NCBI RefSeq assembly: GCF_020731145.1 | Contig: NZ_JAJFZN010000003.1 | Span: 682,001-746,000 of the forward strand | Source of the DNA: Sneathiella sp. HT1-7 | GTDB lineage: Bacteria > Pseudomonadota > Alphaproteobacteria > Sneathiellales > Sneathiellaceae | Length of the DNA stretch: 64,000 nt | Direction of reading: 5' to 3' | Part shown: positions 1 through 64,000 of the stretch, piece after piece | Layout of the letters: the number at the start of each line of letters is the position of its first letter | Position numbering within the stretch: position 1 is the first letter of the stretch | The notes under the pieces: model-generated | Databases searched by the model: none | Told to the model about the DNA's origin: nothing | What the model saw: only the letters and a program-made list of their open reading frames with translations | Translations under genes and position numbers: made by a program

Positions 1-356
1 TGGTGATGCCGGTGGGGGCACTCAATGATGCAGGGCGGCAGGTGATGTCGCTGGTCCGTCGCCTGCGCGAGGAGCTGAAAGTCAATACGACCTGCGGCGC
101 GTCCAACTTCAGTTTCGGCCTGCCCAACCGCCACGGCATGAACGCGGCATTCCTTTCCATGGCGATCGGCGCGGGCATGACGTCCGCCATTACCAATCCG
201 CTGCACGAACCGGAGATGGCGGCCATCAAGGGGGCGAATGTGGTCATGGGGCATGATCCGAACTGCGTGAAATGGATCAAGACATTCCGTGAACCCGCCG
301 CCGAAGGCAGCGAGGAGGCCCGTCGTGCCAGTCGTCGACGGAGACGCAATGCCTGA
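1..356 (+). CDS. Methyltetrahydrofolate:corrinoid methyltransferase, C-terminal part (5' end outside window)
   Basis: The window opens inside this gene; codons are in phase from base 3 and about 117 C-terminal residues are visible. The stretch GASNFSFGLPNR followed by MNAAFLSMAIGAGM and AITNP is the C-terminal signature of the pterin-binding TIM barrels of the AcsE/MetH/MtgA group, which move a methyl group between a methylcorrinoid and tetrahydrofolate. The protein ends in an arginine cluster (SRRRRRNA) that is not part of the usual fold. The stop TGA (354-356) lies inside the first codons of the next gene, a corrinoid activator, so the two are translationally coupled. By inference it accepts methyl groups taken from a quaternary amine by an MttB-like enzyme. 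A dihydropteroate synthase is less likely given the neighbour and motif. Confidence 0.8.
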   Translation, partial: VMPVGALNDAGRQVMSLVRRLREELKVNTTCGASNFSFGLPNRHGMNAAFLSMAIGAGMTSAITNPLHEPEMAAIKGANVVMGHDPNCVKWIKTFREPAAEGSEEARRASRRRRRNA

Positions 357-2391
357 TCGGTCGCTGGGAAAAGAGGAAACCCATCTGATCGCTTTCATGC
401 CGTCGGGCAAGCGAGGGCGCTTTCCCCATGGAACGCCGGTGTTGGAGGCTGCGCGTCTTCTCGGGGTAGATATCGACAGTGTGTGCGGTGGACGCGGGAT
501 TTGCGGCCGTTGTCAGGTAGATTTGACCGTAGGCCGCTTTTCCAAGCATGGGGTGACCAGCCGGGAAGATTCGCTCTCTCCTTTCAACGAGGTTGAAGAA
601 AATTACAAGGGGCGCCGCAAGCTGAAGGAGGGGCGTCGCCTCAGTTGTCAGGCGCAGCTTCTGGGTGACGCAGTCATCGATGTGCCTGCCACCAGCCAGG
701 TGCATAAGCAGGTCGTTGTCAAACAGGTGGATGATCGCAAGATCGAGATGGACCCGGCGATCCGGCTGCATTTTGTGCAGGTGCTGGAACCGGATATGCA
801 TAATCCCACCGGCGATTTTGAGAGGCTTTGCGCTGCATTGAAGCAGCAATGGGATCTTGATGATCTGGAATGTGATATCCGGACCTTGCAGACCCTGCAA
901 AAGACATTGCGGGCGGGGAACTGGAACGTTACGGTTGCCGTGCATCGCGGCACGCGGATCACAAAAATCTGGCCCGGTTTCAACAGTCATGCTTATGGTA
1001 TCGCCGTCGATGTTGGCTCCACCACCATCGCCATGCATCTTTGTGATCTCTCCACCGGGGCAGTGATTGCCTCGGCAGGAATGATGAACCCGCAGATCCG
1101 TTATGGCGAAGACCTGATGAGTCGGGTCTCGTATGTAATGATGAACCCGGGCGGGGAACTCCTGCTGACGGAAGCGGTGCGCGGCGGCATCAATGACCTG
1201 ATCGCGGAGGTAACAAACGAGGCGAAGGTTGATCCGGACGATATCCTGAACGCGGTTTTTGTCGGCAACCCGATCATGCACCATCTACTGCTCGGGATTG
1301 ATCCGACAGAACTCGGCGGTGCGCCATTTGCACTGGCCACCAATTCGGGCATGATCGTCTGGGCGAGCGAGGTCGGCATGATTTCCAACCCCGATTGTCG
1401 TGCCTATTTCCTGCCCTGTATCGCGGGACATGTAGGGGCTGATACGGCGGCGGTCATTCTGTCGGAGGCTCCGTATTTGCAGGAGCAGATGACCCTTATT
1501 ATTGATGTCGGTACCAATGCGGAGATTGTGTTGGGCAATAACGAGCGATTGCTGGCCGCCTCATCGCCAACCGGTCCGGCGTTTGAGGGCGCGCAGATTT
1601 CCTGTGGCCAGCGGGCGGCGGCAGGCGCAATTGAACGCGTTCGCATCGATCCTGAAACATTGGAGCCGCGCTTCAAGGTGATCGGTTCCGATCTCTGGTC
1701 GAATGAGCCGGGGTTTGAGGAAGCGACGAAGAAAATCGGGATTACCGGCATTTGCGGTTCCGGCATCATTGAGGTGATGGCGGAGATGTATCTCGCGGGC
1801 ATTTTAAGCAGCGATGGCGTGATTGACGGATCCATGTCAGCGAAAAGCCCGCGTGTGGTCGCTGATGGTCGGACTTTTTCCTATGTCATCCGCGACGGTG
1901 AGAGCGAGATCAAAATATACCAGACGGACGTTCGAGCGATCCAGCTGGCGAAGGCGGCTCTCTATGCAGGGGCGAAGCTGCTGATGGACCGTCTTGATCT
2001 GGAGAAGGTGGACCGCATCCAACTCACCGGCGCGTTCGGCAGCCATATCGACACTAAATATGCCATGGTGCTCGGCATGATTCCCGATTGCGATTTGAGC
2101 GAAGTTCAGGCCGTCGGCAATGCGGCGGGTGTTGGTGCGCGCATCGCACTTCTAAACAATGCGGCGCGGGATGAGATTGAGGAACTGGTGAAAACGGTTG
2201 AGAAAATCGAAACCGCCGTCGAGCCAAAATTCCAGCAGTATTTCGTGGAAGCCATGGCCATACCCCATAAAACAGCGTCCTATCCGGAGCTATCGAAGGC
2301 TGTCAAAATGCCTGCACCCAAAGTTCTCTCCGATACGTCATCGGAAGGAGGACGCCGCCGTCGACGTCGGAACCGGGTAGACGCTGATTAA
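349..2391 (+). CDS. ASKHA-domain reductive activator of corrinoid proteins (RamA/RACo-like, 2Fe-2S)
   Basis: A 680-residue protein. The N-terminal ferredoxin-like domain carries Cys46, Cys52, Cys55 and Cys100 (CGGRGICGRC, then LSC), enough for one [2Fe-2S] cluster. The C-terminal half is an ASKHA ATPase fold, with DVGSTT at 221-226, a second DVGTN motif near residue 385, GICGSGI and LTGAFGSH. Family members (RACo, RamA, DUF4445) use ATP to reduce inactive Co(II) corrinoid proteins to Co(I). The ATG at 349 overlaps the upstream stop and follows a purine-rich GGAG; a GTG at 289 would give a longer, less likely form. The C-terminus is arginine-rich (GRRRRRRN), like that of the gene before it. 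It probably serves the MttB-family methyltransferase at 39.3-40.8 kb, since no corrinoid protein is encoded in the window. Confidence 0.85.
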   Translation: MPDRSLGKEETHLIAFMPSGKRGRFPHGTPVLEAARLLGVDIDSVCGGRGICGRCQVDLTVGRFSKHGVTSREDSLSPFNEVEENYKGRRKLKEGRRLSCQAQLLGDAVIDVPATSQVHKQVVVKQVDDRKIEMDPAIRLHFVQVLEPDMHNPTGDFERLCAALKQQWDLDDLECDIRTLQTLQKTLRAGNWNVTVAVHRGTRITKIWPGFNSHAYGIAVDVGSTTIAMHLCDLSTGAVIASAGMMNPQIRYGEDLMSRVSYVMMNPGGELLLTEAVRGGINDLIAEVTNEAKVDPDDILNAVFVGNPIMHHLLLGIDPTELGGAPFALATNSGMIVWASEVGMISNPDCRAYFLPCIAGHVGADTAAVILSEAPYLQEQMTLIIDVGTNAEIVLGNNERLLAASSPTGPAFEGAQISCGQRAAAGAIERVRIDPETLEPRFKVIGSDLWSNEPGFEEATKKIGITGICGSGIIEVMAEMYLAGILSSDGVIDGSMSAKSPRVVADGRTFSYVIRDGESEIKIYQTDVRAIQLAKAALYAGAKLLMDRLDLEKVDRIQLTGAFGSHIDTKYAMVLGMIPDCDLSEVQAVGNAAGVGARIALLNNAARDEIEELVKTVEKIETAVEPKFQQYFVEAMAIPHKTASYPELSKAVKMPAPKVLSDTSSEGGRRRRRRNRVDAD

Positions 2392-3377
2392 TGGCGGACG
2401 CGCCGCTCATCACTCGGGGTGCGGCCAAAATGTTCGCGGTGGCATTTTGAGAAATGCGAGGCTGAGACAAAGCCACAGGCAAGCGCCACCTCGATAATCG
2501 GCAGACTGGTCTGTGTCAGGAGATAGCGCGCCCGGTCGAGCCGTAGACCGAGATAGTAGCGGGTCGGCGAATAATCGAGATATTTCTGGAACAGTCTTTC
2601 AAGCTGCCGGGTGGAGAGGCCGACATTGGTGGCTAGATCACTGCAACTCAACGGTTCTTCCAGATTGTCTTCCATGCAAGCAATGGCGGCCAGCAGTTTG
2701 GGGTGGGAGATGCCGAGGCGAGCCCGCAGCTCCATCCGTTGGCGCTCCGTTCCCTCTCGGATACGGTGATAGATCAACTGATCAGCGACACCGAGGGCCA
2801 GTTCCTGGCTGATTTGATTCGCGATCAGGCTCAGCATCATATCGAGGGAGGCCGTGCCGCCGGCGCAAGTGTAGCGGTTTCGGTCAATCTCAAAGAGTTC
2901 AGAGGTGATATCGAGTTCGGGAAAATCCTCTATAAAGCCCGACAAATTCTCCCAATGGATGGTGCAGCGATAGCCTTTTAACAGTCCGGCTTTCGCCAGC
3001 ACATGCGGCCCTGTACATATGGCGCCGAGGCTAGAGCCGTGGGATGAGAGCCGCCGCAAGGTCGAAATGATTTGCGGTTCCGTGTGCTTCTGGATATTGA
3101 CCCCGCCGCAGGTGAATACGGTGGGTAGCGCGGGCATATCAGAGATGCTTCCCTGCACGGAAAATTCAATTCCGGCGGAGCTGACGGCCGGCTTGCCATC
3201 GATGGAAAAGCATTCCCAGCTGTAGATGGTTTCGTTGCTGAGGCGATTGGCCAGCCGAAGCGGTTCAACGGCTGAGATGAATGCAAGCGATGAAAATTCG
3301 GGCAGCAAACAAAAACCAATTCTATGCTTTGCGCCCGTGGCCTCCGTTTCACTGTCCAAATTCGTGACTTCCAGCAA
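2388..3377 (-). CDS. GlxA-family AraC-type transcriptional regulator (GbdR/CdhR-like)
   Basis: A 329-residue regulator with an N-terminal DJ-1/PfpI (GATase1-like) domain, roughly residues 20-190, and a C-terminal AraC double helix-turn-helix with LSTRQLERLFQKYLDYSPTRY followed by a region containing ACGFVSASHFSKCHRE. This architecture is shared with GbdR and CdhR, activators that sense glycine betaine/dimethylglycine or carnitine in pseudomonads. Its place between the corrinoid genes and fhs-soxBDAG suggests it controls methylated-amine genes. The only plausible start is TTG at 3377, preceded by TGGAA; no in-frame ATG exists before the first domain. Its stop overlaps the convergent activator gene within the four bases TTAA at 2388-2391. 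The effector cannot be read from sequence. Confidence 0.82.
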   Translation of the reverse strand: MLEVTNLDSETEATGAKHRIGFCLLPEFSSLAFISAVEPLRLANRLSNETIYSWECFSIDGKPAVSSAGIEFSVQGSISDMPALPTVFTCGGVNIQKHTEPQIISTLRRLSSHGSSLGAICTGPHVLAKAGLLKGYRCTIHWENLSGFIEDFPELDITSELFEIDRNRYTCAGGTASLDMMLSLIANQISQELALGVADQLIYHRIREGTERQRMELRARLGISHPKLLAAIACMEDNLEEPLSCSDLATNVGLSTRQLERLFQKYLDYSPTRYYLGLRLDRARYLLTQTSLPIIEVALACGFVSASHFSKCHREHFGRTPSDERRVRH

Positions 3378-3450
3378 ATTTATTCCATCAGGATCTAAAC
3401 GCTAATTCAGATTCGATAAAAGACAAACAATTTTTGATATGTTCCGCCAA

Positions 3451-3474
3451 AAAGGCGACGTATCCGCCGCCTTT
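3451..3474 (-). terminator. Rho-independent terminator after fhs (roughly symmetric, may work both ways)
   Basis: Arms AAAGGCG (3451-3457) and CGCCTTT (3468-3474) enclose a 10-base loop. Read on the minus strand, downstream of the fhs stop at 3495, the stem is followed by further T residues (CCTTTTTGG). The A- and T-rich flanks are nearly symmetric, so it could also stop plus-strand read-through. It lies between the fhs stop and the 5' end of the AraC regulator and would keep the two minus-strand genes separate. Confidence 0.6.
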
Positions 3475-3494
3475 TGCGTGAATTAAAAGAGACC

Positions 3495-5189
3495 TCAGAA
3501 GAGACCGATGATGTCGCCCGCTTCATTCACATCGATGGAGTTGGCGGCTGGAACACGCGGCAGGCCCGGCATTGTCATGATACTGCCGCAGACGGCCACC
3601 ACAAATTCCGCGCCGCTGGAGATGCGCACTTCCCGAATAGGCACAACATGATTGATGGGTGCGCCTTTGAGGTTCGGGTCGGTGGAGAAGCTATATTGGG
3701 TTTTGGCAATACAGACCGGGTAATGGCCGAAACCTGCGTCCTGCAGTTCTTGAAACTGGTCGCGGACTTTCTTCTCTGCGGTGATGTCTTCTGCGCCATA
3801 GAGCGACTGGGCAACGGTTCTGACTTTATCCCAAAGCGGCAGTGCGTCTTTATAGAGCGGGGCATAGTTACTGCTGTTCTGCTCGATCTTGGCGACGACG
3901 GCTTTCGCTAAATCTTCTGCGCCTGCGCCGCCATTCCCCCAATGATCCGATTCAATCGCGTCCACCCCTAAGTTGACGCAGATGTGTCGGACCTCGTTCA
4001 CTTCGGCTTCCGTATCGGCAGAGAATTTATTGATGGCGACGATCACAGGCAGGCCGAATTTTTTGAGGTTTTCGATATGCCGCGAAAGGTTCTCCGCGCC
4101 GTCGGTGACGGCTTTGACATTTTCCTTTCCAAGGTCCTCTTTCGCAACACCGCCATGCATTTTAAGCGCGCGAATGGTCGCAACAAGTACTGCGATTTCC
4201 GGGTTTAGTCCTGCCTTACGACATTTAATGTCCAAGAACTTCTCGGCACCTAAATCTGCACCAAACCCAGCTTCCGTCACGACATAATCGGCGAGTTTGA
4301 GCGCTGTCTTTGTGGCGAGTACAGAATTGCAGCCATGGGCGATATTGGCGAACGGACCGCCATGGATAAAGGCGGGGTTGTTCTCCAGTGTCTGGACGAG
4401 ATTGGGCTGGAACGCGTCTTTCAGGAGGACGGTCATCGCGCCATGGGCATCGAGGTCTTTTGCGAATACCGGATTTTTCTCTCGGGTATAGCCCACGATG
4501 ATATTGCCAAGACGACGTTTTAGATCCTCAAGGTCAGTGGCGAGGCAGAAAATTGCCATCACTTCCGAGGCGACAGTGATATCGAAATGATCTTCGCGCG
4601 GGAACCCATCGGCGATACCGCCAAGACTGTTGACGATATTACGAAGCGCCCGGTCGTTCATGTCGACAACCCGCCGCCAGATAATGCGCCGCTCATCCAG
4701 GCCAAGTTTGTTGCCCCAATAAATATGATTATCGACCATCGCCGCGAGCAGATTGTTGGCGACGCCAATCGCATGAAAATCGCCGGTGAAATGAAGATTG
4801 ATATCCGTCATCGGTACAACTTGCGCATAACCGCCACCCGCCGCGCCGCCCTTCATCCCGAAGCAGGGGCCAAGGGAAGGCTCGCGCAGGCAGATGATTG
4901 TCTTCTTGCCGATACGGTTGAGGCCGTCGCCCAGCCCGACAGTAGTAGTTGTCTTGCCTTCACCGGCCGGGGTCGGGGTCATGGCCGTGACGAGGATTAA
5001 TTTCCCATCCGGTTTGTCTTTTAAGGAGTTGATGTAATCCAGAGAGAGCTTTGCTTTGTAATGGCCATAGGGTTCCAGATTATCCGCATCGATCCCGAGG
5101 CTGTCTTTCGCCACCTCGGCAATACGCTTCATGGAGGCGGCCTGTGCAATGTCAATATCGCTTTTGGGATTCGCATGTTGGTCCGTCAT
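3495..5189 (-). CDS. fhs: Formate--tetrahydrofolate ligase
   Basis: A 564-residue protein of normal family length. It makes 10-formyl-THF from formate, ATP and THF; the reverse direction releases formate and ATP. The P-loop-like [10 protein letters not shown] lies near residue 75, followed by [20 protein letters not shown] and [13 protein letters not shown], all typical of Fhs. The ATG start is clear, and the gene ends just before a terminator. It is divergent from soxBDAG, whose demethylation steps load THF with one-carbon units, so a role in recovering or oxidising those units is likely. No folD was found in the window. Confidence 0.96.
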
Positions 5190-5424
5190 TGTACTTTATT
5201 CTCCCCCTGAAAAGCCGTCATTTCTTGATTTTCCAACCATTTCCGCCAGAGTGGCGGGACTGCTGGTCTGTGGCTATTCATAATGCGACACTTATTCTTC
5301 AGCAAGCGGAACGGAACCCGGTAACGCGGATGTCGCTAATTTTCTAGTAAATGACCATTTGCGACTGATGGCGCTTTCGTTAAAATGGCACTGTCCCGGA
5401 AACGTGGCTGAGTGAGGAAATTTC
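5190..5424. promoter_or_regulatory. Divergent promoter region between fhs and soxBDAG with two small inverted repeats
   Basis: These 235 bases must hold the promoters of both fhs (minus) and sox (plus). Two inverted repeats are visible: CCGCCA/TGGCGG at 5243-5257 with a 3-base loop, and the wider GCGACA/TGTCGC at 5285-5290 and 5331-5336. Neither is followed by a T run, so operators or leader structure are more likely than terminators. SoxB translation begins at 5425 after TGAGGAAATTTC. No known riboswitch consensus was recognised. Confidence 0.4.
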
Positions 5425-6675
5425 ATGGTCAAATATTCGATCTTCACGATCGCGCGGAACGCGCTTACCGGCCATCAGAACTGGCCCAAGCAGTGGCGCA
5501 GCCCGGAGCCCAAACCGGAATACGATGTGATCATCATCGGCGGGGGCGGTCATGGTCTGGCGACTGCCTATTACCTCGCGAAAGAGCATGGGGTGAGGAA
5601 TATTGCTGTGCTGGAAAAAGGCTGGCTTGGGGGTGGCAATACAGCGCGCAATACGACCATTGTCCGGTCCAACTATCTCTGGGATGAAAGCGCGGCGATC
5701 TATGAGAAATCCTTGCAGCTCTGGGAAGGGCTGTCGCAGGACATCAACTACAATGTGATGCTGAGCCAGCGGGGCGTCCTCAATCTCGCCCACAGCCTTG
5801 GCGATGTGCGTGAAGGGGTGCGCCGGGTGAATGCCAACCGCCTCAACGGTGTGGATGCAGAATGGCTGGATGCGGAGGGGGTCAAGAACTTCTGCCCGAT
5901 CATCAATATCTCCAAATCCGCGCGGCATCCGGTGCTTGGCGCGACCTTGCAGCGACGGGGCGGTGTCGCCCGGCATGACAGCGTCGCTTGGGGCTATGCC
6001 CGCGCTGCCGACGCGCTCGGCGTTGATATCATCCAGAATTGCGAAGTGACGGGCATCAAGCGGGAAGGCGGCAAGGTCACTGGCGTCGAAACCACGCGCG
6101 GGGATATTGCGGCCAAGAAAATCGGCGTCGTCGCGGCGGGGCACAGTTCCGTCATTGCGGAGATGGCGGGGATTCGCCTGCCGATCACCAGCCATCCCTT
6201 GCAGGCGCTTGTCTCCGAACCGATCAAGCCGGTCATCGACTGCGTTGTCATGTCGGGCGCGGTGCATGTCTATGTCAGCCAGTCGGACAAGGGGGAATTG
6301 GTCATGGGGGCGGGGATCGACAGCTTCAATTCCTATGCCCAGCGGGGTAGCTTCCATGTGATCGAGCATCAGCTTGGTGCCTGTCTTGAACTCTTCCCAA
6401 TTTTCAGCCGGGTACGCATGATGCGGACTTGGGGCGGCATCGTCGATACCTGCCCCGATGCGTCGCCGATTTTATCGCGCACGCCGGTTGACGGGCTCTA
6501 TTTTAACTGCGGTTGGGGGACTGGCGGGTTCAAGGCAACGCCGGGCTCGGGCTGGTGCTTCGCCCATACACTCGCAAAAGAAGAGCCGCATCCGCTCAAC
6601 GCGCCCTTCAGCCTCTCGCGGTTCGAGAGTGGCGCGCTCATCGATGAACATGGCGCCGCTGGCGTCGCGCATTAG
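5425..6675 (+). CDS. soxB: Sarcosine oxidase, beta subunit
   Basis: A 416-residue flavoprotein subunit that oxidises the N-methyl group of sarcosine. A Rossmann FAD motif IIIGGGGHG lies at residues 37-44. The RHD segment at about 183-185 ([14 protein letters not shown]) is strongly conserved among SoxB proteins, in the region where FMN is covalently bound. The product would be glycine plus 5,10-methylene-THF or formaldehyde, with H2O2. It is the first gene of a tight soxBDAG operon. The related N-methylglutamate dehydrogenase (MgdABCD) has the same architecture, but no mgsABC genes are present here, so sarcosine is the better guess. Confidence 0.93.
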
Positions 6676-6687
6676 GAGGGCAGAGAG

Positions 6688-6987
6688 ATGCTTAATATCG
6701 ACTGCCCCTGGTGTGGCAAACGACACGAAACGGAATTCCACTACGGCGGAGAGGCGCATATCGCCCGTCCAGAGGATCCTGCCAAGCTCGAAGATACGGA
6801 ATGGGCGGAGTTTCTTTTCATGCGGACCAATACGAAAGGCTATTTCGCCGAACGATGGCTGCATAGCCACGGCTGCCGCCGCTGGTTCAATGTGATCCGG
6901 AACACTGTTACCCATGATATTGTCGGTTCCTACAAGATGGGCGAGAAGCCACCCAAACTGCCAAAACGAACGGGAGATGCGAAATGA
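6688..6987 (+). CDS. soxD: Sarcosine oxidase, delta subunit
   Basis: A 99-residue zinc-binding subunit. Cys6 and Cys9 (CPWCG) together with His59 and Cys63 (WLHSHGC) form the structural zinc site of SoxD. FHYGGEAHIARP is a typical family segment. It starts 12 bases after soxB with a GGAGGG ribosome binding site, and its TGA stop overlaps the soxA ATG as ATGA. Confidence 0.93.
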   Translation: MLNIDCPWCGKRHETEFHYGGEAHIARPEDPAKLEDTEWAEFLFMRTNTKGYFAERWLHSHGCRRWFNVIRNTVTHDIVGSYKMGEKPPKLPKRTGDAK

Positions 6988-9900
6988 CACAAGCTTTTCG
7001 CACAACATCTGGCGGGCGCATTGACCGCAGGAAGGCGATCAATTTCACCTTCAACGGCCAAAGCTACATCGGCTATGAGGGCGACACACTTGCTTCGGCC
7101 CTGCTGGCGAATGGCGTGCATCTTCTGGGGCGCAGTTTCAAATATCATCGCCCACGCGGAATTGTTGCCGCCGGAGCAGAAGAGCCCAACTCCATGGTCC
7201 AACTCGGTGAGGGGGCGACGACCGAGCCGAATATCCGCGCGACGCAAATCTCCCTCTATGAGGGGCTGACGGCCTCCAGCGTCAATGTCTGGCCGAATGT
7301 CGAGTTTGATATCAGCGCGATCAACGGCCTGTTTGCGAAGATCATGACGGCGGGTTTTTACAACAAAACGTTCATGTGGCCGCGTTCCATGTGGATGAAA
7401 CTATATGAGCCAGTTATCCGCCGGGCGGCTGGCTGGGGAAAGGCGCCGACGCAAACGGACCCGGATATCTATGATCATATGCATCTTCATGTGGAGGTGA
7501 TGGTGGTTGGTGGCGGTCCGGCGGGCCTGATGGCGGCGCTGGCGGCGGGGCGTGCGGGGGCTCGGGTCCTGCTGGTCGATGAGCAGAGCGAATTCGGCGG
7601 CAGTCTCCTCTCAAAAAAACGGCAAATCGGTGCCAAGGATGAGGCAGGCTGGATCGCCGATATGGCGGCGGAACTGGAAGCCATGCCCGATGTGACGCTG
7701 CTTTCGCGTTCGACCGCCTTCGGCTATTACGATCATAACTATCTCTGCGTGCTGGAACAGAAGACGGATCACCTTCCTGCTGCAGAACGCAAGGGCAAGG
7801 TAAGACAGCGGGTCTGGCATATTCGCGCGGGACAAGTCGTGCTCGCCACCGGGGCCCATGAACGGCCGCTGGTATTTGCCGATAACGACAGGCCGGGAAT
7901 CATGCTGGCGGGGTCTGTGCAGACTTACGTCAATCGCTATGGCGTCCTTCCGGGCAAGAAGATGGTTTTGTTCACCAATAACGACGCAGCTTATGAGGCG
8001 GCGATTGATCTGCAGGCGGCGGGCGGCGATGTGGTCGCGATCATTGACTGTCGGCATGAGGTGAGCGGGGAACTTGTCGATGCGGCCCGCGCGCTTGATA
8101 TCGAGATACTGGCGGGCTACGCAATCACCGGCACATCCGGCGGCAAGCGCGTCGAGAGTGTAGAAGTCCGGGCCATCCAGAAAGGCGCGAAGGTCTATAC
8201 TTCCGCCGCGCGGCAGATCGACTGCGATCTCGTCGCTATGTCCGGTGGATGGAGCCCGGTCGTCCATCTTTTCAGTCAGTCACAGGGCCAGCTTGAATAT
8301 GATGAGGAAAAAGTCTGCTTCCTGCCCGGAAAGCCCCGGCAGGCTCAACAGGTGGCAGGCGCACTCGCCGGTCAGTTTACTCTGAAGGAATGTCTGGCGG
8401 GCGGATATAAGGCGGGGGCGGATGCGGCGCGGGCAACCGGTTTCACCCCGAAGCGCAAGCCCGCCGCGCCGGAGATTGAAGAGCCGGACCTCGGCGGGAT
8501 TGAGCCTTTCTGGATCGTTCCGGGATCGCGCCCCATCGGGGAGGGAATGGCGAAACATTTCGTCGATTTGCAAAATGACACCACAGCGGCGGATATCGAG
8601 CTAGCGGTGCGCGAAGGCTTCGAGTCCGTTGAGCATATCAAACGCTATACCTTGACAGGTTTTGGCACGGATCAGGGAAAAACATCGAATATCAACGCGC
8701 TGGCCATTCTTTCCGGCATCCTCGATAAACCAATCCCCAAGGTCGGAACGACGACTTTCCGTCCGCCCTATACGCCGGTCTCCTATGGCGCGCTGGCCGG
8801 GCGCAACCTTGGCGACTGGTCCGATCCGGTGCGCGTAACCAGCATTCACGACTGGCATGTGGAGAATGGTGCCCTATTCGAAAATGTCGGGCAATGGAAA
8901 CGCCCCTGGTATTTCCCGAAAGCGGGCGAGACCATGCATGAGGCGCTCAATCGCGAATGCCTGGCGGTCAGGAATGCTGTTGGCGTTCTCGACGCCTCTA
9001 CCCTCGGCAAGATCGATATTCGCGGGCCCGATGCGGCAGAGTTTCTCAACCGCATTTATACCAACGCCTGGGCCAAGCTCGGGATCGGACGGGTGCGCTA
9101 TGGCCTGATGTGTCATGAGGATGGCATGGTGTTCGATGATGGCACCACGGCGCGGCTGGCGGAAGATCGCTTCCTGATGACGACAACGACGGGCGGCGCG
9201 GCAAGTGTTCTCGACTGGCTGGAGGAATATCTGCAAACCGAATGGCCGGAGCTTAAAGTCTATTGTACCTCGGTCACGGAGCAATGGGCGACGGTCTCCA
9301 TCGCCGGACCGAAGGCCGGGGCCGTGCTCAAAAAGCTCGCGCCGGAGATGGATTTGTCGCATGAAAATTTCCCGTTTCTCTCCTTTAAGGAAGGCACTGT
9401 TGCCGGGCTGAAGGCACGGGTTTTCCGCATCAGTTTCACGGGCGAGCTCAGCTATGAGATCAATGTCCCCTGGGCCAATGGTCTCGCCTTGTGGGAAGCC
9501 GTGATGGCGGCGGGCGCGGAATTTGATATCACCCCTTACGGCACGGAAAGCATGCATATCCTGCGGGCCGAAAAAGGTTTCATCATTGTCGGGCAGGAAA
9601 CCGACGGTACCACCACGCCACAAGATCTTGGCATGGACTGGATTGTCTCCAAGAAAAAGCCCGACTTTATTGGTAAACGGTCCTTCACACGGAGTGATAC
9701 GGCCCGCCCGGATCGTAAGCAGTTGGTCGGGCTCCTGACCGAAACTCCAGACGACGTATTACCCGAAGGAGCTCAGCTTGTTTTTGATCCGAATGTGCCG
9801 AAGCCTATTCCGATGGCGGGGCATGTGACGTCGAGTTATTACAGCGCGGCGCTTGGCCGGTCGATCGCACTCGCACTCGTCAAGGGCGGGCATGGGCGCA

Positions 9901-10001
9901 AAGGACAGAAGATTTTTGCCCCGCTGGAAGGTAAGACCGTGACGGCAGAAATCGTCGATCCGGTACTCTATGACAAGGAAGGGGAGCGATTGAATGGCTG
10001 A
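6984..10001 (+). CDS. soxA: Sarcosine oxidase, alpha subunit
   Basis: A 1005-residue subunit. The N-terminus has a ferredoxin-like fold without cluster cysteines (FTFNGQSYIGYEGDTLASALLANG). It is followed by a Rossmann dinucleotide-binding site, VVGGGPAGLMAALAAG, near residue 172. From about residue 610 onward there is a GcvT-like THF-binding domain (RNAVGVLDASTLGKIDIRGPDA, later GTESMHILRAEKG). In known enzymes this subunit binds NAD and delivers the sarcosine methyl group to THF as 5,10-methylene-THF. It is coupled to soxD and overlaps soxG by 8 bases. Length and order match the family. Confidence 0.94.
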   Translation: MTQAFRTTSGGRIDRRKAINFTFNGQSYIGYEGDTLASALLANGVHLLGRSFKYHRPRGIVAAGAEEPNSMVQLGEGATTEPNIRATQISLYEGLTASSVNVWPNVEFDISAINGLFAKIMTAGFYNKTFMWPRSMWMKLYEPVIRRAAGWGKAPTQTDPDIYDHMHLHVEVMVVGGGPAGLMAALAAGRAGARVLLVDEQSEFGGSLLSKKRQIGAKDEAGWIADMAAELEAMPDVTLLSRSTAFGYYDHNYLCVLEQKTDHLPAAERKGKVRQRVWHIRAGQVVLATGAHERPLVFADNDRPGIMLAGSVQTYVNRYGVLPGKKMVLFTNNDAAYEAAIDLQAAGGDVVAIIDCRHEVSGELVDAARALDIEILAGYAITGTSGGKRVESVEVRAIQKGAKVYTSAARQIDCDLVAMSGGWSPVVHLFSQSQGQLEYDEEKVCFLPGKPRQAQQVAGALAGQFTLKECLAGGYKAGADAARATGFTPKRKPAAPEIEEPDLGGIEPFWIVPGSRPIGEGMAKHFVDLQNDTTAADIELAVREGFESVEHIKRYTLTGFGTDQGKTSNINALAILSGILDKPIPKVGTTTFRPPYTPVSYGALAGRNLGDWSDPVRVTSIHDWHVENGALFENVGQWKRPWYFPKAGETMHEALNRECLAVRNAVGVLDASTLGKIDIRGPDAAEFLNRIYTNAWAKLGIGRVRYGLMCHEDGMVFDDGTTARLAEDRFLMTTTTGGAASVLDWLEEYLQTEWPELKVYCTSVTEQWATVSIAGPKAGAVLKKLAPEMDLSHENFPFLSFKEGTVAGLKARVFRISFTGELSYEINVPWANGLALWEAVMAAGAEFDITPYGTESMHILRAEKGFIIVGQETDGTTTPQDLGMDWIVSKKKPDFIGKRSFTRSDTARPDRKQLVGLLTETPDDVLPEGAQLVFDPNVPKPIPMAGHVTSSYYSAALGRSIALALVKGGHGRKGQKIFAPLEGKTVTAEIVDPVLYDKEGERLNG

Positions 10002-10560
10002 GACACCCTGGATCACCCCCGCCGCCGCTATTGCGGAAAGTTTCCCTGATGGTCTCAAGGAACTTGGCCCACGCGTGCAGGTCAATTTGCGCGGTGACGT
10101 TACTGATTCGACCTTTGTTAATGCGGTGAAAACCGCAACCGGTCTTGACCTTCCGGATGCGCCGAACAAGGTGGCGGCAGGTAAGGAGTGCAAGGCCCTC
10201 TGGCTTTCGCCCGATGAGTGGCTGCTAGTGGGAGAGGGGGAGGCAGCGTCCCTCGTTCAATCACTTGAAGAGGCGCTTTCAGGGCAATATGTCGCGATCA
10301 ATGATGTAAGCGCCAATCGCACGATTTTTGAGATCTCCGGCCCGTATTGTCACCAGGTGCTGATGAAAAGCTCTGAGGTGGATTTTCACCCTCGTGCCTT
10401 TGCTCCTGGCAACTGCGTCCAGACCTTGATTGCAAAATCGCAGGCCATTGTCGAGCAGGTGGGAAGGGAAATGTTTCACATTTATGTTCGCAATTCCTTC
10501 AGCAGATATGCCGGTGCCTGGCTGGCCGAAGCCTTGGTGGAATATAGCGAAACGTCTTAA
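9994..10560 (+). CDS. soxG: Sarcosine oxidase, gamma subunit
   Basis: A 188-residue GcvT-related subunit, the last member of the tetramer. The segments LWLSPDEWLLVG, INDVSANRTIFEISG and FSRYAGAWLAEAL are typical of SoxG. Its ATG lies inside the end of soxA. No terminator hairpin was seen after its stop, so some read-through into the following phosphatase is possible. Confidence 0.92.
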   Translation: MAETPWITPAAAIAESFPDGLKELGPRVQVNLRGDVTDSTFVNAVKTATGLDLPDAPNKVAAGKECKALWLSPDEWLLVGEGEAASLVQSLEEALSGQYVAINDVSANRTIFEISGPYCHQVLMKSSEVDFHPRAFAPGNCVQTLIAKSQAIVEQVGREMFHIYVRNSFSRYAGAWLAEALVEYSETS

Positions 10561-10671
10561 AGTTTTTGGAGTTTGTTGATTTACCCGAAATTTCGTTGGA
10601 ATAAATGTGGAGTTGTGCCGTTGCTGCTGCTATGAAGAGGCAGTTAGAATTCCCAGATGATCCGTGAGGCC

Positions 10672-11478
10672 ATGTCCAAAACCATTGTTATGACAGCCCC
10701 CATTACCGGCGAACTTGCCGATTTGGCGGACTTTACCTGTTCGCTGGCGACAACAGCCGCATCCGTCACCCGTTCCTATTTTCGTAAACCCATCGATGTT
10801 ATCCAGAAACTGGATAGCTCTCCGGTTACCATTGCCGATCGGGAATGTGAGGCTCGGCTCCGGGATATGATCACAGAACGTTTCCCGGGGCACGGCATTC
10901 TCGGCGAAGAACATGGCTTTGAAGGATCTGAACTTACTGATATCTGGGTGATTGATCCCATCGATGGCACCAAGAGTTTTATATCCGGCCTGCCGCTTTA
11001 CGGCACGCTCATCGCTTTTTCGCGGGATAAAGATGTGCGCATTGGCGCGATCTCCATGCCGGAACTCGATGAATTCTGGATTGGCATCGCGAACGAAGGC
11101 AGCTATTTCAATGGTACCCGCTGTCATACAAGTGATTGCCGCAAACTTGAAGACGCCATTCTGATGACTACTGCGCTTGAATATTTTTCCCCCGAAAATC
11201 GGGAGAAATTTGCAGCCTTGCGTGAAAAATCCCGTATTCGCCGTTATGGCGGAGATTGCTATATCTACGCGATGGTCGCCTCCGGCTGGGCCGACCTTGC
11301 TGTAGAGACGGGATTGCAAACCTATGACTATATGGCGCTCATCCCGGTGATAGAGGAAGCGGGCGGTGTCATCACGGATTGGTCCGGCAAACGGCCCGAT
11401 TTCAATTCGGACGGGACAATTGTTGCCGCGGCAACAAAGGAACTTCATCAACAGGCGCTTGAGATTTTGGGCCGTTAA
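10672..11478 (+). CDS. Inositol-monophosphatase-family phosphatase, probably histidinol-phosphatase (HisN type)
   Basis: A 268-residue lithium-sensitive-type phosphatase. It carries the metal-binding motifs GEEHG and DPIDGTKSFISG, and the C-terminal AVETGLQTYDYMALIPVIEEAGG, which reads like HisN from bacteria that lack HisB phosphatase. Such enzymes hydrolyse histidinol phosphate, inositol phosphate or 3'-phosphoadenosine phosphate; the exact substrate is inferred. The ATG at 10672 has GTGAGG just upstream and is preferred to the ATG at 10657, which has none. It stands 111 bases after soxG and 38 bases before the glutamine-synthetase-like gene. Confidence 0.85.
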   Translation: MSKTIVMTAPITGELADLADFTCSLATTAASVTRSYFRKPIDVIQKLDSSPVTIADRECEARLRDMITERFPGHGILGEEHGFEGSELTDIWVIDPIDGTKSFISGLPLYGTLIAFSRDKDVRIGAISMPELDEFWIGIANEGSYFNGTRCHTSDCRKLEDAILMTTALEYFSPENREKFAALREKSRIRRYGGDCYIYAMVASGWADLAVETGLQTYDYMALIPVIEEAGGVITDWSGKRPDFNSDGTIVAAATKELHQQALEILGR

Positions 11479-11516
11479 GGTAGGCTGGCGAAAGGCGTAT
11501 TTTCAAAGGGGAATTT

Positions 11517-12884
11517 ATGGAAGCGCGTTTCGTTAAAACAGTCACCGATGCCCGCAGTATTATCGAAGATCGTGATCTTGATTTCGTCAAGGTCGGCGTT
11601 TTCGACATTGATGGCGTATTGCGCGGCAAATATCTCAGCAAAGACAAGTTTTTCAGCATTCTGGAAACCGGTTTCGGGTTCTGCGACGTGGTGCTCGGCT
11701 GGGACGTCAATGACCAACTTTATGATACCGAAAGCTATACTGGCTGGTCGAATGGCTATGCAGACGCCAAGGTTGTTCCGATTATTGATAGCTGTCGTGA
11801 ACTGCCGCTTGAAGATAACATGCTGTTTTTCCAGCTTGAATTTGGGGATCGTGCGGGGCATGTCTGCCCCCGCCAGACTTTGAAGCGTGTTCTCAAGCGA
11901 GCCGAAGATATGGGCATCAAGGCAACCGCGGCCTGTGAATTTGAGTTTTTTCTCTTTAAAGAGACGCCAGAATCGGTGCGCGAGAAAAACTATTACAATC
12001 TCGACACTTTTACACCGGGTAATTTCGGCTATTCGTTCCTTCGTGCGTCTGTCGAGCATAATTTCTACGAGCAGCTCCTTGCTCTCTGCGAAGAGATGGA
12101 TATGCCCATCGAAGGACTGCATACAGAAACAGGGCCCGGCGTGCTGGAAGCGGCTCTTGTCTATGATGAGGCCATGAAGGCGGCTGACAAAGGGGCGCTA
12201 TTTAAAACGTTCACTAAGATTCTTGCGCAGAAAAATGATCTGATGGCGACCTTCATGGCGAAATGGTCGCCTGATTATCCGGGCCAAAGCGGTCATATCC
12301 ATCTGTCGCTTCAGGGCAAGGACGGGGAGGGGCTCTTCTTCGACGAAGGTAAAGAGAATAATTTCAGCGATGCCATGCGCTATTTCATTGGTGGACAGCA
12401 AAAGCTGATGCCGGAATTTCTCGCGATGATCGCACCGACGATCAACAGTTATACCCGGATGATCCCCGGCTTTTGGGCACCGACGGAGGCAAGCTGGGGC
12501 ATTGAGAACCGGACCACTGCCCTTCGGGCAATCCCGGGGTCGGATAAATCGCAGCGTGTCGAATATCGGATCGCGGCGGCGGATATCAATCCGCATATTG
12601 CGATTGCGGCGGCTCTTGGCTCCGGCCTCTGGGGGATCGAGAACAAGATCGAGCCAACAACGGCAGTTGTCGGCAATGCCTATGATCAGGAATTTCCGGA
12701 AGAACTTACACTTCCCAAAACCCTGTGGGAAGCGACGCAGTTACTCAAGAAATCGACGGCGGCACGGGATCTCTTCGGGGATGCCTTTGTCGATCATTAT
12801 GCCGTCACCCGCGAGTGGGAAGAGCGGGAATTCCGCAAAGCCATTACCGATTGGGAAATGCAGCGTTACTTCGAGATTATCTAA
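11517..12884 (+). CDS. Glutamine-synthetase-family ligase (probable gamma-glutamyl-amine/amide synthetase)
   Basis: A 455-residue type I-like glutamine synthetase fold. Metal and active-site residues are present: Glu141 and Glu143 (CEFEFF), Glu204 and Glu211 (HTETGPGVLE), the SGHIHLS histidines near 260-262, Arg332 and Arg337 (ENRTTALR), and Glu349/Arg351 (EYR). The N-terminal IDGVLRGKYLSKDKF and the absence of an obvious adenylylation tyrosine site point to the PuuA/GlnT-like branch, which joins glutamate to amines, rather than housekeeping GlnA. Downstream sit a GATase1-like hydrolase and aldehyde/alcohol dehydrogenases, as in gamma-glutamylated amine pathways. GmaS (gamma-glutamylmethylamide synthetase) is an alternative, but its usual mgs partners are absent. 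Confidence 0.85.
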   Translation: MEARFVKTVTDARSIIEDRDLDFVKVGVFDIDGVLRGKYLSKDKFFSILETGFGFCDVVLGWDVNDQLYDTESYTGWSNGYADAKVVPIIDSCRELPLEDNMLFFQLEFGDRAGHVCPRQTLKRVLKRAEDMGIKATAACEFEFFLFKETPESVREKNYYNLDTFTPGNFGYSFLRASVEHNFYEQLLALCEEMDMPIEGLHTETGPGVLEAALVYDEAMKAADKGALFKTFTKILAQKNDLMATFMAKWSPDYPGQSGHIHLSLQGKDGEGLFFDEGKENNFSDAMRYFIGGQQKLMPEFLAMIAPTINSYTRMIPGFWAPTEASWGIENRTTALRAIPGSDKSQRVEYRIAAADINPHIAIAAALGSGLWGIENKIEPTTAVVGNAYDQEFPEELTLPKTLWEATQLLKKSTAARDLFGDAFVDHYAVTREWEEREFRKAITDWEMQRYFEII

Positions 12885-13350
12885 CCGGTTTTAAAGGCAG
12901 GCTCAAAAGGGGGAGTTCGCGCGCGTCCTCCACCTCTGACCGGCACCAGCCGACCTGCTTTGCGCCCATCCTTCTGTAGAAACCGACCGCGTTGGGGTCG
13001 GCCTCAATTCTGAGGTGGCTATAACCAAGACGGGAAGCCTTTTGCGCTGCCTCCTTCATCAGAGCACGTCCAAAGCCTCTTCCCATATGCAACGGTGAGA
13101 CATAGAGGAGCTGGAGTTCCGCCTCCTCTTTCTCAAACGACGCGAGATAGAACCCAGCGATTTGGCCTTTTCGGTCAATTACGCCGCTTTCCCACTGGGC
13201 TATCATCCGGGGTGTGATTGTAAGAACGGCTTCGCATTCACGCATGAAGTCTTCGGAATATCCCCAGAATGCTTTGGCCGTCAGGGCTACCTCGGTCATA
13301 GCCGGGCAATCCTTTTCGGTGGCGGGTCTGATTTTCGGCGGTGACAACAT
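12877..13350 (-). CDS. GNAT-family N-acetyltransferase
   Basis: A 157-residue acetyltransferase. The acetyl-CoA motif A is LLYVSPLHMGRGFGRALMKEAAQKA near residues 80-105, and motif B contains the common ADPNAVGFYRRMGAKQVG. The substrate is unknown. It is convergent with the ligase gene and overlaps its 3' end by 8 bases, and it is divergent from the MocR regulator with a 67-base gap. Position alone does not prove it belongs to the neighbouring pathway. Confidence 0.85.
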   Translation of the reverse strand: MLSPPKIRPATEKDCPAMTEVALTAKAFWGYSEDFMRECEAVLTITPRMIAQWESGVIDRKGQIAGFYLASFEKEEAELQLLYVSPLHMGRGFGRALMKEAAQKASRLGYSHLRIEADPNAVGFYRRMGAKQVGWCRSEVEDARELPLLSLPLKPVR

Positions 13351-13417
13351 ATTGAAAATATTCCTATCATGAGAAAACCAGTGCCAATTTAACTTCCTTT
13401 AGCCGGGGTTCCGCAAG

Positions 13418-14866
13418 TTGCTTTTTACCATTGATCGAAGCCTGCAAAAACCTGTCCAGAATCAGCTGCGTGAGCAGATCATCGCGGCGTTGATGAACGG
13501 GCAGTTGATCGCCGGTGAAAAAATGCCCTCCAGCCGCAAGCTTGCGAAGGATCTCAAAATTTCTCGCACCACGGTAATGATCGTTTATGACAAGTTGGTG
13601 GAGGGGAATTTTCTTGTCGCACTGCCTCGCTCAGGCTATCGCGTGAGTGATATCGCGCTAAATATTGAGAATGCGCCGCAAGAGGAAGTAGGTACCGACA
13701 ACTCTGGCGGGACAGTTGATTGGGAGAGGTTGCTGGAAAGCCGCCTCGGTCGTCAGCGCAATATCGTCAAGCCTGCAAACTGGCAGGATTATCCCTATCC
13801 CTTCGTCTATGGGCAGCCTGATGCCAGCCTGTTTCCGCTGCCGGCCTGGCGGGAATGTTCCCGGCAAGCGATGAGCCGCCTCGCCATGCGCGACTGGGCC
13901 AACGACGCCGTGATGGCGGATGATCCGGAACTGATTACCGAAATTCGCTCCAAACTACTCCCCAAACGCGGCATTTATGCGGACGAGTCGGAAATTCTGA
14001 TCACGCTTGGCGCACAAAATGCGCTTTATCTTATCGCTGCCGTACTGATGCAGGAAGGAATGACCGTCGGCATTGAGGATCCAGGATATCCGGATGCGCG
14101 CAATATCTTTGATCGGCGTGGTGCATCCCTGATTCCGCTTGGCGTGGATGAAAATGGGGTTGTGATTGATGGAAATGTGGCGAAGTCGGAAATTCTCTAT
14201 GTCACGCCGAGCCATCAGTATCCGACAACGGTGACTCTATCGCCAGAGCGGCGCAAGGCACTCCTGGCATCAGCGGCGGAAAACAACTCGCTTATCATCG
14301 AGGATGATTTCGAAAGCGATACCAATTATATGGGCGCCGCTGTTGCCGCGCTCAAATCGGAGGATCGGGACGGGCGGGTGATTTACGTTGGCAGTCTGTC
14401 AAAATCCATGTTTCCGGGGCTGAGGCTTGGATTTATTGTCGCACCGGAACGATTGATCCGGGAGTTGCGGACCCTGCGGCGGTTAATGCTCCGTCACGCG
14501 CCGAGTAATAATCAGCGCACGACCGCTCTCTTCATCGCGCAAGGATATCACCTTTCCTATATCCATAAGCTGCATAAAGCTTATGGGGAGCGTTGGCACC
14601 GCATGGCGGCGGCACTGACAGAGCATATGCCGGGCATGACGACTGCGCCGCGGTTCGGTGGGACAAGTTTCTGGATCAAGGGGCCTGAAGAACTTGATTC
14701 AAAGGAGTTAGCAACGCGCGCGCTTGATAAAGGCATCGTTCTGGAACCGGGTGCAGTCCATTTTATGGAAGAGGCCGTGGGGCAGCGCTATTTCAGGCTC
14801 GGCTTTTCCTCCATTGCGCTTGGCCGGATAGAAGAGGGAATTAAGCGGCTGGCGGCTCTTCTTTAG
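13418..14866 (+). CDS. MocR/PdxR-type transcriptional regulator (GntR HTH fused to aminotransferase fold)
   Basis: A 482-residue fusion. The winged helix at residues 10-80 (QLREQIIAALMNGQL, SSRKLAKDLKISRTTV) is joined to a class I aminotransferase domain. That domain contains IIEDDFESD and the PLP-lysine motif GSLSKSMFPGLRLGF. MocR proteins bind pyridoxal phosphate and often activate amine or amino acid catabolic genes beside them. The start is TTG at 13418 after CCGGGG; no in-frame ATG fits. It lies immediately upstream of the dioxygenase and amidotransferase genes, which are its likely targets. Confidence 0.9.
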   Translation: MLFTIDRSLQKPVQNQLREQIIAALMNGQLIAGEKMPSSRKLAKDLKISRTTVMIVYDKLVEGNFLVALPRSGYRVSDIALNIENAPQEEVGTDNSGGTVDWERLLESRLGRQRNIVKPANWQDYPYPFVYGQPDASLFPLPAWRECSRQAMSRLAMRDWANDAVMADDPELITEIRSKLLPKRGIYADESEILITLGAQNALYLIAAVLMQEGMTVGIEDPGYPDARNIFDRRGASLIPLGVDENGVVIDGNVAKSEILYVTPSHQYPTTVTLSPERRKALLASAAENNSLIIEDDFESDTNYMGAAVAALKSEDRDGRVIYVGSLSKSMFPGLRLGFIVAPERLIRELRTLRRLMLRHAPSNNQRTTALFIAQGYHLSYIHKLHKAYGERWHRMAAALTEHMPGMTTAPRFGGTSFWIKGPEELDSKELATRALDKGIVLEPGAVHFMEEAVGQRYFRLGFSSIALGRIEEGIKRLAALL

Positions 14867-14973
14867 CGTTCGATTTTAAATCTGGTAGATATGAATCGGT
14901 GAAATTGGTACTATCGTTGCCAGGAAGAATGACTTAGCTATTTTCTATCAGCAGATTTAATCATTCTGGAAAA

Positions 14974-15840
14974 ATGGGGAATGCCATGGGATACAATACA
15001 ATTGAAGTCCAGCCGCTAACATCTTGTATTGGAGCAGAAATCGCAGGCGTCGATTTGTCCAAATCTCTCTCGGACGAGCAGTTCCAAGACGTCCATGATG
15101 CGCTTGTCGACAATCATGTGGTTTTCTTCCGCAATCAGGAAATTACACCCGAGGGTCAGCTTGAATTTGCAAAACGGTTCGGCACCCCCGAAGTGCATCC
15201 CATTGTTGAAGGCTCTAACGCCCATCCCGAGTTGATTGAGGTTTTGAAACCGGCAGGTGAGGGTGCTTCCTTCGGGACGGGTTGGCATACGGACAATACA
15301 TTCTTTGAAAAACCAACCATGGTAACGATGCTGTATGGTATTGATATCCCACCGGTTGGCGGCGATACGCTCTGGGCCAGCATGGAGGCAGCTTATGATG
15401 CTCTTTCAGATGGCATGAAAGAATTGCTCGACGGGCTGGTTGCTGTGCATTCGGCAAGCGTTGCGTTCGATCCACGCCACACCCGCGAGAAATATGAAGG
15501 CAAACATAGCCTTAAATACACATACTCTGACGCTGTGGAAATGGAAGTCGAACATCCGCTGATCCGCACTCATGAGGTTTCCGGGCGCAAGGGAATTTTC
15601 GTCAATCCCATGTTTACCCTCCGGATCAAGGGCATGGCGGATGCCGAAAGTGCCCCGCTGCTGAAGTATCTCTATGATTTCTCAACCAAGCCTGAATTTG
15701 TTTGCCGCTTCCGCTGGCAGCCTAAATCAGTCGCCATGTGGGATAATCGTTGCACACAGCATTATGCTATGAATGATTATGTGCAGTATCGGCGGTTTAT
15801 GCGCCGTGTCACCATCGGCGGCGATACGCGTCCCGTATAA
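14974..15840 (+). CDS. TauD/TfdA-family Fe(II)/2-oxoglutarate-dependent dioxygenase
   Basis: A 288-residue enzyme. The iron triad is visible: His105 and Asp107 (GWHTDNTF) and His263 (CTQHYAMND), with Arg residues at 274-278 for 2-oxoglutarate. Family members hydroxylate taurine, 2,4-D, alkylsulfonates, gamma-butyrobetaine-like or other carboxylate substrates; the substrate cannot be read here. ATG at 14974 or 14986 are both possible; the second has GGGGA five bases upstream. It lies 107 bases after the MocR regulator and 15 bases before the GATase1-like gene, so these two likely form one operon. Confidence 0.9.
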   Translation: MGNAMGYNTIEVQPLTSCIGAEIAGVDLSKSLSDEQFQDVHDALVDNHVVFFRNQEITPEGQLEFAKRFGTPEVHPIVEGSNAHPELIEVLKPAGEGASFGTGWHTDNTFFEKPTMVTMLYGIDIPPVGGDTLWASMEAAYDALSDGMKELLDGLVAVHSASVAFDPRHTREKYEGKHSLKYTYSDAVEMEVEHPLIRTHEVSGRKGIFVNPMFTLRIKGMADAESAPLLKYLYDFSTKPEFVCRFRWQPKSVAMWDNRCTQHYAMNDYVQYRRFMRRVTIGGDTRPV

Positions 15841-15855
15841 GAAAAGGGCTTGGCT

Positions 15856-16719
15856 ATGGCGCGTAAGACCGCTCGATTTCTAGTGCTTGATGGCTATCCT
15901 ATGGAGCATCGTGGGCCTCTCGCGGAGAATGGCGGGACACTTGCGGGCGATCTTTATGCGCAGATGCTGAAAGAATGCGAGCCCGGATGTGAAGTGGATA
16001 TTATTTTCCCGGCGGATGCGGATTGCAGGCTACCCACCGGGGCAGGCCTTGAGGCGTATCACGGGATTTGTTGGACAGGATCAAGCCTGACAATCCATGA
16101 TGAGGCCGATCCGCGTGTGACCCGCCAGATCGACTTTGCAAAAGCTGCCTATGAGGCGAAAACACCGATGTTCGGAAGTTGCTGGGCCGCGCAAATGGCG
16201 GTGACGGCGGCGGGCGGTAAATGTGCAAAGAATCCGAAGGGCCGGGAATTCGGTCTTGCTCGCAAAATCAGCCTGAATGACGCGGGCCGCGCTCACCCGA
16301 TGTATGAGGGGAAAAAGGCTGTCTTCGATGGTTTCACCAGTCATGAAGATGAAGTCGCGGAGCTTCCCGAAGGGGCTGTTCTGCTTGCCGGTAATGATTT
16401 TTCCCATGTGCAGGCAGTGGATGTAACTCATAAGGGCGGTAGTTTCTGGGCCGTGCAATATCATCCTGAGTATGATTTTAACGAAGTAGCGAGCCTTTGT
16501 CGCTGGCGCCGTGAAGCGCTTACCAAGCAGGGAAACTTTGCCTCACTTGATGATGCGGACCAGTTTATCGATAGAATGCAGGCGCTGCATGAGTCACCAG
16601 GTACAAGTTATCTTCGCTGGCAATTAGGGGTGGATGACGATGTGTTGGAGACCCGTGTTAAGCAGCAAGAGGTGCGCAACTGGCTTACGGTGAAAATTCA
16701 TCCCCGGCTCAATGACTAG
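15856..16719 (+). CDS. Class I glutamine-amidotransferase-like protein (possible gamma-glutamyl hydrolase)
   Basis: A 287-residue stand-alone GATase1 domain with a full triad: Cys109 (MFGSCWAAQ), His203 and Glu205 (VQYHPEYDF). Stand-alone members include PuuD, which hydrolyses gamma-glutamyl-GABA, and GuaA-like amidotransferase homologues. No synthase partner lies beside it, so hydrolysis of a gamma-glutamyl amide, made by the ligase at 11.5 kb, is a reasonable inference. The ATG at 15856 has AAAGGG seven bases upstream and is preferred to the TTG six bases earlier. It ends 20 bases before the convergent DeoR gene. Confidence 0.82.
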   Translation: MARKTARFLVLDGYPMEHRGPLAENGGTLAGDLYAQMLKECEPGCEVDIIFPADADCRLPTGAGLEAYHGICWTGSSLTIHDEADPRVTRQIDFAKAAYEAKTPMFGSCWAAQMAVTAAGGKCAKNPKGREFGLARKISLNDAGRAHPMYEGKKAVFDGFTSHEDEVAELPEGAVLLAGNDFSHVQAVDVTHKGGSFWAVQYHPEYDFNEVASLCRWRREALTKQGNFASLDDADQFIDRMQALHESPGTSYLRWQLGVDDDVLETRVKQQEVRNWLTVKIHPRLND

Positions 16720-16739
16720 GGATGCGGCATCTCCAAAAG

Positions 16740-17492
16740 TCAGGCGATCATGATCCGGTCGCGGCCAATTTTATCAATTATACTCTGCGGGGGCAGCTGA
16801 TCGGTCAGGAGAAGGTCAATAGCGTCAAAATCGCACACTTTGACCACTCCTGGTCGATTAAATTTCGTATGATCGGCAACCACGATTACGCTGGCGGCTT
16901 GAGGCAGAATCGCCCGCTTGAACTCGGCCTCCCCAAGGTCGCAATCCAAAAACCCCTGATCGGCACTGACCGCAGCAATCGAGAGGATGGCTCGTTCCGT
17001 CGCGAATTGTTTCGCAAAATTGACGGCGGTCGGGCCATAGGTCGCGCTGTCATCCGCTCGGATTTCGCCGCCCGCCATGAAAACCTTATTGCTGTTGCGG
17101 GCACAGAGGTCGCGCGCAACCTCGGTCGAATTGGTCACTACCGTAAGGTCCCGGCGCGAACTCAAAGCTTTCGCGACGTAGCAGGAAGTGCTGCCATTGT
17201 CGATCAGCAGGGTCTCCCCGTCTACAATGAGGGACGCAGCAAGCTCCGCAATTTTTTGTTTGATAGTCCGCTGTGTTTCAAGGCGTCGCAGGAACGGAGC
17301 TTCCAGTGCGGTATTGGGCAGCATCACCCCGCCGTGAATTTTTTCAACCGCGCCAAACTTCGCCATTTCTTTAATGTCACGGCGAATCGTTTCGTCAGAG
17401 ACGTCCAGTCGCTTCGCCAGATCTACAATTCCGCAAGATCTTTCGACCTGCAGCATATTCATGATGGCAAATTGCCGTTTATTTTGTTTCAT
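16740..17492 (-). CDS. DeoR/GlpR-family transcriptional repressor
   Basis: A 250-residue regulator with an N-terminal DeoR helix-turn-helix (CGIVDLAKRLDVSDETIRRDI) and a C-terminal DeoRC sensor domain (LLIDNGSTSCYVAKAL). The family usually senses phosphorylated sugars or related metabolites. The start at 17492 has GGGGA just upstream and gives the standard family length; an upstream ATG at 17606 would add 38 unlikely residues. It is divergent from the aldehyde dehydrogenase gene, across a 210-base region with three inverted repeats, so it probably represses that operon and itself. Confidence 0.9.
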   Translation of the reverse strand: MKQNKRQFAIMNMLQVERSCGIVDLAKRLDVSDETIRRDIKEMAKFGAVEKIHGGVMLPNTALEAPFLRRLETQRTIKQKIAELAASLIVDGETLLIDNGSTSCYVAKALSSRRDLTVVTNSTEVARDLCARNSNKVFMAGGEIRADDSATYGPTAVNFAKQFATERAILSIAAVSADQGFLDCDLGEAEFKRAILPQAASVIVVADHTKFNRPGVVKVCDFDAIDLLLTDQLPPQSIIDKIGRDRIMIA

Positions 17493-17702
17493 ATTTCCCC
17501 GCTGACAGCCGACATTAGACGGCATTTTTTTAGAATACGTAGCATGTTTTGGGAAAAAATGAAACATCGTGTGGGAATCCACATTTTTTGCCTTCATAAA
17601 ACACAAAACATGATCACTAAAAATGTGATTTTTTGAAAATTTCTGATTAGAAATTTGCTGAATAATGCTAGAAATATCAAACGCCTAGATTGGAGAGTAT
17701 AG
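17493..17702. promoter_or_regulatory. Divergent promoter/operator region between deoR-like and aldehyde dehydrogenase genes
   Basis: AT-rich and holding three perfect inverted repeats: TGTGG-GAAT-CCACA (17570-17583), ATCAC-N7-GTGAT (17613-17629) and AAATTTC-N6-GAAATTT (17637-17656). The centres of the last two are about 25 bases apart. They are good candidates for DeoR-family operators overlapping the aldehyde dehydrogenase promoter. The gene itself follows TTGGAGAG at 17690-17697. Confidence 0.55.
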
Positions 17703-19094
17703 ATGTCAGAAGGTTTAAAAACGATCAGCCCGATGGATGGTAGCCTTTATGTGGAACGTGCCTATACGCCGCTTTCGACCGTTGACACTATGCTTGATGC
17801 AGCGCAATCCGCTCAGAGGGCGTGGCAGAAGAAGTCGATCGCCGAACGGGCGGCGCTGCTTGAGAAATGTGTCGATAATTTCATCTCCAAAAAGGACGTG
17901 ATTGTTGAGGAACTGGCCTGGCAGATGGGCCGACCGGTTAAGTTTGGCGCAGGTGAGGTTGGCGGCTTTGAAGAACGCTCCCGCCATATGATCTCCATTG
18001 CAGAAGAAGCCTTGAAAAACATTAAGGTGCCGGAAAAATCCGGCTTTACCCGTTATATCAAGCGGGAACCGGTTGGCGTAGTCTTCACCATTGCGCCCTG
18101 GAACTTCCCTTATATGACGGCGGTGAACTCTATTGTGCCAGCGCTAATGGCAGGTAACGCCGTTATCCTGAAGCATGCAACGCAGACCCATCTCTGTGGG
18201 GAACGGATGGTCGAAGCCTTTGTTGAGGCGGGGCTGCCGAAGGACCTTTTCCAGATTGTCGTTGCCAGTCATCAAATGGCGGCATCCATCATCCAGTCCG
18301 ATAAGGTGAATTATGTCTGCTTTACAGGCTCTGTTCCGGCGGGCAAGGCCATAGAAGAAGCTGCTGTTGGCCACTTCCTTGGCGTGGGGCTGGAGCTGGG
18401 CGGTAAGGATCCGGCCTATGTGCGGCGCGATGCGGATGTTGCCTATGCAGCAGAAAATCTCGTTGATGGCGCGATGTTCAATTCTGGTCAGTCCTGCTGC
18501 GGGATAGAGCGGATTTATGTGCACGCCGATGTCTATGATGAATTCGTCGCAAATTTCGTTGAGGTGGTGAAGGGCTACAAGCTTGGCTCTCCCATTGATC
18601 CGGAAACGACACTGGGCCCGCTTGTCAATGCGAAGGCCGCGGATTTTGTACGTGGACAGATCGCGGATGCGGTGAAGGCCGGGGCGAAATCCTTGATTGA
18701 CCCTGCGCTCTTCCCTGAAGATAAGCCAGGCACAGCATATATGGCTCCGGATGTGATCGTTGATACCGATCACGGTATGCGGATAATGACCGAGGAAAGC
18801 TTTGGCCCTGTGGTCGGTATCATGAAGGTCGCCTCTGATGAGGAGGCAGTCAGCCTGATGAATGACAGCGAGTTTGGCCTGACCGCATCCGTCTGGACCA
18901 ACGACGAAGCAGCCGCCATCCGTATTGGCGATCAGGTCAATACAGGTACCTGGTTCATGAATCGCTGCGACTATCTCGACCCGGCTCTTGCCTGGACGGG
19001 CGTCAAGAATTCCGGTCGTGGCTGTACTTTATCATCGGTGGGTTACGAAAGCTTGACCCGGCCGAAATCCTATCATTTACGAACCAAAATTTAA
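17703..19094 (+). CDS. NAD(P)-dependent aldehyde dehydrogenase
   Basis: A 463-residue enzyme of the ALDH superfamily. It shows APWNFPYMTAVNSIVPAL (cofactor region), the general-base Glu in LELGGKDP near residue 232, and the catalytic Cys in NSGQSCCG near 263. The second adjacent Cys is common in the family. It oxidises an aldehyde to an acid; the substrate is not visible. It forms an operon with the iron alcohol dehydrogenase 10 bases downstream, so an alcohol-to-aldehyde-to-acid route is likely. In context it could be the PuuC-like step after gamma-glutamylation. Confidence 0.92.
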   Translation: MSEGLKTISPMDGSLYVERAYTPLSTVDTMLDAAQSAQRAWQKKSIAERAALLEKCVDNFISKKDVIVEELAWQMGRPVKFGAGEVGGFEERSRHMISIAEEALKNIKVPEKSGFTRYIKREPVGVVFTIAPWNFPYMTAVNSIVPALMAGNAVILKHATQTHLCGERMVEAFVEAGLPKDLFQIVVASHQMAASIIQSDKVNYVCFTGSVPAGKAIEEAAVGHFLGVGLELGGKDPAYVRRDADVAYAAENLVDGAMFNSGQSCCGIERIYVHADVYDEFVANFVEVVKGYKLGSPIDPETTLGPLVNAKAADFVRGQIADAVKAGAKSLIDPALFPEDKPGTAYMAPDVIVDTDHGMRIMTEESFGPVVGIMKVASDEEAVSLMNDSEFGLTASVWTNDEAAAIRIGDQVNTGTWFMNRCDYLDPALAWTGVKNSGRGCTLSSVGYESLTRPKSYHLRTKI

Positions 19095-19104
19095 GGGAAC
19101 ACAT

Positions 19105-20286
19105 ATGCCAACAGACGCAAGCGCCCTGAATGGGAACTGGAACTATCCGACAGCTATGCGCTTCGGTGTGGGCCGACTACAGGAGTTGGGTGAGACCTGC
19201 AAGGAAGTGGGCATGAAAAACCCACTTCTGGTGACTGATCCGGGCCTTGCAGCATTACCTATGATCGCCGAGGCGATGGAGAGTTGCAAAAAGGCTGGCG
19301 TTGGCTGCGGTCTTTTTAGTGATATCAAGGCAAATCCGGTGGGCAAAAATGTTGATGACGGCGTTGCGGTCTATAAAGCCGGCGGCCATGATGGCGTAAT
19401 AGCCTTTGGCGGTGGCTCCGGTATTGATGCGGCCAAGGCGGTCGCGGTGATGGCGCAGCAGACGGAGACTGTGTTCGGCTATCTCGACGGCGGCCACGAT
19501 TGGGAAGATATTCCGGCAACCGAAATACCACCGATTATTGCTATCCCGACAACCTCCGGCACCGGGTCCGAAGTCGGTCGCGCGTCTATTATTACAGATG
19601 AAGAAAACCATGTGAAGCGGATCGTCTTCAATCCGAAGATGATGCCGTCGGTTGTCATTGGCGACCCGGCTTTGACTGTCGGATTACCGCAGATGATTAC
19701 CGCTGCGACGGGGATGGATGCCCTGTCGCATAATCTGGAAGCTTTTTGCTCTCCGCATTTTCATCCGATGGCAGAAGGCATAGCCATTGAGGGAATTCGC
19801 CTGGTGAAGGAGTATCTACCTACTGCGACGTTTGAAGGCAGTAACCTCGTCGCCCGTAGCCAGATGATGATGGCGTCGTCTATGGGGGCGACAGCGTTTC
19901 AGCGCGGCCTCGGTGGAATGCATGCACTCGCACATCCGTTGGGCGCGCTATATGATGCGCATCACGGCATGCTGAACGCGATCCTGATGCCCTATGTGTT
20001 GATCCGCAACCGGGACGTCATTGCAGATAGATTGGCGCGGCTTTCCGCATATCTCGGATTGGCCAACCCGTCTTATGATTCATTTCTGACCTGGGTGCTG
20101 GCAATACGGGAGGAACTGGATATCCCGAACGATCTTTCCGCGCTCAGTATCGACACTAAACAATCTGATCTTGTTGGACGCATGGCGGTAGAGGACCCAT
20201 CCTCGGGAGGCAACCCTATTTCTCTTTCCCCTGATGAGTATAGTCGCCTGTTTGAGAAGGCTGTGACTGGCGATTTATCGGCCTAG
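19105..20286 (+). CDS. Iron-containing (group III) alcohol dehydrogenase
   Basis: A 393-residue enzyme. The NAD site is GGGSGIDAAKAVAV, with TTSGTGSEVGR after it. Iron ligands are expected in TGMDALSHNLEAF (Asp and His) and in the histidines of GGMHALAHPLGALYDAHHG. It interconverts an alcohol and an aldehyde, presumably feeding the aldehyde dehydrogenase just upstream. The region after its stop shows no clear terminator. Confidence 0.93.
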   Translation: MPTDASALNGNWNYPTAMRFGVGRLQELGETCKEVGMKNPLLVTDPGLAALPMIAEAMESCKKAGVGCGLFSDIKANPVGKNVDDGVAVYKAGGHDGVIAFGGGSGIDAAKAVAVMAQQTETVFGYLDGGHDWEDIPATEIPPIIAIPTTSGTGSEVGRASIITDEENHVKRIVFNPKMMPSVVIGDPALTVGLPQMITAATGMDALSHNLEAFCSPHFHPMAEGIAIEGIRLVKEYLPTATFEGSNLVARSQMMMASSMGATAFQRGLGGMHALAHPLGALYDAHHGMLNAILMPYVLIRNRDVIADRLARLSAYLGLANPSYDSFLTWVLAIREELDIPNDLSALSIDTKQSDLVGRMAVEDPSSGGNPISLSPDEYSRLFEKAVTGDLSA

Positions 20287-20385
20287 TTGCCAGAAATAGA
20301 AAAGTTATGTGGAGATTTTGCAGGAAAATGTTGATTTTCTTGGGAGTTTGCGCGCAACCTAGGCTGTCGTACGATATAACAATAA

Positions 20386-20406
20386 ATCCGGTTTAAATGA
20401 CCGGAT
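20386..20406. repeat. Inverted repeat upstream of the phosphate cotransporter gene
   Basis: Perfect 7-base arms ATCCGGT and ACCGGAT around a 7-base AT-rich spacer, ending 15 bases before the start codon. It lies between the presumed promoter and the ribosome binding site, so it could be an operator or a leader hairpin. No T run follows, which speaks against a terminator. Confidence 0.4.
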
Positions 20407-20421
20407 AATAGGGCAGAGGTT

Positions 20422-22047
20422 TTGGACGGAACTGTAGTTCTCATCAATCTATTGGGCGGAGTCGCCCTTCTCTTGTGGGGCCTGCGCATGGTCAGCACGG
20501 GAGTCATGCGCGCCTTTGGGCGTGAACTCGGCCTGTTCCTTAAATTCTGTCTCAAAAACCGTATCCGGGCTTTCTTTGGTGGCTTGACCGTAACAATGAT
20601 GTTGCAAAGCAGCACCGCGACGGCCCTTTTAACAGCGTCCTTCGCAGGCCGCGGTTTGCTTCCCGCGACTGCTGCTATTGCCATTATTCTTGGTGCGGAT
20701 GTGGGGACGACCCTCGTTGCCCAGTTGCTCAGCCTCGATCTCTCTTTCCTTGCGCCGGTATTTTTGTTTGCCGGGTTTGTCCGGCATGCCACGGCGAATG
20801 CGACGCGTGCCAAAAATCTCGGACGGATCATGTTGGGCCTTGGGATTATGCTCACAGCCCTGAAATTGCTGTCCCTTGCATCGGAACCGATCCGCGATTC
20901 TTCCGTCTCGCAGTTCGTTCTGAGTTCTCTGTCGGGTGAGCCGGTGCTGGTCGTGCTGATTGCGGCGATTATCACCCTGATCGCCCATTCCTCTCTGGCG
21001 ACGGTTCTTTTCGCGCTGTCATTATCACTGAGCGGTCATTTCCCGATAGATGTTGCCTATGCCATTGTCCTCGGGGCAAACCTTGGCGGGGCCGTGCCGC
21101 CGATTATGGCGACGCTAAAGGCAGAGAGGGCGGCGCGACGGGCTCCGCTTGCCAACCTTATCTGCCGATTGGTCATTGTTATTGCGATTATTCCGTTTAT
21201 TGGATTGATCGAACCACAACTTGCCGCGTTCGAGGCTGACGCCGGACGTCAAATCGTCAATTTCCACACCCTGATTAACCTAACATGCGCCCTGCTTTTC
21301 TTACCATTTGTCGGACCGCTTGGCCGCTTGACAGAGCGATTGCTTCCCGACGAGGTCGAGGAGGATACCAACACGCCTCAGCCGCAATATCTCGACAAGG
21401 CCGCACTTGAAAGCCCGCAGCTTGCTATGGCAAATGCTGTGAGAGAGACATTGCGCATGGGGGACGTGCTGGAAAAAATGTGCCGCTCACTTCGCCAGAC
21501 TTTTGGCGGAAAAGAGGCGCATTTACTCAGACAAATCCGTGACGATAACAATGTGATCAAGGAATTTGACGGCGCGATCAAGGCGTATCTCACTCAGCTG
21601 GGCCGGGAATCGCTCGATGAGCAGGATGAAAAACGTTGCACCGAGATTTTGAATTTTACGACAGCCATTGACCATATTAGCAATATTGTGGTGATGAATA
21701 TGCTCGAGCTGGTGGAGACGGTCCATAAAAACCAGACCGCCCTCTCAGATGAGGATTTGCGCGATGAGGTGCGTCTGCTGGATATGGTATTGGGTAACCT
21801 CCGCATGTCTTTCAGCGTGCTAATGACGGAAAATGCGGTTACCGCGAATAACCTGATTCAGCATAAACAGACTTTTCGGATGGCGGAGCGGCGGGCGGTG
21901 GATGAACATCTTCGTCGCCTTCGAAACGATCAAATGCTCGATCAGGAAGCCAGTGCCATTCACCTGAGTCTGCTCGGTGATATGCGGCGTATCAACTCGC
22001 TTCTGTCGTCAATCGCCTACCTGGTCGTGGGGCAGAAAGAACAATAG
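20422..22047 (+). CDS. Na+/phosphate cotransporter-like membrane protein with PhoU-like C-terminus
   Basis: A 541-residue protein. The first ~310 residues are hydrophobic, with the paired motifs LQSSTATALL and AHSSLATVLF that mark the inverted-repeat NptA/PNaS family. The last ~200 residues are helical, charged and PhoU-like. It is predicted to sit in the inner membrane and move phosphate, or an unknown anion, with sodium. The start is TTG at 20422 after CAGAGG; the hydrophobic stretch begins at once, so no later start fits. It is convergent with the glycerophosphodiesterase gene. Confidence 0.85.
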   Translation: MDGTVVLINLLGGVALLLWGLRMVSTGVMRAFGRELGLFLKFCLKNRIRAFFGGLTVTMMLQSSTATALLTASFAGRGLLPATAAIAIILGADVGTTLVAQLLSLDLSFLAPVFLFAGFVRHATANATRAKNLGRIMLGLGIMLTALKLLSLASEPIRDSSVSQFVLSSLSGEPVLVVLIAAIITLIAHSSLATVLFALSLSLSGHFPIDVAYAIVLGANLGGAVPPIMATLKAERAARRAPLANLICRLVIVIAIIPFIGLIEPQLAAFEADAGRQIVNFHTLINLTCALLFLPFVGPLGRLTERLLPDEVEEDTNTPQPQYLDKAALESPQLAMANAVRETLRMGDVLEKMCRSLRQTFGGKEAHLLRQIRDDNNVIKEFDGAIKAYLTQLGRESLDEQDEKRCTEILNFTTAIDHISNIVVMNMLELVETVHKNQTALSDEDLRDEVRLLDMVLGNLRMSFSVLMTENAVTANNLIQHKQTFRMAERRAVDEHLRRLRNDQMLDQEASAIHLSLLGDMRRINSLLSSIAYLVVGQKEQ

Positions 22048-22053
22048 TCCGGT

Positions 22054-22809
22054 TTAGCTTTTCAACAGGCCAAGCATCCGGTCAGGAAAGTCTGTGATTA
22101 CTGCATCGGCGCCCCAGCCGAGAAACTTTTTCGCCTCCTCTGGATCGTTAACCGTATAGACAAGCACACGATATCCGGCGCTCCTGATGGCATTGATGTG
22201 ATCCTCCGTCACATAATGCCGTTCACAATGAAGGGAGGCGCAGTCATACTCTTTCATTCGCTTTTCCCAATCCGGAGGAATAGCGGAGGTGAGATAACCA
22301 AGCGGAACTTCTGGGAGGTGCTTTCGCACCTCGATCAGGCATTCCACGGCGAAAGAAGAGATCAGAAGCGGTAGGTCCTCCGGCCAGTAATCAAGTAGTT
22401 CTTTAGCGACCTGTACCGCTGTTGGGATTTGCCAGCCAACTGTGGGTTTGATCTCTAGATTGAGGCCAAGGCCGAGTTCCTGCAATATGTCTGTTGCCTC
22501 TCTCAAGGTCGGGATGTGTTCTCCTGTGAACTCCGGTGAGAACCAGCTACCCGCATCGAGGGCGCGGACCTCTTCCAGAGATTTAAGCAAGATTGGCCCG
22601 CTGCCGTTTGTACAGCGGCGGACGTCGGCATCATGCTGGATAATGGCCGAGTTGTCCTGCGTGAGCGTTACATCAATTTCAACGAAGGAAGTACTGAGCT
22701 CTGCTGCTTTCCGAAGAGAGGCTAGTGTATTTTCGGGCGCGTGCCCACTGGCTCCACGGTGGCCGACGACTTTTGGCATCTTTTGAAACAGTTTTTCTGC
22801 GCTTATCAT
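22054..22809 (-). CDS. Glycerophosphodiester phosphodiesterase
   Basis: A 251-residue GDPD-fold enzyme. It shows GHRGASGHAPENTLAS and EIDVTLTQDN with QHDADVRR, carrying the catalytic histidines and metal-binding Glu/Asp. It releases glycerol-3-phosphate from deacylated phospholipids. There is no signal peptide, so it is probably cytoplasmic (UgpQ-like). The ATG at 22809 has AAAGGA upstream and starts two bases after the ung stop; the longer form from 22851 would run into ung. The adjacent phosphate transporter suggests a link to phosphorus supply. Confidence 0.92.
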   Translation of the reverse strand: MISAEKLFQKMPKVVGHRGASGHAPENTLASLRKAAELSTSFVEIDVTLTQDNSAIIQHDADVRRCTNGSGPILLKSLEEVRALDAGSWFSPEFTGEHIPTLREATDILQELGLGLNLEIKPTVGWQIPTAVQVAKELLDYWPEDLPLLISSFAVECLIEVRKHLPEVPLGYLTSAIPPDWEKRMKEYDCASLHCERHYVTEDHINAIRSAGYRVLVYTVNDPEEAKKFLGWGADAVITDFPDRMLGLLKS

Positions 22810-22811
22810 CT

Positions 22812-23492
22812 CTATTCCTTTAACGACCAGTCGATTGGCGTCTGACCGCACTGGCGAAGATACTCATTGGCCTTTGAAAAATGTCCGTTACCGATAAAGC
22901 CCCTATGCGCCGACAGCGGGGATGGGTGTGAGCTCTGTAGAACCAAATGTCTCTGCCGGTCAATAAAGCTGCCCTTTTTCTGAGCATAACTGCCCCAAAG
23001 AAGAAAGACGAGATGTTCGCGTTTCTCATTGAGGGCGGCAATGGCGGCATCGGTGAATTGTTCCCAACCCTTGCCCTGATGTGCGCCGGCCTTCGCCTGC
23101 TCCACGGTGAGGACGGCATTCAAGAGCAATACTCCCTGATCGGCCCAATGCTCCAGATTGCCTTGCGTCGGAGAGGGAAGGCCAAGGTCCCGGTTCAATT
23201 CCTTATAGATATTGCGAAGAGACGGCGGGATCTGCACACCGGATGGAACGGAGAAGCTGAGGCCATGTGCCTGACCGGGGCCGTGGTAGGGATCCTGCCC
23301 CAATATTACAAGTTTTACCTGATCGAAGGGCGTGTGGTTGAAGGCTGCAAATATACTGTCGCCTGGTGGAAAAATAACTTTTCCGGCTGCCTTTTCCGCC
23401 ACCAGAAATTCCCGCAAATTCCGCATGTAGGGTTTGTTGAATTCTGGGCCTAACTGCTCGAGCCAGCTTTTTTCCAGCTTTATGTCGCTCAA
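22812..23492 (-). CDS. ung: Uracil-DNA glycosylase
   Basis: A 226-residue family 1 UDG that removes uracil from DNA. The water-activating Asp67 lies in [13 protein letters not shown], and the C-terminal [11 protein letters not shown] motif carries the catalytic His. Length is normal. It is followed directly by the glycerophosphodiesterase gene on the same strand. Confidence 0.97.
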
Positions 23493-23617
23493 ACCCGCCC
23501 CTCTATTTGTTGTGAAAGATCCGGAACCGGATCTCTGATTACAATTCTCATTGTTTTATTATGAATCCGGATTATTGCAAAATAATTATGGCTGAATTTT
23601 CCCTCTTTCTCCATGAT

Positions 23618-24592
23618 CTAGCGCGATTTTCTGCCTTTGCCTTGGGTTAGTTTTTCGAGGGGCGTAGCGAGAAGTCCCTTAGGTAGAAGGACGACGCTGA
23701 TCATAAAGGCGATCCCCAGAATCAGGATCCAGTAATCTCCGAAGATTTCCGAAAGCCAGCTTTCTGCTGTGCGGGTAAGGATCGCGCCGAGAAACGCTGC
23801 GAGCAGCATCTCCTTGCCTCCGATCGCGACCCAGATCAACGCCTCCGTCGAGAGGGTGAAACCGATCAGGGTGGGGGAGGCAAACCCGTCCAAGGTGACG
23901 AAGATGGCCCCTGCAAGTCCGGCAATCGCGGCACTCAGCGCGAAGACAGAGAGCCGGATTATGAGCACATTATAGCCAAGCGACGCCAGCCGATCTGGAT
24001 GTGTGCGGTTTGCCGTCAGTTTCAGGCCATAGGTGGAGTTCAACAGCCAGCTAACAAGAAGATAGACGAGGGCAACAACAGCAAGAACGGCGTAGAATGT
24101 TGGCATTCGATCCCAAAGTTCAAAACTGGCGCCGAAAAACGTGAGCTTGATCGGCGGGACATTGAGCAGGCCGTTGTAGCCGCCCAGCGCGTACCAGTTA
24201 TTCATCAACCGTTCCAGCACCAGCGCCATGGCGAGGGTGATAATGGCGAGATAGGCCCCGCTGATCCCTCGGCCCGCAAATAAAAAATAACCGAGAGCGA
24301 GGGCGAAGAGGGCAGAGCCCGCCATGGCTGCAATCAGGCCAAGATAGCTGCTGGTCAGTTCCGGCAAAATCATCCCTTTGGTCAGTACCGCCATGATATA
24401 ACCACCGATACCGAAGAACATCGCCTGTCCAAAACAGAGAATACCCCCATAACCCCATACCAGGGAAAGCGACATGGCGAGCAGACCATAGACGAGATAC
24501 GTGGTGAGCTGTCCCGTCCAATAGCCGCCGATGAGGATTGGCGCGGCGGCGAGGGCGGCGAAAACCAGAAGGGCAAGAAGGTTACTTCGCAC
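23618..24592 (-). CDS. Branched-chain amino acid/urea-type ABC transporter permease (LivM-like)
   Basis: A 324-residue inner-membrane permease with about nine hydrophobic segments and the LivM loop ANRTHPDRLASLGYNVLIIRLSVFALSAAIAGLAGA. Together with the LivH-like partner it forms the channel of a HAAT-family importer. Its start overlaps the livH-like gene end by 11 bases. It is the last of four minus-strand transporter genes. The substrate is not decided by the permeases. Confidence 0.92.
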   Translation of the reverse strand: MRSNLLALLVFAALAAAPILIGGYWTGQLTTYLVYGLLAMSLSLVWGYGGILCFGQAMFFGIGGYIMAVLTKGMILPELTSSYLGLIAAMAGSALFALALGYFLFAGRGISGAYLAIITLAMALVLERLMNNWYALGGYNGLLNVPPIKLTFFGASFELWDRMPTFYAVLAVVALVYLLVSWLLNSTYGLKLTANRTHPDRLASLGYNVLIIRLSVFALSAAIAGLAGAIFVTLDGFASPTLIGFTLSTEALIWVAIGGKEMLLAAFLGAILTRTAESWLSEIFGDYWILILGIAFMISVVLLPKGLLATPLEKLTQGKGRKSR

Positions 24593-25442
24593 GGCGCCCT
24601 CCCATTAGACCTTCGGGCTTGAGCCGGATGATGAGGATGGCGATGATATAGACCGTAATCATTGCGGCGACCGGTGAAATCCAGATAGCAAGAAGATTAT
24701 TGACCCCGCCGATAACGGTCCCTCCAACCAACACCCCGGCGAGTGGACCTGCGCCACCGACAAGGATAGAGAGAAAACCCGGTACCAGATAACCCAAGCC
24801 CATTTGGGGATCGACACTGATGATGGGGGCAACAAGCGCGCCGGCAAGCCCCGCGAGCGCGGTACCGATCACAAAGCTCCAGCGGTACATTCGGCGCGTA
24901 TCGATACCGAGTGTCGCAGCGGTATCCGGCCGCGCAATCACGGCGCGGGCCATCAGGCCGAAATTTGTGCGGGTAAATAGCCAGAACGTACCGCCGATAA
25001 GAAGGACGGATGTTGCCATCAGGATCAGGCGATAAAGCGGATAGCTGAACGTACCGAGTTCAAGACTGCCATCAATAGGCAGAGGGACACTGTGTGATTC
25101 CGGTCCAAAAGTGAGGACGACAAGCTGTTTGAGCGCGATGGACAGGCCCCAGGTCGCTAAAATAGTGTCCAAGGGCCTGAGATAGATATGGCGTATCAAA
25201 GCAGTCTCGATCAGAAGGCCGAGGAATCCAACAACTATGGGTGCGAGAATGACTCCGGCGAGAAAGGGGAGCCCTACACTTTGGGCCGCCACCATCACAT
25301 AGGCGCCGATCATAAACAGCTCCCCATGGGCCATATTGATCACACCCATCATACCAAACACGATCATTAACCCAAGCGCGACAAGCACCAGAATTAGGAT
25401 ATAGGAACTGACGTCGAGGATTATGGGAATAAATTCACTCAT
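24582..25442 (-). CDS. Branched-chain amino acid/urea-type ABC transporter permease (LivH-like)
   Basis: A 286-residue inner-membrane permease. MMGVINMAHGELFMIGAY is the LivH signature, and ARPDTAATLGIDTRRMYRWSFVIGTALAGLAGAL is the coupling region. It lies between the LivF-like ATPase and the LivM-like permease with short gaps, so one operon is clear. Confidence 0.93.
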   Translation of the reverse strand: MSEFIPIILDVSSYILILVLVALGLMIVFGMMGVINMAHGELFMIGAYVMVAAQSVGLPFLAGVILAPIVVGFLGLLIETALIRHIYLRPLDTILATWGLSIALKQLVVLTFGPESHSVPLPIDGSLELGTFSYPLYRLILMATSVLLIGGTFWLFTRTNFGLMARAVIARPDTAATLGIDTRRMYRWSFVIGTALAGLAGALVAPIISVDPQMGLGYLVPGFLSILVGGAGPLAGVLVGGTVIGGVNNLLAIWISPVAAMITVYIIAILIIRLKPEGLMGGRRAK

Positions 25443-25453
25443 AAAGTAAAATC

Positions 25454-26155
25454 CTAAACCGACAGATAACGATGCAACAGGCTGTCATCATCGCGCATTG
25501 CGTTAATATCACAGCGCTCCTGTATTGCGCCGTTTTCCATGAACAGCACCTCATCGGCGAGGGTGCGCACCATATCGACATTCTGTTCCACGATCAGAAT
25601 ACTGAGGCCTGTCTCATGCGCGATGCGTTTCAGCTGAACGCCGATTTCATGGACAATGCTGGGCTGTATCCCTTCCGTCGGTTCATCGAGGAGCAACATC
25701 TTCGGCCCGCCAATTAGAGATCGGGCAATGGCGAGGATTTGCTGTTGCCCGCCCGAGAATGTTCCCGCGCGTTGCTCAGCCCGTTCTTTCAGGATCGGAA
25801 ACCAGTCATATATCTGTTGAAGCGTCAGAACATTCCCGCCTTCATGGCCGAGAAGGCTAAGGCGCAGATTTTCCGTAACGGTGAAATCGGCGAAAATTTC
25901 GCGGCCTTGCGGCACATAACCCATACCGTTCCGGGAAATCTGATGGGTGGGTTGCTTTTCTATGGCCGTGCCATCAAACATGATGCGGCCCGATTTTGCC
26001 CGGATTAGTCCCATGATGGTTTTCACGAGCGTTGTTTTTCCCATGCCGTTGCGGCCCATCAGGGCGGTCACCTTGCCGGTGTCAATCTGGCAGGAAAAAT
26101 CACGAAGCACCATCGCGTCGCCATAACCTGAAGAAAGGTTGTGTATCTCAAGCAT
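25454..26155 (-). CDS. ABC transporter ATP-binding protein (LivF-like)
   Basis: A 233-residue ATPase with Walker A GRNGMGKTT, signature SGGQQQ and Walker B LLLDEPTEG. The ATG at 26155 overlaps the last codons of the LivG-like gene by 8 bases and gives the usual MLEIHNL start; an ATG at 26179 would add eight residues. It powers the importer encoded downstream. Confidence 0.93.
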   Translation of the reverse strand: MLEIHNLSSGYGDAMVLRDFSCQIDTGKVTALMGRNGMGKTTLVKTIMGLIRAKSGRIMFDGTAIEKQPTHQISRNGMGYVPQGREIFADFTVTENLRLSLLGHEGGNVLTLQQIYDWFPILKERAEQRAGTFSGGQQQILAIARSLIGGPKMLLLDEPTEGIQPSIVHEIGVQLKRIAHETGLSILIVEQNVDMVRTLADEVLFMENGAIQERCDINAMRDDDSLLHRYLSV

Positions 26156-26867
26156 CGGGCATCGCCTCCGACTGGCCAAAATAGAGGGCCTTCACCTCCG
26201 AGTCATTGCGAATAACTTTGAAATTCCCTGATTTCAGAATTTGTCCCTTCGACATGACATGAAGCGGGCAGGCGAGATGCTCAATAAAGCCCATGTCATG
26301 CTCAATCACCAATACCGTCATGGACCGTTCCCGGTTGATGCGGGTGATCAGTTCCGCAGTCGCATGGGTTTCTGCTGCTGTCATGCCGGCGGTCGGCTCA
26401 TCGAGCAAAATGAGGGACGGGGCCTGGGCCAGCAACAATCCAATTTCAAGCCATTGTTTCTGACCATGGGCGAGTTCTCCCGCTAGCATATGAGCCTCAT
26501 TGCTCAGATTTATCTGCTCAAGAATGTTATCAATGGCCGCTCTCTGTTCGTTCTTTCTGGCGGCAATAATCAAGTTTTCCCGAAGCGACAATTCTTCAAA
26601 TATGGCGGGGACTTGAAACTTACGGCCGATGCCAAGGCGGGCAATTTTATGCGGTGGCCAGCCTGTGATATTCTGACCCTTGAATTGGATTTTGCCGGCA
26701 TCGGGCCTCATTAATCCGGTGATCAGGTTGAATAGCGTGGATTTCCCGCAGCCGTTCGGCCCGACGAGGGCATTCAGGCTCCCTTCCGCTAAAGTAAGCG
26801 TAAAATCATCGACGGCACGAAGTCCGCCAAAACACTTGCTTAGTGATTTCAATTCAAGGATAGACAT
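26148..26867 (-). CDS. ABC transporter ATP-binding protein (LivG-like)
   Basis: A 239-residue ATPase with Walker A GPNGCGKST and Walker B LILLDEPTAGM. The signature loop reads LAHGQKQWLEIG, a Q-rich form seen in urea/amide-type importers. It is the first gene of the minus-strand transporter operon and divergent from the binding-protein gene. Confidence 0.93.
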   Translation of the reverse strand: MSILELKSLSKCFGGLRAVDDFTLTLAEGSLNALVGPNGCGKSTLFNLITGLMRPDAGKIQFKGQNITGWPPHKIARLGIGRKFQVPAIFEELSLRENLIIAARKNEQRAAIDNILEQINLSNEAHMLAGELAHGQKQWLEIGLLLAQAPSLILLDEPTAGMTAAETHATAELITRINRERSMTVLVIEHDMGFIEHLACPLHVMSKGQILKSGNFKVIRNDSEVKALYFGQSEAMPDA

Positions 26868-27116
26868 GCATGTTTCGCCGATTCAGGTTATTTCATATGC
26901 ATACTTACAAATAAGGAACGTGCACATACAAAGTTTAATATGTGTACGTTTGAATTTTTTGCTTTTTATTCTCAAAACCGGGCAAAATGCCGATATTTAT
27001 CGGTAATTATTTGATTCTTTTACGGTAACTGGCATAACCATGCACAATTCAATTTAACAAACAACTGTTTTGTTAAGCCGGAACCCCGGTATTTTAACGA
27101 TTACGAGGATAAAGCG
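26868..27116. promoter_or_regulatory. Divergent promoter region of the ABC importer with two inverted repeats
   Basis: A 249-base AT-rich gap between livG-like (minus) and the binding protein (plus). A long inverted repeat, ACGTGCACATA (26918-26928) and TATGTGTACGT (26939-26949), has one mismatch in 11 bases and a 10-base spacer, typical of a dimeric regulator site. A second, CCGAT-ATTT-ATCGG, lies at 26990-27003. The binding protein start follows ACGAGGATAAAGCG. Confidence 0.5.
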
Positions 27117-28286
27117 ATGATCGAGATTTCCAGAAGAAAATTCATGGGCGCGATGGGCGCGACAGCAATGGCTTCCACGATCGGCATGCCCGCCATTGCC
27201 GCCGGGAAGTCCATTAAAATAGGCGCGGTGCAGCCTTTCTCCGGCGGTCTGGAACTCTTCGGTAATCAGGCGAAAATGGGTCTCGATCTGGCGGTTGCGG
27301 AAATCAACGCGGGCGGTGGTATTATGGGCCATCAGGTTGAAATGCTCTATGAAGATGGCAAGACGGACCCCAAAACCTCGGTTGAGAAAGCGAGAAAGCT
27401 GATCGAACGGGATGAGGTCATGGCCATCTCGGGTCCGATCACATCGGCCGGTCGTGATGCGATGGCGGCGACGATGGAACGGGGCCGGACACCGCTTCTT
27501 TATGCGACCAACTATGAAGGTGGTATCTGCAATCGCTATCTTTTTTCCTTTAACACCGTGCCGAACCAGGATACGGCACCGCTCATCCCGTATCTGAAAG
27601 AAGAGGGACTTGGGGACAGCTATTATATGTTCGGCGCAGACTATGTCTGGCCACGGAACATGTTCAAAACGGCAAAAGGAATTATCGGCGATATTGGCGG
27701 GACAACCGTCGGCGAAGAATATACCCCCTTTGGCGTCAAGGATTTTTCTTCCATCATTCGCAAGATTGCGGATTCGGGTGCGAAAATCCTCCTCTTCGCG
27801 CTGCCGGGTGCCGATGGCATCACCTTCATTAAGCAGGCGGAGGAATTCGGCCTTACCAAGAAAATGACGATTGCCTTTCTTGGCTTCGCGGAAACCTATC
27901 TCGGCGCCTTCGGTGAGGGCAAGGGCGAGGGGATGTATGCGGGCGTTCCGTTCGTAGCCCGCTCACCAGAGCCGGGCGTGCAGGACTTTGTCGCCAAAAT
28001 TCGCAAAGCAAACGGAGATGATGCCGTTGTCTCCTTCTATGTGATGACGCATTATAATTCCCTGATTGCGCTGAAAGGCGGGTTGGAGAAGGCCGGCAAG
28101 ATCGACAAGGAAGCCATGATTGATGGCATGGCAGGGTTGTCATTTGAAATCCCGACGGGTCCTGCGCGGATTACCGAGAACGATCATCATGTCGCGATGA
28201 ATATGTATATCGCCCGGACGAGCAACGGCACCTTGAATATCGCGAAAAAACTTGGTGTGATCGAGCCCGCCCCACAGTGCGGATAA
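27117..28286 (+). CDS. ABC transporter substrate-binding protein, Tat-exported (amide/urea/branched-chain amino acid type)
   Basis: A 389-residue periplasmic binding protein of the Leu/Ile/Val-AmiC-UrtA family. The N-terminus has a twin-arginine motif SRRKFM and an AIAA cleavage region, so it should leave by the Tat system. The body begins IKIGAVQPFSGGLELFGNQAKMGLDLAVAEINAGGGIMG, typical of type I periplasmic folds. It belongs functionally to the four divergent minus-strand genes and is followed 14 bases later by a cysteine hydrolase. The ligand is unknown; the neighbours suggest an amide or carbamoyl compound. Confidence 0.9.
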   Translation: MIEISRRKFMGAMGATAMASTIGMPAIAAGKSIKIGAVQPFSGGLELFGNQAKMGLDLAVAEINAGGGIMGHQVEMLYEDGKTDPKTSVEKARKLIERDEVMAISGPITSAGRDAMAATMERGRTPLLYATNYEGGICNRYLFSFNTVPNQDTAPLIPYLKEEGLGDSYYMFGADYVWPRNMFKTAKGIIGDIGGTTVGEEYTPFGVKDFSSIIRKIADSGAKILLFALPGADGITFIKQAEEFGLTKKMTIAFLGFAETYLGAFGEGKGEGMYAGVPFVARSPEPGVQDFVAKIRKANGDDAVVSFYVMTHYNSLIALKGGLEKAGKIDKEAMIDGMAGLSFEIPTGPARITENDHHVAMNMYIARTSNGTLNIAKKLGVIEPAPQCG

Positions 28287-28300
28287 GGTAAGGAGAGACC

Positions 28301-29038
28301 ATGACTACCCGTGACCTCACAAATGAACTGGCGGCGACCATGCCGCTCGGCTTTTCCGAATTCGACCCCGCCGCCGAGGGGCGGAAGGTCGGCCTCGTGA
28401 TCGTCGATGAGGTTAATGGGTTCGCGACCGTCGGCGCCGGGGCACTTGCGCCGCCGGCACCGAATGAGCAGGTCTCAACAATGGTATCGGAAACGGTCCG
28501 CCTCGCCCGGCATTTCACGGCGCAGGGCTGGCCGATCCTCGCGTTCCTCGACACCCATACTCCGGGCAAGCCGGAACCGCCCTATCCGCCGCATTGCGAA
28601 GAGGGGACCGGGGAAGAGGAACTGGTGCCGGAACTTAAATGGCTGGAAGAGGATGCCAATACCACGCTTGTTAAAAAGGATTGCATCAACGGGTTCATTG
28701 GCGCAACTCGCCCCGATGGGACCAATGCGGTGGCGGACTGGGTGAAGGCGCACGGAATCACAGATCTTCTCGTCGTCGGGATATGCACCGATATTTGCGT
28801 GATGGATTTCGTGCTCACTAGCCTGAGCGCCCGCAACCATGACATGATGCCGGGCCTCAAGGATATCCATGTCTATGACAAGGGCTGCTCGACCTATGAT
28901 CTGCCGCGCAGCGTCGCGGAAGAGATTGGCTATGGGGCAACTGCGGCCCACCCGCAGGATGTAACACATTATATGGGACTTTATTTTATGGCAAGTCGTG
29001 GCGCGCAGCTTGTCAACAAGGTGGCGCTTCCGACATAA
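28301..29038 (+). CDS. Isochorismatase-family cysteine hydrolase
   Basis: A 245-residue hydrolase. The Asp-Lys-Cys triad is visible: Asp36 (IVDEVNG), Lys125/126 (LVKKDCING) and Cys166 (GICTDICVMD). Family members hydrolyse nicotinamide, N-carbamoylsarcosine, biuret, ureidoacrylate and other amides. It has a strong AAGGAGAG site and follows the binding protein in an apparent operon, so it may act on the imported compound. N-carbamoylsarcosine would fit the sarcosine genes in the window, but this is speculation. Confidence 0.88.
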   Translation: MTTRDLTNELAATMPLGFSEFDPAAEGRKVGLVIVDEVNGFATVGAGALAPPAPNEQVSTMVSETVRLARHFTAQGWPILAFLDTHTPGKPEPPYPPHCEEGTGEEELVPELKWLEEDANTTLVKKDCINGFIGATRPDGTNAVADWVKAHGITDLLVVGICTDICVMDFVLTSLSARNHDMMPGLKDIHVYDKGCSTYDLPRSVAEEIGYGATAAHPQDVTHYMGLYFMASRGAQLVNKVALPT

Positions 29039-29074
29039 TGATCTTGCCCGTTAAATAATAACAAGGGAGCGATC

Positions 29075-29863
29075 ATGACAATCACGGCAAACGGAATAGA
29101 ATTTGAAACCAGCATTGAGGGACCGGAGGGCGCGCCTGTCGTCACGATGAGTCATTCGCTTTGCTGCGATCTGACCGCCTGGGATGAACTGGCAGAGGAT
29201 CTAAAAAAAGATCACCGCGTGCTCCGTTATTCTTTGCGCGGGCATGGCAAAAGCGCCCCCGTTGAAGGACCCTATGATTTTAAAATGCTGGCGGATGACG
29301 TGGCGGCGATACAGGATGCTTATGGAGTGACGGAAAGTCATTTCGTTGGTCTTTCCATCGGCGGTATGATCGCGCAAGAATTTGCGCTTCGCTACCCAGA
29401 ACGGACGACAAGCCTTGTGATTTCAAGCTCTCTCTGTGCGCTACCGGACGGCGCCGCGGCGCTTTGGCCGGAACGTATTCGCCTCGCCTCGGAAGAAGGG
29501 CTGGAAGCGACAGTCGAGCCGACTATGTCCCGCTGGTTCGTGGAAGGACCGCTCGATGACCGGTCGGAACTGGGCAAACGTGTACGTAAAATGATCGTCG
29601 ATACCTCCATCAATGGTTATGTCGGCTGCTGCCACGCCATCGCGGGAATTGATCTCAGGGATCGCATTCCGGCGATCAAGAAAAAGACTCTTGTCATCGT
29701 CGGACGGGAGGATATGGGCACGCCGCTCAGCTCATCGGAGTTGATCCACCGGCAGATTGAAGGATCAAGATTGGTGGTGATCGACAACGCGGCGCATCAG
29801 CTCGCCATCGATAAGCCCGAAGAGTTCAACCAAAATGTCCGGGCACATCTCGCTTCTGTTTAG
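29075..29863 (+). CDS. Alpha/beta hydrolase (PcaD/3-oxoadipate enol-lactonase-like)
   Basis: A 262-residue alpha/beta hydrolase with the nucleophile elbow GLSIGG (Ser94), an acid in VGREDMGTP near residue 213 and His in NAAHQLAIDKPEEF near 242. The oxyanion region is SLCCDLTAWD. It resembles PcaD, but no protocatechuate genes are near, so it more likely hydrolyses a product of the cysteine hydrolase 36 bases upstream. Its stop overlaps the convergent S-formylglutathione hydrolase stop at 29860-29863. Confidence 0.85.
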   Translation: MTITANGIEFETSIEGPEGAPVVTMSHSLCCDLTAWDELAEDLKKDHRVLRYSLRGHGKSAPVEGPYDFKMLADDVAAIQDAYGVTESHFVGLSIGGMIAQEFALRYPERTTSLVISSSLCALPDGAAALWPERIRLASEEGLEATVEPTMSRWFVEGPLDDRSELGKRVRKMIVDTSINGYVGCCHAIAGIDLRDRIPAIKKKTLVIVGREDMGTPLSSSELIHRQIEGSRLVVIDNAAHQLAIDKPEEFNQNVRAHLASV

Positions 29864-30699
29864 CTTTGCTTCAGGATAGAGACATGATGGCGGATATGAT
29901 CCTCCATAAATGTCTGGATGAAGTAGTAGCTGTGATCATAACCGTCATGCAGGCGGCAGGTAAGGGGTTGTCCCGCCTCCTTGCAGGCGGCCTCGAATAT
30001 TTCCGGTTTTAGCTGCTCTTCCAGAAATTGATCGGCCTTCCCCTGATCGATCAGGATATGAGTTGTACGGTGGCCATTTTTCACAAGTTCCGCCGCGTCA
30101 TACTCGATCCAGCTCGCCTTGTCCGATCCTAGATATCCGGTAAAGGCTTTTTGGCCCCAAGGACATTGCATCGGCGACGAAATCGGTGCGAAGGCAGAGA
30201 CGGATTTATAGATGTCCGGATTTTTAAGCGCGATGGTGAGTGCGCCATGCCCACCCATCGAATGGCCGAAAATGCCGGTCAGGTCGATATCGGCGTTGAA
30301 ATTTTCGTTGATCAGGAGGCGTAGCTCGTCCCGGATATAGCTGTACATCCGATAGCTGTCGGCCCAGGGCTCCTTTACCGCATCAAGATAAAATCCGGCG
30401 CCGGTTCCAAAATCCCAGTCATCTTCTTCTCCGGGCAGACCCACACCACGCGGGCTGGTGTCAGGCATGACAAGCATTATGCCGAACTCCGACGCCAGCC
30501 GTTGTGCACCCGCCTTGATGGTCGCGGTCTCCTCGGTGCAGGTAAGCCCGGCAAGGTAATAGAGGACCGGAACCTTCATCCCGCGCGCTTGCGCAGGCTG
30601 ATAAACGGCGAAGCGCATGGTTGTCCCGGTAACGGAGGAAAGATGCGAATAGAAACCTTGCGTACCGCCGAAACAGGCCTGTTCTGAAATAATTTCCAT
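29860..30699 (-). CDS. S-formylglutathione hydrolase
   Basis: A 279-residue esterase-D-type enzyme that splits S-formylglutathione to formate and glutathione. It has the family segment YYLAGLTCTEETATIKAGAQ, the nucleophile in GHSMGGHGA, the acid in DQGKADQFLEEQL and His in GYDHSYYFI. It is 11 bases downstream of the formaldehyde dehydrogenase gene; together they turn formaldehyde from the demethylases into formate. The symbol could be frmB or fghA. Confidence 0.95.
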   Translation of the reverse strand: MEIISEQACFGGTQGFYSHLSSVTGTTMRFAVYQPAQARGMKVPVLYYLAGLTCTEETATIKAGAQRLASEFGIMLVMPDTSPRGVGLPGEEDDWDFGTGAGFYLDAVKEPWADSYRMYSYIRDELRLLINENFNADIDLTGIFGHSMGGHGALTIALKNPDIYKSVSAFAPISSPMQCPWGQKAFTGYLGSDKASWIEYDAAELVKNGHRTTHILIDQGKADQFLEEQLKPEIFEAACKEAGQPLTCRLHDGYDHSYYFIQTFMEDHIRHHVSILKQS

Positions 30700-30710
30700 A
30701 GTCTTTCTGT

Positions 30711-31820
30711 TTAGAATGTCACGACGCTGCGGATGGATTTGCCTTCATGCATCAGGTCAAAGCCTTCGTTGATTTTCTCGACCGGCATGACATGGGTGAT
30801 GAGGTCATCGATATTGATCTTGCCATCCATATACCAGTCGACGATTTTCGGAACGTCCGTGCGGCCTTTCGCGCCGCCGAAGGCCGTGCCTTTCCAGACG
30901 CGACCGGTCACCAACTGGAACGGCCGGGTGGAGATTTCCTGACCCGCGCCCGCGACGCCGATGATGATGCTCTCGCCCCAGCCCTTATGGCAGCATTCAA
31001 GCGCCTGCCGCATGACATTGACATTACCGATGCACTCGAAGGAGTAATCCGCACCGCCCTTGGTCAGGTCGACAAGATAGGGAACAATATCCCCCTCGAT
31101 CTCTTTGGGATTGACGAAATGAGTCATGCCGAATTTCTCGCCCAGCTCCTTGCGGGCCGGGTTGAGATCGACGCCGACAATCATGTCCGCACCGGCAAGC
31201 CGCGCGCCCTGAATGACATTGAGGCCAATGCCACCAAGGCCGAAGACGACGACATTATCGCCGGGCTTTACCTTCGCGGTGTTGATGACTGCACCGATCC
31301 CGGTGGTGACGCCGCAGCCGATGTAGCAGACCTTGTCAAACGGCGCATCTTCGCGGATTTTTGCGAGGGCTATTTCAGGCACGACCGTGTAGTTGGCAAA
31401 GGTCGAGCAGCCCATGTAATGAAAGACCTTCTCCCCATTGATCTTGAAGCGGCTGGTTCCATCTGGCATCAGGCCTTGGCCTTGCGTCACGCGGATTGCC
31501 TGGCAGAGGTTGGTCTTGCCGCTGGTGCAATAGTCGCATTGGCGACATTCGGGGGTATAGAGTGGAATGACATGATCACCCTTCTTGAGGGACGTGACGC
31601 CGGGCCCGACATCGACAACAACGCCCGCGCCCTCATGGCCGAGAATGGCGGGGAAAATGCCTTCCGGATCGTCGCCCGAGAGCGTAAACGCGTCTGTATG
31701 ACAAAGGCCGCTCGCCTTGATCTCGACCAGAACCTCGCCCTCGCGCGGGCCATCGAGAGTAACAGTTTCGATCGTGAGAGGGGCTCCGGCTTTATGGGCG
31801 ACCGCTGCTTTAACGTCCAT
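30711..31820 (-). CDS. adhC: S-(hydroxymethyl)glutathione dehydrogenase / class III alcohol dehydrogenase
   Basis: A 369-residue zinc enzyme that oxidises the spontaneous adduct of formaldehyde and glutathione, using NAD. The catalytic zinc Cys lies in [19 protein letters not shown], the structural zinc Cys in [17 protein letters not shown], and the Rossmann motif is [19 protein letters not shown]. Length and motifs match FrmA/AdhC closely. It leads the two-gene formaldehyde operon. Confidence 0.96.
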
Positions 31821-31935
31821 TTGTCTTTTCCTTGCTGATGTGCTTGTTATTGCCCGGAGTTTGCAGATTTAGGGCTGACGAAGCAAGGCTTTTCCGGTTA
31901 AACTTTACGCTCCAATTTTGATCGGGAGACAGTAG

Positions 31936-33027
31936 ATGAAAGTCGATGGAATGCCATTTCGCAGTATCTGGTTGAATGAAGATGGCTGGTCCGTTGATAT
32001 TATCGACCAGACGCGATTACCTCATGAATTCAAGGTTGAACGGTTGACCACCCTAGATCAGGCTGCCCATGCGATCAAGGCGATGCTGGTGCGGGGTGCA
32101 CCGCTTATCGGGGCGACAGCCGCCTACGGTGCCTGTCTTGGCTTGCGCGAAGATGCGAGCGATGCGGCACTCCAGAAAATAAGCGATGTCCTGATTGCGA
32201 CGCGGCCGACGGCAGTCAATCTGCGATGGGCCATCCGGGAGATGCAGGACCTGCTCCTCCCGCTCCCTGAAATCGAGAGAGTCTCGGCTGCCTATGAGAA
32301 GGCGGCGCAAATCTGTGATGAGGATGTCGCCATCAACAGCGCCATCGGCGATCATGGTCTTGGCGTGATCGAGACAATCTGGGAGGAAAAGGGCAAGACA
32401 GGCGTTGTCAACATCCTCACCCATTGCAATGCGGGCTGGCTCGCGACCGTAGATTGGGGGACCGCGCTCTCGCCGATCTATAAGGCGCATAACAAGGGCA
32501 TCCCCGTCCATGTCTGGGTGGACGAGACACGTCCGCGTAATCAGGGCGCGCATCTCACTTGCTGGGAGCTTGGCAAGCATGGGGTTGATCATACGCTTGT
32601 TGTCGATAATGTCGGCGGGCATCTGATGCAGCATGGGGAGGTGGATCTTTGTATCACCGGGACAGACCGGACGACGGCTGCGGGGGATGTTTGCAATAAG
32701 ATCGGCACTTACCTGAAGGCACTCGCGGCGAAGGATAACAATGTGCCCTTTTATGTGGCGCTGCCGGGTCCAACCATCGACTGGGAAATTGATGACGGGG
32801 TGAAGGATATCCCGATTGAGATCCGCGACAGCCACGAGGTGGATTATATTCAGGGGAAGGATAGCGCCGGGCAGGTGAGCGAAGTGCGGATATTGCCAGA
32901 GGAGAGTTCGTCTGCCAACTATGCCTTTGATGTAACCCCGGCGCGGCTGGTGACGGGCTTGATTACCGAACGCGGCGTCGCGGAAGCTTCGAAAGAAGGC
33001 CTAGCGCGGCTTTACCGGCGTCTCTAA
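31936..33027 (+). CDS. mtnA: S-methyl-5-thioribose-1-phosphate isomerase
   Basis: A 363-residue enzyme of methionine salvage that converts methylthioribose-1-phosphate to methylthioribulose-1-phosphate. [13 protein letters not shown], the catalytic Cys164 in [17 protein letters not shown] and Asp244 in [18 protein letters not shown] are all present. No other mtn genes lie nearby, so the rest of the pathway or shunt must be elsewhere. The stop overlaps the convergent dehydrogenase gene at 33024-33027. Confidence 0.95.
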
Positions 33028-34013
33028 TATAAGGTAAGTTGATCCTCGAGGTCTTCCTCGATAAAGCCATGAATCATATCGTCTAGGTTGTTGTCTTTTT
33101 CAAAGCCGAGGTATTCGGCGCGCGCCGAATGGGTTGCCCGGGGCCAACCGTCAACGATTTTTTGAATAGCGGGGTCGGGTTGCCAGAGTATCTTGCCGAT
33201 TTTGCGGTTGCCCTTGTGTCGCTCCACCGCTGCCGCCATTTCCCCTGCGGTGATCGATATCCCGGGAAGAAGAAGGGAACGTGTCGCCCCGAAGGCGTCG
33301 GCGGGGAGGTCATGCGCATGGATAAGGGCGCCGATGATTTTTGTCGGTGACATGCAGGCCATCGGCGTTGTTTCGCTAACCGGGCAGATCGCATCCCGGC
33401 CACAAAGTGGCTCCCGGATCATGGAACTTGCCCATGTTGATGCCGCCTTGTTGGGAAGGCCGGTGCGTACGGAAATGGTCGGCAGGCGGAGTGACCGCCC
33501 GTCAATATAACCCTTGCGGCTATAGTCCTGCACCAGCAACTCTCCCATAACCTTTGCGGTTCCGTAGGAGGTTTGCGGCATCTGCGCCGTTTCATCGGCT
33601 ACAACATCTGGGAGGTCTCCACCGTAAGTCGCAATGGAACTTGTAAATAGCAGTTTCGGTGCATGGGGGAGGGCGCGCGCGGCCTCCAGTACATGATAGG
33701 TGCCATTGAGATTAATGCGGAACCCGAGATCGAAATCTTCTTCTGCTTGCGCACTCACGACTGCGGCGAGATGGAAGATACTGGCGGTATTTTCGTCAAT
33801 TAGCTTTTTAACCGTCTCGCTATCCGAAATATCGCCGGAGATATAACGAAGCCGGTCATCTTCAAGATCGATACCCGGCGCAATATCGAAAAGGACCAAC
33901 TCCTTAATCTTCTTGGTCACGCCATCCGGGCCGGTTAGGCTTTCGCGTGCAAGCAAGGCTTTCGCGAGTCGCTTGCCGAGAAAGCCCGCACCGCCAGTGA
34001 TAACAATCTTCAT
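33024..34013 (-). CDS. NAD-dependent epimerase/dehydratase-family protein, DenD-like (D-erythronate dehydrogenase type)
   Basis: A 329-residue extended SDR. It has [11 protein letters not shown] at residues 7-17 (NAD), catalytic Ser125, Tyr150 and Lys154 (SYGTAK), and the [21 protein letters not shown] segment common in DenD. DenD oxidises D-erythronate at C2 in four-carbon acid sugar catabolism, but partner genes (OtnK, OtnC, OtnI) are absent. The ATG at 34013 overlaps the upstream stop as ATGA and follows AAAGGA; it is preferred to 34040. Confidence 0.85.
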
Positions 34014-35074
34014 GAGGATTTCCTTTCCCGGATGCGCCATTCAAAGCACTCGTCGCCATAATCTTGCCGCTGCAGCACTTCGAGTACGAGATTGCGGTTA
34101 TGCACGGCAAGGGCACCTTGCCAAAGCTGGTTCCAGCTTTCAAAGACGCTGGCGGGATGGGGACCAGTGCCGCGCATCAGGCGCCAGCCTTTCTGGCGAA
34201 CGTGGAAGGCATCGCCGTCCTTTATCATTTCCACTTCGTCATCATGACCATCAATCATCCCGGCGAGATAACGGGCGAAGGCTTCGATATTATCGCCGGT
34301 GATACCGAGTGTATCGGCGGTCTGCCGATAGAACTGCTTGCCAACTAGCTGCGCGGTGATGCCGCCGAAAGCAGTAGCCTCTAGCGGGCCGTACATATCG
34401 CCAAGAACAATGAAGGCGTTTTTTACATACTCCATGGAATAATTACGGTTAGCTTTCTTCAATCTTTCTTCCGGCCAGGCGGAGGTATCCAAGGTTGGCG
34501 CGGCGGATGGATCGAAGGGGGGCGCAATTTCTCCCGGGGCAAACTGCAACCGTTCCTCCGGCGCAAGGTCATGAGTGTGCACCTTGAAATATCCGGCCAT
34601 ACCGTACTGACCATCCATATCCTGCGATGTGCAGACGAAACCGAGGCGCGGATTTTTCAAGCTCACGCCATTCTGTGCGTACCAGCCTTTTAAGTATCCG
34701 TGGTTGACCTCAAGGGGGACGCCGCAGATCGCCGCGCCGTCATAGATCCAGCGGGGATGGCAGAAATGGACCCAGGCCTTGTCGTCGCTTTCATACATAT
34801 ACTCGACCGGAACGCCGCCAACTCCGTTGGAAAGATAATGATACTGCGCGCATGCGACAGCATCGGGCAGGTCAGATAGTCCCAATTTCTCAAAACTTGA
34901 GAGAAATTTTTCATGATGTTGACGGCGAAAAACATGAAAACTGAGGTCGCCAGCCGCTGCATGGCTCTTGCGGAGTGCAAGGGTGAGGAGTAGCCCGGTG
35001 AAATAGGCATGATACAGGGAAGCGACGGCAGAATATCGGCCCTGTTTTGTGGAAGTGTCCAACATGAGTTTCAT
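34010..35074 (-). CDS. Uncharacterised protein, 354 residues, coupled to the DenD-like gene
   Basis: I do not recognise this protein with confidence. It is soluble, without signal peptide or membrane segments, and rich in Tyr, Trp and His. Visible blocks are an N-terminal helical region, then YHYLSNGVGGVPVEYMYESDD and AWVHFCHPRWIYDGAAICGVP near residues 100-140, and NPRLGFVCTSQDMDGQYGMAGYF near 165-190. The middle block is faintly like the L-2-amino-thiazoline-4-carboxylate hydrolase (ATC hydrolase) group, which is only a guess. The stop overlaps the DenD-like start (ATGA), so the two are made together. It is divergent from paaA. Confidence 0.75.
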   Translation of the reverse strand: MKLMLDTSTKQGRYSAVASLYHAYFTGLLLTLALRKSHAAAGDLSFHVFRRQHHEKFLSSFEKLGLSDLPDAVACAQYHYLSNGVGGVPVEYMYESDDKAWVHFCHPRWIYDGAAICGVPLEVNHGYLKGWYAQNGVSLKNPRLGFVCTSQDMDGQYGMAGYFKVHTHDLAPEERLQFAPGEIAPPFDPSAAPTLDTSAWPEERLKKANRNYSMEYVKNAFIVLGDMYGPLEATAFGGITAQLVGKQFYRQTADTLGITGDNIEAFARYLAGMIDGHDDEVEMIKDGDAFHVRQKGWRLMRGTGPHPASVFESWNQLWQGALAVHNRNLVLEVLQRQDYGDECFEWRIRERKSS

Positions 35075-35159
35075 CCCGATTTAATTGTATTGTTATTGTT
35101 CTTGATGGGGAAAGTATACATCGACCGTTTCTTTTCGTCAGCCCTGCTTCTGCATTCGT

Positions 35160-35202
35160 TATGATACAAAATAATTTGAAAAAATATTCAAAATGTATCA
35201 TA
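35160..35202. promoter_or_regulatory. Long palindromic operator candidate upstream of paaA
   Basis: Outer arms TATGATACA (35160-35168) and TGTATCATA (35194-35202) are a perfect 9-base inverted repeat 25 bases apart. Inside lies a second pair, TTTGAA/TTCAAA, about 35175-35192. It sits between the divergent 354-residue gene and paaA, just upstream of the paaA ribosome binding site. The layout suits a regulator of phenylacetate genes. It does not match the PaaR GC-rich palindrome, and only loosely resembles the PaaX TGATTC-N27-GAATCA layout. Confidence 0.6.
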
Positions 35203-35231
35203 ATAGAGCCATTCAAGCTTGGGAGTGGCAA

Positions 35232-36191
35232 ATGGATGTGACGGAGCAAGACCCGGAAGAACTGGAAGCGGCCTTTCAGAAAAAGGTGGGAGCGGAAAAA
35301 CGGATCGAGCCAAAAGACTGGATGCCGGAGAAATACCGCAAAACCTTGATCCGGCAGATGTCGCAACATGCCCATTCGGAGGTGGTTGGGATGCTGCCGG
35401 AAGGAAACTGGCTTACTCGCGCGCCGAGCCTGAAACGTAAAGCAATCCTGATGGCAAAAATCCAGGATGAGGGCGGGCACGGCCTTTATCTTTATAGTGC
35501 GACGGAAACCCTCGGTATTTCCCGTGATGAAATGTTCGAACAGCTCCATAGTGGCAAGGCAAAATATTCTTCAATTTTCAATTATCCTACACTCTCCTGG
35601 GCGGATATCGGCGCCATCGGCTGGCTGGTCGACGGGGCGGCGATCACCAACCAGATTGCGCTCTGCCGCTGTTCTTATGGACCGTATGCGCGGGCGATGA
35701 TCCGCATCTGCAAGGAAGAGAGCTTCCATCAGCGCCAGGGCTACGACATTATGATGAACATGGCGCGGGGCACAGCGGAACAGCAGGCAATGGCACAGGA
35801 TGCGTTGAACCGCTGGTGGTGGCCGACCCTGATGATGTTCGGCCCGAATGATGCGAATTCGGCGAATAGTGCCCAGTCTATGAAATGGAAAATCAAGCGT
35901 CAGTCAAATGATGATCTGCGGCAAAAGTTTGTCGATGCAACTGTCCCTCAGGCTGAGTTTCTGGGTCTGACTATTCCTGATGACAAACTCAAATGGAATG
36001 AGGCGCGGGGGCATTATGATTTTGGCGAAATTGACTGGGAAGAATTTAAATCCGTTGTCATGGGGAATGGCTTTTGCAATCGGGAGAGGTTGCAGGCGCG
36101 TGTCGATGCGCATGATGGTGGAAAATGGGTCCGCGATGCGGCACTAGCCTACGCCGAAAAGAAAAAGGCCGGTAAAGCGAAAGCCGCGTAA
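35232..36191 (+). CDS. paaA: 1,2-phenylacetyl-CoA epoxidase, catalytic subunit A
   Basis: A 319-residue diiron protein that epoxidises phenylacetyl-CoA with O2. Iron-ligand motifs are visible in [12 protein letters not shown] and [15 protein letters not shown], and [11 protein letters not shown] is typical of PaaA. The ATG at 35232 has GGGAG six bases upstream; starting at 35193 would place the start inside the palindromic operator. It is the first gene of paaABCDE. Confidence 0.95.
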
Positions 36192-36203
36192 GGAGATTTA
36201 GGC

Positions 36204-36500
36204 ATGAGTAATGAGATAAAAAACGAGCTTCCGCTTTATGAAGTTTTCATTCGCAGCAAGAACGGCCTTGATCATAAACATGTCGGCAGCCTGCATGCGT
36301 CGGACCCGGAAATGGCGCTTACCAATGCGCGGGATGTCTACACCCGCCGGAGTGAGGGGGTCAGTATCTGGGTGGTAAAATCGACGGATATTGTGGCTTC
36401 ATCGCCGGAGGATCGCGGCAGTTTTTACGAGCCCGCCGAAGATAAGCTTTATCGGCATCCCACTTTTTTTGAGTTGCCCGACGAAGTCGGCCATATGTGA
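36204..36500 (+). CDS. paaB: 1,2-phenylacetyl-CoA epoxidase, subunit B
   Basis: A 98-residue small subunit that bridges PaaAC units and is needed for activity. YEVFIRSKNGLDHKHVGSLHASDPEMALTNARDVYTRR is a textbook PaaB start. It follows paaA by 12 bases with an AAGGAG site. Confidence 0.95.
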   Translation: MSNEIKNELPLYEVFIRSKNGLDHKHVGSLHASDPEMALTNARDVYTRRSEGVSIWVVKSTDIVASSPEDRGSFYEPAEDKLYRHPTFFELPDEVGHM

Positions 36501-36508
36501 GGGGCGCA

Positions 36509-37267
36509 ATGACTAATAATGATATGTTCTTTGACTATCTCTTGCGCCTTGGAGACAACAGCCTGATCCTCGGTCAGCGGCTTGCCGAGTGGTGCGGCCA
36601 TGCGCCGATGCTGGAGGAAGACCTCGCGCTCACCAATATCGGTCTCGATCTGTTGGGGCAGGCGCGGATGTTCCTCTCCTACGCCGGGGAGGTGGAAGGA
36701 AAGGGGCGCGATGAAGATCGGCTCGCCTATTTCCGGGATACGAAAGACTGGCGCAATCTTCTGCTGCTAGAACAGCCCAATGGTGATTTTGCGGCGACCA
36801 TGGCGCGGCAATTTTTTTTCGATTCTTTCCAGTATCTGCAGTTCGAAAGGCTCTCCAAATCATCAGATGAGCGGCTCGCCGGGATTGCCGCCAAGTCTTT
36901 GAAGGAGACAACCTATCACCGCCGCCATAGCGCCGACTGGGTGATCCGTTTGGGCGATGGCACGGAGGAAAGCCATGAGAAGATGCAGAGCGCCATTGAT
37001 GCGATCTGGGGCTATCTTCCTGAAATGTTCGATATGGACGCGGTGGATGAGGCGATGGTTGCAGAGGGAATTGGCGTCGATGTCTCGGCGCTTCGGTCTC
37101 ATTGGGATGAGTATATCAATGGCGTTCTTGCGGAGGCGACGCTTACGCGACCTGAAAATAGCTGGTCCGTTCACGGAAGCCGGGAAGGCAAGCATTCGGA
37201 GCATCTGGGTTATATCCTCGCCGAGATGCAGTTCCTGCCGCGCGCGTATCCGGATGCCAAATGGTAG
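36509..37267 (+). CDS. paaC: 1,2-phenylacetyl-CoA epoxidase, structural subunit C
   Basis: A 252-residue ferritin-like partner of PaaA that has lost the iron site. It shows LRLGDNSLILGQRLAEWCGHAPMLEEDLALTNIGLDLLGQAR, typical of PaaC. The ATG at 36509 has AGGGGC just upstream and fits the usual family length better than the GTG at 36497. Its end overlaps paaD. Confidence 0.95.
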   Translation: MTNNDMFFDYLLRLGDNSLILGQRLAEWCGHAPMLEEDLALTNIGLDLLGQARMFLSYAGEVEGKGRDEDRLAYFRDTKDWRNLLLLEQPNGDFAATMARQFFFDSFQYLQFERLSKSSDERLAGIAAKSLKETTYHRRHSADWVIRLGDGTEESHEKMQSAIDAIWGYLPEMFDMDAVDEAMVAEGIGVDVSALRSHWDEYINGVLAEATLTRPENSWSVHGSREGKHSEHLGYILAEMQFLPRAYPDAKW

Positions 37268-37749
37268 CTCTTGCCGTGAAGGATGAAATCGAGAGTATTC
37301 TGGCTCTTGTGAAGGACCCGGAAATTCCGGTTCTGAGTATTGCCGACCTCGGCATTATCCGCCGGATCGAGGAAGATGAGGACGGTCGGGTTGTCGTCGT
37401 GATCACGCCCACCTATTCGGGCTGCCCGGCGACGGAGGTGATCGAGGCGGATATCGCCGATATGCTGAAGCTCCATGGCATTACTGATTTCGAGGTCAGA
37501 TCAGAAATCTCCCCGGCCTGGACGACAGACTGGATCACGGTGGAGGGACGCCGGAAACTGCAGGAATATGGCATCGCGCCCCCTGCGAACAAGGGGAAGG
37601 CAGCTCTTCTTGGCCATGAAGAAGTTATTTGTCCGCAGTGCAAGTCCGTGAACACGGAACGAGTAAGCGAGTTCGGCTCGACCGCTTGCAAGGCGCTTTA
37701 TAAATGTCGGGACTGCCTCGAACCCTTCGATTATTTTAAATGTGTATAA
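37261..37749 (+). CDS. paaD: Phenylacetyl-CoA epoxidase accessory protein D (Fe-S/DUF59 family)
   Basis: A 162-residue protein with an N-terminal MIP18/DUF59 domain (VKDPEIPVLSIADLGII, TPTYSGCPATEVIE). The C-terminus has zinc-finger-like cysteines (CPQCKS, CKALYKCRDCLEP, FKC). It is thought to help mature the metal centres of the epoxidase. It overlaps paaC by 7 bases and precedes paaE by 10. Confidence 0.93.
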   Translation: MVALAVKDEIESILALVKDPEIPVLSIADLGIIRRIEEDEDGRVVVVITPTYSGCPATEVIEADIADMLKLHGITDFEVRSEISPAWTTDWITVEGRRKLQEYGIAPPANKGKAALLGHEEVICPQCKSVNTERVSEFGSTACKALYKCRDCLEPFDYFKCV

Positions 37750-37759
37750 GGCTCCTAGA

Positions 37760-38830
37760 ATGACGATTTTCCATCCCCTCAAAATCAAGGACGTGGTGCG
37801 CGAGACGAAAGACGCCGTGTCCATCTCCTTCGATGTGCCGGACGAGTTGAAGGACGCCTATCGCTTCACGCAAGGCCAGCATCTGACGCTTAAAGAAGAG
37901 TTGGAGGGGGAGGAAGTGCGCCGTTCCTATTCAATTTGCAGCGCGGCGGGCGAGCCCGATTTGCGTATTGCCGTCAAGAAGATCGCGGGCGGAAAATTTT
38001 CCTGTCATGCTAACGAAAATTATAAGCCCGGCGCGGTGATTGAGGTGATGGAACCGCAAGGACGATTTTTCACGCCACTCGTACCGGAAAGCGCCAAACA
38101 TTATCTTGCCATGGCAGCGGGTAGCGGTATTACGCCGATTATGTCGATTATTAAGACGATCCTGAGAACGGAACCAAAATCGCAGGTCACGCTCGTCTAC
38201 GGCAATCGCTCAGTGGCCGGGATCATCTTTCTTGAGGCGCTTGAGGACCTGAAAAATATTTATCCCGACCGGTTTAATCTTATGCATATCCTCAGCCGGG
38301 AGCATCAGGACGTAGCGCTTTTTAACGGGCGCATCAATGTGGAAAAATGCAACGACCTGTTTGACAGCGTGATTGATGTGAAGACCTTGGATGAGGCGTT
38401 TCTCTGTGGCCCTGAGCAGATGATCCATGACGCGGAAGCCGCACTCGAGGCGCATGGTTTCGATAAGTCCCACATCCATTTTGAGCTTTTTATTACGGAG
38501 GCTGCGAAGAATGCGAGATCGGCATCGCCAGTTCAGGATGAGATAGGCCCGAAACGGCAGGTTGCTGTTGTGCTGAATGGACGCCGTACCGATGTAGAAA
38601 TGACAGAGGAGGGGAAGTCAATTCTTGATGCGGCGCTGATGCAGGGGCTTGATCTGCCATACGCCTGTAAGGGCGGCGTATGCTCCACCTGCCGCGCGAA
38701 AGTCGTGAGCGGAGATGTGCGGATGGATATCAATTATGCGCTTGAGGAGGATGAGGTTGCGGAAGGCTTCGTGCTTACCTGTCAGTCTCATCCGTTGAGC
38801 GATGACGTCGTCGTTGATTACGACGCGTAA
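37760..38830 (+). CDS. paaE: Phenylacetyl-CoA epoxidase reductase subunit E
   Basis: A 356-residue reductase that passes electrons from NADPH to the PaaA diiron centre. The FAD site is RRSYSICSAAG, the NAD(P) site GSGITPIMSI, and the C-terminal [2Fe-2S] ferredoxin domain has CKGGVCSTC plus a distal Cys. The ATG at 37760 with AAGG upstream is chosen over the GTG at 37742 and gives the standard length. The operon ends here: paaK, paaZ, paaG, paaF, paaH and paaJ are not in the window. Confidence 0.95.
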   Translation: MTIFHPLKIKDVVRETKDAVSISFDVPDELKDAYRFTQGQHLTLKEELEGEEVRRSYSICSAAGEPDLRIAVKKIAGGKFSCHANENYKPGAVIEVMEPQGRFFTPLVPESAKHYLAMAAGSGITPIMSIIKTILRTEPKSQVTLVYGNRSVAGIIFLEALEDLKNIYPDRFNLMHILSREHQDVALFNGRINVEKCNDLFDSVIDVKTLDEAFLCGPEQMIHDAEAALEAHGFDKSHIHFELFITEAAKNARSASPVQDEIGPKRQVAVVLNGRRTDVEMTEEGKSILDAALMQGLDLPYACKGGVCSTCRAKVVSGDVRMDINYALEEDEVAEGFVLTCQSHPLSDDVVVDYDA

Positions 38831-38833
38831 AGA

Positions 38834-39169
38834 TCAGTAATTCTTGACGCCCGGTACGCGGCATTCATACGTCGTGTAGACCTGCTCTATAATACAGGCG
38901 TTATTCACGCTCACCACCAGATTTCCTTTGCAATCGTTGAAGGAAATCCAGGCTTCAACATGATCAATGCGGCCCCCACCAGGGCCATTACCGTCATAGA
39001 TGTTGATGATATCCGCAGCCTTGATCCGCTCCGGTGCAATGGAAAGCTTGGCGATTTCATTCTCGATCTCTTTGTGGCAGCGGCCATTTGAAAGATCTGC
39101 GGCAGCTATGGGAACGACGGAGACAATGGCAAGACATAAACTAACAAACAAAAGGATTGAACGGCGCAT
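38834..39169 (-). CDS. Small secreted protein with four cysteines, function unknown
   Basis: A 111-residue protein. Residues 1-24 are a signal peptide (MRRSILLFVSLCLAIVSVVP, then AAA). The mature part of about 87 residues has four cysteines (GRCHK, NDCKG, NACII, YECRV), enough for two disulfides in the periplasm. No family was recognised. The ATG at 39169 begins the signal peptide; the longer frame from 39262 would bury it. It is convergent with paaE with a 3-base gap, downstream of the methyltransferase gene. Confidence 0.7.
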   Translation of the reverse strand: MRRSILLFVSLCLAIVSVVPIAAADLSNGRCHKEIENEIAKLSIAPERIKAADIINIYDGNGPGGGRIDHVEAWISFNDCKGNLVVSVNNACIIEQVYTTYECRVPGVKNY

Positions 39170-39258
39170 CGGGACGACTCCGGAAAAGTATCTTTCCTTA
39201 GAGCTATGTTGTCTGCGCCGTGAAACAATGCCGCCGGAGTAAAATATTTGTGTATGCG

Positions 39259-40809
39259 TCAAAAGTCCGTCTTGACGCCGCCCTCGGCAATGCGCTTGTC
39301 GATAAATTCGTTCAATTCCTCCAGCCGGGCCGGATCATGAGGCGGCTCCTCATATTCTGCGAGGATGGATTTATAGATCGTATTGGCCCGCTTCATCGCA
39401 TCAGGAGAGCCGGCCTCGACCCAGCTTTCAAAATTGCGCCAGTCTGAGAGGATCGGGGTGTAAAATGCCGTTTCATAGCGCTCCTGAGTATGCTGGGTCC
39501 CGAAGAAGTGACCGCCATGACCGGCTTCCCGCATTGCATCGAGGCCGAGAGAGTCAGGAGAGGTATCGATGGGCTTCATCATCTCGATCATCATCTGAAT
39601 CATCTCCACATCCATGATGACTTTCTCGAAACTCGCGCTCAGGCCGCCCTCCAGCCAGCCCGTGGAATGCTTGACGAAATTCGCCCCGCCGAGAACCAGT
39701 GACCAGAGCGACATTTCCGATTCATAGGCCGCCTGTGCATCTGGCGCGTTTGAGGCGTTCACGTTGGACGACCGATAGGGAACGCCATATCGCCGGATAA
39801 GCTGCCCGCTGGCGATCGTCGCCTTGGCATATTCCGGTGTGCCGAAAGCGGGGGCGCCGGACTTCATGTCCACATTGGAGGTAAAGCCGCCATAGACGAC
39901 CGGGGCTCCGGGCCGCACGGTCTGGGCGAGACTCATCCCGGCGAGGGCTTCCGCATTCTGCTGGGCGAGCGCGCCTGCGAGTGTAACAGGCGCCATTGCA
40001 CCCGAGAGAGTGAAGGGAGTCAGCATCACAACCTGCCCATGGGCCGCCATCTCAATAATTCCTTCCAGCATGGGGGAATCCAGCATCAGGGGGGAGTTGG
40101 AGTTGATGATGGTGAACAGGCTTGGCTGGGTCAGCATTTCCTCCCTGCTGATGCCGCGCATAATCCGCGCCATCTCGATTCCGTCGAGATTTCGGTCGCG
40201 CCCGAGGGAGTAGATATAAGGGACTTTCTCAGTCAGGGTGGCAAAATCCCGCCCGCATTCCAGATGCCGGATAGAGGCGTGAATATCCACCGGTTCCACC
40301 GGATAGCCGCCGCTGGTCCCAAGGATATTCAGGCTCTGGGTCAGTTTCAGGAAATTTCGGAAATCCACCCGGTTACCAGTCCGCCGTCCGCCATCCATAT
40401 CCATGGCGTTGGGCGTGCTCGCGACCATGGAGAAAACGAGATTCTGCCCGCCAATGGCGAGATCGCACTCGGGGTTGGGGGCATGCAGGGTGAATTCGGA
40501 TGGCGCGTAAGACATTGCCTCCATGATGAACCCGCGATCAAAATAGACAATCTGGGTATCCTCATCGACTTTCTGTCCGGCTTTCTTCAGGATTTCCCGC
40601 GCCCTTGGCAGGCGGACCATGATGCCGATATTTTCAAGGATCTCCATGGAGGCGTTATGGATATCCTCGATCTGGTCTTCGGACAGAAGCTCGATGGGCT
40701 TGAACGTGTTGACGACTTTCTGGCGGGGGAGCTGGGTGAAACTTGCCTTGACCCGGTGGCCGCGCCGGGAGCGCCGACCGGGAGAGCGTTCTTTTCCTGC
40801 CGTCATCAT
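39259..40809 (-). CDS. MttB-family (trimethylamine/glycine-betaine type) corrinoid methyltransferase, non-pyrrolysine
   Basis: A 516-residue TIM-barrel methyltransferase. The frame is open without an internal amber codon, so it belongs to the non-pyrrolysine branch, which includes glycine betaine (MtgB) and proline betaine or carnitine methyltransferases. IYKSILAEYEEPPHDPARLEELNEFIDKR near the C-terminus and GVPYRSSNVNASNAPDAQAAYES are typical. The N-terminus is arginine-rich (GRRSRRGHR). It would transfer a methyl group from a quaternary amine to a corrinoid protein. Downstream acceptors would be the THF methyltransferase and activator at 1-2.4 kb. It follows the dimethylglycine dehydrogenase-like gene in an operon, with an AGAGGAGATA ribosome binding site. 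Confidence 0.9.
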   Translation of the reverse strand: MMTAGKERSPGRRSRRGHRVKASFTQLPRQKVVNTFKPIELLSEDQIEDIHNASMEILENIGIMVRLPRAREILKKAGQKVDEDTQIVYFDRGFIMEAMSYAPSEFTLHAPNPECDLAIGGQNLVFSMVASTPNAMDMDGGRRTGNRVDFRNFLKLTQSLNILGTSGGYPVEPVDIHASIRHLECGRDFATLTEKVPYIYSLGRDRNLDGIEMARIMRGISREEMLTQPSLFTIINSNSPLMLDSPMLEGIIEMAAHGQVVMLTPFTLSGAMAPVTLAGALAQQNAEALAGMSLAQTVRPGAPVVYGGFTSNVDMKSGAPAFGTPEYAKATIASGQLIRRYGVPYRSSNVNASNAPDAQAAYESEMSLWSLVLGGANFVKHSTGWLEGGLSASFEKVIMDVEMIQMMIEMMKPIDTSPDSLGLDAMREAGHGGHFFGTQHTQERYETAFYTPILSDWRNFESWVEAGSPDAMKRANTIYKSILAEYEEPPHDPARLEELNEFIDKRIAEGGVKTDF

Positions 40810-40835
40810 TATCTCCTCTTAATAGAGCGGGACGT

Positions 40836-43253
40836 TTATCCCCGCATCCGTTCCGCCGTCGGGTCGAGCAGCGGCTCAAGCAACATTTTCGCGGGTCGCA
40901 TTTCTCCCAGGATCTCGATCTCGAACGCGCCGCCGTCCTCGATCATGTCAGGCGGGGTAAAACCAATGGCGACAGATTTCCCGACATAATGGGCATAGCC
41001 GCCGGAAGTGACGAAGCCGACAACCTTGCCGTCCTTCCAGATCGGCTCATCTCCATGGACATCGGCATCCAGCGCCTCGACAACGAAGGTGGAGAGCTTG
41101 CGCGTCACGCCTTCCGCCTTTTCCTCCAGCACCGCGGCCTTGCCGATGAAATCCGCAGGCTTGTTATAGGCGACGAAGCGATCGAGGCCGGTTTCCTCTG
41201 CCGTGTAGTCGGGCTTGAACTCCCGAAGCCAGGAACCGAAGGATTTTTCAAGGCGCAAACTCATCATCGCGCGCATTCCGAAGGGCGTCAGGCCAAATTC
41301 CTCGCCGGCCTCGGCCAGCACTTCATAAAGGCCGATCTGTTCATCTGCCGGGACATAGATTTCATAGCCGAGATCGCCGGTATAGGTGACCCGCTGGACA
41401 ATGGCATCGGACAGCCCGACACCCATGCGTTTGACCGCCATAAAGGGAAAGGCCGTTGTCGAGGCATCCTCATAGGTCACCTTGGCGAGCAAATCACGCG
41501 CCCGGGGTCCCGCAATCTGGAACCCGATACGTTTAAGGCTGACATTCTCGATCTCGACACCTGTCTCCGGCAGATGATCCCAGAACCAGCGAAGATGATA
41601 CGCCTGCGCTCCGAAAGAAGCGGTGAGTTGGAACTCCTCTTCACCCAGACGTGCGATGGTGAAGTCGCCAATCAGCCGTCCTTTCGGGCTCAGCATCGGG
41701 CTCAGGCTCATCCGTCCGACCTTGGGCACGCGTCCCGCCATGATCATATCGATCCACTCCGCCGCCTTGGGGCCCATCACCTTGTATTTGCCGAAGTTGT
41801 GTATTTCCGTGATTCCGACCTTTTCGCGCACGGCCCGGCATTCGGCGGAAACAGCATCAAAGGCGTTGGACCGGCGGAAGGAGGGTGTCTCCAGAAGCGG
41901 CTCTCCCTCCGGCGCGAAGTAATTGACTGCCTCCATCCCATAGGCCTGACCAAAGACCGCGCGCTGCTCTTTCCAGATCGGGTAGGCGGGCGTTGTCTGG
42001 AAGGGCCGTGCGGCGGGCAGTTCTTCATTGGGGTAGGAAATACTGAAGCGGCGCTGGTAATTCTCGGTGACTTTTTTTCGCGCATAGGGACGGGAGCAAT
42101 AGTCGCCATATCGCGCCACATCCATGGCGAAAACGTCACGGCTTGGTTCGCCCTCGATCATCCATTCGGCAAGGGTGAGGCCGACACCGCCGCCCTGACT
42201 GAAACCTGCCATCACCGCGCAAGCTGACCAGTAATTCCTGAGCCCCGGTACCGGCCCGACCAGGGGGTTGCCGTCGGGGGCGAATGTGAAGGGACCGTTG
42301 ATCACATTCTTGACGCCCGCCGTTCCGAGGACCGGGAAACGATTGAAGGCGAATTCCATGCTATCCTCGATACGGTCGAGTTTGTTGGGGAGCAGTTCAT
42401 GGCCGAAGTCAAGAGGTGTACCGTTCTCACCCCATGGATCACAGTCCTGCTCGTAAAAACCAATGCAGAGCCCACGGCCTTCCTGGCGAAGATAGCTTTC
42501 GCCTTCGGGGTCCATGACATGCGGATGCTCCCGGCCAAGCTCATATATCTCTGGAATATCCTCGGTGATCAGATATTGATGCTCCATCGGATGCAGCGGG
42601 AGGAAAATGCCGACCATTTCGCCGAGTTCCCGTGCCCAAAGACCGCCGGCATTGACCACATATTCCGCGTTGATCGTGCCGTCCTTGGTGACGACCTGCC
42701 AGCTTCCGTCTGGTTGCGGGTTCAGTTCCAGCACAGGGTTGCGAAGATATATCTCGGCGCCCAGCTTGCGCGCGCACATGGCGTAGGCGTGGGTGGTGCC
42801 GGAAGGATCGAGATGACCGTCGAGCGGGTCATAGAGCCCGCCAATCACGCCCTCGACATTAGTGATGGGGGAAAGCTCCTTGATCTCCGCCGGTCCGATG
42901 ATATGGGTATCAAGGCCCATATAGCGATGCTTCGCCCGCTCGGTCTTCAGGTAATCCATGCGATCCGGCGTTCCCGCGAGTGTAATGCCGCCCACATGAT
43001 GCAGGCCGCAGGATTGCCCGGACAGTTCCTCGAGCTCCTTGTAAAGCTTGATGGTATACCCCTGCAGCGCGGCGATATTGGTGTCGGAGTTGATGGTATG
43101 AAACCCGCCGGCGGCGTGCCAGGTGGAGCCGGAGGTCAGTTCCGACTGCTCGATCAGCGCGATATCGGTCCAGCCGAGCTTGGCCAGATGATAGAGGACG
43201 GAACAGCCGACGACGCCTCCTCCGACAACGGCTACCTTGACATGGGATTTCAT
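40836..43253 (-). CDS. Dimethylglycine dehydrogenase-like flavoprotein with GcvT domain
   Basis: An 805-residue two-domain enzyme. The N-terminal half is a DAO-type FAD domain (VAVVGGGVVGCSVLYHLAKLG). His46 in SELTSGSTWHAAGG matches the covalent FAD histidine of mammalian dimethylglycine and sarcosine dehydrogenases. The C-terminal ~360 residues are a GcvT-like THF-binding domain (FGKYKVMGPKAAEW, FQIAGPRARDLLAKVT, TPFGMRAMMSLRLEKSFGSW). It probably demethylates dimethylglycine or a similar N-methyl amine, giving methylene-THF. It lies between another FAD oxidoreductase and the MttB-family gene. Confidence 0.9.
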   Translation of the reverse strand: MKSHVKVAVVGGGVVGCSVLYHLAKLGWTDIALIEQSELTSGSTWHAAGGFHTINSDTNIAALQGYTIKLYKELEELSGQSCGLHHVGGITLAGTPDRMDYLKTERAKHRYMGLDTHIIGPAEIKELSPITNVEGVIGGLYDPLDGHLDPSGTTHAYAMCARKLGAEIYLRNPVLELNPQPDGSWQVVTKDGTINAEYVVNAGGLWARELGEMVGIFLPLHPMEHQYLITEDIPEIYELGREHPHVMDPEGESYLRQEGRGLCIGFYEQDCDPWGENGTPLDFGHELLPNKLDRIEDSMEFAFNRFPVLGTAGVKNVINGPFTFAPDGNPLVGPVPGLRNYWSACAVMAGFSQGGGVGLTLAEWMIEGEPSRDVFAMDVARYGDYCSRPYARKKVTENYQRRFSISYPNEELPAARPFQTTPAYPIWKEQRAVFGQAYGMEAVNYFAPEGEPLLETPSFRRSNAFDAVSAECRAVREKVGITEIHNFGKYKVMGPKAAEWIDMIMAGRVPKVGRMSLSPMLSPKGRLIGDFTIARLGEEEFQLTASFGAQAYHLRWFWDHLPETGVEIENVSLKRIGFQIAGPRARDLLAKVTYEDASTTAFPFMAVKRMGVGLSDAIVQRVTYTGDLGYEIYVPADEQIGLYEVLAEAGEEFGLTPFGMRAMMSLRLEKSFGSWLREFKPDYTAEETGLDRFVAYNKPADFIGKAAVLEEKAEGVTRKLSTFVVEALDADVHGDEPIWKDGKVVGFVTSGGYAHYVGKSVAIGFTPPDMIEDGGAFEIEILGEMRPAKMLLEPLLDPTAERMRG

Positions 43254-43283
43254 GTTTCTGCCCTCTCGTTTTTAAACTGTCTT

Positions 43284-44588
43284 CTATCCAAGGACGGTAA
43301 AGCTGCTGTCCTGGCTGACCTCCCGGTTGCGCGAAAAAGTGCCCATGGAAAGATCGTAGTCGATATTTTCAAGATGGAAATGAACCGGGTCCCTGTCGTG
43401 ATCGCGGCCCGCCTCGCATTCGCGGATCAGTTTCTCCATCATCCGCCCGGCAACCGGCGCGTTCTTGAACTGGTTGCCGCTGGTGCCGATGGCGAGGTAA
43501 TAGCCACCAAGGCTCGACTTGTCATAGATCGGCACCCAGTCGCGGGTCACGTCATAAAGCGCAACGACACCCTTGGTCTGGCGCGGCACGCCCATTTCCG
43601 GAAAGCGCTGGGCGAGGCGGAGAACCTGCGCGTTCCATTGCTCGGTGAAATCCTCGTTGAAGTTATCGGGGTCGACCCATTCCTGCGTATCACATTTGGG
43701 GTCTTCCGAGCCGATCAGGATATGATTGCCAAGCTCCGGCCGGCAGTATATCCCGGCGTCGCTGTCGGACAGCACCACACCGTCGGTCTCGAAATTAAAT
43801 CCGTCGGGCGAGGGGACATGCGCGACCTCATGCCGGAGGGCGCGGGTGGTCATTTTCATATCCTCCAGCACCCCGGCCATGTCATTGACCTTGGCGGAAT
43901 GCGGCCCGGCAACATTGACGACAACATTCGCATCAATCTCGGTCCCGTCTTTCAGCGTGACGCCGGTGACGCGGCCGCCCGACTGACGGATCGCTGTAAC
44001 CTCGGCATTAAACCTGAACTTGGCGCCGTGAGCCTCCGCCGCGCGCTGGGCATTATGGGCGGCAAGCTGCGGGTCGCTGACATAACCGCCACGCGGGAAG
44101 AAGACGCCCCCCGGTACACTGTCGCCCGTCGGTTCGCCAAAGGACGGATCGTCGGGCCGTTTTACCGGCGCAAACTGGTGTGTGTCGATAATCGGCAGCT
44201 TTTCGTGCATCTGTTCGGGCGTTAAATGTTCATAGGGGCAGCCGATCTTGTCCATCAGGGTGCAGATTTTCCGCATGTAGTCATTATGCGGCGTTTTGAC
44301 GATCAATGCGCCCGTATCATGATACTTGATCAGGCCTTTTTCATCCTCCACACCGACATAATCGGCCCAGTTCTTCCAGTAGAACCAGCCCTCATAGGCT
44401 AGTGCGCAGGTGTCCAGCGCGGAATAATAGGTGCGGATGATGGCGCAGGAGGCAGATGTTGAGCCGAAGCCGGAAGCGGGCAGGCGGTCGATCGACAGAA
44501 CCTTGCGGCCGGCCTTCGAGAGTTCATAGGCTATGCAGGCACCGATAACGCCGGCACCGATTATGACGGCATCGTATTTGTCGCTCAT
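43284..44588 (-). CDS. FAD-dependent oxidoreductase of the DAO family (SoxB/DadA-like)
   Basis: A 434-residue flavoprotein with an N-terminal FAD motif VIIGAGVIGACIAYELSKAG and GSTSASCAIIRTYYS, where related enzymes have their flavin-contacting residues. It lacks a GcvT domain. Homologous layouts suggest a sarcosine-, N-methylproline- or D-amino-acid-type oxidation. The ATG at 44588 has GGGAGG eight bases upstream and is better than 44615. It is the first gene of the minus-strand operon with the dimethylglycine dehydrogenase-like and MttB-like genes, so its substrate is probably a partly demethylated amine. Confidence 0.85.
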   Translation of the reverse strand: MSDKYDAVIIGAGVIGACIAYELSKAGRKVLSIDRLPASGFGSTSASCAIIRTYYSALDTCALAYEGWFYWKNWADYVGVEDEKGLIKYHDTGALIVKTPHNDYMRKICTLMDKIGCPYEHLTPEQMHEKLPIIDTHQFAPVKRPDDPSFGEPTGDSVPGGVFFPRGGYVSDPQLAAHNAQRAAEAHGAKFRFNAEVTAIRQSGGRVTGVTLKDGTEIDANVVVNVAGPHSAKVNDMAGVLEDMKMTTRALRHEVAHVPSPDGFNFETDGVVLSDSDAGIYCRPELGNHILIGSEDPKCDTQEWVDPDNFNEDFTEQWNAQVLRLAQRFPEMGVPRQTKGVVALYDVTRDWVPIYDKSSLGGYYLAIGTSGNQFKNAPVAGRMMEKLIRECEAGRDHDRDPVHFHLENIDYDLSMGTFSRNREVSQDSSFTVLG

Positions 44589-44900
44589 CGGCTGTACCTC
44601 CCTCTCGCTTGCCAAGTGATTTCAACAACTATTTCCCTGTAGACGTGTCCATGCAAGCGGAAACTGTCCAAGTGAAGAGCATCGGCATTAAAAAATTATT
44701 TGTATGTCGTTTTTGTAAAAAACCGGGTCGGCAGGGTATAAATTGCAGTGCAAGAGAAATAAGGGAGGGGGCCGTGTTTTCGTTGTTTCGACATTTAGAT
44801 AACAGAGTCGCAGACAGAATAATCCCTAACAGGCTCCCGATCTGTTCGAAATCATGGCATAATGCATTTATATATCTGAAGTCTGGGGGAATGACGCAAA
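44589..44900. promoter_or_regulatory. Divergent intergenic region between the flavoprotein operon and the glucosaminidase gene
   Basis: These 312 bases carry the promoters of two divergent units. An open frame of 99 codons crosses it but has no ribosome binding site, no recognisable domain, and overlaps both gene starts. A possible minus-10-like AT stretch (GCATAATGCATTTATATA) lies about 30-50 bases before the plus-strand gene. Nothing else specific was seen. Confidence 0.4.
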
Positions 44901-45815
44901 ATGAATAGAATGAGTGTAGCGAAACATCTTGGTGGGGGGATTGTTGCAAGTGCTCTCTTGTTTGGGGCCGTGCTACCTCTTCGAGCAGAGACGATTACGA
45001 TCCAGAATTTTGACGATTTCGCCAGTTTCTTCAAGCGTAGCGGTTATTCCATCCCGAAGTGGAAATCGGGCGCACAAGATGTGCCTCCCTACACCATCCT
45101 CGATATCCCGGAGGAATGGCGTAAAAAAGTGGCCCCGGATATGCCGGTAGCGGAGAAAAAGAAAACCTTCTTCCGTCTCTCCATACCGCTTGCTTTCGTC
45201 GCTAATCATCACCTGCGTGAAGACCGGAAAAAGATGACCGCGATTGAGAAAGATCATACTGCGTGGCAAGATCTTTCATCCCATGACAAGAAATGGCTCG
45301 CGACACAGGCGGAAGAATATGGCCTCGCCAAGGGTGAATATGACGCGGCGTTCTGGCGGGAGATCAAGAAACGTATGGATATTGTTCCGCCGTCCCTGAT
45401 TGTTGCGCAAATGGTGGATGAGAGTGGTTGGGGGACCTCCCGCTTTGCGGCGGAGGGGAATGCTCTCTTCGGGCAGTGGAGCTATAAGGGCGGTATCAAG
45501 CCAAAGGATCAACGGAAAAGCAAAGGCAACTATAGTGTCGCAGCCTTCAAGACACCGCTGGATTCAGTCCGCGCGTACATGCTGAACCTGAACTCCCATG
45601 ATGCCTATGCGGGCTTTCGGGACCGCCGCGCGTCCCTTCGGGCGGACGGAAAAGCAGTAACAGGGCCTGAATTGGTCGGTACGCTTATCAAATATTCAGA
45701 GCGGGGAGAGGCCTATGTCAGAAATATTGAGGGGATAATGTCCAGCAATAATCTGCCGCCTCTTGATCATGCCCGGCTTGCTGATGGGAAAGTTATGTAT
45801 CTGGTTCTTAAATAA
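44901..45815 (+). CDS. Bax-like glucosaminidase (peptidoglycan hydrolase)
   Basis: A 304-residue exported protein. Residues 1-30 form a signal peptide (GGGIVASALLFGAVLPLRAE). The C-terminal half is a glucosaminidase domain, with the catalytic Glu in QMVDESGWGTSRFAAEGNALFGQWSY. It is predicted to cut glycan strands in the periplasm. It is convergent with the glycosyltransferase and lies 1.9 kb upstream of flp; a cell-wall role for pilus passage is possible but not shown. Confidence 0.88.
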   Translation: MNRMSVAKHLGGGIVASALLFGAVLPLRAETITIQNFDDFASFFKRSGYSIPKWKSGAQDVPPYTILDIPEEWRKKVAPDMPVAEKKKTFFRLSIPLAFVANHHLREDRKKMTAIEKDHTAWQDLSSHDKKWLATQAEEYGLAKGEYDAAFWREIKKRMDIVPPSLIVAQMVDESGWGTSRFAAEGNALFGQWSYKGGIKPKDQRKSKGNYSVAAFKTPLDSVRAYMLNLNSHDAYAGFRDRRASLRADGKAVTGPELVGTLIKYSERGEAYVRNIEGIMSSNNLPPLDHARLADGKVMYLVLK

Positions 45816-45826
45816 GCTGTGGCCAA

Positions 45827-47059
45827 TTAGTCGGAAGCAATAGCTTGTTCAGAAGATAGATCCGCCCGTCGTTTATCAACAGCCTTGAAACGCAAGCTTA
45901 CCAGCCGGTTCAAATTGGTCAGCCCGTCGAGCAACCCCGGAATTATCACTTCTGATGGTTTCTTTTGCTGCGATAAATGGCGCAACGCTGTCAGCATTGT
46001 GTCGCCCGACCGCTCACCATCATCTACGAGGACACCAATCAGTCCGGCCTCTGCCGCACGGGTTGCCCGGATATATTGTTCCAGCCGCGGCACTGTGCGA
46101 GGTATGATGAGGGCGCGCTTGTTCATCGAGAGCACTTCGCAGAATGTATTGTATCCGCCCATGGCGACAACGGCAGTTGCCTCCTGCATCAGGCTTTCCA
46201 GGTGGCTATCAAAGGTAACGGCACGGACGCGGGGCAGTTGTTGTATTCGGTCGCGGAAACTGGCGCGGGTATCGGGCGGCATAAAGGGGCCCAGTACAAA
46301 GAGTGCGTTGAGTGGAGGTTGCCGGTCTCCCTCATAAGCGCGAAGGACCCAATCCGTCAGAACATCACCATCGCCGCCACCGCCGACCGTAATAAGAACG
46401 TAAGGCTCTGTCATTTCATCCAGAATGGCTGGTTGGGAAACGGCCGGGGGCGAGCGTCGCAGATACCCAGTATAGGTGATTTTCCGTTTGACGTTGGCAG
46501 GAATTTTGAGGCCGGTCAAAGGATTGTAGATCTGCTTGACACCAAAAATCCATATATCATCATAGATGTCCTCAAGCGCAGGCATGACATTCTTGCGCTC
46601 CCACTCCGGTTCCAGCAGGGAAGGATCATCCAAGACATCCCGAAGCCCGAGTACAAGATGAGTGCCTGACGCTTTCAGCATTTCCAACGTATCGGTGACT
46701 TCGCCTTTCAGGCCGTATGGCTCCTTGTCGACAATGAAAATATCCGGATCAAATGTTTCCGCTGTGTGCTGAATGATGGAGGCACGCATAGCCAGCGTCT
46801 GTTCGGTATTAATATGCAGGCTCAAGGATGTGTATTCCCCGTTCCGTAGCTTGATAATGCCGGGAATGCGGACAAAATCAACGCGGGCCTTGAAATCAAA
46901 ACTGCCGATGATGGGGGAGCCAGACAGGATGAGAACAGACAGGTTCTGGTTCTGCTCGACCAACGAGTTTGCCATAACCATGCAACGCCTTAAATGGCCG
47001 AGACCAAATGAGTCGTGGCTATAGATCAAGATGCGTCTTGCGCTTTCGATCTTGTTCAT
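45827..47059 (-). CDS. Predicted glycosyltransferase (COG4671-like, MurG/GT28 fold)
   Basis: A 410-residue protein with IYSHDSFGLGHLRRCMVMANSL at the N-terminus and LITVGGGGDGDVLTDW in the middle. Towards the C-terminus is AVVAMGGYNTFCEVLSMNKRALIIPRTVPRLEQYIRA, the GT-B nucleotide-sugar binding end. No membrane segment is visible, so it is cytoplasmic. The acceptor is unknown; exopolysaccharide or pilin glycosylation are possibilities from position only. The ATG at 47059 has GGAGG five bases upstream, unlike 47137. Confidence 0.82.
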   Translation of the reverse strand: MNKIESARRILIYSHDSFGLGHLRRCMVMANSLVEQNQNLSVLILSGSPIIGSFDFKARVDFVRIPGIIKLRNGEYTSLSLHINTEQTLAMRASIIQHTAETFDPDIFIVDKEPYGLKGEVTDTLEMLKASGTHLVLGLRDVLDDPSLLEPEWERKNVMPALEDIYDDIWIFGVKQIYNPLTGLKIPANVKRKITYTGYLRRSPPAVSQPAILDEMTEPYVLITVGGGGDGDVLTDWVLRAYEGDRQPPLNALFVLGPFMPPDTRASFRDRIQQLPRVRAVTFDSHLESLMQEATAVVAMGGYNTFCEVLSMNKRALIIPRTVPRLEQYIRATRAAEAGLIGVLVDDGERSGDTMLTALRHLSQQKKPSEVIIPGLLDGLTNLNRLVSLRFKAVDKRRADLSSEQAIASD

Positions 47060-47330
47060 GTCGGCCTCCGCTTGTTCTGGTTCGCATATACGGGGTTCCG
47101 GTGGATAGTTCAACTTTATATGTGAGTGCCGCAACAATTACATGAAGTTTTGCGTCTTCAAGATCATCAGAAGGAGCGTTTCAATCTGGACTGGTTCAGT
47201 CAAAAATTATTCCTTCACATATCAGGTGATTCTTTAAAACTATTTAAACGAGCGGGTAAAAATATCAAAAAAATACACCAATAAAGAGCTTATGTGGTAA
47301 ATTAAAGCACGCTAATGTATAAAAAAAGAG

Positions 47331-47364
47331 TATTAACTATAATAAATTTCAATATTAACTATAA
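47331..47364. repeat. 12-base direct repeat, 22-base spacing
   Basis: TATTAACTATAA occurs at 47331-47342 and again at 47353-47364. The spacing of 22 bases is about two helical turns, as expected for a regulator binding tandem sites on one DNA face. The TTAAC core resembles a CtrA half-site, but the canonical TTAA-N7-TTAA spacing is absent. Confidence 0.5.
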
Positions 47365-47611
47365 ATAATAGATAAAATTACTGACAAGGTGATTAAAATT
47401 TTTAATATAAAAAATCCCAGAAAATGGAAAATATCAATTAAAATAAGATGTTAATAAACATAGAAATGTAAGTGTAGTTTTTTGGTTAATTTTGTAGTGT
47501 GCTTCGTAAAATCTGAAGTAGGAATAGGCGTCGTCAGCAAAGTAAATTTTGTAATCTCTAGTAAGAGATGCCTCCTTCCTTATGATTTTCAGATCAATAA
47601 CAATTCATGAG

Positions 47612-47644
47612 GGTGCATTTCTGTCTTGATAGATTTAATGCACC
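47612..47644 (+). promoter_or_regulatory. Leader hairpin or operator directly upstream of flp
   Basis: Perfect arms GGTGCATT (47612-47619) and AATGCACC (47637-47644) enclose 17 bases and end about 11 bases before the strong GAGGAGGGG ribosome binding site of flp. It may be an mRNA-stabilising 5' hairpin or a repressor site. Confidence 0.5.
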
Positions 47645-47672
47645 AAAATTTTATAGAGGAGGGGTTAAGAGT

Positions 47673-47858
47673 ATGAAAAAAATCCTTAGCGATCTTATAA
47701 GAGATGAAAGTGGTGTCACGGCCGTCGAATATGCGTTGATGGCGGCAGCCGCGGCAGCTGTTGTTGGCGTTGCCGGATCGGCGTTTTATACAAAAATTCA
47801 AACAGCCTTTAACGCCATTGATCTTTCCGGATCTAGTGGTAGTGGTAGCACTAACTAG
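47673..47858 (+). CDS. flp: Flp/Fap-type pilin (prepilin)
   Basis: A 61-residue type IVb prepilin, the building block of the Tad pilus. The leader ends at DESG, followed by VTAVEYALMAAAAAAVVG, giving the Glu5-Tyr6 pair after the processing Gly and then the hydrophobic core. The C-terminus is Ser/Gly-rich (SGSSGSGSTN). The ATG at 47673 follows GAGGAGGGG; the longer frame from 47607 is untranslated leader. It should be cut by the prepilin peptidase encoded next. Confidence 0.93.
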   Translation: MKKILSDLIRDESGVTAVEYALMAAAAAAVVGVAGSAFYTKIQTAFNAIDLSGSSGSGSTN

Positions 47859-47875
47859 ATTTCAGTAACCAATTA

Positions 47876-47904
47876 CCTCCCGGCCGGTTTTTCGTGCCGG
47901 GAGG
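47876..47904 (+). promoter_or_regulatory. Intercistronic hairpin between flp and cpaA that masks the cpaA ribosome binding site
   Basis: Arms CCTCCCGGC (47876-47884) and GCCGGGAGG (47896-47904) form a 9-base-pair GC-rich stem with an 11-base loop. No T run follows, so it is not a classic terminator. The 3' arm contains GGGAGG, part of the GGGAGGAG site for cpaA (ATG 47916). The structure could protect flp mRNA and lower translation of the assembly genes. Confidence 0.65.
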
Positions 47905-47915
47905 AGTAAGGTACC

Positions 47916-48416
47916 ATGTCCCCCATTTATCCCATTTTGGCAATTTTACTGCTCTGGCTGGCCGCCTATACTGATCTTACGCGCCGCTTGATCCGCAACT
48001 GGATATCCGTCGCACTGTTGCTGCTTTTTATTCTCTATGCAACGTTCCCAGTTATTCCTCTGGACATTATTGACCATGTCATTTGGGCAGTCGCGCTGTT
48101 TGCTTTGTTACTGATCGGCTTTGTTTTCGGTAAAGTCGGCGGCGGCGACGTTAAGCTGGCGACTGTTGTCATGCTTTGGATCGGCCCCAAAGCGGGGCCT
48201 GAGTTTTTTGTTATTACCGCTCTTTGTGGAGGTATTCTCGCCCTCTTTATCGTAATGCCGATTTTAAGTTTAATGCGCGAATGGGCGATTGCACCGTTCA
48301 TAAAAACTGGAATGGTAAGTGAGGAGGGCGCTTCTCCCACCGTGCCCTACGGTGTTGCCATCGCGGCGGGCGGTACGGTGGCACTTTACAAAACCTATTT
48401 GAACGGTATCGGGTGA
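47916..48416 (+). CDS. cpaA: Tad prepilin peptidase (A24 family)
   Basis: A 166-residue membrane aspartic peptidase that cuts Flp and pseudopilin leaders. The two active Asp residues lie in AYTDLTRRLIRN and GKVGGGDVKL. Most of the chain is transmembrane, and the methylase domain found in PilD is absent, as in CpaA/TadV. Its stop lies just before cpaB. Confidence 0.92.
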   Translation: MSPIYPILAILLLWLAAYTDLTRRLIRNWISVALLLLFILYATFPVIPLDIIDHVIWAVALFALLLIGFVFGKVGGGDVKLATVVMLWIGPKAGPEFFVITALCGGILALFIVMPILSLMREWAIAPFIKTGMVSEEGASPTVPYGVAIAAGGTVALYKTYLNGIG

Positions 48417-48421
48417 TTGCA

Positions 48422-49282
48422 ATGAGAAGTTTTACCTTCATCCTTCTCGCTGCCCTGTTCCTGGGGTCTGCTGCCTATCTTGGAAATAAGTATCTATTTG
48501 AGCCTGCGAAAAGCACTCCTTCAGCGGGCCAAGCTGTTGCGCAAGCATCCAGTATATGGGCACTCCGACTCGTGAAGGATGTAAATCGGGGCGACATTCT
48601 CGAAAAGGGCCAGATGACCTGGGACCTTTTGCCGCGCGGCCAAACAGGAAAGCATCTGTTCATTCGCGAACAAACTGATCTTGGTGATTGGCAGGGAGCG
48701 GCTTTTACGCAATCGCTGAAAAAGGGTGTCTATCTTCAGGAAGTGCATCTTGTCCGTCCGACTGAAGCGGATCATCTCAAGACATTGCTGACGGCTGGGT
48801 TGCGCGCGCGTCCTATGGCTATTGAAAATCTTGGTGACTTCAAACATTTGCGTCCCGGTGACTATGTCGACCTGATCGTAACCTATGTTACGCCCGTCCA
48901 TGCGGCGCGAGCCGGGGAAACGGTTGTCAAAACCATATTAGAGAGTCGCCGTATCATTGCTGTGGAGACAGCGCCTGTGACCAAGGTAATTAATAACGCC
49001 ATAAGATCATCGGAGACTTTGACTCTGGCGCTGTCCCCGACCGATGTTGAACTTGTATCCATGGCAGAAACAATTGGTAAGTTGCGGATATCCTTGCGGG
49101 GAGAAACGGGTTCCAATGAATATTTGGAGAGGCCCGCAAAAGCAGCTTTTTCAGCGAGCGACCTCTTTCCAGAGCTGAAACAGGTTCCGCCAGCAGTTCT
49201 TCAGCGTCACGCCCGGGATGTACGGATAATGCGCGGCGGAGAAACCACTGTCGTTACCCTGTCGCCGGTTGCAGGAAAATAG
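48422..49282 (+). CDS. cpaB: Tad pilus assembly protein CpaB (RcpC)
   Basis: A 286-residue protein with an N-terminal membrane anchor and a SAF-like domain (VNRGDILEKGQMTWDLLP, then a region including RPMAIENLGDFKHLRPGDYVDLIVTY). It is a periplasmic factor thought to stabilise the secretin. The ATG at 48422 is preferred to the GTG at 48413, which overlaps the cpaA stop. Confidence 0.88.
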   Translation: MRSFTFILLAALFLGSAAYLGNKYLFEPAKSTPSAGQAVAQASSIWALRLVKDVNRGDILEKGQMTWDLLPRGQTGKHLFIREQTDLGDWQGAAFTQSLKKGVYLQEVHLVRPTEADHLKTLLTAGLRARPMAIENLGDFKHLRPGDYVDLIVTYVTPVHAARAGETVVKTILESRRIIAVETAPVTKVINNAIRSSETLTLALSPTDVELVSMAETIGKLRISLRGETGSNEYLERPAKAAFSASDLFPELKQVPPAVLQRHARDVRIMRGGETTVVTLSPVAGK

Positions 49283-49288
49283 GGGACC

Positions 49289-50695
49289 ATGATGAAGAAC
49301 AGCCTACAGAAAATTGGTTACATATTCCTGATGCTGGCGGTTTTTCTCATGTTTTCGGCTCCCTCCGGCTACGCTCGCGCCACCGAAGACAGGACGCCTT
49401 TGTCACTCGATGTGAACCAGGGCCATCTTATCCCGCTTAATGTTCCTGTCTCAGAGGTGCTGGTGACAAATCCCTCGATCGCGGATATCCAGATTACAGC
49501 TTCCAATGGGCTCTTCGTGTTTGGTAAAGCGCCTGGGCGGACACATGTTATGGCGCTCGGGGCGGGTGGTGCGATATTGTACGATCAGTCTGTTACCGTT
49601 ACGCGCGATCTTGTAACGCTCTCAAAGCTTCTTTCCGAACAGTTCCCAAAGAGTAACCTTTCAGTTCAATCCAGTCCGGGCCGCATTCTTCTTTCCGGCA
49701 TGGCTCGCACCCCTATGCAGGCAGAGCAGATTACCTCCGTCGTTCGAGGGTTTCTGGGAGAGGGGGAGGAAATTGTCAACCGAATGGAACTGCTGGCGCC
49801 GTCTCAGGTGAATATCAGGGTACGTATTGTCGAAATGAACCGGGAGGCTACAAAGAACCTTGGTATTAACTGGGATGTGTTGTTGAACCCGGGGTCGCTC
49901 GCGATTGGGTTAATCACTAATCGCTGGCCGTCGGCGATTGGTAACGCGTTGATCCCGAGTTCCGCGATTTCCGGCGTTGGTGGGAGTGGCCTGCTTGGGT
50001 ATCGTGGCAGTCAGGGTTCTGTTTCCGCCGTTATTGATGCGTTGGCCGAGGAAAACCTCATTACGGTTCTGGCGGAGCCGAATCTAACTTCCCGCTCCGG
50101 TGAAACCGCAAGTTTTTTCGCTGGTGGGGAATTTCCGATACCGGTTTCCGCAAATGAGGACCAGGTGACAATCGAGTTTAAGAAATTCGGCGTTATTCTC
50201 GATATCACCCCGACAGTGCTCTCGGATCAGCGGATTGGCATTCATATCCGGCCCGAGGTGAGTGAGATTTCCGAAGTTGGCGCGGTTGTCGTCAACGACT
50301 TTCAGATACCCGGCATTGCCGTTCGCCGCACTGAGGCAACGATTGAGCTTGGCAGTGGACAGAGTTTTGCGGTGGCGGGTTTGTTGCAGAACCAGACCAG
50401 AAACATCGTCAATGAGGTCCCCTGGTTGGCCGACCTGGCCGTGTTGGGGCCGCTGTTCCGATCCAGCCGTTATCAGAAGATGGAAACGGAACTTGTCATT
50501 ATTGCGACGGCAAATATTGTTACGCCCCGCGATGGATCTCTGTTTGCAAGCCCAGCGGATAAATATCGACCAACCGATCTTTCAGAGAAAATGACGACGG
50601 GCAAGCTTGCCCTCCCGACGCTGGCGCCGGAAATCCCAAATATCAAGGGACAGGATGGCCTGACCCTTAAAGGGCCGGTTGGCTATATTTATTGA
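49289..50695 (+). CDS. cpaC: Tad secretin CpaC (RcpA)
   Basis: A 468-residue outer-membrane secretin through which the pilus passes. After a signal peptide come a pilus-secretin N-terminal domain (LDVNQGHLIPLNVPVSEVLVTNPSIADI), a BON-like segment, and the secretin core. The core includes LAEPNLTSRSGETASFFAGGEFPIPV and ETELVIIATANIVTP. It is tightly placed between cpaB and cpaD. Confidence 0.93.
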   Translation: MMKNSLQKIGYIFLMLAVFLMFSAPSGYARATEDRTPLSLDVNQGHLIPLNVPVSEVLVTNPSIADIQITASNGLFVFGKAPGRTHVMALGAGGAILYDQSVTVTRDLVTLSKLLSEQFPKSNLSVQSSPGRILLSGMARTPMQAEQITSVVRGFLGEGEEIVNRMELLAPSQVNIRVRIVEMNREATKNLGINWDVLLNPGSLAIGLITNRWPSAIGNALIPSSAISGVGGSGLLGYRGSQGSVSAVIDALAEENLITVLAEPNLTSRSGETASFFAGGEFPIPVSANEDQVTIEFKKFGVILDITPTVLSDQRIGIHIRPEVSEISEVGAVVVNDFQIPGIAVRRTEATIELGSGQSFAVAGLLQNQTRNIVNEVPWLADLAVLGPLFRSSRYQKMETELVIIATANIVTPRDGSLFASPADKYRPTDLSEKMTTGKLALPTLAPEIPNIKGQDGLTLKGPVGYIY

Positions 50696-50714
50696 GGAAG
50701 AGAAAGGCGCCAGA

Positions 50715-51347
50715 ATGCGACGTTTTATTACAGGCGGTATTCTTGTTTTATCCGCGCTCGGCCTGTTAGGTGGCTGCGGTGGACCGGAGGCTTCGGGTCA
50801 AATTCCGCAAAGTCTCGCAAATTCCAAATTGCTGAACCAGAGCTATCGCATCTCTTTCTTTGAGGACTGGGCGGATCACTCGATAAAGACCTCAGACGGT
50901 CTTAAATTATCTGATTTTCTGCAAAATTTGCGGCAAGACCCTCCTGGATATTTGCGACTTCAGCCACGAGGGACAGTGCTCTCGGAAGAAATGATTTTCC
51001 AGTTATTGGAGCAATCGGATATTTACCGCTATAGCGCCGTGGAAATTGCACCGGTTGCTCCAGCAGGGACGGAGGAGAATTCTGTTCTCGAAATAGAGCT
51101 AACCTATTATGCCTATACACTTCAGAACTGCGGCGCTTATCTAGATCGCCGGTTGGTTGATCACGAGGCCTGGAAAACGCCAGGGTTTGGCTGCGCGGTC
51201 AATCACAATCGTCTGGTAAGTCTTGTTCGTCCGGGAAATGCCAGATCAGGCGGTTATCTGGCGCCCCCTCTCGCCCGCTCACAGGTAAAGGCCATTACGA
51301 CATATCAGGCGCTTCCCCCAACGCCATTTCCCCCCGCAAATAAATAG
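50715..51347 (+). CDS. cpaD: Tad pilus lipoprotein CpaD
   Basis: A 210-residue protein with a lipoprotein signal (ALGLLGGCGG), so Cys is lipidated and the protein is in the outer membrane or periplasm. The C-terminal AVNHNRLVSLVRPGN resembles the CpaD core (GCAxxxNLAxMVAxPxD), though Leu-Ala is changed. It supports secretin assembly. The ATG at 50715 starts the signal peptide; the frame from 50679 overlaps cpaC. Confidence 0.85.
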   Translation: MRRFITGGILVLSALGLLGGCGGPEASGQIPQSLANSKLLNQSYRISFFEDWADHSIKTSDGLKLSDFLQNLRQDPPGYLRLQPRGTVLSEEMIFQLLEQSDIYRYSAVEIAPVAPAGTEENSVLEIELTYYAYTLQNCGAYLDRRLVDHEAWKTPGFGCAVNHNRLVSLVRPGNARSGGYLAPPLARSQVKAITTYQALPPTPFPPANK

Positions 51348-51361
51348 ACTGGATACAGAAG

Positions 51362-52582
51362 ATGCCGGCACGGAATACGCCTGAAATTGTAACCTTTCCA
51401 AACGCGGACGGCGCAAACACATCGGTCGCCGCCTATGTCGCGGATCGGGAGACGGAAAAGCAACTCAATGATCTGTTGCCGAAATGGGGCTATGACAAGG
51501 CGCAAATAAAGCGCGGTTCCTTAAGTGATGTGATCCGTGACTACAGCGAAAAAAACATGCCGACAGTGCTGATTGTCGATATATCCAAGGTCGCGTTACC
51601 GCTTTCTGATTTGCAGAACCTAGCGGATATCTGCCCTCCGCGGGTGAAGGTGGTCGTGCTGGGAACCGAGGACAACGTCGGTCTATATCGCGACTTAATG
51701 GAAATTGGAGTAACAGATTATTTGGTTAAGCCAGTGCCAAGTGATTTACTCTTTCGTGCTGTTGCCCGGGCGAGCGGTCGTCTCGCGGCGCGCAATCCCG
51801 AACCTCGCGCGGGAAAGTCCGTAGCTGTATTTGGCGTGCGCGGTGGTGTGGGGGCGACTACGGCTGTTCTTAATTTAGGATGGCTGCTCGCTAATCACTA
51901 TAATCGCCATGTCATGCTGGCCGATCTCAATCTCACGTCAGGAACGCTCGCCCTGGAAATGGGGGTGGAACCGGCATCCGGCCTAGCTGACCTTCTGACA
52001 GGTCCTGATCGGATCGATAATGTTTTTGTTGATCGTGCCACACGGGAGGTGGAAGAGCGGCTCAAGTTATTGGCCTCTGAAACGGATTTTGCTGCCGCTC
52101 CTGTTTATAACGCGGATGCCGTCGCGCAGTTGGTGCAGCATTTACGAAGCCGCTATCATTTTATTATCCAAGATGTGGACCGGGCGTCGATCGAGACTGC
52201 GATGACGGTGCTCCAAAATGCAGATGTCCGGGTGTTGGTGATGGATTCAACATTGGCCTCAGTAAGGGATGCTGCACGGATATTCAAAGTCCTGAAAACT
52301 GAGGGGGAAGAAAAAAAATCTCTTCTTGTTCTCAATAGATCGCGGGCGCGTATCCGGGGCGATGTGCCATTGGAAAAAATTTGCCGATTTGTTGATCATC
52401 CGATTGATATTGTCATCCCGTTTGAGAAGAAAAAACTCGCACTTGCCAGCCTGAACGCTGAACCGGTCGTCCGTCAAAAATTACCAATCACTGATGCCTA
52501 CCACAGATTGGCGGCGGAACTGATCGGTCGGAAGGCCAAAGCACGCCGCCTAGGCTGGTTTGCGGGCAGAAAGGGGGCATAG
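51362..52582 (+). CDS. cpaE: Tad pilus localisation ATPase-like protein CpaE (TadZ)
   Basis: A 406-residue protein. The N-terminal ~140 residues are a receiver-like domain (VLIVDISKVALPLSDL, VVVLGTEDNVGLYRDLMEIGVTDYLVKP) and the rest is a MinD/ParA-like fold. The deviant Walker A reads FGVRGGVGATT, lacking both lysines normally used for ATP. CpaE/TadZ proteins mark the pole where the pilus is built. It ends one base before the cpaF GTG. Confidence 0.9.
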   Translation: MPARNTPEIVTFPNADGANTSVAAYVADRETEKQLNDLLPKWGYDKAQIKRGSLSDVIRDYSEKNMPTVLIVDISKVALPLSDLQNLADICPPRVKVVVLGTEDNVGLYRDLMEIGVTDYLVKPVPSDLLFRAVARASGRLAARNPEPRAGKSVAVFGVRGGVGATTAVLNLGWLLANHYNRHVMLADLNLTSGTLALEMGVEPASGLADLLTGPDRIDNVFVDRATREVEERLKLLASETDFAAAPVYNADAVAQLVQHLRSRYHFIIQDVDRASIETAMTVLQNADVRVLVMDSTLASVRDAARIFKVLKTEGEEKKSLLVLNRSRARIRGDVPLEKICRFVDHPIDIVIPFEKKKLALASLNAEPVVRQKLPITDAYHRLAAELIGRKAKARRLGWFAGRKGA

Positions 52583-52583
52583 A

Positions 52584-53936
52584 GTGTTTGGCCGCAAAAT
52601 AGAAAATGAAAGGGTCGGCAGCCTCGCCAATTCGGAAGAGGTGTTTGTTAGTCAGGCGACGTCAACGGAGAGGGAGTTTGACGTTCCGCCGGAACTTATT
52701 GAACGTGTGAGAAAGCAGTTCTTTAACCGCATCGATCCGACCGCGGCTTCTACCATGCCACCCGATGAACTCTCGCTCCGGATTACCGAGGCGGTCTCCA
52801 AGATCGTTGACGAGGAAAAGCTTCAGGTCAACTGGATGGAGCAAAGCGCCATCGCACGGGAACTTTTTGACGATATCGTTGGTATAGGTCCGATTGAAAA
52901 CCTGCTCTCCGACCCGAGAGTGACGGACATTCTGGTGAATGGGTCTGATACGGTCTATGTAGAGCGGGATGGGCGGTTGGAGCTTACCAGCTATAAATTT
53001 CGCGATGAGGATCATGTGCTGGAAGTGGCGCGCCGCATTGCCGCCTCCGTGGGGCGGCGGGTTGATGAGGCAAACCCCATGGTAGATGCGCGCCTGAAAG
53101 ACGGTAGCCGCGTTAATGTGATCGCGCCGCCCTTGTCAGTTTACGGAACGATTATATCTATCCGCAAATTCTCAAAGCAATTCATGAGCCTGAAGGATTT
53201 ATGTGCCGGTGGTTCCTGTTCGACCGCCATGGCCCGTTTCCTTGAAATTGCGGCTCGGTGCCGACTTAATATTCTGGTTTCCGGTGGAACCGGGTCGGGC
53301 AAGACGACTTTGCTGAATGCGTTGTCGGGATTGATTGACGAAAATGAACGGATCGTCACGATTGAAGATGCGGCGGAAATTGCCCTGCAACGCCCGCATG
53401 TGGTGAGCTTAGAGACCCGCCAGCGCAATACAGAGGGAACCGGGGATGTCTCTCAACGGGATCTCTTGCGTAACAGCCTGCGGATGCGGCCCGACCGGAT
53501 CATCATAGGCGAAGTTCGCGGCTCGGAAGTTTACGACATGCTGCAGGCGATGAATACGGGACATGATGGCTCCATGTCGACCATTCATGCCAATAGCGCC
53601 CGCGACGCGCTGCTGCGCCTCGAAAACCTGATGCTCTCAACACTGTCAAACTATCAGAGTCGCGGTGCCCGACAGCAAATTTCCAGTGCCCTTGACCTTG
53701 TGATCCATGTTGAACGTGGAGCGAATGGGCAGCGCTTCATTCGGGAAATATCCGAGATTGTCGCCCTTGAGGCAGATGTGATCTCCAGCCAGACTCTATT
53801 CGAGTATGCTGAGGATGCAGATCATCCTGAGCAGGATAGTTCCGCGTTCCGCTATACCGGTGGGCGACCGCATTTTGAGGAGAAAATTGCCAAATTCGGA
53901 TTAGGGGAGGAATTGCAGGAGGCACTTCGCCCATGA
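52584..53936 (+). CDS. cpaF: Tad pilus secretion ATPase CpaF (TadA)
   Basis: A 450-residue hexameric ATPase that drives pilin assembly. Walker A is SGGTGSGKTTLLN, Walker B DRIIIGEVRG, and the box between them contains DAAEIALQRPHVVSLETR. GHDGSMSTIHANS is also typical. The start is GTG at 52584 after AAAGGGGG; the frame from 52560 would run into cpaE. The TGA overlaps the tadB ATG. Confidence 0.96.
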   Translation: MFGRKIENERVGSLANSEEVFVSQATSTEREFDVPPELIERVRKQFFNRIDPTAASTMPPDELSLRITEAVSKIVDEEKLQVNWMEQSAIARELFDDIVGIGPIENLLSDPRVTDILVNGSDTVYVERDGRLELTSYKFRDEDHVLEVARRIAASVGRRVDEANPMVDARLKDGSRVNVIAPPLSVYGTIISIRKFSKQFMSLKDLCAGGSCSTAMARFLEIAARCRLNILVSGGTGSGKTTLLNALSGLIDENERIVTIEDAAEIALQRPHVVSLETRQRNTEGTGDVSQRDLLRNSLRMRPDRIIIGEVRGSEVYDMLQAMNTGHDGSMSTIHANSARDALLRLENLMLSTLSNYQSRGARQQISSALDLVIHVERGANGQRFIREISEIVALEADVISSQTLFEYAEDADHPEQDSSAFRYTGGRPHFEEKIAKFGLGEELQEALRP

Positions 53937-54892
53937 CGCTGGAGGCATTGATTAGAAATGCTCCTGAATGGCCTAATATTTTGGTCTTTGCAGTATTTGT
54001 TGGAAGCGGCCTTACCCTTCTTCTCTTAGCGTTTCGACGGCTCGGTGAAGGAGAGCGGCAACTCGCGGCACGCCTTAGAGAGCTGAATACTGAAAGTGAG
54101 GGAAAAGGATCAATTGCTATCGCGCCCTTCCCGGAGGTTTCCCCTCTTTATCGTGAAGAAAAAGATGCCACCAAATGGCAGGAATTTCTGAAAGTTCGAG
54201 CCAAACCGCTCGCGTTTTTAGTGCTCGCCCTCGTGATGGGATTGATGGTTGCCTTATACAAATATCCGATTATCACGTTTGCCGTTGTCGGGGCTGGTGT
54301 ATGCATCGCGGGCGGTTACGTTGCATTCCATATTTACCAGCGGAATGTGCAGCGTCAACGTTTTGTGGATCAGTTGCCGGAGGCCATTGATATTATCATT
54401 CGCGGTGCCCGTGTCGGCATGTCCCTGCCGGAAAATTTTCAGGTGATCGCCCGCGAAATGCCCGATCCGGTGGGCCGACAGTTTCGCATCCTTGCGGAAA
54501 AACTCGGGATCGGAATTGACCTTGAAACGGCGCTTACCTCGGCAGTAGATGAAATTGGCGTCAAAGAACTGCAGTTTATGGCAACCACCCTGATCCTGCA
54601 GCGCCGGACTGGTGGTCAATATGCGGAGGTTTTGGAAAACCTCTCCCGGGTGTTGCGTGATCGACGCGCACAATACTTAAAGGCCAAAGCTCTAACATCT
54701 GAATCGCGGGTTTCCGCCCGGATCGTTGCCATCGTCACGGCTGTTATTCTGGTAATCCTTGCAGCGACAAACAAGGCGCAGTTTGATTTTCTATTCGATG
54801 ATCCGCTCGGTCACAACCTGCTGATTTATGCTGGAGTCAGTATTTTTATAGGCTTTTTCACTCTATCCCGCTTGCTGAGGACGCTGCAATGA
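53933..54892 (+). CDS. tadB: Tad pilus inner-membrane platform protein TadB
   Basis: A 319-residue membrane protein with a T2SSF domain (LPEAIDIIIRGARVGMSLPENFQVIA) and hydrophobic segments at the start, middle and C-terminal end. With TadC it forms the platform on which CpaF acts. It overlaps cpaF and tadC as ATGA at both ends. Confidence 0.93.
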   Translation: MTLEALIRNAPEWPNILVFAVFVGSGLTLLLLAFRRLGEGERQLAARLRELNTESEGKGSIAIAPFPEVSPLYREEKDATKWQEFLKVRAKPLAFLVLALVMGLMVALYKYPIITFAVVGAGVCIAGGYVAFHIYQRNVQRQRFVDQLPEAIDIIIRGARVGMSLPENFQVIAREMPDPVGRQFRILAEKLGIGIDLETALTSAVDEIGVKELQFMATTLILQRRTGGQYAEVLENLSRVLRDRRAQYLKAKALTSESRVSARIVAIVTAVILVILAATNKAQFDFLFDDPLGHNLLIYAGVSIFIGFFTLSRLLRTLQ

Positions 54893-55866
54893 GCGTGTTC
54901 TGGCAGGCATCAATGGATGATATGTTGTCTTTGATGGCAATAGGGCTTTGCGTCAGCCTCGCGCTTGCCTTTTTTATCATCGCGCTCCGAGCGAGGAAAT
55001 CAGAACATCTCGACAAGAGGCTTCGGCTTTTTGTGGGTGATGACGGCATAAACCGAAGGAGATTAGCCCCTCCGGTCAGGATCGACTTGGAGCGAGAGGA
55101 GGCGACAACCGGCAAGGCAGCGACATGGCTCCGGCCTTTCTCGTTTGGAAAGACGGGCAAGACCAAGCAAAATTTCAGCTGGCGTTTTATCCGAGCTGGT
55201 ATTGATCCCGTACGCGGGAAAAGATTGTTTCTGCTGGCACGTATTTTTCTCTTTATTGCGAGCTCACTTATCGCAGCCTTCCTGCAGAATAGTGTAATTT
55301 TTCCGACACTAAATACTCTTACCGTTGTCGTTTTTGTCATCTTTTCCGGCGTTGCAAGTAGTTTCCTGCCGTTCTTCGTGCTGAATTACCAAATTAAGCA
55401 ACGGCAAAGACGTATCGAGCGCGCCATGCCGGACATGATCGATTTGTTGATCCTGTGTGTCGAGGCTGGACTGACGCTTGAAGTTGCACTCGCTCGCGCG
55501 ATAGAGGGGTTGGAGCCGTTTGCTCCAGATGTTGCGGCAGAGATGAAAATCACCTTGAGTGAGCTTAAAATTCTGCCAGATAAATCTATGGCTCTTACCA
55601 ATCTGGAGGAACGCACCGCGTCCAAGAGTCTTAAATATCTCGTGCTTTCTCTGCGACAATCTGAACGGTATGGCACCTCGATCACCGGTGCACTGAAATC
55701 GGTCGCGGTGGAGAACCGCAAACATGCCATATTGGACCTTGAAAATAGCGCGGCGCGGATGCCTGCGCTCCTGAGCATACCCCTTATTTTATTTATTTTG
55801 CCGCCCGTAGTGGCGCTATCTGCCGGGCCTGGATTCGCATTGATGATGCGTGCGATTGGAGGATGA
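54889..55866 (+). CDS. tadC: Tad pilus inner-membrane platform protein TadC
   Basis: A 325-residue membrane protein, partner of TadB. The T2SSF segment is MPDMIDLLILCVEAGLTLEVALARA, with LKYLVLSLRQSERYGTSITGALKSVA downstream and a final hydrophobic helix. Its stop lies in the ribosome binding region of tadD. Confidence 0.93.
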   Translation: MSVFWQASMDDMLSLMAIGLCVSLALAFFIIALRARKSEHLDKRLRLFVGDDGINRRRLAPPVRIDLEREEATTGKAATWLRPFSFGKTGKTKQNFSWRFIRAGIDPVRGKRLFLLARIFLFIASSLIAAFLQNSVIFPTLNTLTVVVFVIFSGVASSFLPFFVLNYQIKQRQRRIERAMPDMIDLLILCVEAGLTLEVALARAIEGLEPFAPDVAAEMKITLSELKILPDKSMALTNLEERTASKSLKYLVLSLRQSERYGTSITGALKSVAVENRKHAILDLENSAARMPALLSIPLILFILPPVVALSAGPGFALMMRAIGG

Positions 55867-55870
55867 AGTG

Positions 55871-56692
55871 ATGTTATTAAGGTTTTTAACACTTGCAGGT
55901 TTGACGCTGTTTTTGACGGGATGTGGGTTGCCGGGCAAAGGACTGGAGGCGCAAAATTTGTTTGAAGACAAAGCCGCGCGGGAACGAGCGATGAAAATCG
56001 CAGATGTATCCGTGAACTCAGGTAATTATCTCTCCGCGATTGATATTTATCAAAAACTGCTTTCCCGGAATAAGTTCGATGAAGATGTGCTTTATGCACT
56101 TGGATCGACCTATCTCAAAGCGGGTGCTCCGAATGAAGCGGTTGTCGTTTATGAAAATCTGGAGGAGATGACGCATGATGATATTCGGCCCCTGATCGGG
56201 CTTGGTCGGGCGCATCTTTTTCTGTATCGACCGGAGACCGCCGCGCTCTATTTTGCAAAAGCGGCTGAACTTGCACCAGACAACATTGATATACTAGGTG
56301 GCCGCGCCATTGCTGCGGATATGGCGGGGGATCATCAAGATGCCCGTAAATTTTATGAGGCGGCCCTTGATATTGCGCCAGACGACCTGCGCATTCAAAA
56401 TAATGTAGCGCTCTCCTACCTGATGGAGGGGAGATATGATGCCGCCGTTACGTCTTTATCCAAACTTGCATTCGCTCCCCAATCTACTGCCCAAATTCGC
56501 CAGAATTTGGCGCTGGCATACGGTCTTGCCGGGGACGAGGCTGCGGCGGCCCGCATTGCGCGTCTCGATCTTGATCCGGAAGCCGCCGACAATAATATCA
56601 AATTCTATAACCTGATCCGTCGCATGAAGGACCGCAATCTGCTCCGGCGTTACCTACTGGGAGCACGATCTGAAAATGCTGGCGCAACATGA
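55871..56692 (+). CDS. tadD: TPR lipoprotein TadD
   Basis: A 273-residue protein with a lipoprotein signal (LFLTGCGLPG) and several tetratricopeptide repeats (for example ALYFAKAAELAPDNIDILGGRA and ARKFYEAALDIAPDDLRIQNN). It probably acts as a pilotin-like factor for the secretin. The ATG at 55871 has GGAGG eight bases upstream and is better than the GTG at 55850 inside tadC. Confidence 0.9.
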   Translation: MLLRFLTLAGLTLFLTGCGLPGKGLEAQNLFEDKAARERAMKIADVSVNSGNYLSAIDIYQKLLSRNKFDEDVLYALGSTYLKAGAPNEAVVVYENLEEMTHDDIRPLIGLGRAHLFLYRPETAALYFAKAAELAPDNIDILGGRAIAADMAGDHQDARKFYEAALDIAPDDLRIQNNVALSYLMEGRYDAAVTSLSKLAFAPQSTAQIRQNLALAYGLAGDEAAAARIARLDLDPEAADNNIKFYNLIRRMKDRNLLRRYLLGARSENAGAT

Positions 56693-57165
56693 CCAAGACT
56701 GGGCGTAAATTGTGGGAAGTTGCTTCGAATTGCCGTGCCTCTCTTCCAGTGGAACTCGCGATTATCTTGCCGCTCGTCTTTGCGCTTGTTTTTGGGGTGA
56801 TCGATGTGAGCCGCGTTCTGCTCGCCCGCAGTTTGCTCGATCATCTTGCCGTATCGCTTGCTGACGATATCAAGTTCAATGGCGGAGCGGCTGGAGTTAT
56901 TACATCGGCAGGGGCTGAAGCAAGACTTGCCGCTATTGCCCCCAATCTGGTGGGAGGCTTGGTAGATGTTTCCCGCCTTAACGTAACGGTCAGCAACTAT
57001 GAAACTCTTGCGGATTTCACAAGTGGAAGTATTTCCGCAGAGGGATCGCTGACGGCGTATCGTCTTGATTACATCGTGACTTTGATTACGCCTTTCGTGA
57101 ACTATCTCTATAGCGCGTCGGAGATGACGGAGAGCGTTGTTTTGATGGTTAGAAATGGCCGGTAA
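56689..57165 (+). CDS. TadE-like pseudopilin
   Basis: A 158-residue protein with an N-terminal pseudopilin helix: CRASLPVELAIILPLVFALVFGVIDVSR. Glu lies at position +5 if cleavage follows Ala, so the usual processing Gly is replaced. It starts at ATGA over the tadD stop. Minor pseudopilins are needed for pilus assembly. Confidence 0.85.
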   Translation: MTKTGRKLWEVASNCRASLPVELAIILPLVFALVFGVIDVSRVLLARSLLDHLAVSLADDIKFNGGAAGVITSAGAEARLAAIAPNLVGGLVDVSRLNVTVSNYETLADFTSGSISAEGSLTAYRLDYIVTLITPFVNYLYSASEMTESVVLMVRNGR

Positions 57166-57715
57166 GTGCGTAACGAATACGCTGACCAGGGACTGCCGAG
57201 GCAGCGTGATGGTGGAAGTGGCGCTTATTGTGCCGGCGATTATGTTTCTTTTGCTTGCTGGCGTTACGTTAGTGCATGTTGTGCAGCTTTCGCGTACCGC
57301 CGACCGGGTTGCGGCGGTTCTGGCCGATGATTTTTCCCAAAGAACGACTATTGCTGAATCGGATTTTGATGAAGCGCTTACGGCGACGACAGAATTGATT
57401 GATATTGGTGATTATAATGTTGCGTCCTGGCTTTCCGTTCAGGCAATAGCATTATATCCAGCGACAGAAGCCAACTTCCTCTGGAGGCGGAACCGCGACG
57501 GGGGTGGGGGCGATTGTACAGCCTCAGCTCCTTCCTATGCCACTCCTGTTGGGACGCAGGGCGGCGCGGGTGTTGTGTATCTTATACAAGTTGATCTGTG
57601 TGCCACGCCGGGTGATGGATTTTTCCTCTCAAGTGCTTTGAGCGTCATGGAATTCTCCATTCATGCCCGTGCGGTGGCGCCCGTTCGTCAGGCTGCAGCG
57701 CGCAGTCTGGAATAG
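57155..57715 (+). CDS. TadE/TadF-like pseudopilin
   Basis: A 186-residue protein with the motif DCRGSVMVEVALIVPAIMFLLLAG: processing Gly, then Glu at +5 and a hydrophobic helix. The remainder is an exported domain with two Cys (GDCTAS, DLCATP) that may pair. It overlaps the previous gene by 11 bases. Confidence 0.87.
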   Translation: MAGKCVTNTLTRDCRGSVMVEVALIVPAIMFLLLAGVTLVHVVQLSRTADRVAAVLADDFSQRTTIAESDFDEALTATTELIDIGDYNVASWLSVQAIALYPATEANFLWRRNRDGGGGDCTASAPSYATPVGTQGGAGVVYLIQVDLCATPGDGFFLSSALSVMEFSIHARAVAPVRQAAARSLE

Positions 57716-57726
57716 GAAGTAGCTTT

Positions 57727-59040
57727 ATGCTGAGAAATATCCGGGAATTTTGGGCGGCGGAGGAGGGTGCAGCGTTGCTGATTTTCGCGCTCACTCTTTT
57801 TGTGGTTATCGGCAGTGTGGCCTTTGCAATTGATGTTTCCCGTTTTTTTGCGGCTAAGTCGCGCCTCAGTATTGCCAGTGAAATGGCGGTTGTCGCGGCC
57901 GCACAGAATTTCCAGTTTCTGACAACGGCGGAGCTAAACCAACTGGCCGCAGATGTGATGCAGGCAAATTTCCATGCTGCACATATGCTGACTTATTCGG
58001 ATGATGCTATCGCGGCTCCCGCAGTTAATCTTGTTACGGATGGGGAGACAGGTGAGATCACGTTGACCGCCTCAGCGGAAATTCCGACAACCTTGCTTAG
58101 GACGTTCAATTTTTTTGACAATGTAACGGTGGAAAGCAAAGTCTCGGCTTTTCAACAGAAACCGGAGGCAGAGGTCGCTCTTGTTATCGACTCATCTGAG
58201 GTGTTTGAAACTGCAGGCCGTTTAGCTGAGGTAACGGTCGCCGCAAATGTCTTTATCGCCGCGCTAGAAGCGGAGGCTACTCAGGCGCAAGGTATTAGCT
58301 GGGCGCTCATTCCCGTCGGCAATGAAATTGTGAATGTCGCACCATATGACAACTGGGTGGAGGCGGGGAGTTGGCCCACCAATATTCCACCGGATGTGCC
58401 GGGAACAACGGAATGGGGAGGGGATCTGGCAGAGGATCGTTGGTGTGTTGCGCCGCGTGCCGGGGTAGCGGGGGAAGATGATACGCCGCCTGGAACAGTA
58501 GCCTTTCCTCTTGTTCTCACGTTGGATTCACAGATAGATGCGGCCACGGGCCTGCCCCATTATTCAAATATCACAACAGCTGATTGCCGGGAGGAGCGGA
58601 TTATAGGCCTCACCAGTAGTCTTCCCATTTCCACAGCGCTTGCGTCCCTCGGTGGGAATGGCGACGCGGCTTATGGTCGGAGTATGCTCTGGGCGGAGCG
58701 GATATTATCGCCACTTTGGCAGGGCCTATGGAATGGCAATGCCAGTATGCCCGCGGCTTATGAAGATGAGACGACCGAAAAGATAGCTATTCTCATTGTT
58801 GGTTCCAGTGCCGCGGATGTGGCGGAGGATACCCGCCTTTCCAGCAGTTGTGCGCGGATGAAGCAAAATAACATTACTCTTTATGTAATTGACTATCTTG
58901 CGCCGGCAGCGACAACCTCGTTACTTCAGGCCTGCGCAACTACGGCAGGGCATTATTTTCGGGTGACAGATATGGTGACCCTGCAAAGCGCCTTTTTCTC
59001 TATCGCAAAGTTTATGACCGTGGTTCGGTTCGGCAGTTAA
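57727..59040 (+). CDS. tadG: TadG-like protein with a degenerate von Willebrand A-type domain
   Basis: A 437-residue protein. The N-terminal TadE/G helix is EEGAALLIFALTLFVVIGSVAFAIDVSR, without Glu at +5, as is usual for TadG. From about residue 147 it has a VWA-like fold (ALVIDSSEVFETAGRLAEVTVAANVFI). The metal site reads D-S-S-E-V, not DxSxS, so metal binding is doubtful. LYVIDY and a C-terminal segment with CATTAGHYFRVTDMVTLQSAF close the fold. It ends the Tad operon, and its stop overlaps the convergent DUF1853 stop. Confidence 0.88.
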   Translation: MLRNIREFWAAEEGAALLIFALTLFVVIGSVAFAIDVSRFFAAKSRLSIASEMAVVAAAQNFQFLTTAELNQLAADVMQANFHAAHMLTYSDDAIAAPAVNLVTDGETGEITLTASAEIPTTLLRTFNFFDNVTVESKVSAFQQKPEAEVALVIDSSEVFETAGRLAEVTVAANVFIAALEAEATQAQGISWALIPVGNEIVNVAPYDNWVEAGSWPTNIPPDVPGTTEWGGDLAEDRWCVAPRAGVAGEDDTPPGTVAFPLVLTLDSQIDAATGLPHYSNITTADCREERIIGLTSSLPISTALASLGGNGDAAYGRSMLWAERILSPLWQGLWNGNASMPAAYEDETTEKIAILIVGSSAADVAEDTRLSSSCARMKQNNITLYVIDYLAPAATTSLLQACATTAGHYFRVTDMVTLQSAFFSIAKFMTVVRFGS

Positions 59041-59930
59041 TCCGGCCAACCTTCAGGTGTGATGAATAGCTGGCCAAGGGAAGTGAGCTTTTCTTTTCCG
59101 TCATCCCGCATCAAATGAACGAGATAGGGCATAGGTCGCCCTTCGATCGCCTTATCTATTTCGGCGAGTAAATCCGATACTGTCCCGGTAGTCGCTTCGT
59201 CCGGATAAAAGTAAGGGGTGATCCAGCGCTTTTTCTCCAGAATCTGAAAATGGTCGAAGTTGGGCAAAGGTGTTTCTGTAAGACGGCTTCTATCGCGCCA
59301 TTCTCCTCTCATGCCTTGCATTGAAATTCTATGCGGTGCGGGTTGTGTCGGGCCATATGGTGCGGGATAAAAAAGACAACCTTTGACCCATGGACAAGAT
59401 GTTACATCACCAATTCCAAGAGATTTGAACATAGCGATTGTCTCTGTTTGGTCGGGCAACGAAAGCTGATGCCCGTAGAGCCGGTCGAGCTTTCTTTTAA
59501 GTGTGTCTTTCAGCATCGGTCCGACAAAATCTGCTTCATCTGACGGAGAGCCTGTATTGAGATAGAATTTGATCGACAGCTCCCAATGCCGTGCGGTCCC
59601 CTCATACAGGAAAATGAGATCTATCTCACCAAGGGTGCGTTTTTCTCGAAAGATGGGAATATTGCTGCCGATCAGCCGGACGGAGGGTAGATTATCAAGC
59701 CAGAAAATAACCAACTGCTCGAAATAGCGACCGAGGTTAAGGCGCGGCGTGGTGGCGAGATGTTCAAGGAGAGGCTCTGGGTCGGCCCTGAGCCTTGTGA
59801 GCAGCGCCTTTGTTTCGGGGTGGCGGGCAAGGTCGGGCTCAGGAAATTCTTTTAGCAGGAAAGGGGAGTTGATGACCCATTCCAGATCGCGAAGTGCGAA
59901 AGGTGTCCTATTCTCCGGTCCTGTCATCAT
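59037..59930 (-). CDS. DUF1853-family protein
   Basis: A 297-residue protein recognised by FALRDLEWVINSPFLL near the start and FYLNTGSPSDEADFVGPMLKDTLKRKLDRLYGHQL in the middle, typical of DUF1853. The GEIDLIF and WELSIKFYL pieces resemble the D/ExK core of a PD-(D/E)XK nuclease-like fold, which is an inference. Its function is unknown. The ATG overlaps the TauE/SafE stop (ATGATGA), so the two are co-translated. Confidence 0.85.
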   Translation of the reverse strand: MMTGPENRTPFALRDLEWVINSPFLLKEFPEPDLARHPETKALLTRLRADPEPLLEHLATTPRLNLGRYFEQLVIFWLDNLPSVRLIGSNIPIFREKRTLGEIDLIFLYEGTARHWELSIKFYLNTGSPSDEADFVGPMLKDTLKRKLDRLYGHQLSLPDQTETIAMFKSLGIGDVTSCPWVKGCLFYPAPYGPTQPAPHRISMQGMRGEWRDRSRLTETPLPNFDHFQILEKKRWITPYFYPDEATTGTVSDLLAEIDKAIEGRPMPYLVHLMRDDGKEKLTSLGQLFITPEGWPD

Positions 59931-60757
59931 CCATATAAACTATAGAACATACGCGCGGAGGTCAGGAACAGGAAAAAGGCAAACGCCTTTTTCAGTAGAC
60001 TCGCGTTGATCTGATGCGCAATTTTCGCACCAAACGGGGCAAACAGCGCGGCCATAGGAAAGATCACCAGAAAGCCCAGAATATTGACATATCCAATATT
60101 GCCCGGTGGCAGGTTTGTGGCATCCAGGCCAGAAATCAGAAAGCCGATGGTACCAGGCACGGCAATGATCAATCCGATGGCGGCCGCCGTTCCAACTGCT
60201 TTTCGGATCGGGTAGTTGAAGAGGGTGAGTATCGGCACAGTAAAGGTGCCGCCGCCGATGCCCATCATCGCAGAAAATCCGCCGATAAAGAGGGCAATTA
60301 ACTGCTTGAACGGGGCTTTTGGTAAGCTTTCGGAAATATGTACATTATCTGGCCGAAAGGCCATATTTGCCGCCACGAGGAGCGCGAGACTAGCAAATAC
60401 GAGCGTCAACAGATTGCCGTTGGCGTACCCGGCGATGATGGTCCCAAGAATAACCCCAATAAAAATCACCGGCCCCCAGCTTTTCAACAGATCTGTGTCG
60501 ATCGCCCCCTTTTTGTAATGGGATCGGGCGGAGGATATGGATGTCGGTATTATGGTCGCAAGCGAGGTGCCGATGGCAACATGGATGCGGATGCTATCAT
60601 CCACGCCGAAAAAGGGCAGGATGTTGTAAAGCACCGGCACAATAACGATACCGCCGCCAACGCCCAGAAGACCGGCGAGAATGCCGCCAACAATGCCCGT
60701 TCCGGCAAGCGCCGCGATCAGCCCGATCAGAAGCGGCAGGGAAACATCAGCGAACAT
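59927..60757 (-). CDS. TauE/SafE-family sulfite/anion exporter
   Basis: A 276-residue membrane protein with two repeats of the family motif: GGILAGLLGVGGGIVIVPVLYNIL and GGFSAMMGIGGGTFTVPILTLFNYP. About eight transmembrane helices are expected. It is thought to move sulfite, sulfoacetate or other organosulfur anions. It is followed by DUF1853 in the same operon and lies 56 bases after the VWA gene. Confidence 0.9.
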   Translation of the reverse strand: MFADVSLPLLIGLIAALAGTGIVGGILAGLLGVGGGIVIVPVLYNILPFFGVDDSIRIHVAIGTSLATIIPTSISSARSHYKKGAIDTDLLKSWGPVIFIGVILGTIIAGYANGNLLTLVFASLALLVAANMAFRPDNVHISESLPKAPFKQLIALFIGGFSAMMGIGGGTFTVPILTLFNYPIRKAVGTAAAIGLIIAVPGTIGFLISGLDATNLPPGNIGYVNILGFLVIFPMAALFAPFGAKIAHQINASLLKKAFAFFLFLTSARMFYSLYG

Positions 60758-60813
60758 CCAGTCATAACTCCATCATGTCAGAAAATACAAATCCAAGTAT
60801 TGGGAGAAGCGCT

Positions 60814-62256
60814 CTAATTGCTCTTTAGCAGATCGCGGAGGATAAGCTCAAGCTTGTTCAGGGAATTGCAGGTTTCGGCAGTGCTGCAATAGGGCGCAAT
60901 ACGGAGCATTTCTGAATCCCCTGACCCCCAGACGGACTTCCTTTCCGGATTGAGCCAGATAACCCGTTTCGCCCGGAGTTTGATTTCCTTCAGAATATCG
61001 ATGCGCGGATCAGCGCCGTTGGAGCGGCCATCGCCGAGGAATATAACCGTCGTTCGGTTGTCGATCTCATCGAGGCAAAGTTCCTTGAAATCTTCCAGCG
61101 CCCTGCCATAGTCGGTTGACCGTCCGCCATATTTTTCAATGGCATAGGGAATGGCCTCCTCCGGTCCGAGACGGTCAAAGTCACTGGTAATTTCGCCAAG
61201 ATCGCCTGAAAATGCGAAGGAACGAACCTTCGGCAGCACTTCATTAAGGCTATAGAGGAACAAGAGCAAAAACCGCGCAACCGATGCCACAGAACCAGAG
61301 ACATCACAGACCGCCAGGACTTTTGGTCGGTCTTTATGCTTCTGCTTCCAATGGGTTTCAAACAGGATGCCGTCATAGGCGACGTTGCGACGCATGGTTT
61401 TACGAATATCGAGATGACCCCGGTTCTTCACCTTTTTCACGCGCGAGTTCATGTCGGTTAGGCGTTTCGCCATGCGTTGGACAAGCTGGCGCATATATTT
61501 GAAGTCGCGATGTTCAACATTTGAAAGGCGCACATTTTTGAGGATATCCTGACGGAACTGCTTCGCCTTGCCGCTGCTGGTGAGGGCGAGTTGCCGCTCC
61601 ACCATATCGCGGACCGCGTCGAAGAGAAGTTCCAGCCGGCCGGAGAGTTGATCCGCGCCTTCTGCATCGCCTTCCTTGTTGCGTCGAGATATCTCCCGAT
61701 TAACGTCATCGAGACCCATGCCTTCCATAATTCGGCGGGTAAAGAGCCCTCGTTGGGTCATCAGGACGATATTGCGAAGATTGGCGTTGCTCGCGGCTGC
61801 GGTCATGGCCATGGTGAGCTCGGTTCGGTCATTGCGCTCCAGCATATCCAGGAGTGGAGCCGCTGAACCGCTCTCGCTTTGCTCTCCGGAAAAGCCACCG
61901 CCGCCTTCACCGCCGCCAGATGCAGGGTTGGGCGAGTTGTCATCATCATTCGCAGGTGTTATTTCGGGCGATGAATCAGGGTTTTCGCCGGTCTCCTCGC
62001 CCTCCTCATCAAGCGTCTCGTCCGGGGCGAGGTCAGGGTTGATCTGATAGCTAAAAAACTCATCGAAACAGCGATCGAAGCTTTCCTGCTCCTCGATCGT
62101 TTTCGCCATCACCTGCGCGAGCGCGGTCTTTAAAAGTCCGCGATCCTTATAACCGAACAGGCGCACGGTCTCAGCGGCATCGACGCTTTCGCTGATGGAC
62201 ACCGGCACATCTGAATAGCGCAGCATCTCAACAAAATCTGCAAGCGCCTTGTCCAT
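60814..62256 (-). CDS. VWA-domain protein of the CoxE/DUF58-like type
   Basis: A 480-residue protein. An acidic, Glu/Asp-Gly-rich linker (roughly residues 70-130) precedes a C-terminal von Willebrand A domain with an intact metal site in VCDVSGSVASVARF. It is 1 base overlapped with the MoxR ATPase (TAATG). Such pairs act as a chaperone that inserts metals or remodels enzymes; in carbon monoxide dehydrogenase clusters they are CoxD/CoxE. No cox structural genes are in this window, so the client is unknown. Confidence 0.9.
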   Translation of the reverse strand: MDKALADFVEMLRYSDVPVSISESVDAAETVRLFGYKDRGLLKTALAQVMAKTIEEQESFDRCFDEFFSYQINPDLAPDETLDEEGEETGENPDSSPEITPANDDDNSPNPASGGGEGGGGFSGEQSESGSAAPLLDMLERNDRTELTMAMTAAASNANLRNIVLMTQRGLFTRRIMEGMGLDDVNREISRRNKEGDAEGADQLSGRLELLFDAVRDMVERQLALTSSGKAKQFRQDILKNVRLSNVEHRDFKYMRQLVQRMAKRLTDMNSRVKKVKNRGHLDIRKTMRRNVAYDGILFETHWKQKHKDRPKVLAVCDVSGSVASVARFLLLFLYSLNEVLPKVRSFAFSGDLGEITSDFDRLGPEEAIPYAIEKYGGRSTDYGRALEDFKELCLDEIDNRTTVIFLGDGRSNGADPRIDILKEIKLRAKRVIWLNPERKSVWGSGDSEMLRIAPYCSTAETCNSLNKLELILRDLLKSN

Positions 62257-63203
62257 TACATTCTTTCACTTTGCGCGGCGGCGATAAATTTCGGCACCTC
62301 GCTATGCATGTTGTCGATGTCTTCCTCGAACTTGAGCAGCATATTCAGCGTGTTGCGTACAAGATCCACTTCGAGTGTGTCCGCATGGAGTAGCATCAAG
62401 GTGCGCGCCCAGTCGATGGTCTCGCTGACCGCCGGAAGTTTTTTCAAATCCTGCGTGCGAAGCTGTTGTACGAAGGAGACAAGCTGATTGCGCAAGTTTT
62501 CTTCCAGTTCCGGCACCCGCGTCTGGATGATCCGCCGTTCCAGAGAGGCATCGGGAAAGGGAATGTAAAGATGCAAACAGCGGCGTTTCAGCGCGTCGCT
62601 CATTTCCCGACTGTTGTTACTGGTCAGGAAGACGAGCGGCTTGGTTTTTGCCTTGATCGTGCCGATTTCGGGAACGGATATCTGGTAATCCGAGAGGATT
62701 TCCAGCAAATACGCCTCGAACTCATGGTCTGACTTGTCGATCTCGTCAATCAGCAGAACCGTTTTCTCCTCCGATTGCAGCGCCTGCAGGAGAGGGCGGG
62801 CCTCCAGGAATTTTTCAGAGTAAAAGCTGTCGCCGAATTGGTGCAGCTTTTCCATGGATTGCTCCAAACCGACGGCATCTTCAAGAAGATCGCCGAGTTT
62901 TTCCTTCAGGATCTGGGTATAGAGAAGCTGCTTGCCATATTTCCATTCATAAAGCGCTTTCGATTCATCCAGCCCCTCATAGCATTGCAGCCGGATCAGG
63001 GGTGCCGCCAGAATTTCGGACGCAGCTTTCGCAAGTTCCGTCTTGCCAACACCCGGAGGTCCCTCGACCAGGATTGGTTTATCGAGCTTTTGCGATAGAT
63101 AGATAGAGGTGGCGATATGGCGATCGCAGATATATCCCGCCTTCTCAAATCCGTCTTTGATCAGGTCGATGGCGGTTGCGGGGTCTTTATCAATGAATGT
63201 CAC
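62256..63203 (-). CDS. MoxR-family AAA+ ATPase (CoxD-like)
   Basis: A 315-residue AAA+ protein. Walker A is EGPPGVGKTELAKA near residue 45, Walker B VLLIDEIDKSDHE near 147, and sensor 1 is FLTSNNSREMSDALKRRCLHLYIPFPD. Its stop overlaps the start of the VWA gene. MoxR/VWA pairs remodel or activate target complexes using ATP. It leads a minus-strand set with the VWA, TauE/SafE and DUF1853 genes. Confidence 0.93.
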   Translation of the reverse strand: MTFIDKDPATAIDLIKDGFEKAGYICDRHIATSIYLSQKLDKPILVEGPPGVGKTELAKAASEILAAPLIRLQCYEGLDESKALYEWKYGKQLLYTQILKEKLGDLLEDAVGLEQSMEKLHQFGDSFYSEKFLEARPLLQALQSEEKTVLLIDEIDKSDHEFEAYLLEILSDYQISVPEIGTIKAKTKPLVFLTSNNSREMSDALKRRCLHLYIPFPDASLERRIIQTRVPELEENLRNQLVSFVQQLRTQDLKKLPAVSETIDWARTLMLLHADTLEVDLVRNTLNMLLKFEEDIDNMHSEVPKFIAAAQSERM

Positions 63204-63333
63204 GTATCGGTTCCATGTTATTATTATTGTTCACTGGTTAAAAAAGATTACTTATTCAATAGCAGGCTCCTCCGCGCTTTGCTAGGGCAATCCAACTGGA
63301 CAGCGGATGCAGGGCGGGTTAAAAAGCGGCAAC

Positions 63334-63355
63334 AATGCGGCCTATATGCCGCATT
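63334..63355 (+). terminator. Terminator-like hairpin just upstream of alaS (possible attenuator)
   Basis: Arms AATGCGGC (63334-63341) and GCCGCATT (63348-63355) with a 6-base loop are followed by a T run to 63358. On the plus strand it has the form of an intrinsic terminator and ends about 27 bases before the alaS ATG. No plus-strand gene lies upstream within the window that would need it, so attenuation of alaS is a possibility. Confidence 0.55.
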
Positions 63356-63366
63356 TTTCTGCTTAG

Positions 63367-64000
<634 letters not shown>

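Follow-up and report, generated by a model that had tools for sequence, protein, structure and literature searches.

A probable ethanolamine gamma-glutamylation cluster in Sneathiella with a genus-level MocR-TauD-GATase1 insertion

In Phaeobacter sp. MED193, the Eto operon is ordered RpiR, GGAH, EtoVWX, ligase, ALDH, and ADH (RpiR-GGAH-EtoVWX-ETAGA-GAADDH-GETADH); phosphorylethanolamine raises the levels of proteins of this single operon, and the Kd of EtoX for ethanolamine is 7.9 uM, as described in PMC10132767. According to the same report, close homologous genes of C. salexigens and A. tumefaciens (strain C58) have been shown to act as an ethanolamine pathway. The GlnA4 ethanolamine pathway of Streptomyces coelicolor, as outlined in PMC6529630, follows the same logic of ligase, dehydrogenase, ALDH, and amidohydrolase as the locus studied here, but employs a short-chain dehydrogenase rather than an iron ADH and a different regulator. 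The E. coli Puu pathway likewise shares with this locus a ligase, an ALDH, and a GATase of class I, the last acting as hydrolase in Puu. A glutamyl ligase, a GAT-like enzyme, and an oxygenase also occur together in aniline dioxygenase systems, for which a gamma-glutamylanilide synthase, a GAT-like hydrolase, and a Rieske dioxygenase are described (PMC11335346), and in an ipuC plasmid cluster, where a P450 accompanies an SDR and a glutamine amidotransferase.

We analyzed a stretch of 64,000 nucleotides from the marine bacterium Sneathiella sp. HT1-7 (the window). The first-pass annotation had listed five enzymes with MocR and DeoR regulators between 11.5 and 20.3 kb, and all of these proved to be intact ORFs with agreeing positions and domains (Pfam, NCBIfam; Table 1). 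The GNAT gene between the ligase and MocR was missing from that list. TauD and GATase1 are separated by 9 bases. The order of ligase, ALDH, and ADH is shared with the Phaeobacter operon, where it is published for MED193_10046-10056, the ALDH and ADH of the window corresponding to MED193_10051 and MED193_10056 by their place in the gene order. Unlike in MED193, the ligase and ALDH are set apart by GNAT, MocR, TauD, GATase1, and DeoR, the regulator next to the enzymes is DeoR and not RpiR, and the Sneathiella genes are split over two loci, with some members of the genus carrying an RpiR-FGase-TRAP half at the second.

Table 1. Genes of the cluster, with window coordinates and best domain or family support
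Feature	Position	Strand	Support
GS-like ligase, putative gamma-glutamylethanolamide synthetase (first step)	11517..12884	+	Gln-synt_C 329 bits (Pfam)
GNAT acetyltransferase, divergent from MocR	12877..13350	-	Acetyltransf_10 + Acetyltransf_1
MocR-type regulator, PdxR-like; heads inserted module	13418..14866	+	NF052282 PdxR 356.4 bits, cut-off 320 (NCBIfam)
TauD/TfdA-family 2-oxoglutarate dioxygenase	14974..15840	+	TauD 237.5 bits (Pfam)
Stand-alone class I GATase; candidate gamma-glutamyl hydrolase or glutaminase	15850..16719	+	GATase 54.6 bits
DeoR/GlpR-family regulator, divergent from ALDH	16740..17606	-	DeoRC + HTH_DeoR (Pfam)
ALDH, putative: gamma-glutamyl-aminoacetaldehyde to gamma-glutamylglycine	17703..19094	+	Aldedh 411.6 bits
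Iron ADH, putative: gamma-glutamylethanolamide to aldehyde	19105..20286	+	Fe-ADH 163.2 bits

The window ligase is 63 to 96% identical to the ligases of 80 named loci that were retained. When placed in a glutamine synthetase tree, 44 rows of this family fall on one side of a branch with an SH-aLRT of 100 and GlnA, PuuA, IpuC, and other GS-like rows fall outside, in a quick tree without bootstrap that has long-branched outside rows and leaves out the MED193 and GlnA4 sequences. The earlier description of the GS active site as complete was nearly right. Equivalents of GlnA E129, E131, E212, E220, H269, R321, R339, R344, R355, E357, and R359 are conserved in each of the 130 family rows aligned (a count that includes duplicates from overlapping loci), and Asp is found at the position of Asp50 in 122 of them; the position of Glu327, however, is occupied by Trp in every row (Trp320 in the window), as it is in IpuC, while PuuA has Tyr. 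In most rows Asn264 and Tyr179 are replaced by Pro and Phe, respectively. Given the roles of the aligned GlnA residues, this pattern fits an amine ligase better than an ammonia ligase. The solved ligase 5dm3, presumably from Chromohalobacter, is a distant match to the window ligase (210 bits) and equally distant from a Billgrantia ligase that adjoins an EtoX-like SBP (219 bits).

The first-pass annotation had cautioned that the grouping of these genes might be partly accidental. The named loci, 8 from Sneathiella (5 of them assigned to the genus by title and 3 through a match to genus contigs) and 72 from elsewhere, are the top 80 among 589 confirmed stretches and are therefore skewed to close relatives. 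With the neighborhood taken as -6/+6.5 kb on the same strand, 49 of the 72 non-Sneathiella loci had at least 6.5 kb downstream and were testable. Near the ligase, 45 of these 49 carried an ALDH, 41 an ADH, and 39 both; one or both were missing nearby in the remaining 10, all gene counts depending on the similarity thresholds used. Hence the linkage of ligase, ALDH, and iron ADH is genuine and constitutes a conserved proteobacterial cassette; TauD-GATase1 joins this cluster in some genus members only. In 37 non-Sneathiella loci the sequence extends far enough both upstream and downstream; 17 of them include a homologue of a permease or TRAP transporter, and 21 one of an FGase or GATase. The single permease scanned (locus L091) scored 550 bits against the "ethanolamine permease" model TIGR00908 (cut-off, 381.75), and the single SBP tested (locus L079) matched PDB 4uab at 6.5e-159, an entry that we take to be Csal_0678. 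Csal_0678 is reported to be an ethanolamine binder (PMC4646407). In a Legionella lytica plasmid record, GS, ALDH, iron ADH, and "GMP synthase" are consecutive.

On the basis of gene family and order, the ligase, iron ADH, and ALDH very probably represent the central part of the known route of ethanolamine gamma-glutamylation, with MocR-TauD-GATase1 as a separate inserted module. The ligase would couple glutamate to ethanolamine at the expense of ATP, yielding gamma-glutamylethanolamide; the iron ADH would oxidize the hydroxyl of this product to give gamma-glutamyl-aminoacetaldehyde, and the ALDH would convert the latter to gamma-glutamylglycine. A hydrolase, either the local GATase1 or an FGase-family enzyme elsewhere in the genome, would finally release glutamate and glycine. 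MocR-TauD-GATase1 would be dispensable for the first three steps. The proposal of a gamma-glutamylated amine pathway is supported by both the separate ligase group and the conserved linkage. Since ethanolamine already is an alcohol whose hydroxyl the iron ADH can oxidize, the lack of PuuB or another amine oxidase is accounted for: compared with the E. coli Puu pathway, where the ligase belongs to a different tree group, the role of PuuB would be taken by the alcohol dehydrogenase and not by TauD. The absent amine oxidase at this locus points to an amino-alcohol substrate instead of a substitute oxygenase, which corrects an attractive misreading.

Uptake genes are unevenly distributed in the genus. 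An EtoX homologue (63 to 73% identity) is present in 12 of the 24 genus genomes, in two of them with an internal stop, and was not found in the window's own genome (E <= 1e-20); an ethanolamine permease was found in none of the 24 (E <= 1e-60). Of five EtoX loci fetched, three (L258, L259, and L263) have the order RpiR-FGase-DctQ-DctM-EtoX, and in the other two (L260 and L261) RpiR and FGase are not beside EtoX. Judged by coordinates, 7 of the 12 EtoX genomes have an FGase homologue no more than about 3 kb away from EtoX. FGase homologues occur in 22 of the 24 genomes, and the window's genome has three FGase-family genes elsewhere, one of which matches the FGase of a ligase operon at 36%. Because importers carry out none of the enzymatic steps, the absence of one lowers the claim for uptake and not that for the enzymes. 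An ocean-relevant ethanolamine route would be present in Sneathiella in a split form, in the window's case in a genome without the known importers. We found no literature joining Sneathiella and ethanolamine.

The ligase is present in 20 Sneathiella genomes, 7 of which are without TauD (E <= 1e-90), and in six of these 7 GS, DeoR, ALDH, and ADH lie in a single stretch. S. sedimenti (L049) carries the set, and S. chungangensis (L051) is without TauD-GATase1 at the locus. DeoR stays beside ALDH-ADH in genomes without TauD, and some genus members have GNAT next to the ligase. Outside the genus, TauD was found near none of the 72 ligase loci, and so near none of the 49 whose downstream sequence reaches 6.5 kb or more. 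MocR-TauD-GATase1 is a genus-level insertion between the ligase and DeoR-ALDH-ADH that is confined to part of the genus, and the cluster overall is best read as a known pathway to which this module was added.

The first-pass annotation had proposed that TauD hydroxylates a gamma-glutamylated amine in PuuB's place, with ALDH, ADH, and GATase1 completing the route. TauD-GATase1 does lie inside the cluster, GATase1 accompanies TauD in all 14 genus genomes that have TauD, and glutamylation followed by oxygenation is known with other oxygenases. The aniline and ipuC systems that provide this precedent also mean that the ligase-oxygenase-hydrolase logic is not new, although they use a Rieske dioxygenase or a P450 on aromatic amines or isopropylamine and not a 2-oxoglutarate oxygenase. 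Against such a role stand the distribution just described and the fact that the published ethanolamine pathway requires no oxidase; with TauD lacking at all 72 ligase loci from outside the genus and six genus genomes keeping the cassette without it, we rejected TauD as a PuuB substitute and rate this proposal as extremely improbable. An ordinary taurine dioxygenase releasing sulfite from taurine is also highly improbable. The claimed metal ligands H105/D107/H263 were confirmed by alignment, which further shows that the 2-oxoglutarate Arg and the equivalents of the sulfonate residues His70 and Arg270 are retained, and the taurine dioxygenase model scores 288.2 bits, under its cut-off of 313. 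Yet the window protein and the ten other aligned genus rows have F, G, and A where E. coli TauD has D94, N95, and S158, and the window protein has V in place of Y73. Replacing D94, N95, or S158 is reported to slow the E. coli enzyme (PMC9304159). Among the annotated genes of the window, none for taurine transport adjoins TauD. The predicted pocket keeps the oxyanion-binding His/Arg and has lost the contacts to the taurine amine, which weakens the case for plain taurine turnover. As to the core, the ligase pathway might use another amino alcohol or amine, for instance 1-amino-2-propanol or 3-aminopropanol, as the missing EtoX and permease in the window's own genome could suggest. We consider this unlikely, because the window ligase is 77 to 90% identical to the ligases of the ten Sneathiella genomes in which ligase and EtoX are both present, and because the neighbors of this ligase family in other loci include ethanolamine-type transporters.

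Compatible with the ethanolamine reading of the core is an evenly balanced proposal that TauD-GATase1 belongs to a distinct pathway, in a MocR/PdxR-like regulon lying between the halves of the ethanolamine cluster, with an FGase elsewhere as the gamma-glutamylglycine hydrolase. The catalytic residues C109-H203-E205 noted earlier for GATase1 were confirmed when counted from an ATG two codons inside the TTG start (C111/H205/E207 from the TTG), and Cys-His-Glu is present in all 91 rows of the alignment, a total that counts the window, PuuD, and duplicates. GATase1 presence in loci was checked by tblastn; longest-ORF gene calling hides some copies. In the GATase1 tree, from which family 14, a more distant GATase family after ADH in many gammaproteobacterial loci, was left out, the window protein clusters with GATase1s that are paired with TauD and away from the GATase1s of 11 ethanolamine-operon rows. 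This position favors a separate pathway and weakens the case for GATase1 both as the final hydrolase of the route and as the enzyme that ethanolamine operons usually employ for this step. TauD and GATase1 also stand side by side in six genomes of the same class outside Sneathiella, in which no ligase above 36% identity was found (G114 has no GS match at all, and the result is weak there), and a 21-row TauD clade holds the window TauD, all six of these paired TauDs, and four unpaired ones. TauD-GATase1 is a conserved pair in its own right. The module is headed by a PdxR-like MocR with a GNAT gene beside it, and in published PdxR regulons RimI/RimL acetyltransferases and a GuaA-family amidotransferase are frequent (PMC5320631); the wide occurrence of FGase homologues in the genus is likewise in line with a separate pathway. 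On the other hand, within the genus the module is always at the ligase locus wherever contigs permit a check, and it is present in 8 of 10 ligase genomes without EtoX versus 5 of 10 with EtoX, a distribution that, in small numbers of related genomes, hints at a link between module and ethanolamine cluster. That TauD-GATase1 supplies an oxidative branch joining the ethanolamine route via a glutamylated, acid-bearing substrate is a further reading, which we regard as improbable. TauD might desulfonate gamma-glutamyltaurine to sulfite and gamma-glutamyl-aminoacetaldehyde, the latter entering at ALDH, or its TfdA-like cleavage of gamma-glutamylglycine might yield glutamine and glyoxylate, with GATase1 regenerating glutamate as a glutaminase. 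Both variants would exploit a pocket with oxyanion-binding His/Arg and without free-amine contacts. The word gamma-glutamyltaurine was absent from the literature matches listed, and a TauD-amidotransferase pair was undescribed in the titles and abstract starts of those listed for ethanolamine or gamma-glutamyl terms. TauD-GATase1 emerges as a recurring oxygenase-amidotransferase unit and a clear target for assays.

The ligase, aldehyde dehydrogenase (ALDH) and iron alcohol dehydrogenase (ADH) of the window probably constitute the core of the published ethanolamine pathway, as judged from gene families, gene order and neighbors. As a set of predicted enzymes, the cluster represents a known pathway whose arrangement is specific to the genus and into which a recurring oxygenase-amidotransferase pair is inserted: a TauD/TfdA-family 2-oxoglutarate dioxygenase (TauD) and a stand-alone class I GATase (GATase1). 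The closest named records in the ligase search belong to Sneathiella, and a genome search likewise assigns the window to this genus of the Alphaproteobacteria, for which 24 genomes were covered. The five enzyme genes and two regulators listed in the first-pass annotation are all there and intact. TauD and GATase1 are 9 bases apart, counted from the TTG start of GATase1, and ALDH and ADH 10 bases. Because DeoR and ALDH diverge, as do GNAT and MocR, the likely transcription units are MocR-TauD-GATase1 and ALDH-ADH.

Genes of the cluster, in order, and the blocks around them
Position	Strand	Feature	Remark
289-11478		RACo-type protein, GbdR-like AraC regulator, formate-THF ligase, sarcosine oxidase subunits, HisN-type phosphatase	Upstream sarcosine/one-carbon block; AraC regulator 400 bits, cut-off 480
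	+	Ligase	
	-	GNAT	
	+	MocR	
14974-15840	+	TauD	
15850-16719	+	GATase1	
	-	DeoR	
	+	ALDH	
	+	Iron ADH	
20422-22851		Na/Pi cotransporter, glycerophosphodiester phosphodiesterase	After ADH; Pfam; phosphodiesterase under NCBIfam cut-off
23618-29038		Urea-type ABC transporter genes, binding protein, isochorismatase-fold hydrolase	Transporter genes scanned fall under Urt cut-offs
29860-31820		S-formylglutathione hydrolase, class III alcohol dehydrogenase	Both above cut-offs

Placed in a glutamine synthetase (GS) tree, as the first-pass annotation had proposed, the ligase stands apart from GlnA, PuuA and IpuC. This quick tree has 59 rows, and a branch with an SH-aLRT of 100 separates the 44 of the ligase family from those three and more distant GS-like rows, among which the order is unsure given the long branches of several. 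All 130 aligned family rows (duplicates counted) have Trp where GlnA has Glu327. By sequence, the window ligase is neither GlnA nor PuuA.

Ligase loci in named genomes were limited to the best 80 of 589, of which 8 were counted to Sneathiella (5 by title and 3 via a match to contigs of the genus) and 72 fell outside the genus. Linkage could be assessed at the 49 of these 72 with at least 6.5 kb downstream. Within -6/+6.5 kb, ALDH was found at 45, ADH at 41 and both at 39, and the ligase-ALDH-ADH core is thus conserved; ten lack ALDH or ADH close by (L062, L073, L075, L082, L087, L095, L097, L106, L108, and L125). Among the 37 non-genus loci with room on both sides, a homologue of a permease or of TRAP occurs at 17, and one of GATase or of FGase, a candidate gamma-glutamylglycine hydrolase family, at 21. 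Similar orders occur in annotated plasmid records of Legionella lytica (GS-ALDH-iron ADH-'GMP synthase'), Burkholderia vietnamiensis (RpiR-GS-ALDH-GATase) and a member of the Rhodobacteraceae (FGase-GS-ALDH).

Passages of the report on Phaeobacter sp. MED193 describe an operon of RpiR, gamma-glutamylglycine amidohydrolase, EtoVWX, ethanolamine gamma-glutamylase, aldehyde dehydrogenase and gamma-glutamylethanolamide dehydrogenase, whose proteins go up on phosphorylethanolamine and whose TRAP protein EtoX binds ethanolamine; the function of closely related genes is stated there as demonstrated in C. salexigens and A. tumefaciens (PMC10132767). Passages on S. coelicolor propose a similar route, after GlnA4 (PMC6529630, PMC9397018). 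At the level of gene families and gene order, the window core resembles the MED193 operon. The single permease scanned from the ligase loci scored 550 bits against the ethanolamine permease model (cut-off, 381.75), and the single SBP tested matched PDB 4uab, presumably Csal_0678.

The first-pass annotation had read the cluster as a candidate gamma-glutamylated amine pathway in which TauD replaces the amine oxidase PuuB. In the putrescine route, PuuB generates an aldehyde from the free amine end. Since ethanolamine is already a primary alcohol, a PuuB-type step is not called for: glutamylated ethanolamine would yield the aldehyde directly via the ADH, and ALDH would convert this to gamma-glutamylglycine. 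From this established chemistry we infer that no oxidase is missing. The replacement proposal also finds no support in gene distribution, TauD being near the ligase at none of the 72 non-genus loci and missing (E <= 1e-90) from 7 of the 20 ligase-bearing Sneathiella genomes; of the suggested five-gene linkage, that of the ligase with ALDH and ADH held outside the genus and that with TauD did not. In six of these seven genomes ligase-DeoR-ALDH-ADH lie within one stretch, and in the seventh, G009, the locus ends at a contig end. At two of these six loci (L034 and L035), MocR adjoins a gene of a family shared by both, a class III aminotransferase in L034.

Across the genus, TauD occurs in 14 of 24 genomes (E <= 1e-90), 13 of them with the ligase, and GATase1 in 15 (E <= 1e-20), comprising all 14 and G015, where it is broken by a contig end. 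In G008, GATase1 and ADH each align in two frameshift-like pieces (L041, 13170-14023 and 16438-17609; decay or assembly error), and TauD of G016 contains two TGA stops. Class-wide, a TauD homologue was found in 85 of 289 genomes (E <= 1e-60) and GATase1 in 35 (E <= 1e-40); the two adjoin at 9 of 30 loci examined from the GATase1 search, 6 of them non-genus. Among the TauD matches listed from outside the genus, the best twelve comprise all six pairs and six unpaired genes, and the wider family is nearly all unpaired. In a quick tree, one 21-row clade (SH-aLRT, 98) takes in the Sneathiella TauDs, the six paired non-genus ones and four that are unpaired. An ortholog of the ligase is absent from all six non-genus pair genomes, in which the best identity is 36%; the case of G114 is weak, since its search returned zero GS matches. 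GATase1 was found in 11 of 398 genomes drawn from the phylum (E <= 1e-50), a sample partly overlapping the earlier ones, and of the eight loci first recovered there, none had TauD alongside. Upstream of TauD at three loci (L163 to L165) lies a SoxB/SoxA-like oxidoreductase; that of L163, the one scanned, combines DAO and GCV_T domains, and an XRE-cupin gene precedes it. At L167 (7715-9163), a sodium:alanine symporter gene immediately precedes the pair, a possible hint of substrate size.

Compared with E. coli TauD, the window TauD retains the iron ligands and the His70/Arg270 pair and carries Asp94 to Phe, Asn95 to Gly, Ser158 to Ala and Tyr73 to Val. Asp94, Asn95 and Ser158 bind the amine of taurine, and substitutions there slow the enzyme, according to passages of PMC9304159. 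The predicted pocket, with the pair retained and these amine contacts replaced, counts against free taurine and favors an acid that lacks a free amine at its other end. The Phe-Gly change is common to most rows of the wider TauD-family set and not specific to this clade. RdpA, whose substrate is a carboxylic acid, is at least as close in sequence to the window TauD as E. coli TauD is.

GATase1 may do the same job as the hydrolase of the ethanolamine operons. Because Sneathiella and TauD-paired GATase1s stand apart in the tree from 11 rows of those operons (support of 94 for the branch of the operon rows; tree without bootstrap), it would not simply be that hydrolase; one paired row, L167, is loose from the other five. 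At L212 (5246-10275), a GATase1 from the branch of the window enzyme follows a HAD hydrolase, a choline-kinase-like protein and SoxB/SoxA-like oxidoreductases, without TauD; at L211, a gene similar-looking to one of L212 stands before GATase1, close to a PbfA-type ammonia-lyase.

An EtoX homologue (63 to 73% identity) is present in 12 of 24 Sneathiella genomes, with an internal stop in 2. Of five EtoX loci inspected, three (L258, L259, and L263) read RpiR-FGase-DctQ-DctM-EtoX with RpiR divergent, and at L260 and L261 RpiR and FGase do not adjoin EtoX; by coordinates, EtoX has an FGase homologue no more than about 3 kb away in 7 of the 12 genomes. TauD occurs in 8 of the 10 ligase-bearing genomes without EtoX (the exceptions are G023 and G009, the latter 65% complete), against 5 of the 10 that have EtoX, a hint of a link, from small numbers of related genomes from which we draw no conclusion.

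Around the cluster, sarcosine oxidation leads to glycine, as does ethanolamine catabolism, and the glycerophosphodiester phosphodiesterase could free ethanolamine from lipid headgroups. The block with the urea-type transporter genes perhaps handles an amide or urea-like compound, and formaldehyde detoxification genes lie close to the sarcosine genes.
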